Source: Amia ocellicauda (Eukaryota; Chordata; Actinopteri; Amiiformes; Amiidae). Taken from it: a stretch of 64,000 nucleotides of DNA. The stretch lies in the NCBI RefSeq assembly GCF_036373705.1, contig NC_089852.1:33183707-33247706 (forward strand). The letters run 5' to 3'. The position numbers were made by a program, and so were the translations under genes. The notes beneath the pieces are model-generated. The model was given only the letters and a program-made list of their open reading frames with translations, had not been told where the DNA came from and did not search any database. Positions 1-64,000 of the stretch are shown piece after piece; the stretch's first letter is position 1; every line of letters starts with the position of its first letter.

Positions 1-708
1 TGGCCCCAAGGGGCCCCCTGGTATTTTTATCTGGGGGATCCCAGTGTCTGGGTAGTATCTGCAGTGGTCAGTACCTATCAAAAGTGGTCCAAGGAAGGAA
101 AAGCGGTGAACCGGCGACAGGGTCATGTGTGGCCAAGGCTCATTGATGCACGTGGGGAGCGAAGGCTGGCCCGTGTGGTCCGATCCAACAGACGAGCTAC
201 TGTAGCTCAAATTGCTGAAAAAGTGAATGCTGGTTCAAATAGAAAGGTGTCAGAGCACACAGCGCATTGCAGTTTGTTGCGTATGGGGCTGCGTAGCCGC
301 AGACCTGTCAGGGTGCCCATGCTGACCCCTGTCCATTGTCAAAAGTGCCTACAATGGGCATGTGAGCATCAGAACTGGACCACGGAGCAATGGAAGAAGG
401 TGGCCTGGTCTGATTAATCACGAGTTCAAGATGTTGACTTGACCTCCAAATTCCCCAGATCTCAATCCAATCGAGCATCTGTGGGATGTGCTGGACAAAC
501 AAGTCCGATCCATGGAGGCCACACCTTGCTTACAGGACTTACAGGACTTAAAGAATCTGCTGCTAATGTCTTGGTGCCAGATACCACAGCACACCTTCAG
601 AGGTCTAGTGGAGTCTATGCCTCGATGGGTCAGGGCTGTTTTGGCGGCAAAAGGGGGACCCTACACAATATTAGGCAGGTGGTCATAATGTTATGGCTGA
701 TCGGTGTA
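1..708 (+). mobile_element. Tc1-like element, family A, internally deleted copy
   Basis: Transposase homology begins near base 64 and the copy ends at a terminal repeat whose last bases read TGTTATGGCTGATCGGTGTA (to about 708). Bases 1-60 do not match the corresponding part of the sister copy at 49407-50304, so the left end is rearranged or cut. The middle of the element is missing: sequence passes directly from the region before the first catalytic Asp (GGCCTGGTCTGAT, near 407) to the region before the last catalytic Glu (GAGTTCAAGATGTTGAC, near 422). The sister copy has the same junction. Non-autonomous and dead as a coding element. Confidence 0.9.
64..688 (+). pseudogene. Tc1-like transposase remnant (family A)
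   Basis: The N-terminal part reads as a Tc1-type helix-turn-helix DNA-binding region ([11 protein letters not shown] and the RRATVAQIAEKVN segment) and runs to the first catalytic Asp in KKVAWSD, where a stop follows at 415-417. After the internal deletion, the C-terminal part (NSPDLNPIEHLWDVLDKQ ... SMPRWVRAVLAAKGG) continues to 688 in another frame. The last Glu is kept in PDLNPIEH, but the segment with the second Asp is gone. An extra base near the end shifts the normal C-terminus. No function is expected. Confidence 0.88.
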
Positions 709-782
709 TATTATCATATTATAAAATAAAATAATGCAAAACTATAAATTAAAAGAAAGCTTTACTAGTTTTTGGTTATGTA

Positions 783-808
783 CACTGCTCAAAAAAATTA
801 AGGGAACA
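783..808 (+). mobile_element. Left terminus of Tc1-like element, family B
   Basis: The sequence CACTGCTCAAAAAAATTAAG and following bases to 808 is the terminal repeat of a widespread fish Tc1-like family and follows a TA dinucleotide at 781-782. The rest of the same element resumes at about 20163, so this 26 bp piece was cut off by the 19.3 kb palindromic insertion. Confidence 0.8.
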
Positions 809-1168
809 CGTAAGTAGAATGGGGTGCTCCATAGGCGTTTCCAGATATTTTATGGCATGTTACGTCACTTTTTTATTATACCTACGTCATATCCGGACGG
901 AAGTGTACACCCATAGCGCCCTAACCCCCACGACAACCCCCCTCCTTCTCTCCTGCTCTCACCCCCCTAGCCATCCCATTCCCTCCACATACACTGATTA
1001 GTTCTGTAGGTCTTTGTTCTTGCGGGAGAGTGTGAATGGTCAGAGTGTGAATTGTCCAGAGAGTTCAGAGTCTACTGTAGTGTTGGGTGGAATCACATTT
1101 GATGTAACCACGCCCAACCAATACAAGTTTCAGACCCCCCTCCTCACAGTGTGATTATCCCAGCCATA

Positions 1169-1169
<1 letters not shown>

Positions 1170-1216
<47 letters not shown>

Positions 1217-1513
1217 CTCTGGAAACATCTGCAGATAGGCTGTTTGCTTAATAATAAGCCTATTTTTAATTAAAAATAAAATAAAAAAGCTTGTGTTCAG
1301 TCTGTATAGGGTCATTGTTTTTGTAAAAACCCTCCGCCATGTTTAAAGCTCGTCAGAATTAAGCTTAAGCTGTGGCTATATTTTACTTATATAATCTCTC
1401 TCACATTCGTGTTCATTCGATTTTACTTAAATACAGTCTAGTAACTGCTTTCTAACTGTATTATAAGCTTGTACGAGTTAAACTTAAGAATTAAAATGTT
1501 TTTAATTTATTTT

Positions 1514-1561
<48 letters not shown>

Positions 1562-1891
1562 GCATAATGATAAGTCAGAGTTTAAAAATAAAAGCATTGG
1601 GTCACACAGTGTTAAATAGATCCCACCATGGAGGGCAGACCGCAGTCTGCATGAGCGGTGACATCAAACATTTCTAAACACTTTTAACCTATATAATTTA
1701 TAAGACTTGTAACAAAAAGCCCAAAGACTTCTTTTGTGGGGATAAACGCTGTTCTGAGTAGTTTCTGAATTTTTGTTTTGTTTTTTGTTTGATACCAAAC
1801 AAACCTTGCTATTAAAAAAAACCAAAAACACGTGTTCTGGATCCAGAAGTAATTTTAAAGGCCCAGCAAATGTTTTATTTACAACATCGCG

Positions 1892-1930
<39 letters not shown>

Positions 1931-2060
1931 ATAATGTGTTCATTCATTTTTACTTAAATACATTCTAGTAATTGTTTTTAACAGTCTTAAAAGCACGTAA
2001 GAGTTAAACTTAAGATGATAATATGTTTTTAATTTATTTTAGCTCTCTCTCTCTCTCTCT
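1170..2060 (+). repeat. Four (CT)n tracts in the left arm
   Basis: CT-dinucleotide tracts lie at about 1171-1213, 1516-1558, 1892-1930 (one CTTT interruption) and 2042-2060. Three are followed by related unique sequence (ATGCATAATGATAAGTC twice, TTAAGTTTAACTC-type motifs), so the block looks like an older imperfect tandem duplication of a CT-tract unit of about 350-500 bp. The homologous (GA)n tracts of the right arm differ in length, as expected for microsatellites. Confidence 0.85.
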
Positions 2061-2954
2061 CAATGCATAATGATAAGTCTGAGTCTGAGAATCAGTATAA
2101 AAAAGCTTGGGTCATTCTTTATATTGACAATTTGTAGTAAACATTTAAATAGTAATTTTCATTAAAAAATAAAAAAAGCTTGTGGTAATTCTGTATACTT
2201 ACATTTTTTTGTAAAAGTGCAGACATGTTTAAAGAGTTAAACTTTAGGGGTTAATATATTTAATGTACTTATTTAATCTCTCTCTATATATACATGCACA
2301 CACAGCAACATAGATGTAAGTTAAATGAAACTGTGTTAAAACAATTGAGTTACAAGCTTACAAAGATTGTCTGTGTTGCCCTGTCCTTAATTAGCAGTAT
2401 TCTTGCTGGCTATCTGGGGTGTGTGAATGGGGCAGAGCACAAACATCACCCTATCCATGGCCCCCTTTAAGTAAGGAAAGTACAGGTGTGAATGTGTTAA
2501 CGCTGCAGGGCCTGGGGTCCTGACTGCTGGGGGCTCTCACTCTGCAGGGCCCACTTAAGGTTAGGTTGTTTTTACAGCTTTTAAACCAAGGTTCATGAAG
2601 GATTAAAGTAAGTGGTGCTTCTTTTTTTGTTTTCTTAAGATCCTATATAAATGTGTGTATATGTATACACTATACGTCTAGGGCTATCTAAGAAAGACCG
2701 ACTATGATGAGGAAAGCGGTCTCCCAATACCTGCATCTGCATGGCAGCCATTCTCATTCATGATGACAATATACGTATTTTACTTTTATTTCTCCCATGT
2801 AGACAAATACACAAAGGTAATTTAGGCCATAAAGGGATGTATGGCAGTTGAAAATAAAGCCATCTGAGCATCAAAGAAGGGCTAAAGACCGCATAGAAAG
2901 TTGAAGATTCACTTTCTGAAGTAAAAAAGACTCATAGTCTTAATAAAACTACAT

Positions 2955-3168
2955 TTCTTAGCAGACACCCTTATTACAATTATTATAGGATATCACATTA
3001 TTGTTTACATTTACCCATTTATACAACTGGGCATTTACTGGAGCAATCTAGGCAAAGTACCTTGCGCAAGGGTACAACAGCAGTGCCCCCCACCAGGGAT
3101 TGAGCCCACCACCCTGTGTGCCAGAGTCTAGAGTCCTAACCACTACTCCACACCACTACATCTCATAG
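2955..3168 (-). mobile_element. tRNA-derived SINE (left arm)
   Basis: The minus strand reads as a tRNA-like head with an A-box-like GTAGTGGTTAGGACTC and a B-box-like GGGCTCAATCCC, followed by a body and the common fish SINE tail containing GGGTGTCTGCTAAGAAATG. The same copy is present in the right arm at 17547-17763, so it predates the palindrome or was copied with it. Confidence 0.75.
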
Positions 3169-4747
3169 TAAGGCTTGTTTACGGAGCTCTCGGTGGGTTA
3201 TGACGCTCAGACAATTATAGGCTCCGGTAACAGTCTGGACTATAGCTTTGATAACCCATCTTGGAGGGCCACAGAGCCAGGCTGGTTCTCACTATTCACC
3301 GACAACATATATATATGTTCAAAAGAATAAGTAAATCTAAACAATTCATGCAATAAGATTAAGTGAAGATCATTCATAATCTTAAACATAGGTCTCTGTG
3401 TGTGTATGTATATTTATATATGGTACACATTAGAATGGGGTGGAGGGTTATTCTGAAGATCTTAATGTCCCAGGATGTATTGATAATAAAACGTTTGGAC
3501 AGCTTTCAGCACCGCTAACTAGTATAATTCTTACCATTATAAAGAATTAAAAAGTAATTTTAAATATATTAACACATGATATTAAGTAAAGGGGAATAAA
3601 TAAATAAATCAATAATGAGAAATCCTAAACTAAACAGAGCAGCCTTGGTTAGCTGACAACCCTTGGTGGTGTGGCAAAAGCCTTAGACTAGTATATTTCC
3701 TACAGAATCAAATAATGATAAAGTCATTTCAAACATTTCACCATCATCGGGGTGTTAAGTAAAATAAATTAATGAATTAATACTAAAGTAACATAAGAAA
3801 TCATGAACAAGTATATCTTCATGAAACCAGCAGATTTGTACTTTTTCTAGTTAATACCAGCTCCATAGTCTCAGTATTTCAAAGTGTGAGACCTAGGTAG
3901 ATGAGAAGGAGCAGCATTCATAGAGGCAACAGTGAAAGATTAACACATAGAGGGACAGAGAGTGTCACCCGGGAGTCAAACTGGCTCACGTGTGAATCAA
4001 GCACCAGAGTCGTTAGTAAGATAACTTACACGTTGTTTTGTTGTTGTTGCTTTTCCCCTGCAAAACAAACAGCTGCAGAAAATAGAGGCAGAGATAGAAA
4101 TAGAAAATAAACAGAGGGAATGAGGTAGGCAAAGATACATGTGGGTTTTACAGTAAGTTAATACAAAAATAAAATACTAGGAGGAAAAGGATATTATAAA
4201 TACAAAACTGACATGGGCAAATATTTGAAGGTTTTATTACTATTTATTACTACTTTTATTTTAGTTTTGCACTTACAAAGTTTATGTATTTCACACAAAG
4301 GGCTTACACAGTCATTCAAAAAAACAGAAGTATTTACAAGTTGCCACAGAGAGAGACCGGAGAGTACAGGTGAGAGGTAGCCATCTTGTTGTTTGACTAG
4401 TTTCAGAATAGTCTTAGCATTGCTCATTTTGTTTTAAGTTTGCCTTAAATTGATGTTAGCATTGTCTGTAGTTTGCCTAAATTGAAGTCAATTCAGTTCA
4501 GCTGCTGAGTTGGTGAAAGTAAACAGGTTGTAGAAGGGAGTTTCTGTCTAGGACTAGCAGGAATTCTGTTGCAGGAGGAGCCAGGTGTGGCCAGTTAGGT
4601 GTGAATTGGGGGTAGGTAGACAAAAGCTACTTAAAGCAGCTGTTGAGAAAGAGCTGTGCTGTTTCTCGCTGACAAAAGTTAGGCAGTTGACTAGCAGCAG
4701 GAACCAAGAGAAGTAAAAAAAAAAAAAAAAAAGTAACATTTAGATGC

Positions 4748-5695
4748 ATGTGGCCACTACAGTGTCAGGTTTGCAGAATGATTGCCTTCCTGGATGAACT
4801 CATCCAAGAAGGCTTCATTTGTGAACGTTGTCAGCAGGTTGAAATCCTAAAGATCAAGGTTTGTGATCTTGAGGCTCAGCTTGTCGATCTGTGCTGTATT
4901 AGGGATATAGAAGAATTGGTCAATCAGCCCATGAGAGAGATGGTGTGCACGCCAAAACCTAGGAGTGTTGAGACCTTAGAGCAGGACAGTGTAGAGAACT
5001 GCTGGGTTACAGTAGGTCGTAACTGCAGAAAAGGGCGTGCACAACCCCTAGAGACACCCCAAGATCTTGAATTGCCCAACAGGTTCCAACTGCTGGACAC
5101 CGAGTTGGACAGTGACAGCTCAGAGGGTGATGGGAGGGCAGTTGAGCACCAGAGCACCATGGTGCCCACTCCCCCCCAGAAGAGGGAGGTAGTTATAGTA
5201 GGAGACTCAATTCTTAGAGGTGTAGATCACACAGTGTGTTCTAGTGACAAGGAGACACGCATGGTATCTTGCCTGCCTGGTGCTCAGGTTGCAGATCTCC
5301 CTAAACTAGTAGAAGAGCTACTGGCCAAAGCCGGGGGGAATCCACTGGCCATGGTCCACATTGGAACTAATGACATAGGAAAAGGTAGGACAGAGGTTCT
5401 GCAAGACAAATTTAAAGAGTTAGGAACAAAACTAAAGAGCAGAACCTCCACGGTAGTTTTCTCTGAAATACTTCTGGTACCACGTGCCAGGCCAGGGAGA
5501 CGGGCAGAGATTAGAAAGTTTAACACGTGGTTGAAAGCTTGGTGTAGGGAAGAGGGGTTTAGGTTTATGGAGCATTGGTCTTTCTTCTGGGATAGATGGG
5601 ATTTGTACAAACCGGACGGTCTACATCTAAACAGAAGGGGGGCTAATGCATTGGGAGTGCGTATGTGCAGTGAAATTGAGAATCATTTAAACTAG
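4748..5695 (+). CDS. CR1 LINE ORF1 protein with SGNH esterase domain
   Basis: A 315-residue intact frame from ATG. Residues 6-28 have two CxxC pairs (C6/C9 and C25/C28), a zinc-finger-like arrangement. Residues about 30-60 are predicted coiled-coil (VEILKIKVCDLEAQLVDL). Residues about 148-315 form an SGNH-hydrolase domain: the nucleophile block VVIVGDSILRG (Ser154), the block HIGTNDIG (Gly206, Asn208) and the C-terminal catalytic block DGLHLN (Asp290, His293). All expected catalytic positions are kept. In CR1 elements this protein is thought to bind element RNA and act with ORF2. Host function is not implied. The right-arm copy differs at a few residues (Gln29 versus Arg29, and Asp versus Glu near residue 79). 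Confidence 0.85.
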   Translation: MWPLQCQVCRMIAFLDELIQEGFICERCQQVEILKIKVCDLEAQLVDLCCIRDIEELVNQPMREMVCTPKPRSVETLEQDSVENCWVTVGRNCRKGRAQPLETPQDLELPNRFQLLDTELDSDSSEGDGRAVEHQSTMVPTPPQKREVVIVGDSILRGVDHTVCSSDKETRMVSCLPGAQVADLPKLVEELLAKAGGNPLAMVHIGTNDIGKGRTEVLQDKFKELGTKLKSRTSTVVFSEILLVPRARPGRRAEIRKFNTWLKAWCREEGFRFMEHWSFFWDRWDLYKPDGLHLNRRGANALGVRMCSEIENHLN

Positions 5696-5784
5696 GAACC
5701 AGGGGGCCTGGGAGCTCTGACAATGGGAGATGTTACACTAAGGAAAGAAAACCAAGGGAAACTGCCAGTAGGAAAGTCCTGAAA

Positions 5785-8501
5785 TGTTTGTACCTCAATG
5801 CCAGGAGTATAAGGAACAAGATGTTAGACTTGGAAGCCACAGTGCTGGCGTGTGACTATGATGTTGTAGGAGTGACGGAAACATGGCTTACAGAAAATTA
5901 TGGGGATGAATACAAGTTGGAAGGATACACACAGTTTAGGAGACACAGGCAAAATCGAAGAGGGGGTGGGGTAGCATTATATGTGAAAAATTACATTGAG
6001 GCAGAAGAACTTGTATTAGATCCCAGAAACGGAACAGAATCTTTGTGGGTTAAAATTTTGAACACGAGATCTGGAGGATTAGTGGTAGGAGTGTGTTACA
6101 GGCCACCAAACTCAAATATTCAGAAAGATGCTGCATTGTCCAGTGTAATCAGGACTGCATGTAGCAAGGATGTGGCTGTTATAATGGGGGATTTCAATTT
6201 CCCAAACTTAGACTGGAAAAGCCCAGTGGGGACTACAGAAGCAGAAATAGAAATGCTTGAGATGGTAAATGACTGCTTTCTAACCCAATTTGTCAGGAAA
6301 CCAACCAGAGAGAGCGCATGTATTGACTTGATCTTTTCAAATGACCAAGATAGAGTCAGGGGGACAGTAGTTAGAGAACCAATGGCAAATTGTGATCACA
6401 ATATGGTTAGCTTTGAGGCATTCTTTCAAAAAACAAGGTCCAAGTCTAAAACAATGGTCTACAATTTTAGAAAAGCAAACCTTGAAGGTATGAGATGGCA
6501 TTTAGAAGAGGTAGACTGGAGCACACTGGATACAGAGTTCGTTGAAAATGGATGGGTATATTTTAAGAATATACTACTTGAGGCTCTGGATCAATTTGTA
6601 CCAAAACTTAGCAAATTGAGGAACAAAAAACACTGGCCAAAATGGTTTAATAGAGGTATACAAAAAAATATAAAGAGGAAGAAAATGTTGTATAGGGCAT
6701 ACAAAAGGGATGGTGACGAAACAAAATACATAGAATATGTTGAGCTGCAAAGAGATCTTAAGAAAGGGATCAGGAAAGCAAAGAGGGAAATAGAAAGAAA
6801 CATAGCTTTTTTCAATATTACAACAGCAAGCGGTCAATAAAGGAGGAGGTGAAACGGATAAAGGGCAAAAATGGAGGTATCTTGGAAAACGAACAAGATG
6901 TGGCAAATATTCTAAATGAGTATTTCACAGAGGTTCTTACAAAAGAAAAAACAGATGACATGCCACAGGTTGACAATCAGTCCAGTCAAACCCTAAGAGA
7001 AATCAGGATAAATAAGGATGAGGTACTAAAGGGACTAGCAGAATTAAAAACAAACAAATCACCTGGGCCAGATGGGATATTTCCAACAGAAATGAGGGAA
7101 ATTATTTATAAGCTGCTAACTCGATTATTCCAAATGACACTTAGAACAGGGGATGTGCCAACTGACTGGAAGACAGCAAATGTCATACCAATCCACAAGA
7201 AAGGGGACAAAACTGAGCCAGGAAATTACAGACCAATCAGTCTCCCCTGCATCACCTGTAAAATGTTGGAAAAAATGATTAGACAGAAAATAGAGGAGCA
7301 TCTCAATGAAAACCATATTCTTGGAGATAGTCAACATGGGTTTAGACGAGGCAGATCATGTCTTACTAATGTATTAAAATGTTTTGAACATGCAACTGCA
7401 GCTGTAGATCACGTGAAAGCATATGATATGATATACTTAGATTTCCAAAAAGCTTTTGATAAGGTTCCACACCAAAGACTGATCCTCAAATTGGAAGCTG
7501 TAGGAATTCAGGGTAATGTAAGTAGATGGATTATGAACTGGTTGATGTATAGGAAACAGAGGGAGTCGATAAGAGGAGTCGCTTCTAACTGGAGTGAGGT
7601 TGTTAGTGGAGCTCCACAGGGATCAGTACTAGGGCCTTTGCTTTTTCTAATCATTATTAATGATCTGGATTCTGGGATAGTTAGCAAACTTGTCAAATTT
7701 GAAGATGATACTAAAATAGGTGGCTCAGCAGATACAATCTTGGCAGCACAGGCTATTCAGAGGGACTTAGATAATATTCAGTTGTGGGCTGACACCTGGC
7801 AGATTAAATTCAATGTGGACAAGTGCAAGGTAATACATGCAGGTAACAAAAATGTCCACTATAATTAGACTATGGGAGGTACAGATCTAGATGATGTAAC
7901 GCATGAGAAAGACCTAGGAGTCTATGTGGACTCTTCACTTTCTCCATCCAAGCAATGTGGGGAAGCAATAAAAAAGGCAAACAGAATGTTAGGGTATATT
8001 GTCAAAAGTGTAGAATTTAAAACAAGGGAAGTAATGTTAAGACTGTACAATGCACTAGTTAGACCTCATCTGGAATACTGTGTACAGTTCTGGGCACCAC
8101 ACTTCAAGAAGGATATCGCTGCTTTAGAGGCAGTTCAGAGGAGAGCAACCAGACTTATTCCAGGTCTGAAGGGAAAGTCCTACTCGGAGAGACTGAGGGA
8201 ACTGAACCTTTTCACCCTGGAACAGAGGAGACTACGTGGGGACTTGATCCAAGTCTTCAAAATCATGAAAGGCATCCACCACATCAAACCAGAGCTTTTC
8301 CAGATCAGAAGGGACACACGCACCCGGGGACACAAATGGAAATTGGGCTTCAAGGCATTCAAAACGGTAAACAGGAGACACTTCTTTACACAGAGAGTAG
8401 TCACAATCTGGAATAATCTACCCAGCGATGTGGTTGAAGCTGAAAGTTTGGGAACATTTAAAAATAGTCTGGATAGGATCCTTGGATCACTTAGATATTA
8501 A
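5785..8501 (+). pseudogene. CR1 LINE ORF2 (APE endonuclease - reverse transcriptase), broken
   Basis: The endonuclease part (5785-6840) has YLNARSIRNK, a GVTETWL block with the catalytic Glu, an IMGDFNFP block and a CDHNMVSF block at the end of the domain. The frame then shifts near 6810-6840 and the reverse transcriptase follows (6849-8501) with NYRPISL, YLDFQKAFDKVPH and [11 protein letters not shown] blocks. A TAG stop interrupts it at 7866-7868, at a position where the CR1 fragment at 62448-63480 has a Tyr codon. The catalytic box reads FEDD (7698-7709) instead of the usual FADD or YADD. No ATG for ORF2 is evident; the frame is open upstream across the ORF1 stop. The protein would be inactive. 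Confidence 0.88.
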
Positions 8502-8547
8502 TAAACACCAAACGAGCACGATGGGTCGAATGGCCCTCTCTCGTTTG

Positions 8548-8577
8548 TAAACTTTCTTATGTTCTTATGTTCTTAAA
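8548..8577 (+). repeat. CR1 3' terminal octamer repeat (left arm)
   Basis: The TTCTTATGTTCTTATGTTCT run ends the LINE copy. Short octamer-like repeats at the 3' end, rather than a poly(A) tail, are characteristic of CR1 elements. Confidence 0.8.
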
Positions 8578-9456
8578 AAAGTCATGAGCCTCAAGGCCTG
8601 TGGCACCAATCACACTGTCAGGAGAAGGGGCTTCGGAGTAGGTCATCCGCCGCCCACCGCCCCGATTATTGAGCACAATCCCTGTACAATACTGGTTCCC
8701 TTCTCATGTACACTGACAGGGGTCATTCTGATCTACATTAGAGTAACATAAGACCATAACATTTCTAAAATATGTTCTGTTTCAATGATCTGAGGTTTTC
8801 ACTGTTTGGATCACTTTAGCTCATTCTTTGTCATTTTTTTTGCAAAGGATCTCATGCATTATAATTGCGAGAAACGCTTCTACTTTTCCAATTCTTCATT
8901 AAAAAAAAAAAAGTGAAAATGTTATTAAAGTCTTAATTAAACAGAGAGAAGGCCTATATTGGGCAGATAGGCTAGACACAAGCTGTATTTCACTTCAATT
9001 GTCTAGTTCTGTAGTTATTGTCTATATCTAAGTAGTGTCCAGTTGTAATGAAACATGTACAGCAAACAGGAAGGTTCTTCAATGTATCGATTTGTGATTG
9101 TCAAAAATTGTATCTCGCAACAGATGTATAGTTCTTTTAAAAGTTTTATAAAACATCTTTTCTACAGCTCAATCATTATCAGTAACAAAAAATATGCAGC
9201 AAACAGAAATAGGTAATACGATGTATTAAAATGTCACAGCATGTGAGTAGTTTTGTAGCGGGCTATGGGTGCTTGTGGTCATTTAAAATATTTACTCAGA
9301 GGTTACCTGAAGACGAGCTTAAGTGTCAGTGCAGGGGCTAGGGTCTGAACTAAGACCTCTTCACAAGTCTCTATTTCCTTCTCTGTTTCAAGAGCAAACT
9401 TTAGCCATTTGCTCTCTCTTTTTAACAGTCTGCAATGTTGTAAATGAGGTTGAGGC
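8578..9456. other. Inner part of left arm, no gene seen
   Basis: AT-rich DNA with no convincing reading frame or known repeat. Its full reverse complement is at 11258-12136 in the right arm. Confidence 0.7.
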
Positions 9457-11257
9457 AATTATATTCAGACAAGTTAACGGCTGATGGATTTTCTATACAG
9501 GTGTAGCTCAACATCCTATCACATTTGTTTTGTAGGCTATTAAAAAATTATAAAGGATTCATCTCAAACTAAAATATGTCCCTTTCATCTTATGTCTCTG
9601 CAACATACTCATAGCACACGGGCCATCTCAGTGCACGGACCCGTCTCTCCACTTTGATCAGGGTCTGCCGCTTAAGCTGTGTACACTTAACTGTTCAAAA
9701 CTTAACTTAACTTAACTTTTTTGCTGTTATCCAAACAGTCTGTTTCACCATTCAACGATTGCTTAACAGAAGACAGAAAAGTAAAATGTAACAAAACTGT
9801 ATAAACGCACAGGATCTGGCTATTTATTTATTTGTTTATTTATTTATTTTTGTTGTATGACGCTGAAGCATTAAGGTGGTTAAGGATGTTTAGAAACACT
9901 GGAAAATGGTAAGATGCCTTTTAATTGATTTATTTTATAATGATTATTATCATTATTGTAGTTGTTTTTTTAGTTCTTTCTATGGTTTTGTTTTGTAAAT
10001 AGTATTATTACTTCACAAGATTAGTAAACAAGAGGTATGGATATAAGAAAAAGTGTAGTTTAAAAGATGAATTCCACTATTATTTATTTCAAACCAAGGG
10101 TATGGGGTGCATACATTGACCAACTAACAACCTATTTAGAAATAAATGTTTGGGGGGGTTAAAGACAAATTAAGCTTTCTAAATGTTGATACTAAAAATA
10201 ACTAATTTGAAAGTGTAAAGCTTACACCTTAAAACTGTTAAAAATTAAATGACTAAGATATTGAACAAATTAGTAATTTTAAGAATAAGTAGCATCTAAA
10301 TGGTTACCCTGAAAAATTGTGACACAGTTAAGGACCTTGATTTGCTATTAAGTCTGGTTGAACCCGATTCTCTAGAGTTTAGACCATACAGCACTGAAGT
10401 GCATTATTTAAAATATGACACTCGCCATTGTCTGTAATGTTATAAAATAGGTTGATAGATAGATTTCTAAGGCTTTAAAGAGAATGAGCCATAGTTACAC
10501 CTTAGTATACAAGCTATATTGGGAAACTTACTCTCCCCCCTTAATTTTTAATTTAGTCTCAAATAAGTGTAGCTGAATTCAAGAGTGAGTGGCTTGTTCT
10601 TCCAGTTTGAGAGGTTTAAATCCTTTTTCTAGTCTCAAGAAGCAGGGGGTGATATGTATTAGTTGTTTGACTATATGTTTAATTAAAACTTACTGATTTG
10701 TTGTTTCACACAGCTCATGTATTTTATACCATTTGTCTGCAAGTTTTATTCTGGGAGGGGGCATTTAGGCTATGGCCTACATGTAAAATATTTTGTTTAT
10801 CTGAATTTGACCGACCCATAAAATACATGCTAAAGTTTTAACAATGATAAAAAGGGGTATTTATCATTTATGGCTTAATCAAGGGGCTTATATAAATAAC
10901 TGTGTTGAACACATAAAGAGGTCATATAACAACTGCTCATTTGGAAGGTGGATGAGAATGAGAATATAGGAAACCTCTATTTTTCTTTTTTAGATTTTGA
11001 TTCCTTCTGACAATAGTAAACTAAAGAAGGTTTTCAAAGTAATATAAAAGAAACATGGGTGTAACTTTAAAAGTAAATACCTTCTTTACTAATTTATGTT
11101 ACCAACTGCTTTAGGGGCTAAAAAGTCACAAATCTGAGTCCTGAAAACCAGAGAGCTAGGGGGTAGGGACTGATAAACCCCCCGCAGAGGCCAGGTCAGG
11201 GAGCCTTTGTGACTTTTTAGCCCCTAAAGCAGTTGGTAACATAAATTAATTAATTAA
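9457..11257. other. Spacer of the giant palindrome
   Basis: About 1.8 kb of AT-rich DNA unique to the centre, with no reading frame longer than 60 codons and no family I recognise. It contains a CTTAACTTAACTTAAC run (9695-9715), a TTTATTTATTTATTT run (near 9830) and, at its right edge, a smaller 42 bp inverted repeat. Confidence 0.7.
11091..11247. repeat. 42 bp perfect inverted repeat at the spacer/right-arm junction
   Basis: Bases 11091-11132 are the exact reverse complement of 11206-11247, with a 73 bp loop between them. The stem contains ACTGCTTTAGGGGCTAAAAA. The right copy lies only about 10 bases from the start of the right palindrome arm. A stem this long would fold strongly in single-stranded DNA or RNA. 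It may be a separate foldback or MITE copy, or a trace of how the large palindrome formed. Confidence 0.85.
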
Positions 11258-12213
11258 TGCCTCAACCTAATTTACAACATTGCAGACTGTTAAAAAGAGA
11301 GAGCAAATGGCTAACGTTTGCTCTTGAAACAGAGAAGGAAATAGAGACTTGTGAAGAGGTCTTAGTTCAGACCCTAGCCCCTGCACTGACACTTAAGCTC
11401 GTCTTCAGGTAACCTCTGAGTAAATATTTTAAATGACCACAAGCACCCATAGCCCGCTACAAAACTACTCACATGCTGTGACATTTTAATACATCGTATT
11501 ACCTATTTCTGTTTGCTGCATATTTTTTGTTACTGATAATGATTGAGCTGTAGAAAAGATGTTTTATAAAACTTTTAAAAGAACTATACATCTGTTGCGA
11601 GATACAATTTTTGACAATCACAAATCGATACATTGAAGAACCTTCCTGTTTGCTGTACATGTTTCATTACAACTGGACACTACTTAGATATAGACAATAA
11701 CTACAGAACTAGACAATTGAAGTGAAATACAGCTTGTGTCTAGCCTATCTGCCCAATATAGGCCTTCTCTCTGTTTAATTAAGACTTTAATAACATTTTC
11801 ACTTTTTTTTTTTTAATGAAGAATTGGAAAAGTAGAAGCGTTTCTCGCAATTATAATGCATGAGATCCTTTGCAAAAAAAATGACAAAGAATGAGCTAAA
11901 GTGATCCAAACAGTGAAAACCTCAGATCATTGAAACAGAACATATTTTAGAAATGTTATGGTCTTATGTTACTCTAATGTAGATCAGAATGACCCCTGTC
12001 AGTGTACATGAGAAGGGAACCAGTATTGTACAGGGATTGTGCTCAATAATCGGGGCGGTGGGCGGCGGATGACCTACTCCGAAGCCCCTTCTCCTGACAG
12101 TGTGATTGGTGCCACAGGCCTTGAGGCTCATGACTTTTTTAAGAACATAAGAACATAAGAAAGTTTACAAACGAGAGAGGGCCATTCGACGCATCGTGCT
12201 CGTTTGGTGTTTA

Positions 12214-14930
12214 TTAATATCTAAGTGATCCAAGGATCCTATCCAGACTATTTTTAAATGTTCCCAAACTTTCAGCTTCAACCACATCGCTGGGTAGATT
12301 ATTCCAGATTGTGACTACTCTCTGTGTAAAGAAGTGTCTCCTGTTTACCGTTTTGAATGCCTTGAAGCCCAATTTCCATTTGTGTCCCCGGGTGTGTGTG
12401 TCCCTTCTGATCTGGAAAAGCTCTGGTTTGATGTGGTGGATGCCTTTCATGATTTTGAAGACTTGGATCAAGTCCCCACGTAGTCTCCTCTGTTCCAGGG
12501 TGAAAAGGTTCAGTTCCCTCAGTCTCTCCGAGTAGGACTTTCCCTTCAGACCTGGAATAAGTCTGGTTGCTCTCCTCTGAACTGCCTCTAAAGCAGCGAT
12601 ATCCTTCTTGAAGTGTGGTGCCCAGAACTGTACACAGTATTCCAGATGAGGTCTAACTAGTGCATTGTACAGTCTTAACATTACTTCCCTTGTTTTAAAT
12701 TCTACACTTTTGACAATATACCCTAACATTCTGTTTGCCTTTTTTATTGCTTCCCCACATTGCTTGGATGGAGAAAGTGAAGAGTCCACATAGACTCCTA
12801 GGTCTTTCTCATGCGTTACATCATCTAGATCTGTACCTCCCATAGTCTAATTATAGTGGACATTTTTGTTACCTGCATGTATTACCTTGCACTTGTCCAC
12901 ATTGAATTTAATCTGCCAGGTGTCAGCCCACAACTGAATATCATCTAAGTCCCTCTGAATAGCCTGTGCTGCCAAGATTGTATCTGCTGAGCCACCTATT
13001 TTAGTATCATCTTCAAATTTGACAAGTTTGCTAACTATCCCAGAATCCAGATCATTAATAATGATTAGAAAAAGCAAAGGCCCTAGTACTGATCCCTGTG
13101 GAGCTCCACTAACAACCTCACTCCAGTTAGAAGCGACTCCTCTTATCGACACCCTCTGTTTCCTATACATCAACCAGTTCATAATCCATCTACTTACATT
13201 ACCCTGAATGCCTACAGCTTCCAATTTGAGGATCAGTCTTTGGTGTGGAACTTTATCAAAAGCTTTTTGGAAATCTAAGTATATCATATCATATGCTTTC
13301 ACGTGATCTACAGCTGCAGTTGCATGTTCAAAACATTTTAATACATTAGTAAGACATGATCTGCCTCGTCTAAACCCATGTTGACTATCTCCAAGAATAT
13401 GGTTTTCATTGAGATGCTCCTCTATTTTCTGTCTAATCATTTTTTCCAACATTTTACAGGTGATGCAGGGGAGACTGATTGGTCTGTAATTTCCTGGCTC
13501 AGTTTTGTCCCCTTTCTTGTGGATTGGTATGACATTTGCTGTCTTCCAGTCAGTTGGCACATCCCCTGTTCTAAGTGTCATTTGGAATAATCGAGTTAGC
13601 AGCTTATAAATAATTTCCCTCATTTCTGTTGGAAATATCCCATCTGGCCCAGGTGATTTGTTTGTTTTTAATTCTGCTAGTCCCTTTAGTACCTCATCCT
13701 TATTTATCCTGATTTCTCTTAGGGTTTGACTGGACTGATTGTCAACCTGTGGCATGTCATCTGTTTTTTCTTTTGTAAGAACCTCTGTGAAATACTCATT
13801 TAGAATATTTGCCACATCTTGTTCGTTTTCCAAGATACCTCCATTTTTGCCCTTTATCCGTTTCACCTCCTCCTTTATTGACCGCTTGCTGTTGTAATAT
13901 TGAAAAAAGCTATGTTTCTTTCTATTTCCCTCTTTGCTTTCCTGATCCCTTTCTTAAGATCTCTTTGCAGCTCAACATATTCTATGTATTTTGTTTCGTC
14001 ACCATCCCTTTTGTATGCCCTATACAACATTTTCTTCCTCTTTATATTTTTTTGTATACCTCTATTAAACCATTTTGGCCAGTGTTTTTTGTTCCTCAAT
14101 TTGCTAAGTTTTGGTACAAATTGACCCTGAGCCTCAAGTAGTATATTCTTAAAATATACCCATCCATTTTCAACGAACTCTGTATCCAGTGTGCTCCAGT
14201 CTACCTCTTCTAAATGCCATCTCATACCTTCAAGGTTTGCTTTTCTAAAATTGTAGACCATTGTTTTAGACTTGGACCTTGTTTTTTGAAAGAATGCCTC
14301 AAAGCTAACCATATTGTGATCACAATTTGCCATTGGTTCTCTAACTACTGTCCCCCTGACTCTATCTTGGTCATTTGAAAAGATCAAGTCAATACATGCG
14401 CTCTCTCTGGTTGGTTTCCTGACAAATTGGGTTAGAAAGCAGTCATTTACCATCTCAACCATTTCTATTTCTGCTTCTGTAGTCCCCACTGGGCTTTTTC
14501 AGTCTAAGTTTGGGAAATTGAAATCCCCCATTATAACAGCCACATCCTTGCTACATGCAGTCCTGATTACACTGGACAATGCAGCATCTTTCTGAATATT
14601 TGAGTTTGGTGGCCTGTAACACACTCCTACCACTAATCCTCCAGATCTCGTGTTCAAAATTTTAACCCACAAAGATTCTGTTCCGTTTCTGGGATCTAAT
14701 ACAAGTTCTTCTGCCTCAATGTAATTTTTCACATATAATGCTACCCCACCCCCTCTTCGATTTTGCCTGTGTCTCCTAAACTGTGTGTATCCTTCCAACT
14801 TGTATTCATCCCCATAATTTTCTGTAAGCCATGTTTCCGTCACTCCTACAACATCATAGTCACACGCCAGCACTGTGGCTTCCAAGTCTAACATCTTGTT
14901 CCTTATACTCCTGGCATTGAGGTACAAACA
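12214..14930 (-). pseudogene. CR1 LINE ORF2, broken (right arm)
   Basis: Same organisation as the left copy: endonuclease (14930-13875), then reverse transcriptase (13866-12214). It shares the frameshift near 13900, the TAG stop at 12844-12846 and the FEDD catalytic box. It has an extra in-frame TGA at about 14499-14501, in the conserved FPNLDW segment of the endonuclease, which the left arm lacks. It also has EAQGQF where the left arm has EALDQF, and KQRVSIRG for KQRESIRG. The Val version matches the independent CR1 fragment near 63.4 kb, so the left arm carries the derived change there. Confidence 0.87.
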
Positions 14931-15019
14931 TTTCAGGACTTTCCTACTGGCAGTTTCCCTTGGTTTTCTTTCCTTAGTGTAACATCTCCCATTGTCAGAG
15001 CTCCCAGGCCCCCTGGTTC

Positions 15020-15967
15020 CTAGTTTAAATGATTCTCAATTTCACTGCACATACGCACTCCCAATGCATTAGCCCCCCTTCTGTTTAGATGTAGACCGTC
15101 CGGTTTGTACAAATCCCATCTATCCCAGAAGAAAGACCAATGCTCCATAAACCTAAACCCCTCTTCCCTACACCAAGCTTTCAACCACGTGTTAAACTTT
15201 CTAATCTCTGCCCGTCTCCCTGGCCTGGCACGTGGTACCAGAAGTATTTCAGAGAAAACTACCGTGGAGGTTCTGCTCTTTAGTTTTGTTCCTAACTCTT
15301 TAAATTTGTCTTGCAGAACCTCTGTCCTACCTTTTCCTATGTCATTAGTTCCAATGTGGACCATGGCCAGTGGATTCCCCCCGGCTTTGGCCAGTAGCTC
15401 TTCTACTAGTTTAGGGAGATCTGCAACCTGAGCACCAGGCAGGCAAGATACCATGCGTGTCTCCTTGTCACTAGAACACACTGTGTGATCTACACCTCTA
15501 AGAATTGAGTCTCCTACTATAACTACCTCCCTCTTCTGGGGGGGAGTGGGCACCATGGTGCTCTGGTGCTCAACTGCCCTCCCATCACCCTCTGAGCTGT
15601 CACTGTCCAACTCGGTGTCCAGCAGTTGGAACCTGTTGGGCAATTCAAGATCTTGGGGTGTCTCTAGGGGTTGTGCACGCCCTTTTCTGCAGTTACGACC
15701 TACTGTAACCCAGCAGTTCTCTACGCTCTCCTGCTCTAAGGTCTCAACACTCCTAGGTTTTGGCGTGCACACCATCTCTCTCATGGGCTGATTGACCAAT
15801 TCTTCTATATCCCTAATACAACACAGATCGACAAGCTGAGCCTCAAGATCACAAACCTTGATCTTTAGGATTTCAACCTGCCGACAACGTTCACAAATGA
15901 AGCCTTCTTGGATGAGTTCATCCAGGAAGGCAATCATTCTGCAAACCTGACACTGTAGTGGCCACAT
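15020..15967 (-). CDS. CR1 LINE ORF1 protein with SGNH esterase domain (right arm)
   Basis: Intact 315-residue frame almost identical to the left-arm ORF1: CxxC pairs near the N-terminus, a short coiled-coil region, then the esterase blocks GDSILRG, GTNDIG and DGLHLN. Visible differences are Arg29 for Gln29 and Glu for Asp in the QESVENC segment. That two ORF1 copies remain open while both ORF2 copies are dead suggests the arms are young or kept alike by conversion; selection on ORF1 need not be invoked. Confidence 0.85.
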   Translation of the reverse strand: MWPLQCQVCRMIAFLDELIQEGFICERCRQVEILKIKVCDLEAQLVDLCCIRDIEELVNQPMREMVCTPKPRSVETLEQESVENCWVTVGRNCRKGRAQPLETPQDLELPNRFQLLDTELDSDSSEGDGRAVEHQSTMVPTPPQKREVVIVGDSILRGVDHTVCSSDKETRMVSCLPGAQVADLPKLVEELLAKAGGNPLAMVHIGTNDIGKGRTEVLQDKFKELGTKLKSRTSTVVFSEILLVPRARPGRRAEIRKFNTWLKAWCREEGFRFMEHWSFFWDRWDLYKPDGLHLNRRGANALGVRMCSEIENHLN

Positions 15968-17546
15968 GCATCTAAATGTTACTTTTTTTTTTTTTTTTTT
16001 TACTTCTCTTGGTTCCTGCTGCTAGTCAACTGCCTAACTTTTGTCAGCGAGAAACAGCACAGCTCTTTCTCAACAGCTGCTTTAAGTAGCTTTTGTCTAC
16101 CTACCCCCAATTCACACCTAACTGGCCACACCTGGCTCCTCCTGCAACAGAATTCCTGCTAGTCCTAGACAGAAACTCCCTTCTACAACCTGTTTACTTT
16201 CACCAACTCAGCAGCTGAACTGAATTGACTTCAATTTAGGCAAACTACAGACAATGCTAACATCAATTTAAGGCAAACTTAAAACAAAATGAGCAATGCT
16301 AAGACTATTCTGAAACTAGTCAAACAACAAGATGGCTACCTCTCACCTGTACTCTCCGGTCTCTCTCTGTGGCAACTTGTAAATACTTCTGTTTTTTTGA
16401 ATGACTGTGTAAGCCCTTTGTGTGAAATACATAAACTTTGTAAGTGCAAAACTAAAATAAAAGTAGTAATAAATAGTAATAAAACCTTCAAATATTTGCC
16501 CATGTCAGTTTTGTATTTATAATATCCTTTTCCTCCTAGTATTTTATTTTTGTATTAACTTACTGTAAAACCCACATGTATCTTTGCCTACCTCATTCCC
16601 TCTGTTTATTTTCTATTTCTATCTCTGCCTCTATTTTCTGCAGCTGTTTGTTTTGCAGGGGAAAAGCAACAACAACAAAACAACGTGTAAGTTATCTTAC
16701 TAACGACTCTGGTGCTTGATTCACACGTGAGCCAGTTTGACTCCCGGGTGACACTCTCTGTCCCTCTATGTGTTAATCTTTCACTGTTGCCTCTATGAAT
16801 GCTGCTCCTTCTCATCTACCTAGGTCTCACACTTTGAAATACTGAGACTATGGAGCTGGTATTAACTAGAAAAAGTACAAATCTGCTGGTTTCATGAAGA
16901 TATACTTGTTCATGATTTCTTATGTTACTTTAGTATTAATTCATTAATTTATTTTACTTAACACCCCGATGATGGTGAAATGTTTGAAATGACTTTATCA
17001 TTATTTGATTCTGTAGGAAATATACTAGTCTAAGGCTTTTGCCACACCACCAAGGGTTGTCAGCTAACCAAGGCTGCTCTGTTTAGTTTAGGATTTCTCA
17101 TTATTGATTTATTTATTTATTCCCCTTTACTTAATATCATGTGTTAATATATTTAAAATTACTTTTTAATTCTTTATAATGGTAAGAATTATACTAGTTA
17201 GCGGTGCTGAAAGCTGTCCAAACGTTTTATTATCAATACATCCTGGGACATTAAGATCTTCAGAATAACCCTCCACCCCATTCTAATGTGTACCATATAT
17301 AAATATACATACACACACAGAGACCTATGTTTAAGATTATGAATGATCTTCACTTAATCTTATTGCATGAATTGTTTAGATTTACTTATTCTTTTGAACA
17401 TATATATATGTTGTCGGTGAATAGTGAGAACCAGCCTGGCTCTGTGGCCCTCCAAGATGGGTTATCAAAGCTATAGTCCAGACTGTTACCGGAGCCTATA
17501 ATTGTCTGAGCGTCATAACCCACCGAGAGCTCCGTAAACAAGCCTT

Positions 17547-17763
17547 ACTATGAGATGTAGTGGTGTGGAGTAGTGGTTAGGACTCTAGACTCTGGCACAC
17601 AGGGTGGTGGGCTCAATCCCTGGTGGGGGGCACTGCTGTTGTACCCTTGCGCAAGGTACTTTGCCTAGATTGCTCCAGTAAATGCCCAGTTGTATAAATG
17701 GGTAAATGTAAACAATAATGTGATATCCTATAATAATTGTAATAAGGGTGTCTGCTAAGAAAT
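17547..17763 (+). mobile_element. tRNA-derived SINE (right arm)
   Basis: Mirror copy of the left-arm SINE: A-box-like GTAGTGGTTAGGACTC, B-box-like GGGCTCAATCCC, and tail GGGTGTCTGCTAAGAAATG. Probably RNA polymerase III-derived. No flanking duplication was established. Confidence 0.75.
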
Positions 17764-18654
17764 GTAGTTTTATTAAGACTATGAGTCTTTTTTACTTCAG
17801 AAAGTGAATCTTCAACTTTCTATGCGGTCTTTAGCCCTTCTTTGATGCTCAGATGGCTTTATTTTCAACTGCCATACATCCCTTTATGGCCTAAATTACC
17901 TTTGTGTATTTGTCTACATGGGAGAAATAAAAGTAAAATACGTATATTGTCATCATGAATGAGAATGGCTGCCATGCAGATGCAGGTATTGGGAGACCGC
18001 TTTCCTCATCATAGTCGGTCTTTCTTAGATAGCCCTAGACGTATAGTGTATACATATACACACATTTATATAGGATCTTAAGAAAACAAAAAAAGAAGCA
18101 CCACTTACTTTAATCCTTCATGAACCTTGGTTTAAAAGCTGTAAAAACAACCTAACCTTAAGTGGGCCCTGCAGAGTGAGAGCCCCCAGCAGTCAGGACC
18201 CCAGGCCCTGCAGCGTTAACACATTCACACCTGTACTTTCCTTACTTAAAGGGGGCCATGGATAGGGTGATGTTTGTGCTCTGCCCCATTCACACACCCC
18301 AGATAGCCAGCAAGAATACTGCTAATTAAGGACAGGGCAACACAGACAATCTTTGTAAGCTTGTAACTCAATTGTTTTAACACAGTTTCATTTAACTTAC
18401 ATCTATGTTGCTGTGTGTGCATGTATATATAGAGAGAGATTAAATAAGTACATTAAATATATTAACCCCTAAAGTTTAACTCTTTAAACATGTCTGCACT
18501 TTTACAAAAAAATGTAAGTATACAGAATTACCACAAGCTTTTTTTATTTTTTAATGAAAATTACTATTTAAATGTTTACTACAAATTGTCAATATAAAGA
18601 ATGACCCAAGCTTTTTTATACTGATTCTCAGACTCAGACTTATCATTATGCATT

Positions 18655-18785
18655 GAGAGAGAGAGAGAGAGAGCTAAAATAAATTAAAAACATATTATCA
18701 TCTTAAGTTTAACTCTTACGTGCTTTTAAGACTGTTAAAAACAATTACTAGAATGTATTTAAGTAAAAATGAATGAACACATTAT

Positions 18786-18824
<39 letters not shown>

Positions 18825-19154
18825 CGCGATGTTGTAAATAAAACATTTGCTGGGCCTTTAAAATTACTTCTGGATCCAGAACACGTGTTTTTGGTTTTTT
18901 TTAATAGCAAGGTTTGTTTGGTATCAAACAAAAAACAAAACAAAAATTCAGAAACTACTCAGAACAGCGTTTATCCCCACAAAAGAAGTCTTTGGGCTTT
19001 TTGTTACAAGTCTTATAAATTATATAGGTTAAAAGTGTTTAGAAATGTTTGATGTCACCGCTCATGCAGACTGCGGTCTGCCCTCCATGGTGGGATCTAT
19101 TTAACACTGTGTGACCCAATGCTTTTATTTTTAAACTCTGACTTATCATTATGC

Positions 19155-19204
<50 letters not shown>

Positions 19205-19520
19205 AAAATAAATTAAAAACATTTTAATTCTTAAGTTTAACTCGTACAAGCTTATAATACAGTTAGAAAGCAGTTACTAGACTGTATTTAAGTAAAATCG
19301 AATGAACACGAATGTGAGAGAGATTATATAAGTAAAATATAGCCACAGCTTAAGCTTAATTCTGACGAGCTTTAAACATGGCGGAGGGTTTTTACAAAAA
19401 CAATGACCCTATACAGACTGAACACAAGCTTTTTTATTTTATTTTTAATTAAAAATAGGCTTATTATTAAGCAAACAGCCTATCTGCAGATGTTTCCAGA
19501 GATTGAGAGAGAGAGAGACA
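18655..19520 (-). repeat. (GA)n tracts in the right arm
   Basis: GA tracts at about 18655-18674, 18786-18824, 19158-19202 and 19504-19519 mirror the left-arm CT tracts. The outermost is clearly shorter here (about 16 bp against about 43 bp on the left), showing that slippage has acted separately on each arm. Confidence 0.85.
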
Positions 19521-19659
19521 GTATGGCTGGGATAATCACACTGTGAGGAGGGGGGTCTGAAACTTGTATTGGTTGGGCGTGGTTACATCAAATGTGATTC
19601 CACCCAACACTACAGTAAGCTCTGAACTCTCTGGACAATTCACACTCTCTGGCAAGAAT

Positions 19660-20080
19660 AAATAACTGCAGACTTAAACAGCTTGGGGAGAGGGAGGGGG
19701 AGAGAAGGAGAGGGGGGTGAGAGGGGTTGTGGGGGTTGAGGGTAAAATGGGTGAGGGGGGTCAGAAGCTACCCAACCTGACACCTTCACACTCTGACCAT
19801 TCACTTGGGATAGGGATGGGGGAGAGAAGGAGAGGGGGGTCGTGGGGGTAGAGGGCAAAATGGGTGTACACTTCCGGGACGATGGGTGAGGGGGGTCAGA
19901 AGCTACCCAACCTGACACCTTCACACTCTGACCATTCACACTCTCCCGCAAGAACAAAGACCTACAGAACTAATCAGTGTATGTGGAGGGAATGGGATGG
20001 CTAGGGGAGTGAGAGCAGGAGAGAAGGAGGGGGGTTGTCGTGGCGGTTAGGGCGCTATGGGTGTACACTTCCGTCCGGAT
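19660..20080. repeat. Subterminal tandem repeat expanded only in the right arm
   Basis: A G-rich unit of roughly 120-150 bp containing GGTCAGAAGCTACCCAACCT, CACCTTCACACTCTGACCAT and a GGGGGAGAGAAGGAGAGGGG-like segment occurs at about 19690-19803 and 19808-19942. A related third part at 19985-20075 ends in TGTACACTTCCGTCCGGATA. The left arm has only the last part (890-1060). This accounts for most of the length difference between the arms. Confidence 0.8.
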
Positions 20081-20162
20081 ATGACGTAGGTATAATAAAC
20101 AAGTGACGTAACATGCCATAAAATATCTGGAAACTCCTATGGTGCCCCCCTTTCTTCTAACG

Positions 20163-20692
20163 CAATAATCACAATCATCACATCAATTAAACTTCAGGGA
20201 TATCAATCTGTCCAGTTAAGAAGCCTAAGCGATTGTGAATCAATGTCACCTGGTTTGGTGCAAATGAAAGTGACAACAGGTGCACTGGAGCGGCAACAGC
20301 AAGACAACCCCCAAAAAGGGAATGGTTTTGCAGGTGGTGGCCACAGACAATTGCTCTCTCCTTATCCTTCCTGACTGATTCTTCTCTACTTTTGCATTTT
20401 GCTAGTGTCCTTGTAACTACTGGTAGCATGAGCCGGGACCTGCAGCCCATTCAGGTTGCACAGGTAGTCCAGCTCCTCCAGGATGGCACATCCATACGTG
20501 CCGTTGCAAGAAGGTTTGCTGTGTCTCCCAGTACAGTCTTAAGAGCATGGAGGAGATACCAAGAGGAGAGCTGGACAGGGCCGTAGAAGGGCAACCACCC
20601 AGCTGCAGGACCGGTATCTGCTCCTTTGTGCGAGGAGGAACAGGTGGAGTACTGCCAGAGCCCTACAAAATGATCTCCAGCAGGCTACTGGT
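20163..20692 (+). mobile_element. Tc1-like element, family B, right part (interrupted)
   Basis: Resumes the element that starts at 783: leader sequence (AATTAAACTTCAGGGATATC, then GGCCACAGACAATTGCTCTC) followed by the transposase N-terminus. Homology stops at about 20692, where DIRS sequence begins, so the 3' half was lost or replaced. Confidence 0.82.
20428..20690 (+). pseudogene. Tc1-like transposase N-terminal remnant (family B)
   Basis: Starts at the ATG of MSRDLQPIQVAQVVQLLQD and continues through GTSIRAVARRFAVSPSTVL, a clear paired-like helix-turn-helix. A frameshift after YQEESW gives an early stop. The rest of the N-terminal domain is recognisable in another frame ([16 protein letters not shown]) before the copy ends at the DIRS junction. 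The catalytic domain is absent. Confidence 0.85.
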
Positions 20693-20696
20693 GTGG

Positions 20697-21720
20697 GGAG
20701 GTCCTATGCCCCGTCTGTCTGGGCACCGACAGCGGGCGCAGTTTGGCCGCGACTTCTGGAACCGCTACAGTGCGCTCGGAGGTCCGCCGTTTTACCGGGC
20801 GCCGCCGCAATCGCTGCTGCGTCCAGAGATGACGTGGACGTGGACTCAGACCTCGAGGTGGAGCTCATGGAGGAGGAGCTGGTCGCCCCTCCTGCTCCCA
20901 CGGGACCTCCTGCTGCCTGACCTCCTTGATGAGCTGAGGGATACCTGGGACCATCCGCCCTAGCCAGGAGAGAGGAGGCTCATGCTAGGACCCAGGGCGC
21001 GTAAATTCCAACATAGCCGTGCTCGTCTCCTTACCTCCGCTGTCCGCGGAGCCACGTGACCTGGCCTGCCCCAATAGGCAGTGTCGCGTCACGAAGCCTC
21101 CTGGCATTGTACTTGGCTCAGCTGGCGGAGTCCTCGCAACATGGCGCATCACCCACCACGCCCCCATCTCGGAGATAGCGGCAGCGGCGGATCAGCTGGT
21201 CACAGAAATGTGCCAAGGGGCAAGGGTGACGGGGCGATCCCTGGCAGCCATTGTTGCGACATGCTGCCAGCTTTGGCTGTCCCAGGCACGGCGGGTCCCT
21301 GAGGTCGACAGGACTCGCCTCATGGATGCCCCTATCTCACCAGGCTTTACTTTTTGCCCCTCTGTGGAGGAGATGCTCTCGCGCACCCTTCAGGACATGG
21401 AGCAGTCCCTGCAGCTTGCCCGAGTTTACCCAGTGGAGGCCCTCCGACCTTGGCTCCCATGCCACAGCCCAGGCCACAGGCCGGACTACAGCTCAGGTCA
21501 CAGCCCCACCCACCTGCCGATCTTTGCCAGTGTCTCACTGGCAGGTAGGCACCCCCCCAGGTTGGCCGCCCTGGCCCCTGGCGGCCCACGGCAGCTTGTG
21601 GTAGGAGGGGACCCGGCCCGACCCTACCTCCTCCACCACCCAAGCCCCGCCCCTGAGGCGTTCCAGCAGCCTCTGGCCCACCCTTACACCCCCCAGCAAC
21701 TCTCCAATTGGCAACTCTGC
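20697..21720 (+). pseudogene. DIRS gag-like region, degraded
   Basis: Proline- and alanine-rich, GC-rich sequence with frames broken several times ([20 protein letters not shown] near 20830-20900; a further open part at 21019-21804). The position just before the reverse transcriptase is that of DIRS gag. No conserved domain recognised; the assignment rests on position and composition. Confidence 0.55.
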
Positions 21721-21724
21721 ACCC

Positions 21725-22485
21725 TCCAAATTATATCAGTTTGCTACTCCCTGCATTTCAGACACGTCCACCCCCGTTCCAGGAGCGAGCAATCTGCAAA
21801 GTGACCCCGCCGGGGCAGCACGAGGGATTTTATTCCCCATACTTCCTTGTGCCCAAGAAAGATGGCGGTTTCCGCCCCATCTTGGATCTGAGGCACCTGA
21901 ACCGCCACCTCCAGGTGCTGCGTTTCAAGATGCTCAACCTGCGCACCATGTCCCAGGCCATCAAGCCTGGCAACTGGTTCACCACGGTGGATCTGAAAGA
22001 TGCTTACTTTCACATCCCCATTGCGCAGGCGCACAGGAAGTTTCTCCGCTTCGCCTTCGAGGGCTGAGTGTTCAAGTTTGCTGTTCTCCCCTTCAGCCTG
22101 TCACTAGCGCCATGCACTTTTTCCAGGCAGGGCGGACGTGGATCTCTTTGCCTCGGCAGAGTCCACACACTGCCCACTATGGTTCTCCGTCCGAGACCAA
22201 TCAGGAACCCTAGGGATCGACGTGCTAGCCCACACGTGGCTGAGCTGTCTCCTTTACGCGTTCCCACCGTTCCCCCTTCTCCCAGGTGTCCTGGAGAAGG
22301 TCAGGAGAGAACGAGCGACAGTTGTGCTGATAGCCCCACGGTGGCCTCGCAGATTCTGGTTCACAGACCTGATCGCCCTCCTCCATGGAGAGCTTTGGCA
22401 GCTCCCAATGAGAGCGGACTTGTTGTCCCAAGTGCAGGGCACGCTTTGGCACCCCAATCTGGGCTTCCTCCAGCTCTGGGCCTGG
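21725..22485 (+). pseudogene. DIRS reverse transcriptase - RNase H, internally deleted
   Basis: The RT N-terminal part is clear: SPYFLVPKKDGGFRPILDLR, then NWFTTVDLKDAYFHIPI with the first catalytic Asp. A TGA stop follows FAFEG at about 22065, then FAVLPFSLSLAPCTF. The sequence then jumps over the catalytic box and most of the RNase H domain to DLFASAESTHCPLWFS near 22140, in the C-terminal RNase H region, which runs to about 22485. Inactive. Confidence 0.85.
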
Positions 22486-22489
22486 CCGG

Positions 22490-23298
22490 ATGGACGCGGT
22501 AGTTGCCACTATTAAGTCAGCGAGAGCTCCCTCTACGAGGTCGCAGTATTCCTACCGCTGGTGGACGTTTAGCACCTGGTGCCAAGACGGCGGTCAAGAC
22601 CCAATTAATTGCCCCATCGGGGTCATATTGCAATTTCTACAAGAGTTGTTGGACCAGGGCAAGTTCCCGTCCACGCTCAAAGTGTATCTGACGGATACAT
22701 GCATGTCATGTCCAGATTGTCTCAGCTCCTGGCTGTGCAGTTTTTAAAGGGAGATTGACGGCTACAGCCTCCTCGAACCCTTTCACTGCCCGCATGGCGC
22801 CTTGATGTAGTGCTGGACGCACTTTCCCAAGCCCCATTTGAGCCACTGAACTCAGCTGAGCTGAAGCTGGTGTCACTTAAGACTGCGTTTTTGCTGGCAA
22901 TCACCTCTGCAAAACGTGTGAACGAGTTATTCGCCCTGTCCATATACCCATCGTGTGTCCGTTTTGTGGGAGATGGCTCCAGGGTCACATTACGGCCTAA
23001 CCATGCGTTCCTCCCGAAAGTGCTGTCTCCATTTCATGTCAACAGGCCTATTGAGTTGATGGCTTTTCATCCTCCTCCCTTCACTTCAGAGCAAGAGAGT
23101 CAGCTTCACCTGCTCTGCCCTGTGCGAGCCCTCAGGTGCTATTTGGAACGCACTAAGGACATTTGGCGCTCAGACCAACTGTTTGTGTCTTATGGAGCGC
23201 GGACACAGGGCCAGGCACTTTCAAAGCAGCACCTCTTGCATTGGCCCTACGGGACCCCTGAGGTTACTGTCTGGAGTTGTGTTGCCGAGGCCCTCTAG
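22490..23298 (+). pseudogene. DIRS tyrosine recombinase, truncated
   Basis: The N-terminal core-binding part (APSTRSQYSYRW, then VILQFLQELLDQGK) is open to 22747. After a small deletion and frame change the catalytic-domain part runs from 22810 (LKLVSLKTAFLLAITSAKR with the first conserved Arg region) to CYLERTKDIWRSDQLFVSYG. After LSKQHLLHW the sequence departs from copy 2, so the HxxR box and the catalytic Tyr are missing. Inactive. Confidence 0.87.
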
Positions 23299-23369
23299 CG
23301 GTGCACCTTGGGGCAGGGTCCCTTATCAGCTCGCTGCCTCCTCCCTTGTGACGGTTTTGTAATAAAGTA

Positions 23370-23690
23370 ACCCCTCCCCCTTGGGCAGTGCTTACAACTT
23401 GAAAGATGCATATGCAACCCCGGTTATCTGAAAAAGGAAGCACTGCCCAAGGGTTGCAAGGTCGCGCGGGAGTCCTGGCTGCGGGAGGACAAACCTGCAC
23501 TGACGTCACGTTTTATAGAACAGGAAGTGGGAAGGGACCTGTTCTGAGTGACGAGCGCAGGGGCCAATGGCAGCTTTGATAGAGTGACGTTTATATCGGG
23601 TTTCTATGGAAGTGCACAGAAACCCCTCCCCCTTGGGCAGTGCTTCCTTTTTCAGATAACCGGGGTTGCATACGCAACGTATCGTTCTTC
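23370..23690 (+). repeat. DIRS terminal repeat region, copy 1
   Basis: ATGCAACCCCGGTTATCTGA and AAAAAGGAAGCACTGCCCAA (23410-23450) are repeated in inverted form at 23636-23680. Between them lies CACTGACGTCACGTTTTATA (about 23496-23515), a CRE-like site next to a TATA-like box. The same arrangement occurs in copies 2 and 3. This is the likely promoter/terminus of the element. Confidence 0.75.
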
Positions 23691-23699
23691 AATATACAA

Positions 23700-24135
23700 T
23701 TAACACATCAATTTAAAAGAAAATACAACTGAATTTAAAAATGCACTAAATCAAATATTTATGATGGGAAATATAGTCTCTGTTTTAACTATTACTTAGA
23801 TAATGTCAAAATCTGTCTCGGTGGTGTCTGGTGGCTACCTATCTATCTATGTTATGTATAGAATTATTTTGAAAGGAATGTGCATCTTGAGCATAACACC
23901 AAAAAAGGAACAAACACAGAAATTTTAAAATTGAGAAGTGTGAAGAACAAAATTACTATTAAAGAACTATCATTAAGGAAAACAGACAATGCAATGTGAT
24001 ATTTAACAAGGAGCCTGTGGGAGATAAACTCAGCTTTGGCATCATATGTAGTTTCTTGTTGAAGTCCATGCAAACTGAATTTAAATTTCACCCTTGAAAA
24101 TGAAAACAAATGCACAGGATGTGGTAACAATGACC
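23700..24135. other. AT-rich stretch, nothing recognised
   Basis: No reading frame with support and no repeat family recognised between the DIRS terminus and the candidate TIR element. Confidence 0.6.
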
Positions 24136-25562
24136 CCTTTCACACTTATTAGGCCAGCCCTGCGCCGCCTCAAATTTAGTCTGTCTTTTATTCTGATAAT
24201 GCATGCCGGAAATTAAACAAATCTGCTCAAACAAATATGATATTAGGTCTGCTTATAGGTGTATGCGATGTATTTATAATCACAAATCACAACTTATTAA
24301 AATTGATATTAATAATTGATCGGTTGTATATTTTCTTTGAAAGTAATCTTAACCCTTTGCAGCCAAAGCTTTCTAATATAATTAAAAACTGTGCTGGTTC
24401 AATTGGGAATCGAATTTATATATTTCCCTTTTCAAATGTCTATCTTTGGTTCTGCAAGTCTAAAAGTGCTGCTATACAATTCACCCGAAAGCGAAGCACA
24501 TTTAGTAGGACATCTACATTAAATGACAATAAATCGTATGCATTAGTTATCAATAGCCTATTGAGATTTATAATCTGAAAATGTCTATTACACACACACA
24601 TACAGTACATATAATATATTACAGTAGTACTTCAAGAGTGTCCGTCTCTTCGGTGCTGTTTGCTGCAGGTCGATGTGTCCCATGCAATCCAAGCTGCTGC
24701 TCAGTATTTCTTATGAGTTCCTCGGAAAAACGTGCAACTTGTTCTCTGGACTCCAAACTTCAAAAATTACAACAAACGCAGTGATCTTTGCATATTTATT
24801 TTCCTTTTAACTTGGTCGGGTGTGTGATTGATACCCATCGAAAGAAGCCTTCTGTGACCGCTTCTACAGTTATATCTTCATAGACAGTAGCGCTCGTACA
24901 CTTCCGTCGGTTTCTTTAACTTTATCTTCCATCTACATTGTAAACAAGTGCTTTAATTTCTGCATCGTCCCAGTTGTTACCTGTTGCATTTGTAATTGTA
25001 CTGCTCAGCTCAAAATAATTGCATGTGGGATTGCACAGCAAACAGGATTTGAATGGAAACCTGCTTCGGTTAAATGTATATCGTTTTAATGTAAAATTCG
25101 GATAAGTGAATAAGGTTACCTGGTCCCGTTCACAATTTCACAATGCATTTTATAACTGAAAATTGCTTACTGTTCAATTTCAGATTTCAATCATACTTAG
25201 AAGAAGAAAAAACAATAGCAAGTTTACCAGCTACACAAACTTTTATTTTCATATATTTTATTTTCAGTAGTTTGAACTGTTTATGGCTATAGATCAATAT
25301 GACATTCAAACAATATAGAGACAACACTGTTTGCCTTGTGAAGTTGTGTAAGCTTTTTTGGTGCCTGTATTTACCTTTGCGTTGGTGAGAAGCGGCGTCT
25401 CCTTTGAATCAGACCGACGTGTTCACATTCACATATAGGCCGCCTTTAGGCTGCCTTAAAGGATTTAGGCCGGGTCAAAAAGCTGAACTATTTTTCACAT
25501 GGCCCAGGGCCAACTTAAAACTATGGCCCCTAGGCCGGCCTAAATCTCAAATGTGAACGGGG
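24136..25562. mobile_element. Candidate DNA-transposon remnant with degenerate terminal inverted repeats
   Basis: The left end GACCCCTTTCACACTTATTA (24136 on) and following GGCCAGCCC match, with a small gap, the inverted right end (GACCCCGTTCACATTTGAGA on the minus strand, from about 25562) and following GGCCGGCC. About 1.43 kb, no transposase reading frame. No clear target-site duplication found. It could also be two unrelated copies of one short repeat. Confidence 0.4.
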
Positions 25563-25794
25563 TCTAAGCAACAGGTATGCATTCTCAAGGTCATTTTCAG
25601 TGTAGTGAAGATGTGGATTGTATGCCCAAAAGAAAATTACACGTACTGATATATAGAAACACAGTTTACAATATCATAACCAAAACATTGATGCAAAAAT
25701 AATACATAAACACACAATAAAGTAAAAACACACCATTACAATAATTCAATATACTAAAGAAAAATTACCAATAATGCAACCCTGATACACTATA

Positions 25795-26396
25795 ATAATG
25801 TATGTGACTGATGCCTTTATCCAAGGCAACATATATTACAGCTTAATTTGCATTATACAACTTAGAGGGAACTGTAAAAAGTTAAAAAAAAAAAAAAAAA
25901 ATGAAAAGATTATGGAACATAGTGTGATTTTACCAAAATGTTGAACACAAGAGTATCAAATAAGACATATGGTGAAACAAGATACAGCAACAACAGCAAG
26001 CCAATTAAAAAAAAAGAATTGCAAAGAAAACAGCACATTTCTTGTGCAGCAGTGGAAAAGGAAAAAAAGTAATCTGATCTGATGTTCCATAGTGGGCCGT
26101 GGGAATTTTAGGTTCACAGAGATAGTGCTGTCCTGATGTTGCTGGGATGCTGGTTTCTAGTTGATGCTAGTGGACATGGGAGCTAGGAAAGTAAGGGGAA
26201 GATACATCTCAGTAGCCAGCAGAAAATGGGAGTAGAGGACAGCAGGGGATATATATGTAGAGACATGGGTTAGAAATGTATGTAAAAATTGATGATTTAA
26301 CTTGAGGGCTCAGTTCATGACTATAAACATTTTCCAGTGTTAATAACATTATTGAAAGTCTTTCTCTTATAAATTGATTTCCCTTTTTTCCCATAA
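25795..26396 (-). repeat. OR1 downstream flank, shared by the OR paralogues
   Basis: Sequence such as ACTGATGCCTTTATCCAAGG (25810 on), CCATAGTGGGCC (26088) and GGGAGTAGAGGACAGCAGGG (26229) recurs in related form downstream of OR3 (53738-54140) and OR4 (57001-57400). The duplicated OR unit therefore includes 3' flanking DNA. It may include the 3' UTR. No ORF. Confidence 0.65.
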
Positions 26397-27371
26397 TCAA
26401 TGTATACTGGATACTTTCATGGAGATGGGTCCAATTCTTGTGCATTGAAAGAGATTCAGCATCTGCTCTCTAATTGCTTTTGTTCTTATTCCATAAATAA
26501 TCGGGTGGAAAGTGCTGGGCAAAAGTAAGTATGTTACGCTGATTAGATTATGAATATTGGGAGGGAGGGAACTTTTGAATCTGTATGCAAGAAATGAAGT
26601 CATGGTAAAGCTGAAAGACACACCTGTGACTATTAAATGAGTTCCACATGTGTGGAGTGCTTTTTCACTGGATTTTGAGTGTGTTTTAAAAACATCAGAG
26701 AAGATTTTTATGTATGAAATCACAATGAGCACAGCATCGGTGACTGTGATAGAAAACACTGAAAGCAGCCCAATGATACTGTTCTTGCTGGTGTTTCCAC
26801 AGGCCAAGCTTACCAGAGCCATGTGCTGACAAAAGCAATCATCAATAACATTAGACAAGCAAAAAGACAGAGGACTGGCTAGAACTACTACAAGTAAAAC
26901 AAAAAACATATTTCTCAAAATAACTACAACAGAGAATTTAAAGAAAGTAGAAATATTTACATAATCATTGTAGCGCAGTGGGATACATATGGCAACATAG
27001 CGATCCAGAGCCATCCCTAGCAGAACAGTTGACTGAAAGGAGCTCACAAAATGGATAAAAAACATTTGGACCAGACAACCCAATAGAGTTATTCCACTTA
27101 AATCAAATAAAAAGCTTAATAACATTTTTGGGACAAATATTATTGGCAGAGTAAGGTCTACACATGCGTTTATACATATTAACACATACATGGGAGAGTG
27201 TAAACTGCTGCCTGTTTTAATAGTGAAAATCAGTGCTGCGTTACCAACAAAAGACAATACCGATATAAGAAAGAAAGGAATGAAAATATATTTTCTGTAT
27301 TCTCCAAGTCCATGAAATCCAAGTAGAAAAAACTCTGTGTGAGATGTCATTCCACTTTGATTTTGCTGCAT
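26397..27371 (-). CDS. Olfactory receptor OR1 (class I-like, fish)
   Basis: Odorant-sensing seven-transmembrane G-protein-coupled receptor of olfactory neurons; ligand unknown. 324 residues from the ATG at 27371; an in-frame GTG two codons earlier is not a likely start. Features: Asn4 in an NQS glycosylation site; TM1 with FVGN (near residue 42); LHSPMY after the first loop; TM3 Cys99; MALDRYVAIC at 120-129, the OR hallmark; loop-2 cysteines at 179, 181 and 191; SY at the end of TM5; HTCGTHL opening TM6 (from 240); HPIIY in TM7 (289-293). The MALDRYVAICIPLRY wording is closest to class I (OR51/52-like) receptors. Intact, no lesions. A 649 bp intron separates it from the upstream exon. Confidence 0.93.
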   Translation of the reverse strand: MQQNQSGMTSHTEFFLLGFHGLGEYRKYIFIPFFLISVLSFVGNAALIFTIKTGSSLHSPMYVLICINACVDLTLPIIFVPKMLLSFLFDLSGITLLGCLVQMFFIHFVSSFQSTVLLGMALDRYVAICIPLRYNDYVNISTFFKFSVVVILRNMFFVLLVVVLASPLSFCLSNVIDDCFCQHMALVSLACGNTSKNSIIGLLSVFSITVTDAVLIVISYIKIFSDVFKTHSKSSEKALHTCGTHLIVTGVSFSFTMTSFLAYRFKSSLPPNIHNLISVTYLLLPSTFHPIIYGIRTKAIREQMLNLFQCTRIGPISMKVSSIH

Positions 27372-27400
27372 TTTCACCTATGCTTAAATAGCACTGTTAT

Positions 27401-28049
27401 CTGAAAACAAAAAATACATCAGGCATTTCATTTACACTGGGAATCCATCCATCTTAGCCTGGTGAGGGTCACGGGGAAGCCAGAGCTGATCCCAGCAGGC
27501 ATAGGGCAGGAATATACCCAGGATAGGATACCAGTCCATCGCTGGGCAACACACACAGGGCAATTTAGAGAGACCAATTAACCTAACCCACATGTCTTTG
27601 GATTGTGGGAGGAAACTGGAAACTGCTAGACAATACTACCCAAGAAAACTTTTACAAAGCATACTGCATGAACCACACTTTAAATAATTTCTGGAAATTC
27701 TTTCAGATATATTATTATCATCCTACAATCAGTGTGTTTAATAACAATTCAAAATGTTAGAACATACTACAAGACCATTGGTAAAGAACACATCCATTTT
27801 AAATTCATGTCTGTGATCCATGTATTTAATTTACACTATATAAATTATATATTGTACACATTAACCTCACTATATATCTTCAACCTCTAAAATGAATATA
27901 TAGATTAATGACTTAAGTACATTTAACATACAGCTGGATTTGTATACATTTAATGTGCAAAATATACAATGCACACATTTCTTACATACAAAGAATACAA
28001 AGTATAGAAACCAAACAAAGAGTACAACTTTAAAATAACATGTACTCAC
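27401..28049 (-). other. OR1 5' intron
   Basis: On the minus strand the donor is GTGAGTACATG (just below 28050) and the acceptor TGTATTTTTTGTTTTCAG ends at 27401, directly before ATAACAGTGC of the coding exon. The same donor/acceptor pair can be drawn in OR2, OR3 and OR4. The intron contains an RTE-like 3' tail (27443-27625). Confidence 0.7.
27443..27625 (-). mobile_element. RTE-like non-LTR 3' end, in the OR1 intron
   Basis: On the minus strand the sequence passes through ACATGTGGGTTAGGTTAATT and GTGTGTTGCCCAGCGATGGA and ends in GATGGATGG. This is the familiar 3' end of fish RTE-like or Expander-like elements or their SINEs. A second copy in opposite orientation lies at 28215-28412, so the two flank the OR1 upstream exon. 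Confidence 0.7.
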
Positions 28050-28130
28050 TGTTTCAATGGTAACCCCCTCTTCTCTCTCTTCCATGAGCTCATACTTTAA
28101 CCCAGCTCTTCCAAGGGTGACACTTAAATC
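28050..28130 (-). other. OR1 upstream exon with a short upstream ORF
   Basis: Conserved in all four OR genes. On the minus strand ATG at 28085 opens MEEREEGVTIET (36 nt) up to the splice donor. Joined to the coding exon it continues ITVLFKHR and stops at a TGA two bases before the OR start codon. The transcription start is not determined; the exon probably extends a few tens of bases upstream. Confidence 0.55.
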
Positions 28131-28139
28131 TCTATCTGT

Positions 28140-28192
28140 ATTCCCCTGGTGAGGTTTTGTCTGAGGGATGATTATTTTGAGGTGTTAATGAG
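28140..28192 (-). promoter_or_regulatory. OR1 promoter candidates: Olf/EBF-like and homeodomain-like sites
   Basis: ATTCCCCTGGTGA (28140-28152) is close to the Olf-1/EBF consensus TCCCYRRGGGA, and TTAATGAG (28185-28192) resembles a homeodomain (Lhx2-type) core. The pair recurs at the same place upstream of OR2, OR3 and OR4. These are the two site types known to drive OR promoters. Assigned from sequence similarity only. Confidence 0.5.
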
Positions 28193-28214
28193 AGGATAGT
28201 AATCTGCTGTGTTG

Positions 28215-28412
28215 TTATGTGTGAACTCTGGTTTCCTCCCACTGTCCAAAGACATGTGGGGTAGGTTGATTGGTCTCTCTAAATTGCCCTGTGTGTGTTG
28301 CCCAGCGATGGACTGGTGTCCCATCCTGTGTGTATTCCTGCCTTGCGCCCTGTACCTGCCAGGATCGCTCCGGCTTCCCCGCGATTTCGAAAATGGATAA
28401 ATGGATGGCTTT
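28215..28412 (+). mobile_element. RTE-like non-LTR 3' end, upstream of OR1
   Basis: Contains CCCACTGTCCAAAGACATGT, CCTGTGTGTGTTGCCCAGCG and ends in AATGGATAAATGGATGGC. This is the same family as 27443-27625 in inverted orientation. The usual AT-free core is intact but there is no reading frame. Confidence 0.72.
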
Positions 28413-28627
28413 TATGTGTGAATAATAAGAATGAATTTGGTCACACATTAACAGCACAATTCTCATAGCTAGTTCTGGAGTACAAAATTTGGTGTTTTGT
28501 TTTGCCCTGATTAGTCTAGTTGAACTTCAGCTCAACTTAGTGTGTGTCTTTAGAGATAGACTTGTCAACAACCCAAAGATGGATACATGAAATCATAAAA
28601 GCAAATGTGAGCATGAGACGAGTGAAA

Positions 28628-28925
28628 ATGATAGGTTGCGTATGCAACCCCGGTTATCTGAAAAAGGAAGCACTGCCCAAGGGGGAGGAAATGAAGCACT
28701 GCCCAAGGGGGAGGAAACGAAACGTCACAGCTGCCATTGGCCCCTGCGCTCATCACTCAGAACAGGTCCCCTCCCACATCCTGTTCCATAAAACATGACG
28801 TCAGCGCAGGTTCATCCTCTTTTGCTGGGAGCAAGGACTTCCGCGTGACATTGCATTCCTTGGGCAGTGCTTCCTTTTTCAGATAACCGGGGCTGTATAC
28901 GCAACCTATCGTTATCTTTCAAGCA
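28628..28925 (-). repeat. DIRS terminal repeat region, copy 2
   Basis: GGTTGCGTATGCAACCCCGG and TCTGAAAAAGGAAGCACTGC (28633-28680) recur inverted at about 28857-28912. A GGGGGAGGAA-type segment is duplicated (28683-28720). Between the repeats the minus strand has TGACGTCATG next to TTTTATGG, as in copies 1 and 3. Confidence 0.75.
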
Positions 28926-30076
28926 CTGCCCAAGGGGAAGGGGTTACTGTATAACCAAGCCGTCGCAAGGGAGGAGGCAGCGAGCTGATAAGGGAGCCTG
29001 CCCCGAGGTGTACCGCTAGGGGCCTCGGCAACACAACTCTAGACAGTAACCTCAGGGGCCACGTAGGTCCGCACCTGAGCCGCCCAGTGGCGAGGACCGT
29101 AGTCACGCTCTAACCGGGAACTCTCTAGAATCAGCATATACTAGGCGGGGCTACAGAGGTCAACTCTTACACCCTCTGCTCACAATAACAAGGCCGGCTG
29201 CTCTACTAGTGCAGCTAGGAGCAAGGCCTAATCTACTTTCATAATATCTGGCTCGGACAATCAACAACTTGTCCAGCCTCCGCAAATATCATGGCAGTGG
29301 ACCCCTGATCCAATGAAAAAGCAACAGAATATATAGCTGGCTAGTCAACAGAGTAGCCGAGCTGAACAAGAATATACAATATGTACATATCGCGTGACAG
29401 CAAGAACTTCATGCTTGTCAGTGCACAGAACAGGAGCATCGAACTCAACCGAGTAGTACAGAGTGGAAGAGCTCTATTGTGCTGAAAATTAGATCATAGG
29501 AGCAGTTGACATCTGCCGAATACCACAGCTAGCGCAGGGCAACTACAGCTCTTACAGTGTGAATAAATGAACTATGTACACAGCGGGGCACTGGAGAAAC
29601 TCAGGCGCCCTCCATTGAAGGACAACAGCAGCGGTCCCCTTGCTCCATGGCATACACAGCCAGAGCAGGCCATAGACCTACACAGCGAGGCAGCGAAACT
29701 CGAGCGCCATCAGCTGGGAACAGCAGCAGTGAGCTCCATACTGCACAACTCAGATGGAGCCACAGTCCTAATGTTTAACACTTATTATATATATATAGAG
29801 CAGGGTACAGGCCAAACGCATGCACCACTGCAACACAATGTATAATGAACAAACTATATACAGGGTGGCCTCGTAAGGCAACGCGCCTGTAGGCCGCATG
29901 ACAGACCCTGGGAACACATCGACAGGGCTGTCAGTAAATCCAAGAGCAGCTCGCGTGGGTGCTCTACTGGAAGGCATTGTCCGGTGGAAGGGAAAAACAC
30001 GGTTCACTAGCTCCCTCAGGATGCACTTAACAGGGGCAGACTGGGAGAAGAAAGGGCAGGAGCAAGAGCCCGTAGG
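28926..30076 (-). other. DIRS copy 2 non-coding segment
   Basis: Contains units resembling CAGCAAGAACTTCATGCTTG and GTAGTACAGAGTGGAAGAGC. These recur as degenerate tandem repeats of about 110-130 bp in copy 3 (48900-49400). No reading frame supported. Confidence 0.65.
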
Positions 30077-31040
30077 CTACTGGGGCTCGACTGCAGTCAA
30101 CACCAGTTTCCCAATGGAAGGGACCGGTCCCATCACGTCCCACCTGTAGAACCGGGCAAATGTAAGCGACGAGGCCCAAGCTGCAGCCGCACAAATGTCT
30201 GCCATAGGGGCACCTTGAAAAAGGTCCCAAGAAGTGGCAATGCCTCGAGTTGAGTGGGCCACCAGGTGTTCAGGCACCGGGGTCCCGGTGGACTCGTAGG
30301 CCATGGTAATGGTGTCCACAATCCAATGCGAGAGGCGCTGCTTTGAAAGCACCTGGCCCTGTGTCCGTGCCCCATAAGACACAAACAGTTGGTCTGAGTG
30401 TCGAATGTCCTTAGTGCATTCCAAATAGCACCTGAGGGCCCGCACAGGGCAGAGCAGCTGAAGCCGACTCTATTGCTCTGAAGCGAAGGGAGGAGGATGA
30501 AAGGCCATCAACTCAATAGGCCTGTTGACATGGAATGGAGACAGCACTTTCGGGAGGAATGCAGGGTTAGGCTGTAGCGTGACCTTGGAGCCATCTCCCA
30601 CAAAATGGACACACGATGGGTGTACGGACAGGGCGTGTAACTCGCTTATGTATTTTGCAGAAGTGATTGCCAGCAAAAATGCAGTCTTAAGTGACACCAG
30701 CTTCAGCTCAGCTAAGTTCAGTGGTTCAAATGGGGCTTGGGAAAGTGCATCCAGTACTACATCAAGACGCCATGCAGGCAGTGAAGGAGTGTGAGGAGGC
30801 CACAGCCATTGAGCTCCCTTTAAAAACTGCAGAGCCAGGAAATGAGACCCGGACATGACATGCAGAGATGGCTGCCAGATACACTTTGAGCGTGGATGGG
30901 GACTTGCCCTGGTCCAACAGCTCCTGTAGAAATTACAATATGACCCTGATGGGGCAATGAATTGGGTCTCAGCACCAGGTGCTAAACATCTGCCAGCGGT
31001 AGGAATACTGCAACCTCGTAGAGGGAGCTCTCGCCGACTA
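30077..31040 (-). pseudogene. DIRS tyrosine recombinase, one stop from open in its catalytic half
   Basis: C-terminal catalytic part (30445-30077) includes the HSTRG box (H-x-x-R) and the ARFYRWDV segment with the expected catalytic Tyr. The middle part (30856-30470) contains LKLVSLKTAFLLAITSAKY. The two are separated by a single TAG at about 30468, where copy 1 has a Glu codon. The N-terminal part (31040-30860) is broken by several stops. The family cuts and joins DNA during integration of the circular cDNA. Confidence 0.85.
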
Positions 31041-31589
31041 AATAGTGGCTACCACTGCATCTGACACACCCCAGGCAATCAGTCGCTCCCGCTCAGGGGC
31101 CAGGCCCAGAGCTGGGGGAGGCCCGGATTGGGGTGCCAAAGCATGCCCTGCACCTGGGACAACAAGTCCGCTGTCACTGGGAGCTGCCAAGGCTCTCCGT
31201 GGAGGAGGGCGATCAGGTCTGCGAACCAGAATCCGCGAGGCCACTGAAGGACTTTCAGCAGAACTGTTGCTCGTTCTCTCCTGACCTTCTCCAGGACCAC
31301 CGGGAAAAGGGGGAACGGTGGGAACATGGAAAGGAGACAGTGCAGCCACATGTGGGCTAGCGCGTTGATCCCTAGGGTTCCTGAGCGGTCTTGGATGGAG
31401 AACCATAAGGACCCAGAGACAGGTGGTCCTCCTCTCAGGTGGCCCATCCACTGCCCTCGTCCTGGGATGGGGCAGACAGACTCCCGTCAGTCTCCACCGG
31501 CGCGGTGTGAACCGACGGTGGAGCGTCATGGTGTGGGGGGGGTGGCACTTGTTGCGCTGCCTGTGCTGCCTGTGCGGCCAGGAGAGCAC
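31038..31589 (-). pseudogene. DIRS RNase H C-terminal region (copy 2)
   Basis: The frame matches copy 1 after a frame change: the region encoding VLEKVRRERATVLL, FWFADLIALLHGEPWQLPV and QVQGMLWHPN is readable at 31079-31447. The first part of the open frame (31589-31450) is low-complexity and not assigned. Truncated at the 5' side. Confidence 0.75.
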
Positions 31590-31624
31590 AGATCTGGATG
31601 CTATTTAAAGCCAGGATGGCCTGA

Positions 31625-32146
31625 TCGCACTCCCTGTCCGCAGAGCCAGACCTCCGTGTTTGGTCTGCATTTTCTTTGTACTATTTTTTCACTTGTCCCT
31701 CTCATCGTTCCAAAATAACCACGAAACACTATAGTAGCCATTATGTATGCAAACAAATCATGAGGTCGCCAAAACACATCTACAATCAAGATAGAATATA
31801 TGAGCCTGTGCTTTGCAAACTCATAATAACTACAAATAAAATGGCGGCCATGCTAGTTTGTATGTATGCTTTCATTTTATGTTTTTTTTTTTTTTTTGCA
31901 GTTAGCTGCGAAAATGATTGAAAACACGTAGATGTGTTTTTGGAAATTTAAATGTTTTGCTTCCATTATATATTTTTGAAAGTGGATCCTGACTATATGT
32001 TGCTTGAAAGCTACATTGTGCCATGAGAACAAACTTAGAATCAATGTCAACCTCATCTAGATTAATAATTTCAGTCAATTATGTAAATGCTCTCAATTAT
32101 ATCCACAGGCAAGATGGATACAGGAATGTGGTGGAAAAAATAAATA
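31625..32146. other. AT-rich stretch, nothing recognised
   Basis: Contains a T-rich run near 31882-31897. No gene or known repeat supported. Confidence 0.6.
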
Positions 32147-32629
32147 TAGGGCTGTACCCGACTCAGAATTTTGTCAGTCAAATCAGATTTGGCTGTTCAA
32201 TACAGAGATTCGACAGTTCGTTCCTTTTTTCTTTTTTGTTCATAATACACTATCTGGCAATCAGAAAATCCATTGCCATGAGTTTCAGTGATGATTTTTT
32301 TGCACTCAATAGAAGACAGCTGCATATGATGCAAGATTTGAATTGCCAACAACATCGGGCTACGATATGGATTTGTCGGAATAATGTGACAGGCAGCACA
32401 CATTTATTTCTTTTTAAATCAAGCTAACCAAAATGTTTCATTTCACTGTAAACATTAAAAACAACGTGTAATCCTAAAACGTTTGTAACTGGGTTTAAAA
32501 CAAACTAAAAAAATCCCATATAAATCCTCGAGTGGATTATTGTAATACTCCAATAACTTGAAGAATCTCAGTCGACTGAGGGGTCTCCGACTGATGATAC
32601 GACTCGTCAACTTTCAGGGGGCAGCCCTA
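32147..32629. mobile_element. hAT-like miniature element with 8 bp target duplication
   Basis: Left end TAGGGCTGTACC and right end (inverted) TAGGGCTGCCCCC. It is flanked by AATAAATA (32139-32146) and AATAAATT (32630-32637), a 7/8 match consistent with the 8 bp duplication of hAT transposons. About 483 bp, no transposase frame. The right subterminal part has repeated GTCGACTGAG/GACGAGTCG-type motifs, usual for hAT-derived MITEs. Confidence 0.72.
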
Positions 32630-32639
32630 AATAAATTAA

Positions 32640-35626
32640 TAAAAAAAAAAATTAAAATTAAAAAATATTACCAAGAGATGGCTTGATGAGTGGGGTATTG
32701 CATCCCCTTTTAACTAGTATGTGCCACTTTAGAATGTGGGGCACTATTTTTGCAGTTATGATCTAAACTGTTTCAAAAAATTTGTCTCAATTAATTACAA
32801 AATAAAAGAAACAAACAAAACATAAAATAAAATGAACAAAAAGAGTCATGCCACGTCAGTTCTTCCCTCTCATGTCTTCCCTCTCAGTCTCCACTGGATG
32901 AAGATGAAGAAAAAAAAATACGAGTTTTCCTTTAGTTCTTTTTAACCCAACTCCTTTGAATCACTTCCTCTTTCAAGGACCAACACCAAATTAAGCAATA
33001 TTTCAAAGTACTAGTTGATTGCACCACATTCCACATATATACTGTTTGCCCACAATAAAGATGGTGCCATTCTAATTGGAGCTTCTGCCCCCAAAAGACA
33101 GAACATAAATGTCACGCCATGTTTTTTGAGGGCATGCAAGGTCAATTCACAGCACCCTATCATCTGGGTGGATGAATTAGAGCCAGCGCTCACTCACAAT
33201 GTGTTTATAAATGACACTTTAAAGGGATACTATGGTATTTGGCATTTTATCCGGATGTCTTACTCACCCAGAGTCATACAAATCCATGGAAACCCTTTTT
33301 AATTCTGTGCATCCAGTTTGAAGAAATTTGAATTTTTCTTTTAGTTTATTTAATTCAAAGTCAATGGTCGCAAAACGCTTACTCTCAAAAGCTGGATAAT
33401 AGATCTTTTAAATACTCAAAAGTTTAGCTGTTTGTCAATTGTAGTCTTACAATACTATAAATAGTAAATTAATAGTTCAATACATTTGTTAATTTACTGG
33501 TAATTGTAAGAAAGTTGTTTCCACATACTTCCTTACATATGGACTAATTTTGCTTCTGCCTGTGCTCTGTTTTCATTCACGTACAGTATATCCTTGTGCC
33601 GACCTCATCACAGCACAGCTGATGAAATGCGTAGTTTGGCGAGATAGTTCCAAAAGAAAAATACTTTTAAACATATTCATCAAAATACTTTTGATTTTGT
33701 ATAGACTTGTAGAGAATGCTTGGTATCACTTTATAATAATGTCCCCATATCAATGCTTTATGAAGCCTTAACAGATCCTGAACTATTTTATGAAGAATTA
33801 ACAAATAAGTTACAATCATGATTAGATACATTATTAAAGCCATTATTTCTAGTTTATAAAGCACATTACTTAGGATTTAACTATCACTTTTTAAACCATT
33901 AATAAATGTTGTTGTCAATGTTACTAAAGCCATTTACAATTGATTCTATTTATTCAAAAATTCATGTGATTCTGCAAGCAAGTTATAACTGTCATAATTA
34001 ACGCTCTGTAAATGTAAGCAATAAACACTTTATTAGCCCCTTCCTTCCCAATTAATAGTTGATTCATCAAATTTTTGATTGAATCTTGATCTTTTTATTG
34101 TACTATGGCTCTAGGCATCTTATTTTAACCCAGTGCTGTAATGATGCTCTGGTAGATTAATTAATATATGCATGGCTTTAATCAGCTGCCAGTGTGCCAT
34201 AGAAAGAATGCGATTGTGACTGGATACTATTACTGCCCTATGTAGGTAAGACAGGAGTACACATGCTTAGCATTAAAAACAACGGCAGAGCAGAATAAGG
34301 GAAAATTAGTGGTATTGCTAGACCAGTTACCATCATCTACCTTCAAATTCATAAAAAAAAAAAAAAAAAAAAAAAAAACTACTGCTGGATTCAGGACACC
34401 CACTGATCCTCTGTCTGCTGGGGGGTGCTGTGTGCACGCGGGGTCGAATGTTTGAACAGGAGTACATTGGATTTAAGGTGGTCTGAAATAATTCTGGTGC
34501 TTAAAGTACTACTAAACACAGATGTCCTAATAGATCTATGAAGTCTCAATAAGTCACAACTCTGAACGTGGTATGTCTGTCCTCAATTGGAGACCAAAAC
34601 TGAGTGCAGTAATAACTTGCTATTAAATCAACCGTACATGAGCAAACATCAATATACCTAATTTATGTAAAATACAACTATTTAAGACCTCATTTCAAGC
34701 ATTATATTGTTCTCATTTTTATGCCCCTTCCACCAGTAACTTAAAAATGCCCACCCTGATGATCATGTGTCTGGTGTTATGCTGCACTGGCTATTTTTTC
34801 CGCCAGGCGGCACTGAAAATTTTGGTCGCTCCCCTTCTTGAAGGCAAAAGTGTCCTTGAACCACTGTGATTGGACCCATATACTGTCACTCAATTTAAAG
34901 TAGAGGGTTTCACCAAAATGTGTGTGTTGGTGCTAGATAAACAGTTCAGTAGAAAAACATATAAATCACATTCATTCCCTTTACCTCATGTTTTCAAAAG
35001 GTAAATCAATCAGCACCAAGCAGACACTTACATGATAGATTCATGTGTCTATATTACATGTTGATAGTTGTTTATAGCCAAACCTCTGAGATGTTTTTGC
35101 TATAAGCATGAAAATAAGAGCCGCGTCCATCCATTTTTGAATACTTTTCCCTGAGTTCTCAGTCAGTCTGTTTAAAGTGATTAAAGTGCAGAGACGACGC
35201 GTGAGCTGGGGACTCACAGCGCAGAGCCCAGCAGCCAATCAGTGTGTGTGATTTATATGAGATTATATGAGACACACATGTGTTCAGTACAATAATAATC
35301 ACAAACATATTAATACCAATCTGAGAATAAACAATGACAATTCATTCAGATTAAGCTGAAGCGTTGATTACAATGTCAATTCGACACGATAAAAAAGATT
35401 TACAATCTGAAACATATACAAAGCTTATGAATTGCTGATACATGTTTGCATATTGTTTTATATAATATATTTTAAAGTATGCAACTTTTTATACCTACAA
35501 TACAATAACCAAATGGTATAAACCATTAATCAATATTTATACATATAACAATATATATTAGCATTATTAATGTAGTCATTAATCACTAGTCACCTTAATA
35601 TATTGTCTGTTGTAATATGTATATAC
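32640..35626. other. Long intergenic stretch without a gene
   Basis: AT-rich DNA with simple A-runs (32640-32660; 34350-34378). Segments at 33020-33190, 33720-33960 and 34720-34900 look like old repeats but I cannot assign them. A CpG-containing 150 bp patch lies at 35100-35240. No supported coding region. Confidence 0.6.
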
Positions 35627-35879
35627 TGTAATGACCCATGGTGGTGGGTGTAATTACTAAAATTATAAAACACAAAACAGAAGTTTTCCAATACAAAACA
35701 AGTCTTTATTGGCTGACCAGGTTGGTACATCAACTTTCCCTTTCCCTGCACGTCTGTACTCTCACTTGCAACTTTTTAACTCCTGTTTGCACTCTCTCCA
35801 TGTGGTGCATCATCCACCTCTTTTATTCCTCTCTCCCACCTGACCTGCACCCCTCAATCACCGCTCCCCACCTATACCA
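35627..35879 (-). repeat. Gypsy LTR (3' LTR)
   Basis: About 253 bp, aligned to the other LTR through ACATCAACTTTCCCTTTCCC and CTGCACGTCTGTAC. Several substitutions and small indels separate the two LTRs, so the insertion is not very recent. Confidence 0.85.
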
Positions 35880-35904
35880 GTGGCACTGCTAGACCTCACA
35901 GAGT

Positions 35905-36780
35905 TCAGGGTATTTCTTCTTGGCGGGCCTGCCAGTCAGTACCTGAATGAAAGAGCAGGGTCCGGCAGCTGGGTGACACCTCCCCCATCAGCTCCTGCTC
36001 CTGCGCCTCCCTCCTCGTACAGCCAGCACAAGGGTCTGTGGCGCAGGGCATCCTTGACAGACGGTCGGCGTTCAGGTGAGTCACCTCCTTTGGTTGCAGG
36101 ATTGTATACTGAAAAGACTGGAACTGTTCGATCCAGTGCACCCTGGGGCAGCGGGTATGAGTATGAGTCATCTCTTTCAGCTGACAGTAATCAACACAGA
36201 ACCTCCAGGTTCCATCCTTCTTCGGGACTAGGACAACCAGGGAGGTTCAGGGACTTCCATCTCCTCTAGGGCCTGGTCTGCGTGGGTCTTGCCGGCAATG
36301 TCAGGAGTTGTGGCGTAGCTGTTAGCAGAACTCATGCAGCAGGGCCCACAGCTGCTCGCATTGCTCCTCTTGCAGGCCATCTTGGTTTGCGGCCCACACC
36401 TGTCGCACAATGGCAGCGGCCTTATTGACTGGTGGAAGTTTTGGCAGGGGGGACCGTGGTGGAGATCTGGGCTCTCTGGGCTTGCATGCCAGTGTTCTGG
36501 GCTGAAACGCATGGTGCGCACCCAAAGGACAAGCAAGCCTTCAGCAAGCTCCAAAAACTCCAAGGGCTCTTGGATGCTCTTGGATGCGGCAATCTAGACC
36601 GCATACGGGCCCAACCGTGCATTGTGGCCTGTTCGCCACTTGCGGTGGTGAAGGGCAGCTTGCACTGGTTTGTCATTTGTCTTTTTGCAGTAGATAGGGG
36701 TGGGTGAGGGTGACGGTGGAGCCAGTGTCCAGCAGCACGCAGCAGGGGGTCACCATCCACCCGAAGTACAACGTAACAGC
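35905..36780 (-). pseudogene. Gypsy pol remnant (protease, RT, RNase H pieces)
   Basis: Minus strand, in order: an aspartic-protease block LLDTGSTVTLTHPYL (near 36710-36750); a pre-RT segment with CEQLWALLHEF and PDIAGKTHADQ (36525-36290); an RT piece VPKKDGTWRFCVDYC (36240-36180); then, after a deletion, an RNase H end FQYTILQPKEVTHLNADRLS (36110-36050). Frames are broken between blocks. Inactive. Confidence 0.82.
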
Positions 36781-36979
36781 ATCAGCGCAGCATCGAGCAT
36801 CGGGGGTGCAGCGAGGCATTGCTGGTGGAGGAAGGCATCTGTGGCTAGACCCTCTTGTATAGCTGGGGAGAATTCGCTATATCCCCTGCAGGTCAAGTGG
36901 TGGATAGTGGCTCTCTATCGTTAGTCATCTTTCCTTTTCTTCTTGTGCGTGGCTTCGTATCCTCTATTTTGACACCAAA

Positions 36980-37220
36980 TATAATGACCCACAGGGGTGA
37001 GAGTAATTACTAAAATAATAACACACAAAATGGAAGGTTTCTTGGCTGAACAGGGTGGTACATCAACTTTCCCTCTCCCTGCACGTCTGTACCAGCAAAA
37101 CCACTCTCACTTTTAACTTGTTAACTCCTACTGGAATTCTTATGTGACACATCACCCGCTTCTGTTATGCCTCTCTCCCACGTGACCCCCACCCACAATT
37201 ACCGCTCCCCGGCTATACCA
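36980..37220 (-). repeat. Gypsy LTR (5' LTR)
   Basis: About 241 bp partner of 35627-35879, sharing the TATAATGACCC start and GGCTATACCA end. Confidence 0.85.
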
Positions 37221-37620
37221 ACCCTAGAGATGGGGGGGAACCATGAAACCCCATAACTCCCAACATGCTAGAACACCCCTCCCCATCACCCAACACATAA
37301 TAATACCAACACAGTAATTAACCCCCACACATACATCACTCAGGGTCCCTGAACTGACCCACCCACCCTCCATACACACTCCTAATCCTACCCCTAAACC
37401 CCCTGTGTGGCACACACTCACAGCACGAACAGTCTGGCAACACAGCAGTCCAAACAAAGCCAGGATCGCTATAATACTACATATTTGCTTTGTGGAAGAG
37501 GTATTGATGTCATATCCCCCTCATCTGTGATTAATTTTACAGGTTGCAATTCAATGCTTTCATTTTTGGTTTGCTGGAAGAAAATTCATCTATAAAGGTT
37601 TATAACTACACAATAATATA

Positions 37621-38841
37621 CACTCACCTAAAGGATTATTAGGAACACCTGTTAAATTTCTCATTAATGCAATTATCTAAACAACCAATCACATGGCAGT
37701 TGCTTCAATGCATTTAGGGGTGTGGTCCTGGTCAATACAATCTCCTGAACTCCAAACTGAATGTCTGAATGGGAAAGAAAGGTGATTTAAGCAATTTTGA
37801 GCGTGGCATGGTTGTTGGTGCCAGACGGGCTGGTCTGAGTATTTCACAATCTGCTCAGTTACTGGGATTTTCACGCACAACCATTTCTAGGGTTTACAAA
37901 GAATGGTGTGAAAAGGAAAAAACATCCAGTATGCGGCAGTCCTGTGGGCGAAAATGCCTTGTTGATGCTAGAGGTCAGAGGAGAATGGGCCGACTGATTC
38001 AAGCTGATAGAAGAGCAACTTTGACTGAAATAACCACTCGTTACAACCGAGGTATGCAGCAAAGCATTTGTGAAGCCACAACACGTACAACCTTGAGGCG
38101 GATGGGCTACAACAGCAGAAGACCCCACCGGGTACCACTCATCTCCACTACAAATAGGAAAAAGAGGCTACAATTTGCACAAGCTCACCAAAATTGGACA
38201 GTTGAAGACTGGAAAAATGTTGCCTGGTCTGATGAGTCTCGATTTCTGTTGAGACATTCAGATGGTAGAGTCAGAATTTGGCGTAAACAGAATGAGAACA
38301 TGGATCCATCATGCCTTATTGCCACTGTGCAGGCTGGTGGTGGTGGTGTAATGGTGTGGGGGATGTTTTCTTGGCACACTTTAGGCCCCTTAGTGCCAAT
38401 TGGGCATCGTTTAAATGCCACGGCCTACCTGAGCATTGTTTCTGACCATGTCCATCCCTTTATGACCACCATGTACCCATCCTCTGATGGCTACTTCCAG
38501 CAGGATAATGCACCATGTCACAAAGGTCGAATCATTTCAAATTGGTTTCTTGAACATGACAATGAGTTCACTGTACTAAACTGGCCCCCACAGTCACCAG
38601 ATCTCAACCCAATAGAGCATCTTTGGGATGTGGTGGAACGGGAGCTTCGTGCCCTGGATGTGCATCCCACAAATCTCCATCAACTGCAAGATGCTATCCT
38701 ATCAATATGGGCCAACATTTCTAAAGAATGCTTTCAGCACCTTGTTGAATCAATGCCACGTAGAATTAAGGCAGTTCTGAAGGCGAAAGGGGGTCAAACA
38801 CAGTATTAGTATGGTGTTCCTAATAATCCTTTAGGTGAGTG
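37621..38841 (+). mobile_element. Intact Tc1-like element, family C (DD36E, Incomer-like)
   Basis: Terminal repeats CACTCACCTAAAGGATTATT (left) and its inverted partner ending AATCCTTTAGGTGAGTG (right), flanked by TA on both sides (37619-37620 and 38842-38843). 1,221 bp with one uninterrupted transposase. Near-perfect ends, a TA duplication and an open frame make this the youngest and most plausibly autonomous element in the window. Confidence 0.95.
37769..38809 (+). CDS. Tc1/mariner transposase, intact, DD36E
   Basis: 346 residues from ATG. Residues about 5-45 and 70-125 carry the two helix-turn-helix units that bind the terminal repeats (SQSAQLLGFSRTTISRVYKE; RRATLTEITTRYN). The catalytic domain follows: Asp155 in VAWSDESRF, Asp246 in YFQQDNAPCH and Glu283 in SPDLNPIEHLWD. 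Counting gives 36 residues between the second Asp and the Glu, so the triad is DD36E rather than the usual Tc1 DD34E; this spacing defines the Incomer group described in vertebrates. A glycine-rich GGGGVMVWGMF block is present. The protein would cut the element out and insert it at TA. No stop or frameshift. Confidence 0.95.
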   Translation: MGKKGDLSNFERGMVVGARRAGLSISQSAQLLGFSRTTISRVYKEWCEKEKTSSMRQSCGRKCLVDARGQRRMGRLIQADRRATLTEITTRYNRGMQQSICEATTRTTLRRMGYNSRRPHRVPLISTTNRKKRLQFAQAHQNWTVEDWKNVAWSDESRFLLRHSDGRVRIWRKQNENMDPSCLIATVQAGGGGVMVWGMFSWHTLGPLVPIGHRLNATAYLSIVSDHVHPFMTTMYPSSDGYFQQDNAPCHKGRIISNWFLEHDNEFTVLNWPPQSPDLNPIEHLWDVVERELRALDVHPTNLHQLQDAILSIWANISKECFQHLVESMPRRIKAVLKAKGGQTQY

Positions 38842-38928
38842 TATGTATAGGATGTTGTTCATCATCTATTAATATTAAATAAACTCCTATAAATGTAACT
38901 TTTATAAAGCACTCACAGATTGTTATAA

Positions 38929-39903
38929 TCAACATATACTTGATATTTTCATGGAGATGCATAAACTTCTGCATTTAACTAATTTCAGCATTTGCTCTCT
39001 TATTTCCTTTGTTCTGATGCCATAAATAAGTGGGTGGAAACAGCTTGGAAAAAGTAAGTACATTATGCTTATTAGTGTGTGAATATTGGGAGGGAGTGAA
39101 TTCTTGATCCTGTATGCAAGAATCGCTGTCATGGCAAAAGTGTAAGACACGCCAATGATTATTAACTGAGTGCCACAGGTGTGGATTGCTTTCTTACCAG
39201 AGTTACCAGAGGCCTTTTTAAAAATATCAAAAAATATTTTGGTGTATGAAATTACAATGAAAACCAAATCAAGACCTGCTACACTGAATACTGCAAGCAG
39301 TCCAATTATACTGTTCTTGTTGGTGTTTTCACAGGCCAAGCTTACAAGAGCCATGTGCTCACAAAAGCAATGATCAATCACATTCGAGGAACAAAAAGAA
39401 AGAGGACTGGCAAGAAGCACGACAAGCAAAACAAGAAACATATTTCTTAAAAAAACGACAGCAGAGAATTTAAACAAAGTATAACTATTCATATAATCAT
39501 TGTAGCGCAGTGGAATACATATGGCAACATAGCGATCCAAAGCCATCCCTAGGAGAACAGTTGACTGGAACGAACTAAAGAAATGGATGAAAAACATTTG
39601 GATCAGACAACAAAACAGAGTTATTTCATTCCAGTTGAATAAAAAGCTTAATAACATTTGTGGGACAAATATTATTGGCAAAGTCAGGTCTACAAATGCA
39701 GTGGCACATATAAACACATACATGGGAGAGTGTAAATGTCTTCCTGTTTTAATAGTGATAATCAGCACAGAGTTACCAACAAAAGACAATATAAACAACA
39801 GAAAGAAAGGAAAGAAAAGAAATTGTCTGTATCCACTGAGACCAGAGAATCCAAATAGAACAAATTTTGTGTGCGATGAATTACCACTTTGATTTGTCAG
39901 CAT
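38929..39903 (-). CDS. Olfactory receptor OR2 (class I-like, fish)
   Basis: 324 residues from the ATG at 39903. Asn4 and Asn8 are glycosylation sites (NQS, NSS). Hallmarks: FVGN in TM1, LHSPMY, Cys99, MALDRYVAIC (120-129), loop-2 cysteines 179/181/191, SY (219-220), HTCGT (241-245), HPLIY (290-294). It is the most divergent of the four in loop 3 and the C-terminus. The frame is open upstream of the ATG through the splice acceptor at 39934, and unlike in OR1, OR3 and OR4 the upstream-exon ATG would be in frame with the receptor, giving a possible 22-residue N-terminal extension. The nearest downstream feature is the intact Tc1 element, 87 bp beyond the stop. Confidence 0.93.
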   Translation of the reverse strand: MLTNQSGNSSHTKFVLFGFSGLSGYRQFLFFPFFLLFILSFVGNSVLIITIKTGRHLHSPMYVFICATAFVDLTLPIIFVPQMLLSFLFNWNEITLFCCLIQMFFIHFFSSFQSTVLLGMALDRYVAICIPLRYNDYMNSYTLFKFSAVVFLRNMFLVLLVVLLASPLSFCSSNVIDHCFCEHMALVSLACENTNKNSIIGLLAVFSVAGLDLVFIVISYTKIFFDIFKKASGNSGKKAIHTCGTQLIIIGVSYTFAMTAILAYRIKNSLPPNIHTLISIMYLLFPSCFHPLIYGIRTKEIREQMLKLVKCRSLCISMKISSIC

Positions 39904-39933
39904 TTTCACTCTACTGCCAAGTAGCACAGTTAT

Positions 39934-41070
39934 CTGGAAAAGAAAAGTAAGCACACAATTCACAGAGGGGAAATAAAAGTAATTTTCTAATCGTAATCAG
40001 CATTCATGTTTCAGGCCAATGATAATTATGATGAGTAACAGAGAATAATGCCTTTGGAAAAAAAATGGAAGGTATTTAGCATATGTAACGGATATATACA
40101 ATGTGAATAATATTGGCACTCCCAATAAATAATTAAAGGTGTTGTATTAATATGCTTTTAAAGACATGCCTCTGCAAATTCTCAGAATATTTTTTTAGAA
40201 CTCAGCAGATTATTATTATTTCCCCAATTTTTGTACTGTTTAAATTTCAGATGTATTTTTAATTTTAATGTATTTATATTTTCATAAGTATTTGAACGGC
40301 TACTTAAATTAGTTTCTATCAGATGATGTAGAGGGTAATTTCCCTGGGGCTGTAAACTTTTGACTTCACTCCATTTAATTCAATGGGCTATGAAGTTACA
40401 TGTCTTCCCCTTTTCTTAAGTCAGTTCAGTCTGAGAGCATACGTTTTCTTTGGACTAAATCAATGCTCAGCAAACTCTGAATGAATATTACTAATACGTT
40501 ATTATAGTTTATGGAACAATATTTCCTGAACTAAATGAATCAATGAATAACATTGCACCACATGAAGGGTGAGAATCAGGAGGAGATGGATGGGCTCTGC
40601 AAGGAGGAATGGTAGAACTTCCCTCCTAAGAAGTTGACTGAATCTATTAAAGAGCTACAATAAGTGCCTCCTCCATGTTATGAAAGTTAAGTGAAGATTC
40701 ATAAAAATAGATTGCCAGGGTATAAATAAAATTGAACATTAAGGGATAGACATACAAAGAAAAGTCAGTGACAACATACTGCAATTATTATCTTGCCTAT
40801 TTACTAAGAGAAAAAATGTTAATGAATATTAAAATATTGTTTAACGACATCTTTGCAACATTTGAAGAAAAAGAAAGTGACAGCTGATTTGTGATTTGCT
40901 GTAACATACACAGTCAACTATGCTACTCCAGCTTGGTATTGAACACACAAATCACCATTCTGGTCCTTATATGTGCCTGGTTACTGTACTCCTCCATGTT
41001 GGTGAGTTTGGATTCAGTACATTGTCAGTATCTGTGGATGTGGAGGATAGCTACTGTCTCCTTGCAACAC

Positions 41071-41128
<58 letters not shown>

Positions 41129-41571
41129 GTCAATATTTCAGATTCATTAGCTAAATTCAACAGCTTAACCACAAGGACAAATTATTTCTTCAAAACAGTT
41201 CCTTAAACTATGGAAAAATAATTGAGCTTCTTTAATAGCTTATGCCTCGCCCCCATATTTACGACTCATTTGTGGCTCTAATGATGTGCAATTCTTTAGT
41301 GCATCTACCCCTAAGTATTTAGATATATATGGAATGATTTTGACAGATATTCAATTGATACATACTATGTTGAAACTCTTACATGTTTATATTTAATTGT
41401 GCTGAATTTGTATCAGGAAATACATTGTGTACAAATCAAGTTTAATTTACTCTTCATGACAGGTATAAATAAATCTAGAGGCAACTATCATATTATATAT
41501 AAGAATACAATACAAAATAAAATACTGAATAGTAAATATAAGCCAAACACACAAAAATAACAGTTACTCAC
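39934..41571 (-). other. OR2 5' intron
   Basis: Donor GTGAGTAACTG next to 41572, acceptor CTTTTCTTTTCCAG ending at 39934. About 1.64 kb. It contains a (TTA)n microsatellite and otherwise AT-rich DNA in which I see no gene. Confidence 0.65.
41070..41128 (+). repeat. (TAT)n trinucleotide microsatellite
   Basis: About 19 perfect ATT/TAT units inside the OR2 intron; likely polymorphic. Confidence 0.95.
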
Positions 41572-41680
41572 TATGTAAATGAGGAAACCCTCTTTTCTCT
41601 CTTCCATGAGTTCAGTCTTTAACTCTTCTCTTCCAGGACTGACTTTAAAATCTCTGTCCCGATTCCCCTCATGAGGTTGT
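41572..41680 (-). other. OR2 upstream exon
   Basis: On the minus strand ATG at 41607 opens MEERKEGFLIYI up to the donor. Spliced to ATAACTGTGCTACTTGGC the frame stays open into the OR2 coding sequence, because the coding exon has one base more between acceptor and ATG (30 against 29). Confidence 0.55.
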
Positions 41681-41715
41681 GCCTAAGGGGTTCATTATTT
41701 CTACTTCTTAATTAG
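41662..41715 (-). promoter_or_regulatory. OR2 promoter candidates
   Basis: ATTCCCCTCATGAGG (41662-41676) aligns with the Olf/EBF-like site of OR1 but has a weaker right half. TTAATTAG (41708-41715) is a good homeodomain core. Confidence 0.45.
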
Positions 41716-41939
41716 AGTATAGTAGCCTGCTGTGTGGTTTTGAATGAGTAGTTAAAAGGATTAAGAATACTGAAAACACCTGTAAATTAATGATAGTTTT
41801 TGTGTTGATTGTTAGTTCAAGATGAAGCCAACACTGAGACTACCCAACAATGCATACAGAATACGTATATGCAGCTCTGGAAAAAAATACTTTTTTCCAG
41901 ATCTGTATAACCTCTAGATAAAGTGAAAGCAGGTATACA

Positions 41940-42230
41940 TTATTGTATTTATTTATTTGACTGATGCCATCATCCAGGATGACTCCCTCACTAATTAAAT
42001 AAAAAAGAATGTTATCTAAAATAAAGTGCAAAATGCTGAACAACAGCAAAGCAATACAACACAATACATTTGACCAGAGAGCAGATACAATGGTTAAAGT
42101 TAGTTGTCAGTTGCTTTTGAACTGATCATCTCTATTGGTGCTATCCTGCTGATAACAGATTCTAATTTCCAAAGCAGAGAGATAGATCAATGACAGGTGC
42201 CACAGGGTGATCACAGACACTACAGTCCTG
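41940..42230 (-). repeat. Orphan OR downstream flank
   Basis: Matches the downstream flanks of OR1, OR3 and OR4: TTATTTATTTGACTGATGCC near 41950, TTCCAAAGCAGAGAGATAGA (42167) and ATGACAGGTGCCACAGGGTG (42191), compare 57318-57360. No OR coding sequence follows, so this marks an OR unit whose gene was deleted. Confidence 0.6.
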
Positions 42231-42239
42231 ATGTTGCTC

Positions 42240-43500
42240 AGGGGAGGGTTTGTCAATTTAGGATCCCCTTCACCTCTACCTGTCATGACCATTTTAACAT
42301 CACCACACACAGCAGTGTCTGCAACAATCCTATGTTGTGGCATGGGGGTAGAGCAATCGGGACAAATAGGGCACTTCGGGAAAAGAAGGGCAGGGGAATG
42401 AAAACGGACAGTGGCTCGTGCCACACTGCCCCCCCCCCCCTACAAATAGAAAATGAAGGTAGTATTAATAAATATTAATAAATACACAATACAAACTGAA
42501 TAAAATTAAGATTTAAAAGAAGGATGTGCAAATTACATTGCAAATTGTTTCATTATTATAAAGTTTCCGACTTAAAATAATGAAATACACATTTTAGATT
42601 CAAATACATATTTTAAAGAACTATATGTAAATTAATATGTTTCAGTGTTGTTGTTGTTTTTAAGCGTTACAAATGTGTGATTTCAGTGATGTTGTGTGTG
42701 GAGGTTCTGTGCTGAAAATACCAACATGACTGTTTGGCTTTAACAAAGATTGCATAGGAGCTGCAATTTACATTGTTTGTTTTAAAAACAATTCTTAAAT
42801 GGAGCATAAGGTATCCCATCAATTTGCCACACACTTTTTATAACAAGCTTTAAATCACAAACAATAACAAATAACAAACACCGACAAAAGATTGTCATCA
42901 ACACGGTTTTTGGAAATCACTACTTTAAGCTGTGCTGAAAACAAATTGAGCTATAATAAGTAATGCATAGCAGATACAGTATGCATTCAATTCAGTAGCT
43001 ACATAAACAAAACCTTCTCTCGTTTGATTTAGATCGAATACTTCTTAATGTCCTAAAATGATTCCAAAACCACCTTTAATTAAATTCAACAGTTAGCCAC
43101 AGCAATTGTAGTCTTTTCAACTATTTAATCTCACCCCTTTTTATCGATAAATGTGGTTACATGGTTGTAACTAAGCAGGCTCCCTATAGAAACTATAGAA
43201 CTACCAGGCATCACTCTGTCAGCTTGTATCCATAGGGTGTGTTCACATTGTGCAGACTTTTGTCATTCTGCAAGGAATCTGAACATTTAGTCAATGCTCT
43301 CATGCGGTCATACTTTCGTCTGATTCGTGTGACTTCAGAGCTATGTATACAAACACACACTTCATAGCATAAGAATACTAAATACTGAAACAAAAATAGC
43401 CCATAATTATGCAAAATAGATGAGCATACTATGAAACAAAATGCCCTAATGTATATTCCTGTTTAATAGGCTATAAGATTTTAACTTTGAAGACACATTT
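42240..43500. other. AT-rich stretch, no gene
   Basis: A C-run (42430-42440) is present. No coding or repeat assignment. Confidence 0.6.
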
Positions 43501-43504
43501 AGTC

Positions 43505-43585
43505 TCACAGCACTTACTCATGGATCACCCACAGCAGGATTCGAACTCGGGTCTCCCACACCACAGTGCAGCGACCTTACTGCAA
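43505..43585 (-). mobile_element. tRNA-like SINE head fragment
   Basis: The minus strand reads GGTCGCTGCACTGTGGTGTG, then GGAGACCCGAGTTCGAATCC, which contains a good B box (GAGTTCGAATCC). It lacks a full cloverleaf and CCA-adjacent acceptor pairing, so a SINE fragment is more likely than a functional tRNA gene. Confidence 0.5.
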
Positions 43586-43734
43586 AAAAAACAAAACAGC
43601 CGATATTAGCAATACATTATTTTTCAGTTACAATTCAGCTTGTAATGTTACACTGCTTACTAGGCATCAGGGGGGCCCCTAGCTCCTTGGGGCCCCACAC
43701 AATTGTGTGCTTTGAATGTTGGGAAACCACACCA

Positions 43735-43850
43735 CTGATGTTGCTGGGATGTGGGTTTCATTACATTAAGGGAGGAGAACATGTGAGTGGATATGGGAGC
43801 TGGGAGAGCAACCAGCAGAAAATGTGAGCAGAGGACAAGATTTAGGGACT
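43735..43850 (-). repeat. Second orphan piece of OR downstream flank
   Basis: GATGTTGCTGGGATGTGGGT and GGATATGGGAGCTGGGAGAG match the OR1 flank at 26135-26200 and the OR3 flank near 54055. Separated from 41940-42230 by unrelated DNA. Confidence 0.55.
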
Positions 43851-44215
43851 CAAAAGTATTTGGACAAACTAACATAATCATGAATTAAATTATGAGTTTC
43901 AATACTTGAATGCAAATCCTTTGCAGTCAATTACTGCCTGAAGTCTGGAACCCATCGACATCAACAAATGTTGAGTTTCTTCTCTGGTGATGCTCTGCCA
44001 GGCCTGTACTGCAGCTGCCTTTGGTTCCTGCATTTTCTTTGGGCGTTTTGCCTTCAGTTTTGTCTTAGAAATCAAAACAAACCATTCAGAGAGACAGCAC
44101 AAACATTAGGTGTGGCCAAATCAGCTATTTGGTACATTCTTAAACAGAAAGAGCGCACTGGTGAGCTCAAGAACACCAAAAGGCCAGGCAGACCGTGGAA
44201 AAGTTTTTATTTGTA
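43850..44215. mobile_element. Rearranged Tc1-like fragments, C-terminus and N-terminus back to back
   Basis: On the minus strand 44060-43900 encodes a transposase C-terminus (SMGSRLQAVIDCKGFAFKY). On the plus strand 44080-44205 encodes a transposase N-terminal helix-turn-helix (ETAQTLGVAKSAIWYILKQK, then NTKRPGRPWK). The two pieces are in opposite orientations, so the copy is a rearranged remnant. The catalytic core is missing. Confidence 0.75.
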
Positions 44216-44624
44216 TGATAAATTCAATAGAAAATACAAGGGATTTTGTATAAAAATTGAAAAATAGTGATACTTAAATTGAGAATGAATCCCCTAAACA
44301 GTATAGGACCTGTTGGAAAGGATTCTTGGATCAGGAGTTTATTTGAGTGAAATCACACAGAGATCCTGAGCCTGGTTAGGCCTGCAAGAGTAGGCCTGAT
44401 AAGTTCCAGGTTATAAGCAGTTTTACCACATATCTGAAAGGGTGTGTCGCAGAGAGCATTGTTGAAGCAATGACTTTTCTAGTACACAAGAAAACAGCCG
44501 CCTGTCATAAGTTCTACGGTCCTATTGGGGATTGTCCAGCTGAGTATCTTCCATTACACTTGATTTCAGTAAGCCAAAAATCAATATAGTTTAACTAGAT
44601 GGCAAGCCATTGTGACATTTAATC

Positions 44625-46140
44625 CATAATTTCTGATATCAAAAATACAGTTTCTGATATCAAAAATACAATTGTTAATATCAAGAATGATCTGCTTTTG
44701 TTATCAAAAATTGTATTTTTGATATTAGAAACTATATTTTTGATACTAATTAGCATGCATTTTTACTTTTGATATCAAAAATGCATACAACTTAGCATCC
44801 AGTTCTATTTTTGATATAAAAATGTATACTTATTTTCGAGCGATACATATTAAATGTCCTGCTGTCAAATGAGCTTTGAAACTTGAATGTGTGGTAAAGA
44901 GCTATTTGTAGTGTTGTAGTTGCTCCCCTTCTTTGAAAAAGTCCCAGAGTAGATTCAGAACAATCAGAATGCCCATTTCTCTCATTGTTAATGTCTGACA
45001 TTGCCCTGTTCATTGTTAAACAATCTCAGTATTGCCATTCTCTACTGGCATTTTTCCTGTTATTTTCCAGTTGCTCCTTGATAGTTAGTGCCATTTGCAT
45101 TTATCTTATATCAAATTAAATACAAAGTTGTGGTCTTTCAAATTATAAGGGGTAATCATCTGTCAGAGTTTAAAAAAAAATAATGCAAATCGTACGTATG
45201 CAAATTAGTCATGTACACTATGAGAAATGGATGATTTTGCAAGCCTGTAGCTCAGGCTAGGAAGACCCTAAATACATGAGTCAGACATAATTTGAAAGCT
45301 GACCATTCTGAAACACTTACGATTTATGTCTAGGATCGCACATGATGTGAAAATAATTGGACAGAGTGTAAAGGTTTAAATTAAGTTAATGTCACAGGAT
45401 ATTAATTCGTATGCATTTCTGATATCAAGAATACAATATCTGATACCAAAAATACATTTGCTGATATTAACAATTGGCAGTTAATTCTTGATATCAGCAC
45501 CAAAACACAGCCCATGGAGTCAGGACCAGGGACAGCTCATGAGCAACATCCATACTGCAACAGATAGGAGCCACCTGGCCCTAGGGACAATCAAGTTAAT
45601 TCTGCAAACAGGTGGCCCTAATCAGGTGAGCCTCTACTTAACTGCACCCTGTGCTGTCTTTCTTTGTCTTGGATTGTGGCAGGAGAAGAGACAGGAGAGT
45701 GGTGGAGGTGAGGACGAGAGAGGACGAGAGAGGACGAGAGGGGATGAGAGGGGACAAGAGGGGACGAGAGGGGGCTTGCATAGAGCTAACAAATTGAACA
45801 CCCAACTCCGATCTAGGATTGAAATAGTTTATTCCAATTGGCACTTGAACTACCCTTCTGCATAAGTACCAGACCTGGAAAAGAACCCTGACCTAACTGA
45901 CTACAAGACTGAACATTCCTTGTGGTTTTATTGCTTGTCAATACAAATAAAGCCACAGACTCCAGTCTGTTTTGAACAGCATATTTTGTTTATGCTCTGT
46001 TCTCACCCTTTCCCCGAAGCCCACCCTAAAGCTCTACAGTATCAGCAATTGTATTCTTGATATCAGCAATTGTTTTTTTGATATCAGCAATTGTATTCTT
46101 GATATCGGCAATTGTATTCTTGATTTCAAAAATGCATACT
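44625..46140. repeat. Three arrays of a GATATC-centred palindromic motif
   Basis: Copies of TTTTTGATATCAAAAAT and variants cluster at 44625-44820, 45415-45500 and 46040-46135, bounding two blocks of about 0.6 kb. In the clusters the motif alternates in spacing of about 20-30 bp with ACAATTG-like links. The two end clusters could be the subterminal repeats of a DNA transposon. No reading frame for a transposase is seen. Confidence 0.6.
45700..45778 (+). repeat. (GGACGAGAG)n minisatellite
   Basis: About eight units of GAGAGGACGAGAGGGGA-type sequence, purine-only on the plus strand. Confidence 0.85.
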
Positions 46141-47160
46141 AATTAACATCTGGTTAAGGATTATTTGCCATACAAAATAAAATGTTTCACAGCAGGGAAC
46201 GGAGCTGAGATTGGTTTAGAAAGTGACCCAGAATCAGTCTTGTCAGCCTTAGATATCAATCTGCATGATGTGGAGGAATTTTTGAAAAATATGTATTGTG
46301 AAAGGTTATCTAGAAGGAAAGCAGTGCTGCATTAAAAATATAAACAAATTTCAGTACTGTGCTGAACTTTTCCTTATTAACATCCGAAAAAACTGTTATT
46401 AGATCACATACAAAATCAATGTTAATAAGTTATTATATTTTGTTCCAATATATGTTATGAATGAGCCATTAAATTTATCAGCTAAGATCTTACTTTTTTA
46501 TTTGGTGATCACTTATTTATGATTGCTGCCAAGAATATGTTGAAGCAATATTTCTGCATAGAATACAAACTAGAAAATATATATTTATTGTTTTGTTATT
46601 GTGTCCCAGTGTCCACGTGTACTAGCACAGGACACAGACTAAAACACCCTTCATTTATCAAGAAGGGGAGCTTCAAACACCCACATCTCAATACACTATA
46701 AACAGGTAAGAATTAAACTATTTATTGCAAATCTCAAAATATAGAAATATGAGCAACAAAGATAAAATAATATAACCAGTGTTGGGTTTTTTTATTAATA
46801 AAATGTAATATATTAATCGTTATTCATTTCTTGAAAAAAAAATACAATTATTATTACATATTAGTTAATTTAAGATGTAGTGCATTATATTACTTATATA
46901 TATTACCCACTTCGTTTCTTGCACTGTGAAAAAGTGTGAGAAATCTCCATAGTTAGGTTAGGCGGGTTTTAAATGTATGCCATACAAATAAACTGTAACT
47001 TAAGGTCGTGGATGACCTTAGTTCTCGGTCAGTAGCATAGACACTGCGAGTGAATCAGGCTGGTCAAGTTTTATTTCATCGACTTCATTACGAAAGCTCA
47101 CCAATAGTAGAAGACAAAGTAATTTGCCAGTATTATTATTTTGAGTAGAGATCTCTGCAC
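46141..47160. other. AT-rich stretch, no gene
   Basis: No supported coding sequence or assignable repeat. Confidence 0.6.
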
Positions 47161-47350
47161 ACTTGACAACATCTCCTGAACTGAAATAACTTGTACGGAG
47201 GCTACATCCTGCCAGTCCTGTGGGACAGACAATTGTTGATTCTGACAGACAACACAGCGGTGGTTGCCTATATCAACAGGCAAGGAGGCCTCCGGTACCC
47301 AGATGTCGGCGCAGCCTCAGCTCTGCTCCATCAGAGCAGTTAACCTCCCT
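47160..47350 (+). pseudogene. DIRS RNase H fragment
   Basis: Encodes ILTDNTAVVAYINRQGG, the RNase H segment of DIRS pol, at about 47225-47285, followed by a few matching codons with stops. This segment is missing in copies 1 and 2. An isolated 190 bp scrap. Confidence 0.75.
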
Positions 47351-47359
47351 GGCCTCTCC

Positions 47360-48127
47360 AACACAGCGGCAAACTATGGGCTCAAATTAGTGCCATAAGT
47401 AACGAATTCAAAATAAAATATATCATAAACGAAAAAAAAAAGTTGAGAAAAAATGGATGTCGAGATCAAAAATAAAACAATCAAAAGCAAAATGTATAGA
47501 ATTGTAAACAACAATTATATCAAAAGCAAAACAAAAAAACTTGAAAGCAAATCATTTTAAATGGAGAGCAAAACTCGAACTGACCGAGTCCATTTCACAC
47601 ACGCGCACACCTGGAGTTACTGCCTGTGGTTACAATGCTGAAATCTTTGCTTTCGACACCAGTTTCTTTGGATTCACTTTTTTTTTTTTTTGTTTATGAG
47701 TTTTGGCACTGTTTTGCCATGACAGCGGGGTTTAGAGGGAGGCGTAGATCATGGGTGTCCATTGGTCCACTAGGTTTGAGTTACGGTCCTTCCTAACCCA
47801 ATCAGTGAGCAGGACGAGCTGGTCTGACACGTCACCACTATGTGCCAAATCTCCTCACCTATATTTTATGACTCAGATCACAAACCTCTACAACACAAAG
47901 GGCAGGGCACAGAGTATTCACCAGTCACAACTGTGAAGAAACGTAGTCTTCAATCGGGTTATTGTGTTCGTTGTAATACCTTTATTCACGCAGTGTGGAG
48001 AGGAACAGTGCATCAGGGCAATCACAATCTTAGGTACCGAATGGTGAGTACCTATTTGTCAGAAACATCTTGATTCTATTATATTTATATTGACTTTTCG
48101 AGCTAACATGAAACAGTAACTCAGAAC
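47360..48127. other. Mixed unassigned stretch
   Basis: AT-rich first half (A-runs, CAAAAGCAAA-type repeats at 47480-47560). The GC-richer second half (47720-47900) has CCAATCAGTGAGCAGGACGA. No gene assigned. Confidence 0.55.
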
Positions 48128-48131
48128 AAGA

Positions 48132-48440
48132 ATGATAGGTTGCGTATGCAACCCCGGTTATCTGAGAAAAGAAGCACTGCCTAAGGGGGAACGGGGAGGG
48201 GTTTTCAGCACGCATCGCTGGAACGCATCGAAGACTTTTGTCTATCAAAGCTGCCATTGTCCCTTGTGTCCGTCACTCAAACAGGACCCTTCCGCTTCCT
48301 GTTTCTATAAAAGGTGACGTCTGCACAAGGACTTCCTCTTATTGCTGGGAGCTCGAACTCCCACGCGACTTTGCAACCCTTGGGCAGTGCTTCTTTTCTC
48401 AGATAACCGGGGTTGCATACGCAACATATCGTTATCTTTC
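48132..48440 (-). repeat. DIRS terminal repeat region, copy 3
   Basis: GGTTGCGTATGCAACCCCGG (48138) recurs inverted at 48408-48428. TCTATAAAAGGTGACGTCTG (48304) holds the TATA-like and CRE-like pair seen in copies 1 and 2. Confidence 0.75.
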
Positions 48441-48909
48441 GAGTCAGAAGCACTGCCCAAGGGGGAGGGGTTACAGTATAACCAAACCGTCGCAAGGGAG
48501 GAGGCAGCGAGCTGATAAGGGAGCCTGCCCCGAGGCGACCACTAGGAGGCCTCAGCAACACACCTCCAGACAGGAGCCACAGAGGCTCCTTGGGGCCAAA
48601 CTGGGCTGTCCAGGAGCGAGAACCGCAGTCATGCTCTACTGGGGACTGTCTGCAATCAGCATATACAAAGCAGGGCTACAGAGGTCAACTCTTATGCCCT
48701 CCGCTTACAATAGCAAGGGCAGCTGCTCTACTAGTGCATCTAGGAGCGAGGCCTTATATCTAATTGCACAGTATATGGCGCAGGCAATCAAGCAACTTGT
48801 GCGCCTTCCGCGCATCAACGTGGCAGTGAACCCCTGATCCTGCAAGAGTGGGGCCACAGACCACTTAATAACACACAGCTGGCTAGTCAACTGAGTAGCC
48901 ACAGCTGGA

Positions 48910-49400
48910 CATAACAGTATAAACAGTGTGGCAGCAGGAACATTCATGCTGCCTCCACGCAGCACGGGAAAAATCACGTTCACTGAACGGTTCAAAGCAT
49001 CCAGCTCCACTGTGCTGTCATAACAACTATACATATCGCGGGGTGCAGGAAGCAGATCATGTACCACCAGGTAACACGGGAGCAGTTGTCACCTATTAGC
49101 GCAGCTAATGCAGGACAACAGCAGGCTCTACCATGACAATCAAACCATAACATTGCGGTGTGCAGGAAACCGTTCATGCACTCTTCGCATAACATGGGAG
49201 CATTGGCCGCTTGTTACACTAGCCTCGCTAAGAGCGAGGCCACACCAGCTCTACAATATTGTACAAATGAACAACAATATATATCGCGTGGCAGCAGGAA
49301 CATTCATGCCGCCTGCGCACAGCACAGGAGCATCCAACTCTACTGAATAGTACAGAGTGGAAGAGCTCCACTGTGCTGACAATATAGATTTCGTACAAAC
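48910..49400 (-). repeat. Degenerate tandem units inside DIRS copy 3
   Basis: Units of about 110-130 bp with GCAGCAGGAACATTCATGC at 48932 and 49291, more diverged ones between (TGCAGGAAGCAGATCATG near 49043, TGCAGGAAACCGTTCATG near 49160), each followed by an ACGGGAGCA or ATGGGAGCA motif. Confidence 0.65.
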
Positions 49401-49406
49401 TAACTA

Positions 49407-50304
49407 CACCCATCAGCCATAACATTATGACCACCTGCCTAATATTGTGTAGGTCCCCCTTTTGCCGCCAAAACAGCCCTGACCCATCGAGGCATGGACT
49501 CCACTAGACCTCTGAAGGTGTGCTGTGGTATCTGGCACCAAGACGTTAGCAGCAGGTCCTTTAAGTCCTGTAAGTTGCGAGGTGTGGCCTCCATGGATCG
49601 GACTTGTTTGTCCAGCACATCGCACAGATGCTTGATTGGATTCAGATCTGGGGAATTTGGAGGCCAAGTCAACACCTTGAACTCATGATTCATCAGACCA
49701 GGCCACCTTCTTCCATTGCTCCGTGGTCCAGTTCTGATGCTCACGTGCCCATTGTAGGCGCTTTCGGCACTGGACAGGGGTCAGCATGGGCACCCTGACT
49801 GGTCTGCGGCTACCTAGCCCCATATGCACCAAACTGTGATGCACTGTGTGTTCTGACACCTTTCTATCAGAACCAGCATTAACTTTTTCAGCAATTTGAG
49901 CTACAGTATCTCATCTGTTGGATAGGACCACACAGGCCAGCCTTCGCTCCCCACGTACATCATTGAGCCTTGGCTGGCCATGACCCTGTTGCCGGTTCAC
50001 CGCATTTCCTTCCTTGGACCACTTTTGATAGGTACTGACCACTGCAGACCAGGAACACCCCACAAGAGCTGCAGTTTTGGAGATGCTCTGACCCAGTTGT
50101 CTAGCCTTCACAATTTGGCCCTTGTCAAAGTTGCTCAGATCCTTACGCTTGCCCATTTTTCCTGCTTCTAACACATCAACTTTGAGGACAAAATGTTCAC
50201 TTGCTGCCTAATATATCCCACCCACTGACAGGTGCCATGATAACGAGATTATCAGTGTTATTCACTTCATCTGTCAATGGTCATAATGTTATGGCTGATC
50301 GGTA
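49407..50304 (-). mobile_element. Tc1-like element, family A, deletion derivative nested in DIRS
   Basis: Both terminal repeats are present (left CATCAGCCATAACATTATGA, right its inverted partner) and TA flanks both sides (49405-49406, 50305-50306). About 898 bp. It carries the same internal deletion junction as the copy at 1-708, with both ends intact, so it moved as a deleted element using transposase from elsewhere. Confidence 0.9.
49431..50174 (-). pseudogene. Tc1-like transposase remnant (family A, nested copy)
   Basis: N-terminal part: [20 protein letters not shown] and the helix-turn-helix [20 protein letters not shown] (50156-50030). After several stops, the C-terminal part LTWPPNSPDLNPI through SMPRWVRAVLAAKGGPTQY (49690-49440). 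The central catalytic part is missing. The start sequence resembles that of the intact family C transposase, so the two are related. Confidence 0.88.
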
Positions 50305-50621
50305 TACACCACTGGGCGCCGGAACAAACTCACGTGCCACCCATGGAACACAGGAGCAGTTGACACCTGCTGGTTAGACCGGCTAATGCAGGGAAACATT
50401 AGCTGTACTGTACTGACAAATGAACTACAGTATATACACAGCGGAACACGAGAGCCCACTCACGTGCTTAGTGCTGAGGGCAGCAGCAGTGGACTCTTGC
50501 TCTATGGCAAACAGCTAGAGTGGGCCACAGACCTGCTGACCAAGGAACTATGTACACAGCAAGGTAGTGTAATTCGAGCGCCATCAGCTAGGAACAGCGG
50601 CAGTGAGTTCCATTCTACACA

Positions 50622-52408
50622 AGCTAGAGCTTTCTCTCCCCTGCTTCCCCACCCCACCCCACCCACTCCCTCTATTACCTTCCACTGTAATCTCCACTCT
50701 GTCTCTCCCTCCACCCTGGCCTCCACGACTCTCACTCTCTTACCTTCCATTGACTGTTTTTCCCATCTGTCTGTTAACTGTGCTACCTCCTCTTTGTTCT
50801 CCTCCCTCACCTCCTCCCTTGACTCCCTCTGTCCTCTCATGTCTCATCCTGTCTGCCCCTCCCCTCCACAGCCCTGGATCTCCTTTGTCCTTCACTCAGC
50901 CCGATCCACTCTGCGTGCCACTGAACAGCAGTGGAAGAGGTCCAAACTCCCAGCTGCCCTTGACCTCTACTGCTTTCTGTTGTCCACATTCTCCTCCTCA
51001 CTCACCTCAGCAAAGAAGTCTTACTTCTAATCTCTCTTTCAATCCACTGTCAACAACCCTTCTCCACCTTCTCCTCCCTCCTTGCCCCCCTCCCCCTCCC
51101 CCATCTCTCACTACTGATGATTTCACCTCCTTCTTCTCATCCAAGATTGCAGACATCCGCAGGCTCTTCAATACTCCACCCTCATCACCCATCACACCCA
51201 ATCCTCCCACTGATCAAGCTTCCTTTTCTTCATTCTCGCCTCTCTCAGATGCTGAAGTTTCTGCTCTCCTCCTACGTCACAAACCCACAATGTGTGCCAT
51301 GGACCCTCTCCCTTCTCGCCTCTTCCAAGCAACTGCTCCTGATCTTCTCCCCTTCATCTCCTCCCTCCTCAACTCCTCCCTCCTCTCTGGCTGTTTACCC
51401 TCTGCATTTAAACAAGCTGCTGTCATCCCACTGCTCAAGAAACCAACCCTTGATGCCACCTGTCCTCAGAACTACCGCCCTGTCTCCCTACTCCCCTTCC
51501 TCTCCAAGACTCTTGAGTGGGCGGTCCACCGTCAGCTCTCGGACTTTCTGTCCCAACACTCACTCCTTGATCCTCTGCAATACGGCTTCCGCACAGCTCA
51601 CTCCACTAAGATGGCTCTCCTGGCAGTCACTGATTCCCTCAGCTGTGCTCGGGTGGCCTCCCTCTACTCCGTCCTCATCCTCCTTGACCCCTCTGCAGCA
51701 TTTGACACTGTTGATCACTCCATCCTCCTCTCCTGCCTCACTGACCTTGGTGCTCTCACCTGGTTCTCCTCCTACCTCAGTGACCGGTCCTACCAAGTGA
51801 CATGGCAAGGTTCCTCATCCACCTCCCAACCTCTCCTCACAGGCGTTCCCCAAGGCTCTGTCCTGGGCCCGCTCCTGTTCTCTCTCTACACTCGCTCCCT
51901 GGGTCCCCTCATCGCTTCCCATGGTTTCTCCTACCACTTCTACGCTGATGATGCCCAGATCTTCCTGTCTTTTCCCTCTTCTGACTCTCTCATCCCCTCT
52001 CGCATCTCTTCCTGCTTGTCTGCTATTTCCGCCTGGATGCACTCACACCACCTCAAGCTCAACCTCTCCAAATCGGATCTCCTGTTTTTCCCCCACTCTT
52101 CCTCACCTTCTGCTGACCTCCCCATCTCGATCCCCTTGGAATCCACCACACTCTCTCCTTCTTCTTCCGCTAAAAATCTAGGAGTCACCCTCGATCCTGC
52201 ACTCTCCTACACCCAGTACATCACCACGCTGACATGCACCTGTAGATTCTTCCTGAGCAACATACGCCGGATCCGTCCCTTCCTCACTGACTACTCGACT
52301 CTACTCGTCCAGTCACTGGTCCCCTCCTGCCTGGACTACTGCAACTCCCTCCTGGCCGGCCTGCCTGCAACTACTACCCGCCCGCTCCAGCTCATACAGA
52401 ACTCTTAG
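50622..52408 (+). pseudogene. L2-clade LINE reverse transcriptase, long open remnant
   Basis: One frame is open for about 600 codons without a credible ORF2 start. The first 170 residues are a Ser/Pro/Leu-rich linker. RT blocks follow: [16 protein letters not shown] (near residue 288), [60 protein letters not shown] (YADD kept, near residue 447), KNLGVTLDP and a final [14 protein letters not shown]. The endonuclease is absent (5' truncated), and the copy stops at QLIQNS, where another L2 piece is joined. Inactive. Confidence 0.88.
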
Positions 52409-52431
52409 GGGCCAGGGATGAAAAGGAGCGG

Positions 52432-52740
52432 GCTCGTCTCTCTCTGCCTCCTTCTTCTCCTCCAAGATCACAGACATCCGCAAGCTCTTCAACAGTCCCC
52501 CCTCCTCTCCCATCCTGCCTAAATCTCCTACTAATCAACCTTCCTTCTTTTCATTCTCACTTCTCTCAAACTCTCAACTGTCCTCTTTCCTCCTAAGTCA
52601 CAAACCCACGACGTGTGCCTTGGACCCTCTCCCCACTTGCCTCCGCCAAGCGACTGCTCCTGCTCTACTCCGCTTCATCTCCTAACCCTTCTCTGGCTGT
52701 TTTCCCTCTAATATTAAACAAGTTGTAATCCCACTCCTTA
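52432..52740 (+). mobile_element. Second L2 fragment (linker/RT start)
   Basis: CTCCAAGATCACAGACATCC repeats, with differences, the segment at 51141-51160 of the first copy, continuing to the region before NYRP. It is then joined to the L2 3' end. Read as a second, internally deleted L2 copy. Confidence 0.75.
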
Positions 52741-52743
52741 AAC

Positions 52744-53335
52744 ACATTCAGTTCAAGACATTGACTTTTACTTACCAATGTCTGGACCAGACTGCCCCAT
52801 GCTACCTTCAGTCCCTCATCTCTCAGTACATCCCCTCCAGACTGCTGTGGTCTTACGGTGCCAGAAGACTAACCTTGCCTCCTCCCTGCTCCCTATCATC
52901 CCTGGCCCCTAAGTGGTGGAACGACCTTCCCATTGAAGTCAACACAGCAGAGTCCCTGACCTCCTTCCGGTGATTACTCAAGACACATCTGTTCAGACTC
53001 TACTTGTAATCTATTAGTTTATTATCATATAAAATTGCACTGATTCAATGTAATGCTTTGAAATATCCCTTGCTTGCACTACCATTACTTGTATTGTTTA
53101 TTTTGATTTCCCCTATGCCTCCTTTCCCTTAGCTCTTAATGTTACCTGCATTTACTAGCTTTTACTATCTAGGATCTAGGACTTGTATTGTTTACTGTAT
53201 ATTTCCTATGCAAGTGTGTACATTGGAATTTGTAAATTGAATTATGCTTTGAACTGTACTGTATTTTTGCACTTTGTATTGCTCTTACCTTTTGTAATCT
53301 GCCAAGTAATAAATTATAATGAATAATATAAATAA
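52744..53335 (+). mobile_element. L2 3' end and 3' UTR
   Basis: Encodes the normal L2 C-terminus (FTYQCLDQTAPCYLQ, SRLLWSYGARRL, PKWWNDLPIEVN) to a TGA near 52973. A 3' UTR of about 360 bp follows and ends in an AT-rich AATAATATAAATAATAATG-like tail. Confidence 0.82.
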
Positions 53336-53395
53336 TAATGTAACTGAATGAGGAAACAGGAAGTGATAATCTCAGCCAAAATACAGGAAGTCATT

Positions 53396-53505
53396 TGAAG
53401 ATATCTCTAAATGATTTAAAGATATATTAAAATCCTTTAGAGATATCTTTAAACAGTACCTTATTGAGATATCTCTAAATGGTTTGCAGATATCTCTAAA
53501 TGATC
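53396..53505. repeat. AGATATCTCTAAATG-type palindromic motif array
   Basis: Five or six copies of AGATATCTCTAAATG and variants (AGATATATT, AGATATCTTTAAA) spaced about 20 bp. It resembles in design, but not in exact sequence, the GATATC arrays at 44.6-46.1 kb. Confidence 0.6.
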
Positions 53506-53734
53506 ATTTTGCGTGCCATACTCATGTGTGTGTTTCCTTAGAGATAGACTTGTCAACTATTTAAAGAGGCGTATTATATATGATAAAATAAAAGTAAATT
53601 TTAAACTTGAGGAGTAATGAAACAGATATTGATGGGATTAAAATGTACCATAAAACTCCATCTCACTGCATGCAGATTCAGTATATATCAGTAGTTTTTT
53701 TTTTTTTTATTAATGGAGGATCACATTATTATAA

Positions 53735-54392
53735 TTATTTATTTGACCCAAGCATTTAGCCATGGAGACTCAGGTTACACCATTGTTGCATTTTAAAACT
53801 TACAAGGAGGTGTAAAACTTTACAGAGTACAAATGCTACATAAGATAATGGTTTAACAAACAAGCAGAGTACATAAAATAATAAGATCAGATGCACAGTG
53901 AAGAAGATACAGTATATGATACATGATCAAATATATATATTACAATAAAATTCCCTTGAACAGCAAGAACTACAGTAGAAAAACTAAGAAACAGAACAGA
54001 TTATGCCTCTGACATGATCTTCCATAGTGGGGCAGTGTAGAGGAGCATGTGAGATGGGAGCTGGGAGAGTAAAGGGAAGATACAGCTCAGTAACCAGTAA
54101 AAACTGGCAGTAGAGGACAGGAGGGGATGTTTTTATAGACACATGGGTTTGGAAATTAAATAAATAAAAAATAGTTTATTTTGTATTAGATATGAAAAGT
54201 AGTGATCAATACAAAAAATAAGCATGAATTCCAAAACGAGAGTTTTATCAATTTTTAATGTATGGTTTCCAGAAACATTCCAGCATGGCTTCATTCAAAT
54301 TGGGTCAAATCGGTCTGTGAGTCCAAAGTAAATGACACAATTTAAAAGTGTTAATCTGTCCCTTATATATTGTTTTTCCTTATGTTCCATAA
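53735..54392 (-). repeat. OR3 downstream flank
   Basis: Homologous to 57001-57400 (OR4) and in part to 25795-26396 (OR1): ATAATTATTTATTTGACCCA, GATCTTCCATAGTGGGGCAG, GGCAGTAGAGGACAGGAGGG. The duplicated OR unit extends at least 650 bp past the stop codon. Confidence 0.65.
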
Positions 54393-55370
54393 TCAGTCTA
54401 TACTCAATACTTTAATGGAGATGGGTCCAATTGTTGTGCATTGAAATAGTTTCAGCATCTGCTCTCTTATCGCTTTGGTTCTTATTCCATAAATAATGGG
54501 GTGAAGAGTGCTGGGGAAAAGTAAGTACATTATGCTTATTAAGTTATGAATATTGGGAGGGAGGGAATTTTTGAACCGATATGCAAGAAAGGAGGTCATG
54601 GTAAAGGTAAAAGACACACCTGTGACTATTAAATGAGTTCCACAGGTGTGTAGTGCTTTCTCTTGTGATTTTCCTGAGTGTGTTTTAAAAACATCAGAGA
54701 AAATTTTGATGTATGAAATCACAATGAGCCCAGCATCAAAGACAGTTACACAAAACACTCCAAGCAGTCCAATAATACTGTTCTTGGTGATGTCTCCACA
54801 GGCCAGGCTTACCAGAGCCATGTGCTGACAAAAGCAATCATCAATAACATTCAATGAGCAATAAGAAAGACGACTGGCTAGAACTATTACAAGTAAAACA
54901 AGAGACATATTCCTCAAAATAACTACAGCAGAGAATTTAAAAAAAGTAGACATATGTATGTAATCATTGTAGCGCAGTGGGATGCATATGGCAACATAAC
55001 GATCCAGAGCCATCCCTAACAGTAGAGTTGACTGAAAGCTACCAACAAAGTGGACAAAAAACATTTGGATGAGACAACCCAATAGAGTTATTCCATTCCA
55101 GTCAAATAAAAAGCTTAATAACATTTTCGGGACAAATGTAATTAGCAATGTCAGGTCTACACAGGCATTGATACATATTAACACATACATGGGAGAGTGT
55201 AAACTGCTGCCTGTTTTAATAGTGATTATCAGTGCTGCATTACCAACAAAAGCCAATACAAACATCAGAGAAAAAGGAAGAAAAAGCAGTCGTCTGAATT
55301 CTCCGAGTCCATGAAATCCAAGTAGTAGAAATTCTGTATGAGATGTAATTCCACTTTGATTTTGCTGCAT
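54393..55370 (-). CDS. Olfactory receptor OR3 (class I-like, fish)
   Basis: 325 residues from the ATG at 55370. A further in-frame ATG at 55418 lies upstream of the splice acceptor, in the intron, and is rejected. NQS at Asn4, FVGN in TM1, LHSPMY, Cys99, MALDRYVAIC (120-129), loop-2 cysteines, HTCGTHL, HPIIY (290-294). TM4 reads LASRLSYCS where the other three have LASPLSFCS or LASPLSFCL; the lost proline and new arginine inside a membrane segment are unusual and could weaken folding. Otherwise intact. It lies head to tail with OR4, about 2.3 kb away. Confidence 0.92.
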   Translation of the reverse strand: MQQNQSGITSHTEFLLLGFHGLGEFRRLLFLPFSLMFVLAFVGNAALIITIKTGSSLHSPMYVLICINACVDLTLLITFVPKMLLSFLFDWNGITLLGCLIQMFFVHFVGSFQSTLLLGMALDRYVAICIPLRYNDYIHMSTFFKFSAVVILRNMSLVLLVIVLASRLSYCSLNVIDDCFCQHMALVSLACGDITKNSIIGLLGVFCVTVFDAGLIVISYIKIFSDVFKTHSGKSQEKALHTCGTHLIVTGVSFTFTMTSFLAYRFKNSLPPNIHNLISIMYLLFPSTLHPIIYGIRTKAIREQMLKLFQCTTIGPISIKVLSID

Positions 55371-55603
55371 TTTCACCTCTGCTGAAATAGCACTGTTATC
55401 TGAAAAGAGACAATACATTAGGCACTTTATTTACACTTGTATTGATTTCACTGTGAGACAAAGGCTAATGAGTGAACAAAATGATTATGGAATATTTCCA
55501 AAATATTGTGAATCTGCTTCTACATCTACAACACCAAATAAGAGAAAATCTGAAAAAATGTAATAATATGATAATGACTAACACTCCAATATCTTATTAA
55601 GCT

Positions 55604-56190
55604 ACAGTGGCTAAAGGATGTATTCACCCTCCTTGGAAATGTGCACATTTAGTTGTATTACACCCTGAAATTGTGTTGGGATTTTTATTTACACAACCTA
55701 CTCATTTGAATGTTGGAAAATATTTGCAGGTGAAAAAAACAATAAATGAAAAACAAAAACCTGAAAAGTCTTAATTAGAAACTCCTAAATAAGCTCAGTT
55801 GCAACCAATTACCATCAAACAAAAATAATTCACACAATAATATGAATAGGGTTCATCTGTGTGCAATAAAAGTGATTCAAATGAATTTGAGTCTATCATA
55901 TGCCACAGTTGGGTAGTGCATTTAAATAAAACATACTACCATGAAGACAAAGGAACTTTCAAAACAACCCTGGGATAAAGTTGTAGAAAGGCACAGATCA
56001 TGGGAGGAGTATACAAATAATTCAAATGCATTGAAGTTCCCTTGGAGCATAGTACAGTTGATTATTAAGAAGGGGAAGGTATACAGCACCACCCTTAGAG
56101 CAGGGCAACCTCCCACACTGAGCAGATGGTTAAGAAGAGCATTGGGCAGAGAAGTCACCAAGAGGCCAATGACAGATCTGAAATAATAAT
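55604..56190 (+). mobile_element. Tc1-like element, family D, 5' half
   Basis: Starts with the terminal repeat ACAGTGGCTAAAGGATGTAT and continues through a leader to a transposase N-terminus (KELSKQPWDKVVERHRS; then GREVTKRPM, compare GREATKRPM of the family) at about 55941-56190, where it ends. No right terminal repeat. Opposite in orientation to the OR genes. Confidence 0.78.
55941..56186 (+). pseudogene. Tc1-like transposase N-terminal remnant (family D)
   Basis: Open for 81 codons: paired-like helix-turn-helix (ALKFPWSIVQLIIKKGK) and the second helix-turn-helix linker (LSRWLRRALGREVTKRPM). The catalytic domain is absent. Confidence 0.75.
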
Positions 56191-56407
56191 TATAATTATT
56201 CATCATCATCATCATAAGTAATAGTTACTTAGTTATCAGGATACATAACCAATATCCATTAAAGCTGTGCTTTTAATCTATTATGTCTTTCAATTCTACA
56301 ATATTTTTGTCCCCTTTTCTTCTACAACCATACATAAAAAATAGCCTGCCATTATAAGTAAATTAAAAAAAAATCAAACAGCACACATTTAAAAGGACAA
56401 TACTCAC

Positions 56408-56480
56408 TGTTGAATTAGAATCCCTTCTTCTCTCTCTTCAATGAGCTCATACTTTAACCCAGCTCTTAAATCTCTGTCTG
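56408..56480 (-). other. OR3 upstream exon, upstream ORF lost
   Basis: Aligned to the other upstream exons. The start codon position reads ATT (56442) instead of ATG and the exon is one base shorter, so the short upstream ORF of OR1 and OR4 is not available here. The donor is intact. Confidence 0.5.
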
Positions 56481-56534
56481 TAATCCCCAAGTGAGGTTCT
56501 GTCTGATGTCTCATTATTTCTTGTTCTTAATGAG
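56481..56534 (-). promoter_or_regulatory. OR3 promoter candidates
   Basis: TAATCCCCAAGTGAGG (56481-56496) occupies the Olf/EBF-like position. CTTAATGAG (56526-56534) occupies the homeodomain position. Confidence 0.42.
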
Positions 56535-57000
56535 AGGATAGGAATTGGTTGTGTTGCTATGTCTGAGTAGTAAGAATTGAGAAAGAACACTGAAAACACA
56601 GGTTGTAAACTGGTAAAAACAAAATTAAAAGCTTTTCTATAGTTCAGCATTAGCTTGTTTATTCTTTGCCTTATAAGTCTGCATAAACTCCAGCTAACCT
56701 GTGAGTGTATTTATTGAGTTGGACTTTGTCAACAAGTCATAAAGGCTTACATATATATTTTATATAATGTGAGACTGAAGAGTGTGAAAACAGATATTCA
56801 AGGGACAAAATTAAACAATAAATGTAATGTGATGAGACAATTTCAAAGAAAGCTTTGAAAACAGTTGTGGTAAAATCAATTTAGAAAAAAAAAAAATCTG
56901 ATTCTTACATGAGGCTACAACCAGTATTGAGGCTTCACCCCTTGCATGCAGACTCATTATATATCAGCAGTATTAGAAATGAATGGAGGACAAAATTATT

Positions 57001-57677
57001 ATAATTATTTATTTATTGGAGTGATTCTTTCAGCCAAGGTGACTCACAATACAAAAGTGTGGCATTTTAAAATGTACTAGGAGCTGTATAATGATACATA
57101 CTACAGATATTACACAAGATATGGTGGTTTATCCAAAATATCCAAGTCAAAGGAACAGCAAAACAGATACTGTGCAATATACAGCAACAACAGCACACTT
57201 ATTACAATAAATACTCTTAAGCAGCAATAATTACAATAGTGAAAACAAGAAAGATAGCAGATGATGCCTGTGATATATGATCTTCCATAGTTGGTAGTGT
57301 AGAGGAGCTTCTAACTTGCAAAGCAGAGAGATGGATGAGTGACAGGTGCCACAGAGTAATCAAAGACACTGGGAGTAGAGGACAGGAGGGTTTATGCATG
57401 TAGAAACATAGTTTTGCAAATTAAGTCAATATTCATATTTTTGCATTTTTTATTAGAAATTAAAAGTAGTGATGAATACAAAAAAAAAGCGTGAATCCCA
57501 AAATAAGAGTTTAAATTTTATGCTTATGATTGAGTATGAGTATTATTTCAGAAACATTCCAGCTTGCTTCACGAGAGCTTGGTTAATTCTGTGATGATTA
57601 TCCACAGTGCTAGTGAAAGCATTGAAAAATGGCAGTGTGTCACTTATTTATTTATCGACTTTCCTTATTTTCCATAA
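57001..57677 (-). repeat. OR4 downstream flank
   Basis: Aligned with 53735-54392: ATAATTATTTATTTATTGGA, GATCTTCCATAGTTGGTAGT, GGGAGTAGAGGACAGGAGGG. No gene. Confidence 0.65.
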
Positions 57678-58655
57678 TCAATCCATACTCGATACTTTTG
57701 TGGAGATGGGTCCAATTGTTGTGCATTGAAATAGTTTCAGCATCTGCCCTCTTATTGCTTTTGTTCTTATTCCATAAATAATAGGGTGGAGAGTGCTCGG
57801 GAAAAGTAAGTACATTATGCTTATTAAGTTATGAATATTAGGAGGTAGAGAATTTTTGAATCTGTATGAAAGTAATGCAAACATGTTAAAGGTGAAAGAC
57901 ACCCCTGTGACTATTAAATGAGTTCCACAGGTGTGGATTGCTTTCTCACGGGATTTTCCTGAGTGTGTTTTAAAAACATCAAAGAAAATTTTCATGTATG
58001 AAATCACAATGAGCACAGCATCAGTGACAATTATTAAAAATATTGCAAGCAGCCCAATAATACTGTTCTTGGAGGTGTTTCCACAGGCCAAGCTTACAAG
58101 AGCCATGTGCTGACAAAAGCAATCATCAATAACATTCGATGAGCAAAAAGATAGAGGACTGGCTAGAACTACTATAAGTAAAACAAAAAATAAATTTCTC
58201 AAAATAACTACAGCAGAGAATTTACAGAAAGTCGACGTATTTATGTAATCATTGTAGCGCAGTGGGATACATATGGCAACATAGCGATCCAGAGCCATCC
58301 CTAGGAGAACAGTTGACTGAAAACTACCAATGAAGTGGATAAAAAACATTTGAATGAGACAACCCAACAGAGTTATTCCACTCAAGTTAAATAAAAAACT
58401 TAATAACATTTTTGGTACGAATATTATTGGCAAAGTCAGGTCTACACAGGCATTCATACATATTAATACATACATGGGAGAGTGCAAACTGCTGCCTGTT
58501 TTAATAGTGATAATCAGCGCTGCATTACCAAGAAAAGACAATACACCTATCAGAAAGAAAGGAATGAAAAGATACTGTCTGTATCCTCCGAGTCCATGAA
58601 ATCCAAGTAGAAGAAACTCTGTGTGAGATGTAATTGCACTTTGATTTTGCTGCAT
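57678..58655 (-). CDS. Olfactory receptor OR4 (class I-like, fish)
   Basis: 325 residues from the ATG at 58655. The upstream in-frame ATG at 58703 is intronic, as in OR3. Signature elements as in the other copies: NQS at Asn4, LHSPMY, Cys99, MALDRYVAIC (120-129), loop-2 cysteines 179/181/191, HTCGTHL, HPIIY. TM6 differs (FNMFALLSYRFKN for FTMTSFLAYRFKN in OR3), a region that contributes to the odorant pocket in ORs. Intact. Closest in wording to OR1 and OR3. Confidence 0.93.
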   Translation of the reverse strand: MQQNQSAITSHTEFLLLGFHGLGGYRQYLFIPFFLIGVLSFLGNAALIITIKTGSSLHSPMYVLICMNACVDLTLPIIFVPKMLLSFLFNLSGITLLGCLIQMFFIHFIGSFQSTVLLGMALDRYVAICIPLRYNDYINTSTFCKFSAVVILRNLFFVLLIVVLASPLSFCSSNVIDDCFCQHMALVSLACGNTSKNSIIGLLAIFLIIVTDAVLIVISYMKIFFDVFKTHSGKSREKAIHTCGTHLIVTGVSFTFNMFALLSYRFKNSLPPNIHNLISIMYLLFPSTLHPIIYGIRTKAIRGQMLKLFQCTTIGPISTKVSSMD

Positions 58656-58684
58656 TTTCACTTCTGCTGAAATAGCACTGTTAT

Positions 58685-59235
58685 CTGAAAAGAGGCAATA
58701 CATTAGGCACTTTATTTACACTTGTATTGATTTCACTATGAGACAAAGGCCAATGTGTAAATGAATATGAAGGAATCAATCCTAAATATTGTTAATTAGC
58801 TTCCTCAAACATGAATCACATTAAGTTTTGCATAATCTGAGAATGGCTGACACTCTCTTATTAAGCTAATACTACTACCTATTTTAATTTTACAAATTAG
58901 AGAAAACAAACTACACTTTACCTGATTTCTGGAGATTTCTGTGTCCTTCAGATATATATTTTGGTCAGCCTTTAATCATATAACAGTATAGCAATACAAT
59001 CGGTGTGTTTACTCAGAATGGTTAAACACACACGACCATTAATGTTTATTTAAATTACTTTTCAGGATACATAACCAATAAGCATGAAAGCTGTGCTTTT
59101 AATATATTGTTTTTGTCTTTCAATTCTGCAAACTCTGTGTCCCATTGTCTACAACCACACATTAAAAAATAACCTTCCAGTATAAGTAAATGTAAAGAAA
59201 CCAAACAATACACATTACAAAATTGATTAACTTAC
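58685..59235 (-). other. OR4 5' intron
   Basis: Donor GTAAGTTAATC next to 59236, acceptor ATTGCCTCTTTTCAG ending at 58685. 551 bp, AT-rich, no insertion recognised; probably closest to the ancestral intron. Confidence 0.65.
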
Positions 59236-59325
59236 TGTTTCACTGGGAATCCCTTCTTCTCTCTCTTCCATGAGCTCATACTTTAACCCAGCTCTTCCAA
59301 GTGTGGCTCTTAAATCTCTATCTGT
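59236..59325 (-). other. OR4 upstream exon with a short upstream ORF
   Basis: ATG at 59271 opens MEEREEGIPSET to the donor. After splicing it adds ITVLFQQK and stops at a TGA two bases before the OR4 start, the same geometry as OR1. Confidence 0.55.
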
Positions 59326-59377
59326 ATTCCCCTGGTGAGGTTCTGTTTGAGGGCTGATTATTTTGAGTTAATAATTA
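59326..59377 (-). promoter_or_regulatory. OR4 promoter candidates
   Basis: ATTCCCCTGGTGA (59326-59338), identical to the OR1 site, and TAATAATTAGA (about 59368) as homeodomain core. Confidence 0.5.
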
Positions 59378-59379
59378 GA

Positions 59380-60789
59380 GGATCGTAATTTGCTGTGTTA
59401 GTATGTCTGAGTAGTAAGAATACATTTGGAATACTGTAATGAAAATTCAAGTCACACACTAGCATCACAAACTCACTTTTTCTGAAGTATAAAATGTTTT
59501 TTTTTTTTTTTTTTGGCCTTATTAGTCTGGATAAACTCCAGCTCATCTGTGTGTTTCTTTACAGATGCACTTGTTAACCATTCAAAGTGGCTTATTATAT
59601 ATGATGAAATAAAAGTTTTTAATTTGAGGAGTACTGAAACAGATGGATGGGATTTGATGGCATTGATGGGATTAAAATGTACAAGAAAGACTAACATGAC
59701 AGAAGGTGAAGATAAAAAATCTGAAAGTCTGAAGAGGAGAGCCGAAGGTGCTCTAGCCTAGGCCGGGGGTAGCGGGGCTGCCAAAGCTCCTATTGCAGTC
59801 CAAGGGTGAAGTACTGGAGGGGGGGTGGCCATTAATTTAATGAGTGTATGTGCTACAAGAATGATACAAAATAAGCATAAAACACACAATATTCTAATTC
59901 ATTTTCAACTACATGTTACAGGATAGGTTACAAAGCCCAAAAGAGGAAAGTGGGCAATTGAAATACAAATACAACTTGTATTTTCTTTACAATAAATAAA
60001 ACTAGGATAAAGATTCAATATCACTCAACAAATGAACTTAGTACATCAAAATTGAACTATATTACATTAAGTCATGTATCATTTCGACAGGAATAGAATT
60101 GTGATAATTTTAGAGTCGCAATGATTTTATGTAGCTTTTGTCTAATGTCATTGCCAGAAGACGAGATTACATGTTATAATGGAGCAAGTGTTTATATGAA
60201 TATTAAATGAATACACTAATCTCTTTGTCTACAATTTTTGAAACTTAGATTCACTATATATTCCCTTTATGAAGCATCTCACTATACCTGAGCATCCTTA
60301 ATTGAGAATATTCCTTTTACACAAGTAATTACGGTATGTTCTAAGTTCAGTTTTCTAATACTCCATTTATACGTTTAATTGTTTCCTAGGATGTACACTT
60401 GCACAGTGTTGTTGTTTTGAGGGAGAGACAAAGCGGTAACTGTGCTGAGAACGAGTAAAATGTGAAGACAATAAATTGTTAAACTACAGTATAAACTCTT
60501 CTTTATTTAACACTTGTAACAAAATCATCTCTCAGCTCTCTACTGACAGTTTTTACAGTTAATGTAAGTGTTTGTGGTTTACTCCTGATATTTCGAGTGG
60601 GTTTGAGTAGGGACGCATCTTCGTCGGCATCTGTCTCGACTTATGTCGCCAGTCTCGGAACCTATTTCGGGGGATGACTGAACATGAAATCTACCCCCTG
60701 CATTTATGTGAGTCTCCCTATGGCATTGCTCACATACCGGTGTACATACACATGTATACATAAGATGTTCTCTGTCCTCAGTAAAGAAT
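59380..60789. other. Intergenic stretch, no intact gene
   Basis: 59560-59690 resembles 53540-53650 (GTTTCTTTACAGATGCACTT; GATGGGATTAAAATGTAC), so it is part of the duplicated OR unit. A T-run is at 59495-59514. 60575-60780 is an unassigned GC-richer patch that replaces OR coding sequence. Confidence 0.55.
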
Positions 60790-60950
60790 GTGTAAACCAC
60801 CATCTGTTTTAATAGTGATAATCAGTGCTGTTTTACCAACAAATACCAATCCAAACATCAGAGAGAAGAAAAAATAATTTATTGTATGCAATCAGAGTAT
60901 TGTTGCATTTCACCTCTCTGATTAAATACCAATGTTATCTGAACTTAGAC
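60790..60950 (-). pseudogene. Olfactory receptor pseudogene fragment (5' end)
   Basis: On the minus strand the leader ATAACATTGGTATTTAATCA and start ATGCAACA are followed, after loss of about 25 codons and a frame change, by TM1 (FFSLMFGLVFVGKTALIITI, then KTDGGLH). Homology then stops and unrelated sequence follows. The rest of the gene is absent. Upstream sequence (60950-61030) matches the OR3/OR4 intron start. Confidence 0.85.
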
Positions 60951-61061
60951 ACTTTATTTACACTTGTTTTCATTTGACTTTGAGACAAGGGCCAATAAGT
61001 GAACACAAGTATTCTGAATAATTCAGAAATATTGTGAATCCGGTTCTACAACACTAAAGAA

Positions 61062-61070
61062 ATGAAAAAA

Positions 61071-61101
<31 letters not shown>

Positions 61102-61102
61102 T
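61062..61102. repeat. Poly(A) / (TA)n simple repeat
   Basis: About 26 A followed by TATATATATATATTATAT. Confidence 0.9.
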
Positions 61103-61104
61103 AT

Positions 61105-62040
61105 ATTTATGAATAATGAAGATGAATACTTGTTTGGTTATACCTTTAATTGGCATTGCATTATGATCAAAGCATTTTAAATGTGTGTTTATGTTGATTT
61201 TATGAGAGTTTTCATATTTCATAATTGGTCAATTGCATTTTTAAATTTCTATTATTATGAAGGACCAACAACATTTTTTTGTTAGTTTTTTCCCCAATAA
61301 GTTGTATAATGCAAATTATTTTGCTCAAAACTACAACTTCTGTTCCTGCATTGTAATTATGAAGATATCCGCTACTTTAACACTGAAGCTCAAAGTACAA
61401 ATGGGAGAGATAGGTCCTAGATGAAACACTGAAGTAAAATAAAATGAATACAAAATACAATCCTCTCCAAAACATAGTTGTTCCTTGTAAATGTTGTGAA
61501 AATACATATACATTTGAGTAGGCTATTTTTAGACTTAAGTTTATCCCATGCCTTTTTTGTCTGGGACACTTGGGTTATAGGGTAAAGGAAAGTATGTAGG
61601 CAACTGCAGCATTTTGTGGGCTACTAGCTGCAATGGTCTCAGTTGGCTATTTACTGTCTATTCTCTTATAGCCTAAAATTCTGGCACAGGTGACTCTACG
61701 CTTGCCTGAATGCCACTGAATTTTCACATCATTATTGAAATAACATTTTCAAACGTGGGCATGGATAGCGATTCAGGGACCACCCCACCAGTATTAATGG
61801 CCACAAGCCGCTACTGCAAAGGAGGCCAAGGCAGGCCTCTGTCAATCTACAATGTATGGAGGACTATCCATGCCAAAATGAAATATAAATAAATAATTAA
61901 ATAAATATATAATGTAATATTGAAATAAATACCTAAATCAATGATTTAATGTTGAAATAAATACATGTTGAAATGTATACATTTTTTAATCATGTATTCA
62001 TTTATTTAATGTGACTATCTTAAAATCCCTTGGGAGGCTT
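61105..62040. other. AT-rich stretch, no gene
   Basis: TAAATAAATAAT-type simple sequence at 61885-62010. No supported gene. Confidence 0.6.
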
Positions 62041-62445
62041 TGAAAGTTATCAAAATTACTAACTTCCAGCCCCAGGACCCAAGTGTGGAGTGAAAACAGA
62101 TCAACGGAGACAGATCAGAAACAGCAAAGGCTCGGAAACCAGCAAACAAAGCAATAGAGGAAATCCAAAAGATGTGGTCTAGAAAACAGGCGAGAAGTCA
62201 GGGAACAGGCAAGCAGGTATAACACGGAAAATCCAGTAAATAAAGGGAGAAATGCTTGGTAATGCGACTGAAAAACAATCAAGACATCACACTGAGTACA
62301 GGGAATTAAAGGGTATATATAGGTGGGACTAATGAGCAGGGAAACGAGATGCGGGTGAAGTAATTAGGTAATAGGCAGGGAATGACTAAGTGATGATGAG
62401 GTGAAGGTGAAACAACAGCCAGCGAGACTTAAGACATTAGTGGTT
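62041..62445. repeat. Unassigned purine-rich repeat-like segment
   Basis: About 400 bp of A/G-rich plus-strand sequence (for example GGCAAGCAGGTATAACACGG; AGGGTATATATAGGTGGGAC) with the look of a dispersed fish repeat. I cannot name the family. It abuts the 3' end of the CR1 fragment. Confidence 0.4.
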
Positions 62446-62447
62446 TC

Positions 62448-63485
62448 ATACGAATGTTTACAAACAAGAGGAAGCCATTCGACCCATCGTGCTCGTTTGG
62501 TGTCCATTAACAACTAAGTGATCCAAGGATCCTATCCAGTCTATTTTTAAATGTTCCCAAATTTCCAGCTTCAACTACATCACCGGGGAGTTTGTTCCAG
62601 ATTGTGACTACTCTCTGTGTAAAGAAGTGTCTCCTGTTTTTCCGTTTTGAATGCCTTGAAGCCCAATTTCCATTTGTGTCCCCGGGTGCGTGTGTCCCTG
62701 CTGATCTGGAAAATCTCCTCTGGTTTGATGTGGTCGATGCCTTTCATGATTTTGAAGACTTGAATCAAGTCCCCACGTAGTCTCCTCTGTTCCAGGGTGA
62801 AAAGGTTCAGTTCCCTCAGTCTCTCAGTAGGACATTCCCTTCAGACCTGGAATAAGTCTGGTTGCTCTCCTCTGAACTGCCTATAGAGCAGCGATATCTT
62901 TCTTGAAGTGTGGAGCCCAGAACTGTCCACAGTATCCAGATGAGCTCTAACTAGTGCATTGTACAGTCTGAACATCACTGCCCTTGTTCTCAATTCTACA
63001 CTTTTGACAATATACCCTAACATTCTGTTTGCCTTTTTTATTGCTTCCCCATATTGTTTGGATGGAGAAAGTGAGGAGTCCACATAGACTCCTAGGTCTT
63101 TATCATGCGTTACTTCATCTAGTTCTATTCCTCCCATAGTGTAATTATAGTGGACATTTTTGTAACCTGTAATACCTTGCACTTGTCCACATTGAATATT
63201 ATCTAAGTCCATCTGAATAGCCTGTGCTGCCGAGATTGTATCTGCTGAGCCACCTATTTTAGTATCATCTGCACATTTGACAAGTTTTCTAACTATCCCA
63301 GAGTCCAGATCATTAATATAGATTAGAAAAAGCAAAGGCCCTAGTACTGATCCCTGTGGAACTCCACTAACAACCTCACTCCAGTTAGAAGCAACTCCTC
63401 TAATCGACACCCTCTGTTTCCTATACATCAGCCAGTTCATCATCCAACTACTTACATTACCCGGAATGCCTACAGCTGCAGTTGC
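62448..63485 (-). mobile_element. CR1 LINE fragment (3' part of ORF2)
   Basis: Same family as the palindrome LINEs, minus strand. The RT part starts at about 63485 (GIPGNVSSWMMNWLMYRKQR), contains [20 protein letters not shown] and CADDTKIGG, and lacks about 60 bases after DLDNIQ. It reads through YNYTMGG where both palindrome copies have a stop. The C-terminus is broken by small indels. The 3' end near 62448 lacks the octamer tail. Confidence 0.87.
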
Positions 63486-63654
63486 ACTTAACTGGGGTGA
63501 CATCTGGTGGTGAATTTGGGGAAGGTCAGGCCGATAACAACAACGATTAATAATAATGATTTTAGTTGATTAACATTTATTTGGTTATACTTGTGACTTT
63601 AATAAACATTACATTAATTATCTTTCATGTCAGCTATCTAGTAGACTGGACCAT

Positions 63655-64000
63655 CACTGCCACTGTTCTCAGCTGATGGCTCTCTGTACTGTTCAGTTGA
63701 GCGAGGATGCTCCTGTGCTGTGTGGAGGCAGAATAAATGTCTGAACTCTGTATATAATGTTGTGTTCAGCTCGGCTTATCTAATTGATTAGCCGGCTGTG
63801 TCTTATGTTGAATTTCAATGGGTCTGTGGCCCCACTCAGGGGTCCACTGCCATGGTAATGTGCAGAGAGGGCGCACAGGTTGCTTGATTGCCCAACGCCA
63901 TATATTGTGCAAGCAGATTATGGCCTCGCTCATAGCTGCACTAGTAGAGCAGCCAGCCTTCCTATTGTAAGCGGAGTAAGAGTTGACCTCTGTAGCCCCA
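63655..64000 (+). mobile_element. DIRS-type retroelement copy 4, partial
   Basis: Reverse complement of the non-coding segment of copies 2 and 3: CGCTCATAGCTGCACTAGTA matches 29205-29225 inverted, and AAGAGTTGACCTCTGTAGCC matches 29150-29170 inverted. It runs off the window end, so the element may continue with its terminal repeat outside. Confidence 0.8.

Follow-up and report, generated by a model that had tools for sequence, protein, structure and literature searches.

We propose that the palindrome described here is probably a non-autonomous Maverick/Polinton element whose giant-palindrome body was made by fold-back, which was integrated as a unit and whose arms were later converted. It lies in a window (the whole stretch analysed) of 64,000 nt from Amia ocellicauda (assembly GCF_036373705.1, NC_089852.1:33,183,707-33,247,706, forward strand). 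In this assembly, the palindrome has Maverick termini, a 6-bp target duplication and a fold-back centre, is lodged in a Tc1 element as a single unit, and no enzyme gene of the family was found in it.

A palindrome inside a Tc1 element

The palindrome is near-symmetric and 19.3 kb long, with arms at 813-9457 and 11258-20158 separated by a spacer of 1,800 bp. The first-pass annotation had described nearly identical inverted arms of 8.6-8.9 kb around a 1.8-kb spacer, which is borne out by alignment, as positions 1042-9457 and 11258-19648 are 99.4% identical over 8,419 columns; an inverted match of 8.4 kb at this identity is no chance effect. The outer parts of the arms (809-1051 and 19920-20162) are 96.3% identical over 243 alignment columns, and the arm-to-arm alignment shows the right arm to be longer by about 281 bp near its outer end. 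The borders, initially placed at 809 and 20162, are moved here to 813 and 20158, the family border common to other genome copies, around which the ends of BLAST matches scatter by a few bp. The features of the insertion are as follows.

781-812, plus strand: left end of the target Tc1 (family B), its last 6 bp being the left target duplication
807-812: left target duplication, CACGTA
813-9457, plus strand: left arm of the palindrome, from the arm alignment
813-1041, plus strand: outer Maverick terminal repeat, left; starts AGTAGAATGG; border common to at least 36 other sites
9458-11257, no strand: spacer; single-copy continuation of the arm, and the central hairpin
11258-20158, minus strand: right arm of the palindrome, from the arm alignment
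19930-20158, minus strand: outer Maverick terminal repeat, right; starts AGAAGAAAGG; 8/229 differences from the left repeat
20159-20164, plus strand: right target duplication, AACGCA, like CACGTA at 4/6 bases

The host Tc1 resumes at 20165, after the right target duplication. Of 19 sibling Tc1 copies, 18 read straight through the insertion site, with as many as four substitutions tolerated in the Tc1 motif (zero to three were seen); the remaining sibling, L046, lacks the motif. This agrees with the earlier description of a Tc1 split by the palindrome. The arrival of the entire palindrome in a single insertion event, which had also been suggested, is supported by the exact transposon borders and the six duplicated target bases. 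Compared with the uninterrupted Tc1 there are exactly six extra bases, of which four match between the two sides; the chance of at least four matches in six is 0.038, and the incomplete match weighs against our best explanation.

Maverick ends and their coding relatives

The terminal 200 bp of the element give at least 45 match rows in the genome, the window's own counted. In these genome DNA searches the best 40 candidates were scored, and all copy counts are lower bounds. Terminus sites were taken from matches whose start lies in the first 12 bp of the terminus, a definition under which the left end of E6b (L018), being truncated, drops out, and 43 rows, less six duplicates and the window's own, leave 36 sites, again a lower bound. 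The first-pass annotation had suggested a search for other copies of the termini and allowed that there might be none; they occur at no fewer than 36 other distinct sites. The first bases at these sites are AGTAGAAT in 35 of 36 and AGCAGAAT in one, and 11 of the 36, located on C2, have one common flank and look like copies of a single insertion. The window element itself ends in AGTAGAAT on the left and AGAAGAAA on the right, and the family's AGTAGAAT matches the published (AGT)2 motif at five of six bases. In six other two-ended elements, read by eye, the target duplications agree at all six bases in three and at five of six in three.

Relatives with the same ends in the same genome carry coding sequence. 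In a Pfam scan of 20 frames, chosen from 66 open frames listed, DNA_pol_B_2 was found in seven and rve in two, one of the rve matches being slightly below the Pfam cut-off in a frame that also contains Chromo. Ten of the 20 frames have no Pfam match at 1e-3, a figure from general Pfam models that also bears on capsid, protease and ATPase genes; matches to P-type models, i.e. to a P-superfamily transposase, number zero in the 20 scanned frames of the 66. On these terminal and protein matches, we assign the ends to a Maverick/Polinton family whose coding relatives are found in this genome. The unfamiliar class of foldback element suggested previously is therefore rejected, because the ends are those of Mavericks and relatives with the same termini have genes for DNA polymerase B and an rve integrase.

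No Maverick gene was found inside the window palindrome, consistent with the non-autonomous character assigned to it at first. The possibility that the arms conceal such a gene was considered and rejected, as pieces of the relatives' open frames matched the first 240 bp only, which is the terminal repeat. Judged by its gene content, the window element is a non-autonomous Maverick/Polinton derivative and not an autonomous member.

The centre, the LINE and the history of the arms

The centre of the palindrome contains two junctions, and both arms carry the same LINE, which is absent from the first-pass annotation.

11090-11248, no strand: central hairpin with 43-bp arms (11090-11132 and 11206-11248) and a 73-bp loop
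11206-11208: primary fold-back junction with TTT microhomology, common to E3b
11249-11258, no strand: second junction, a 9-bp AT filler (11249-11257) followed by the complement of 9457
4324-8572, plus strand: LINE in the left arm, with GDSL-esterase ORF, endonuclease and reverse transcriptase
12143-16392, minus strand: same LINE in the right arm, inserted at the identical site and differing at 14 of 4,249 bp

The spacer is collinear with L023 up to 10750 and with L018 up to 10982, and L068 matches it at 10660-11208. At the window's turning point, L068 and L069 read GCCTTT AGGCTGTATC; L068 continues for more than 500 bp past this point without matching the arm, L069 makes its own turn after another 16 bp, and plain read-through is seen in L068 only. 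The central stem-loop was also considered as a separate MITE, which was rejected, as L068 and L069 have one of its arms and read on past 11208. The fold-back junction, as an exact stretch of 28 bases, was found at two places in 988 Mb, namely the window and one Maverick-ended copy without the LINE (E3b), whose other end was not found within 20 kb, which restricts the reading of E3b as a mobile full palindrome. At the second junction, found in the window only, the right arm lacks about 1.63 kb beside the centre.

The LINE site is empty in L023 (E3b). Since E3b combines the fold-back junction with an empty LINE site, the fold-back appears to predate the LINE insertion, and the arms would have been homogenised later. 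Differences between the arms amount to 8 in 229 bp at the outer edge, 0 in 3,688 scored bp of the interior outside the LINE and 14 in 4,249 bp of the LINE. These counts leave out positions 1042-1072, where two mismatches lie next to the 281-bp indel, and 1172-1561, a stretch of CT runs containing indels of 28 and 2 bp. As the segments were picked after the mismatch list was known, the Fisher tests are post hoc, with P 3e-12 for the edges (10/287) and P 0.0002 for the LINE, each against the non-LINE interior. Divergence from E3b and E29b in non-terminal stretches is 1.8-4.0% of the aligned parts, counted over aligned bases with gaps excluded (within 1562-4323, 1,432 of 2,762 for E3b and 2,279 for E29b). 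The LINE differs more between the arms than the rest of the interior and therefore one single homogenisation does not fit; the LINE differences may stem from separate conversion tracts, from exchange with other LINEs, or from errors in polishing.

Inverted arrangements of the arm sequence occur in one coding copy and at five or more further loci. C5, C18 and C6 carry this internal sequence as inverted arms; the stretches read there yielded no family terminus, which limits their reading as mobile units. The turning points at C5, C18 and C19 differ from the window's, that of C19 being 16 bp beyond it. Six related two-ended elements, most of them from other subfamilies, have terminal repeats of about 0.4-0.8 kb.

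Proposed origin and comparison with known systems

Protein priming is the presumed mode of Maverick replication, and we know of no observed Maverick replication intermediate. In our model, during Maverick replication or repair a 3' end at about 11208 would snap back on its own strand by TTT pairing, leaving a 73-nt loop, and would be extended back to its own terminus. As the folded molecule would have the same terminus at both ends, integrase acting in trans could integrate it as it would an ordinary Maverick. One arm would subsequently have lost 1.63 kb beside the centre, the LINE would have entered one arm and been copied to the other, and arm-to-arm conversion would have removed interior differences whilst the edges stayed divergent.

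The product of replication fold-back could also arise by repair within a resident element. A Maverick already present in the Tc1 might have suffered a break in its right half, after which the right terminal repeat invaded the left, the left half was copied inwards and the ends were joined, yielding a palindrome that keeps the old termini and target duplication. This would account for the 3.5% divergence of the outer 229 bp beside an identical non-LINE interior, and excerpts of PMC3573991 describe terminal-repeat extension in Galileo, whose copies with the longest repeats are non-autonomous. We nevertheless consider it unlikely, as the same junction is present in E3b at another site; E3b is free of the LINE, and the junction therefore predates this LINE insertion and was not made uniquely here, although repair in place can still explain the later homogenisation. 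It is rather improbable that the window element is an internal-deletion derivative of a subfamily that has natural terminal repeats of 9-10 kb or that was founded as a whole by one old palindrome. The inverted arms at C5, C18 and C6 and the nearby turn of C19 are in its favour, but the six two-ended relatives have short repeats, though mostly in other subfamilies, and L068 passes the turning point without returning into the arm.

An artefact of assembly or read fold-back is very improbable, given that spacer and arms are asymmetric, with indels of 281 and 28 bp and 10 differences at the edges, that the flanks differ, and that there are a target duplication and a second genomic copy of the junction. 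That break repair duplicated the Tc1 locus in inverted orientation, the palindrome never having transposed, is rejected as extremely improbable: mutant yeast does form palindromes with short-homology centres by fold-back priming, but such copying would enter the flanking Tc1, yet the arms stop at the family border, the Tc1 is single and six bases are duplicated.

Under the fold-back that we favour, a fold-back genome with identical termini and a normal integration footprint would be the fossil of a replication intermediate. It suggests that two identical ends are enough for Maverick integration, provides an ordered series for arm-to-arm conversion (fold-back, LINE, homogenisation) and leads us to propose gene-free Maverick satellites as a testable class. 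Only tentatively do we extend this to these Mavericks repeatedly spawning such palindromic satellites, whose hairpins would be copied by the polymerase of intact relatives, with arms re-matched in each round and re-insertion by integrase, and which would persist as a lineage and parallel, in DNA, the copy-back defective genomes of viruses.

Protein-primed viruses such as adenovirus produce palindromic defective genomes, and copy-back defective viral genomes are also known. The window element resembles these in having the same terminus at both ends and in the fold-back during replication proposed here, but it is an integrated transposon whose replication intermediate is postulated. With vertebrate Maverick/Polinton elements, which in excerpts of PMC8097293 have 6-bp target duplications and an (AGT)2 terminal motif, it shares the length of the duplication, termini near (AGT)2 and relatives with DNA polymerase B and rve; in contrast to them, it is palindromic, no polymerase or integrase gene was found inside it, and its arms of 8.6-8.9 kb (about 4.4 kb without the LINE) fall outside the 46-1,447 bp given there for the inverted repeats of intact vertebrate Mavericks. 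No palindromic Maverick appears in the titles and abstract openings of the papers listed on Polinton/Maverick with palindrome or foldback, and the string 'palindrom' occurs 0 times in the available text of the Maverick and giant-transposon papers searched. Foldback and Galileo elements, too, have very long inverted repeats flanking a shorter middle part, and in the excerpts of PMC3573991 the repeats of Drosophila Galileo reach about 1.26 kb, are longest in non-coding copies and are bounded by 7-bp sequences; Galileo, however, belongs to the P superfamily, whereas the window termini are those of a Maverick. Sex-chromosome palindromes, finally, are inverted duplicates kept alike by intrachromosomal conversion (PMC3403216, excerpts), as is proposed here for the two arms, although the window arms are derived from a transposon and no host genes were seen in them.

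A palindromic Maverick inserted into Tc1

The palindrome described in the first-pass annotation is present in the one assembly on which the whole analysis is based, and is asymmetric in detail. Self-comparison of the window gives a main inverted pair (1042-9457 against 11258-19648, 99.4% over 8,419 columns) and an adjoining pair (809-1051 against 19920-20162, 96.3% over 243 columns), with the spacer between the arms at 9458-11257. A 281-bp stretch near the outer end occurs in the right arm only; the other arm-to-arm differences are a 28-bp difference in a CT run and point changes. Also in the self-comparison, 22178-23244 recurs inverted at 30323-31407 (85%). Within 53667-58803 a sequence of about 1.9 kb is present as two direct copies that are 80% alike; it also occurs in part at 26359 and 38925.

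At the insertion site, 18 of the 19 sibling loci of the split Tc1 read an uninterrupted AAGGGAACACGTAATCATCACA, carrying 0-3 substitutions. The window reads AAGGGAACACGTA, the element at 813-20158, AACGCA and then ATAATCAC. Exactly six bases are thus extra relative to these siblings (AACGCA against CACGTA, alike at 4/6). The palindrome entered as one unit, as had been proposed from the sequence alone. Private changes cluster at the right border (20125-20164), affecting two of the six duplication bases and three of the first 24 terminus bases. To judge from the footprint, the inserting enzyme would be the family's integrase. The Tc1 leader from 20165 gives way near 20700 to other sequence, in which a reverse-transcriptase-like frame (21708-22067) was seen by eye.

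We searched the genome containing the window (988 Mb, 385 contigs) with the terminal 200 bp, which gave at least 45 matches among the best 40 of 144 candidates, the window's own included, and nine regions were retrieved. The border common to other genome copies lies at 813 and 20158, with BLAST ends varying by a few bp, and replaces the 809 and 20162 first assigned. One related copy, E6b, is truncated at its left end and begins at 874. The terminus starts with AGTAGAAT in 35 of the 36 other distinct sites read and with AGCAGAAT in one; in the window, the left terminus reads AGTAGAAT and the right one AGAAGAAA. Eleven of the 36, all on contig C2, have one 16-bp flank in common, so that independent insertions number fewer than 36. 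These eleven occupy an 11-Mb stretch (C2:52.6-63.5 Mb; L051-L060, L063), perhaps a large repeated unit containing a Maverick. Several matches to window 10160-10363 lie about 100-120 kb from the C2 terminus copies, positions being compared by eye.

Six other two-ended elements carry 6-bp target duplications, read by eye as identical in three and alike at 5/6 in three. Among 66 listed open frames of at least 170 aa in the relatives, 20 were scanned against Pfam: seven match DNA_pol_B_2, two match rve (one at 34.8 bits; the other at 32.0, below the cut-off of 32.6, in a frame that also contains Chromo), one is an olfactory receptor in L024 beside the related copy E3b, and ten gave no Pfam match at 1e-3. 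The ends, the 6-bp duplications and the polymerase and rve frames of the relatives are marks of Maverick/Polinton elements; a survey of Mavericks in vertebrates describes 6-bp duplications and (AGT)2 ends (PMC8097293).

No Maverick genes were found in the arms, and the relatives' open-frame pieces match the terminal repeat only. Almost all arm frames of at least 90 aa lie within a LINE that is present in each arm.

Copies of the LINE in the arms
4324-8572, left arm: GDSL-esterase ORF, endonuclease, reverse transcriptase
12143-16392, right arm: GDSL-esterase ORF, endonuclease, reverse transcriptase

At 9700-9716, the window is without about 210-240 bp that the family copies E3b, E29b and E6b possess.

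The fold-back at the centre

Two loci, L068 (C23; 569 columns, 85.6%) and L069 (C19; 108 columns, 83.3%), can be aligned with the window as far as 11208, beyond which both run on into GCCTTTAGGCTGTATCACAGGC. For more than 500 bp past the turning point, L068 does not match the arm; L069 itself reverses after a further 16 bp and joins the complement of 8824. The window turns back after GCCTTT: 11206-11248 is the complement of 11090-11132 over 43 bp, the loop between them is 73 bp long, and TTT is shared at the turn. With up to three mismatches permitted, the 28-base fold-back junction was found at two places in the genome, both exact: the window and E3b. E3b agrees with the window at 59/59 bp around the junction. 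At the family border it bears a Maverick terminus, with flanks different from the window's; its other end was not found within 20 kb.

After the 43 bp come nine A/T bases and then the complement of 9457, and 9458-11089 is absent from the right arm. No other genome place was found for this second junction, which we interpret as a loss that occurred later, next to the centre and from one side only. One-sided losses of this kind can stabilise palindromes. A review describes only a risk that is higher where the spacer is shorter or missing.

Most likely, a 3' end from Maverick replication or repair would have snapped back at TTT and been extended to its own terminus. The product would carry the same terminus twice, and so could be integrated by the enzymes of intact relatives. 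We infer that the fold-back took place during replication. In yeast deficient in Mre11 or Sae2, inverted duplications ascribed to fold-back priming are reported to have inverted repeats of 3-15 bp at their centres (PMC10622511). The main rival, an in-place repair in which one terminal repeat invades the other, would account well for the homogenisation of the arms, but gives no account of the junction that is common to the window and E3b.

Order of events and homogenisation of the arms

The LINE site is empty in E3b (L023, C3:44.11 Mb). Since E3b has the fold-back junction but lacks the LINE, the fold-back is older than the LINE, provided that the two junctions have a common origin; even so, the LINE occupies one site in both arms. 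The arms differ at 8/229 bp at the outer edge (813-1041), at 2/58 bp at the inner edge (9400-9457), at 14/4,249 bp in the LINE and at 0/3,688 bp in the non-LINE interior (1073-1171, 1562-4323, 8573-9399). For segments picked after the mismatch list had been seen, P is 3e-12 for the edges and 0.0002 for the LINE, each against the non-LINE interior. In aligned non-terminal stretches, divergence from the window is 1.8-4.0% for E3b and E29b. The interior, LINE included, was therefore made nearly identical after the palindrome had formed, and the edges retain older divergence. In-place gene conversion between the arms explains the interior identity; a hairpin in which the arms pair during replication could also produce it. 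The excess of differences in the LINE over the sequence around it suggests separate tracts, polishing errors or exchange with other LINEs. A similar gradient is seen at C6:39.455-39.472 Mb (L073, L074), from 88% outside through 94-96% to 99.6% over 669 bp inside.

Other inverted loci and known elements

Inverted internal arm sequence elsewhere in the genome
C5:49.37-49.39 Mb: two main pieces, 97.1 and 97.7%
C18:29.533-29.538 Mb: 1,473 columns, 97.9%
C6:39.455-39.472 Mb: inverted arm sequence
C19:7.985 Mb: one inverted turn
C18:29.473-29.476 Mb: match positions only; may be a copy of the C18:29.533-29.538 Mb locus

Another inverted arrangement occurs in E6b (C6:45.01 Mb), a copy with frames for polymerase and integrase: arm segment 2721-10982 is in inverted order, adjoining a 0.56-kb inverted repeat pair (L018 2341-2903 / 6780-7333). 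L070-L074 yielded no family terminus, but these stretches may stop short of the element ends. Judged from these arrangements, recurrent fold-back in these Mavericks is likely. Movement as a unit is established for the window only, and E3b makes it probable.

A palindromic Maverick was not found reported in the open-access literature searched. In Galileo, the repeats of non-coding copies are extended up to about 1.26 kb (PMC3573991). The terminal repeats of six other two-ended members in this genome measure about 0.4-0.8 kb. The arms in the window reach 8.6-8.9 kb, or about 4.4 kb without the LINE, whereas the terminal repeats of intact vertebrate Mavericks span 46-1,447 bp, with a mean of 402 (PMC8097293).
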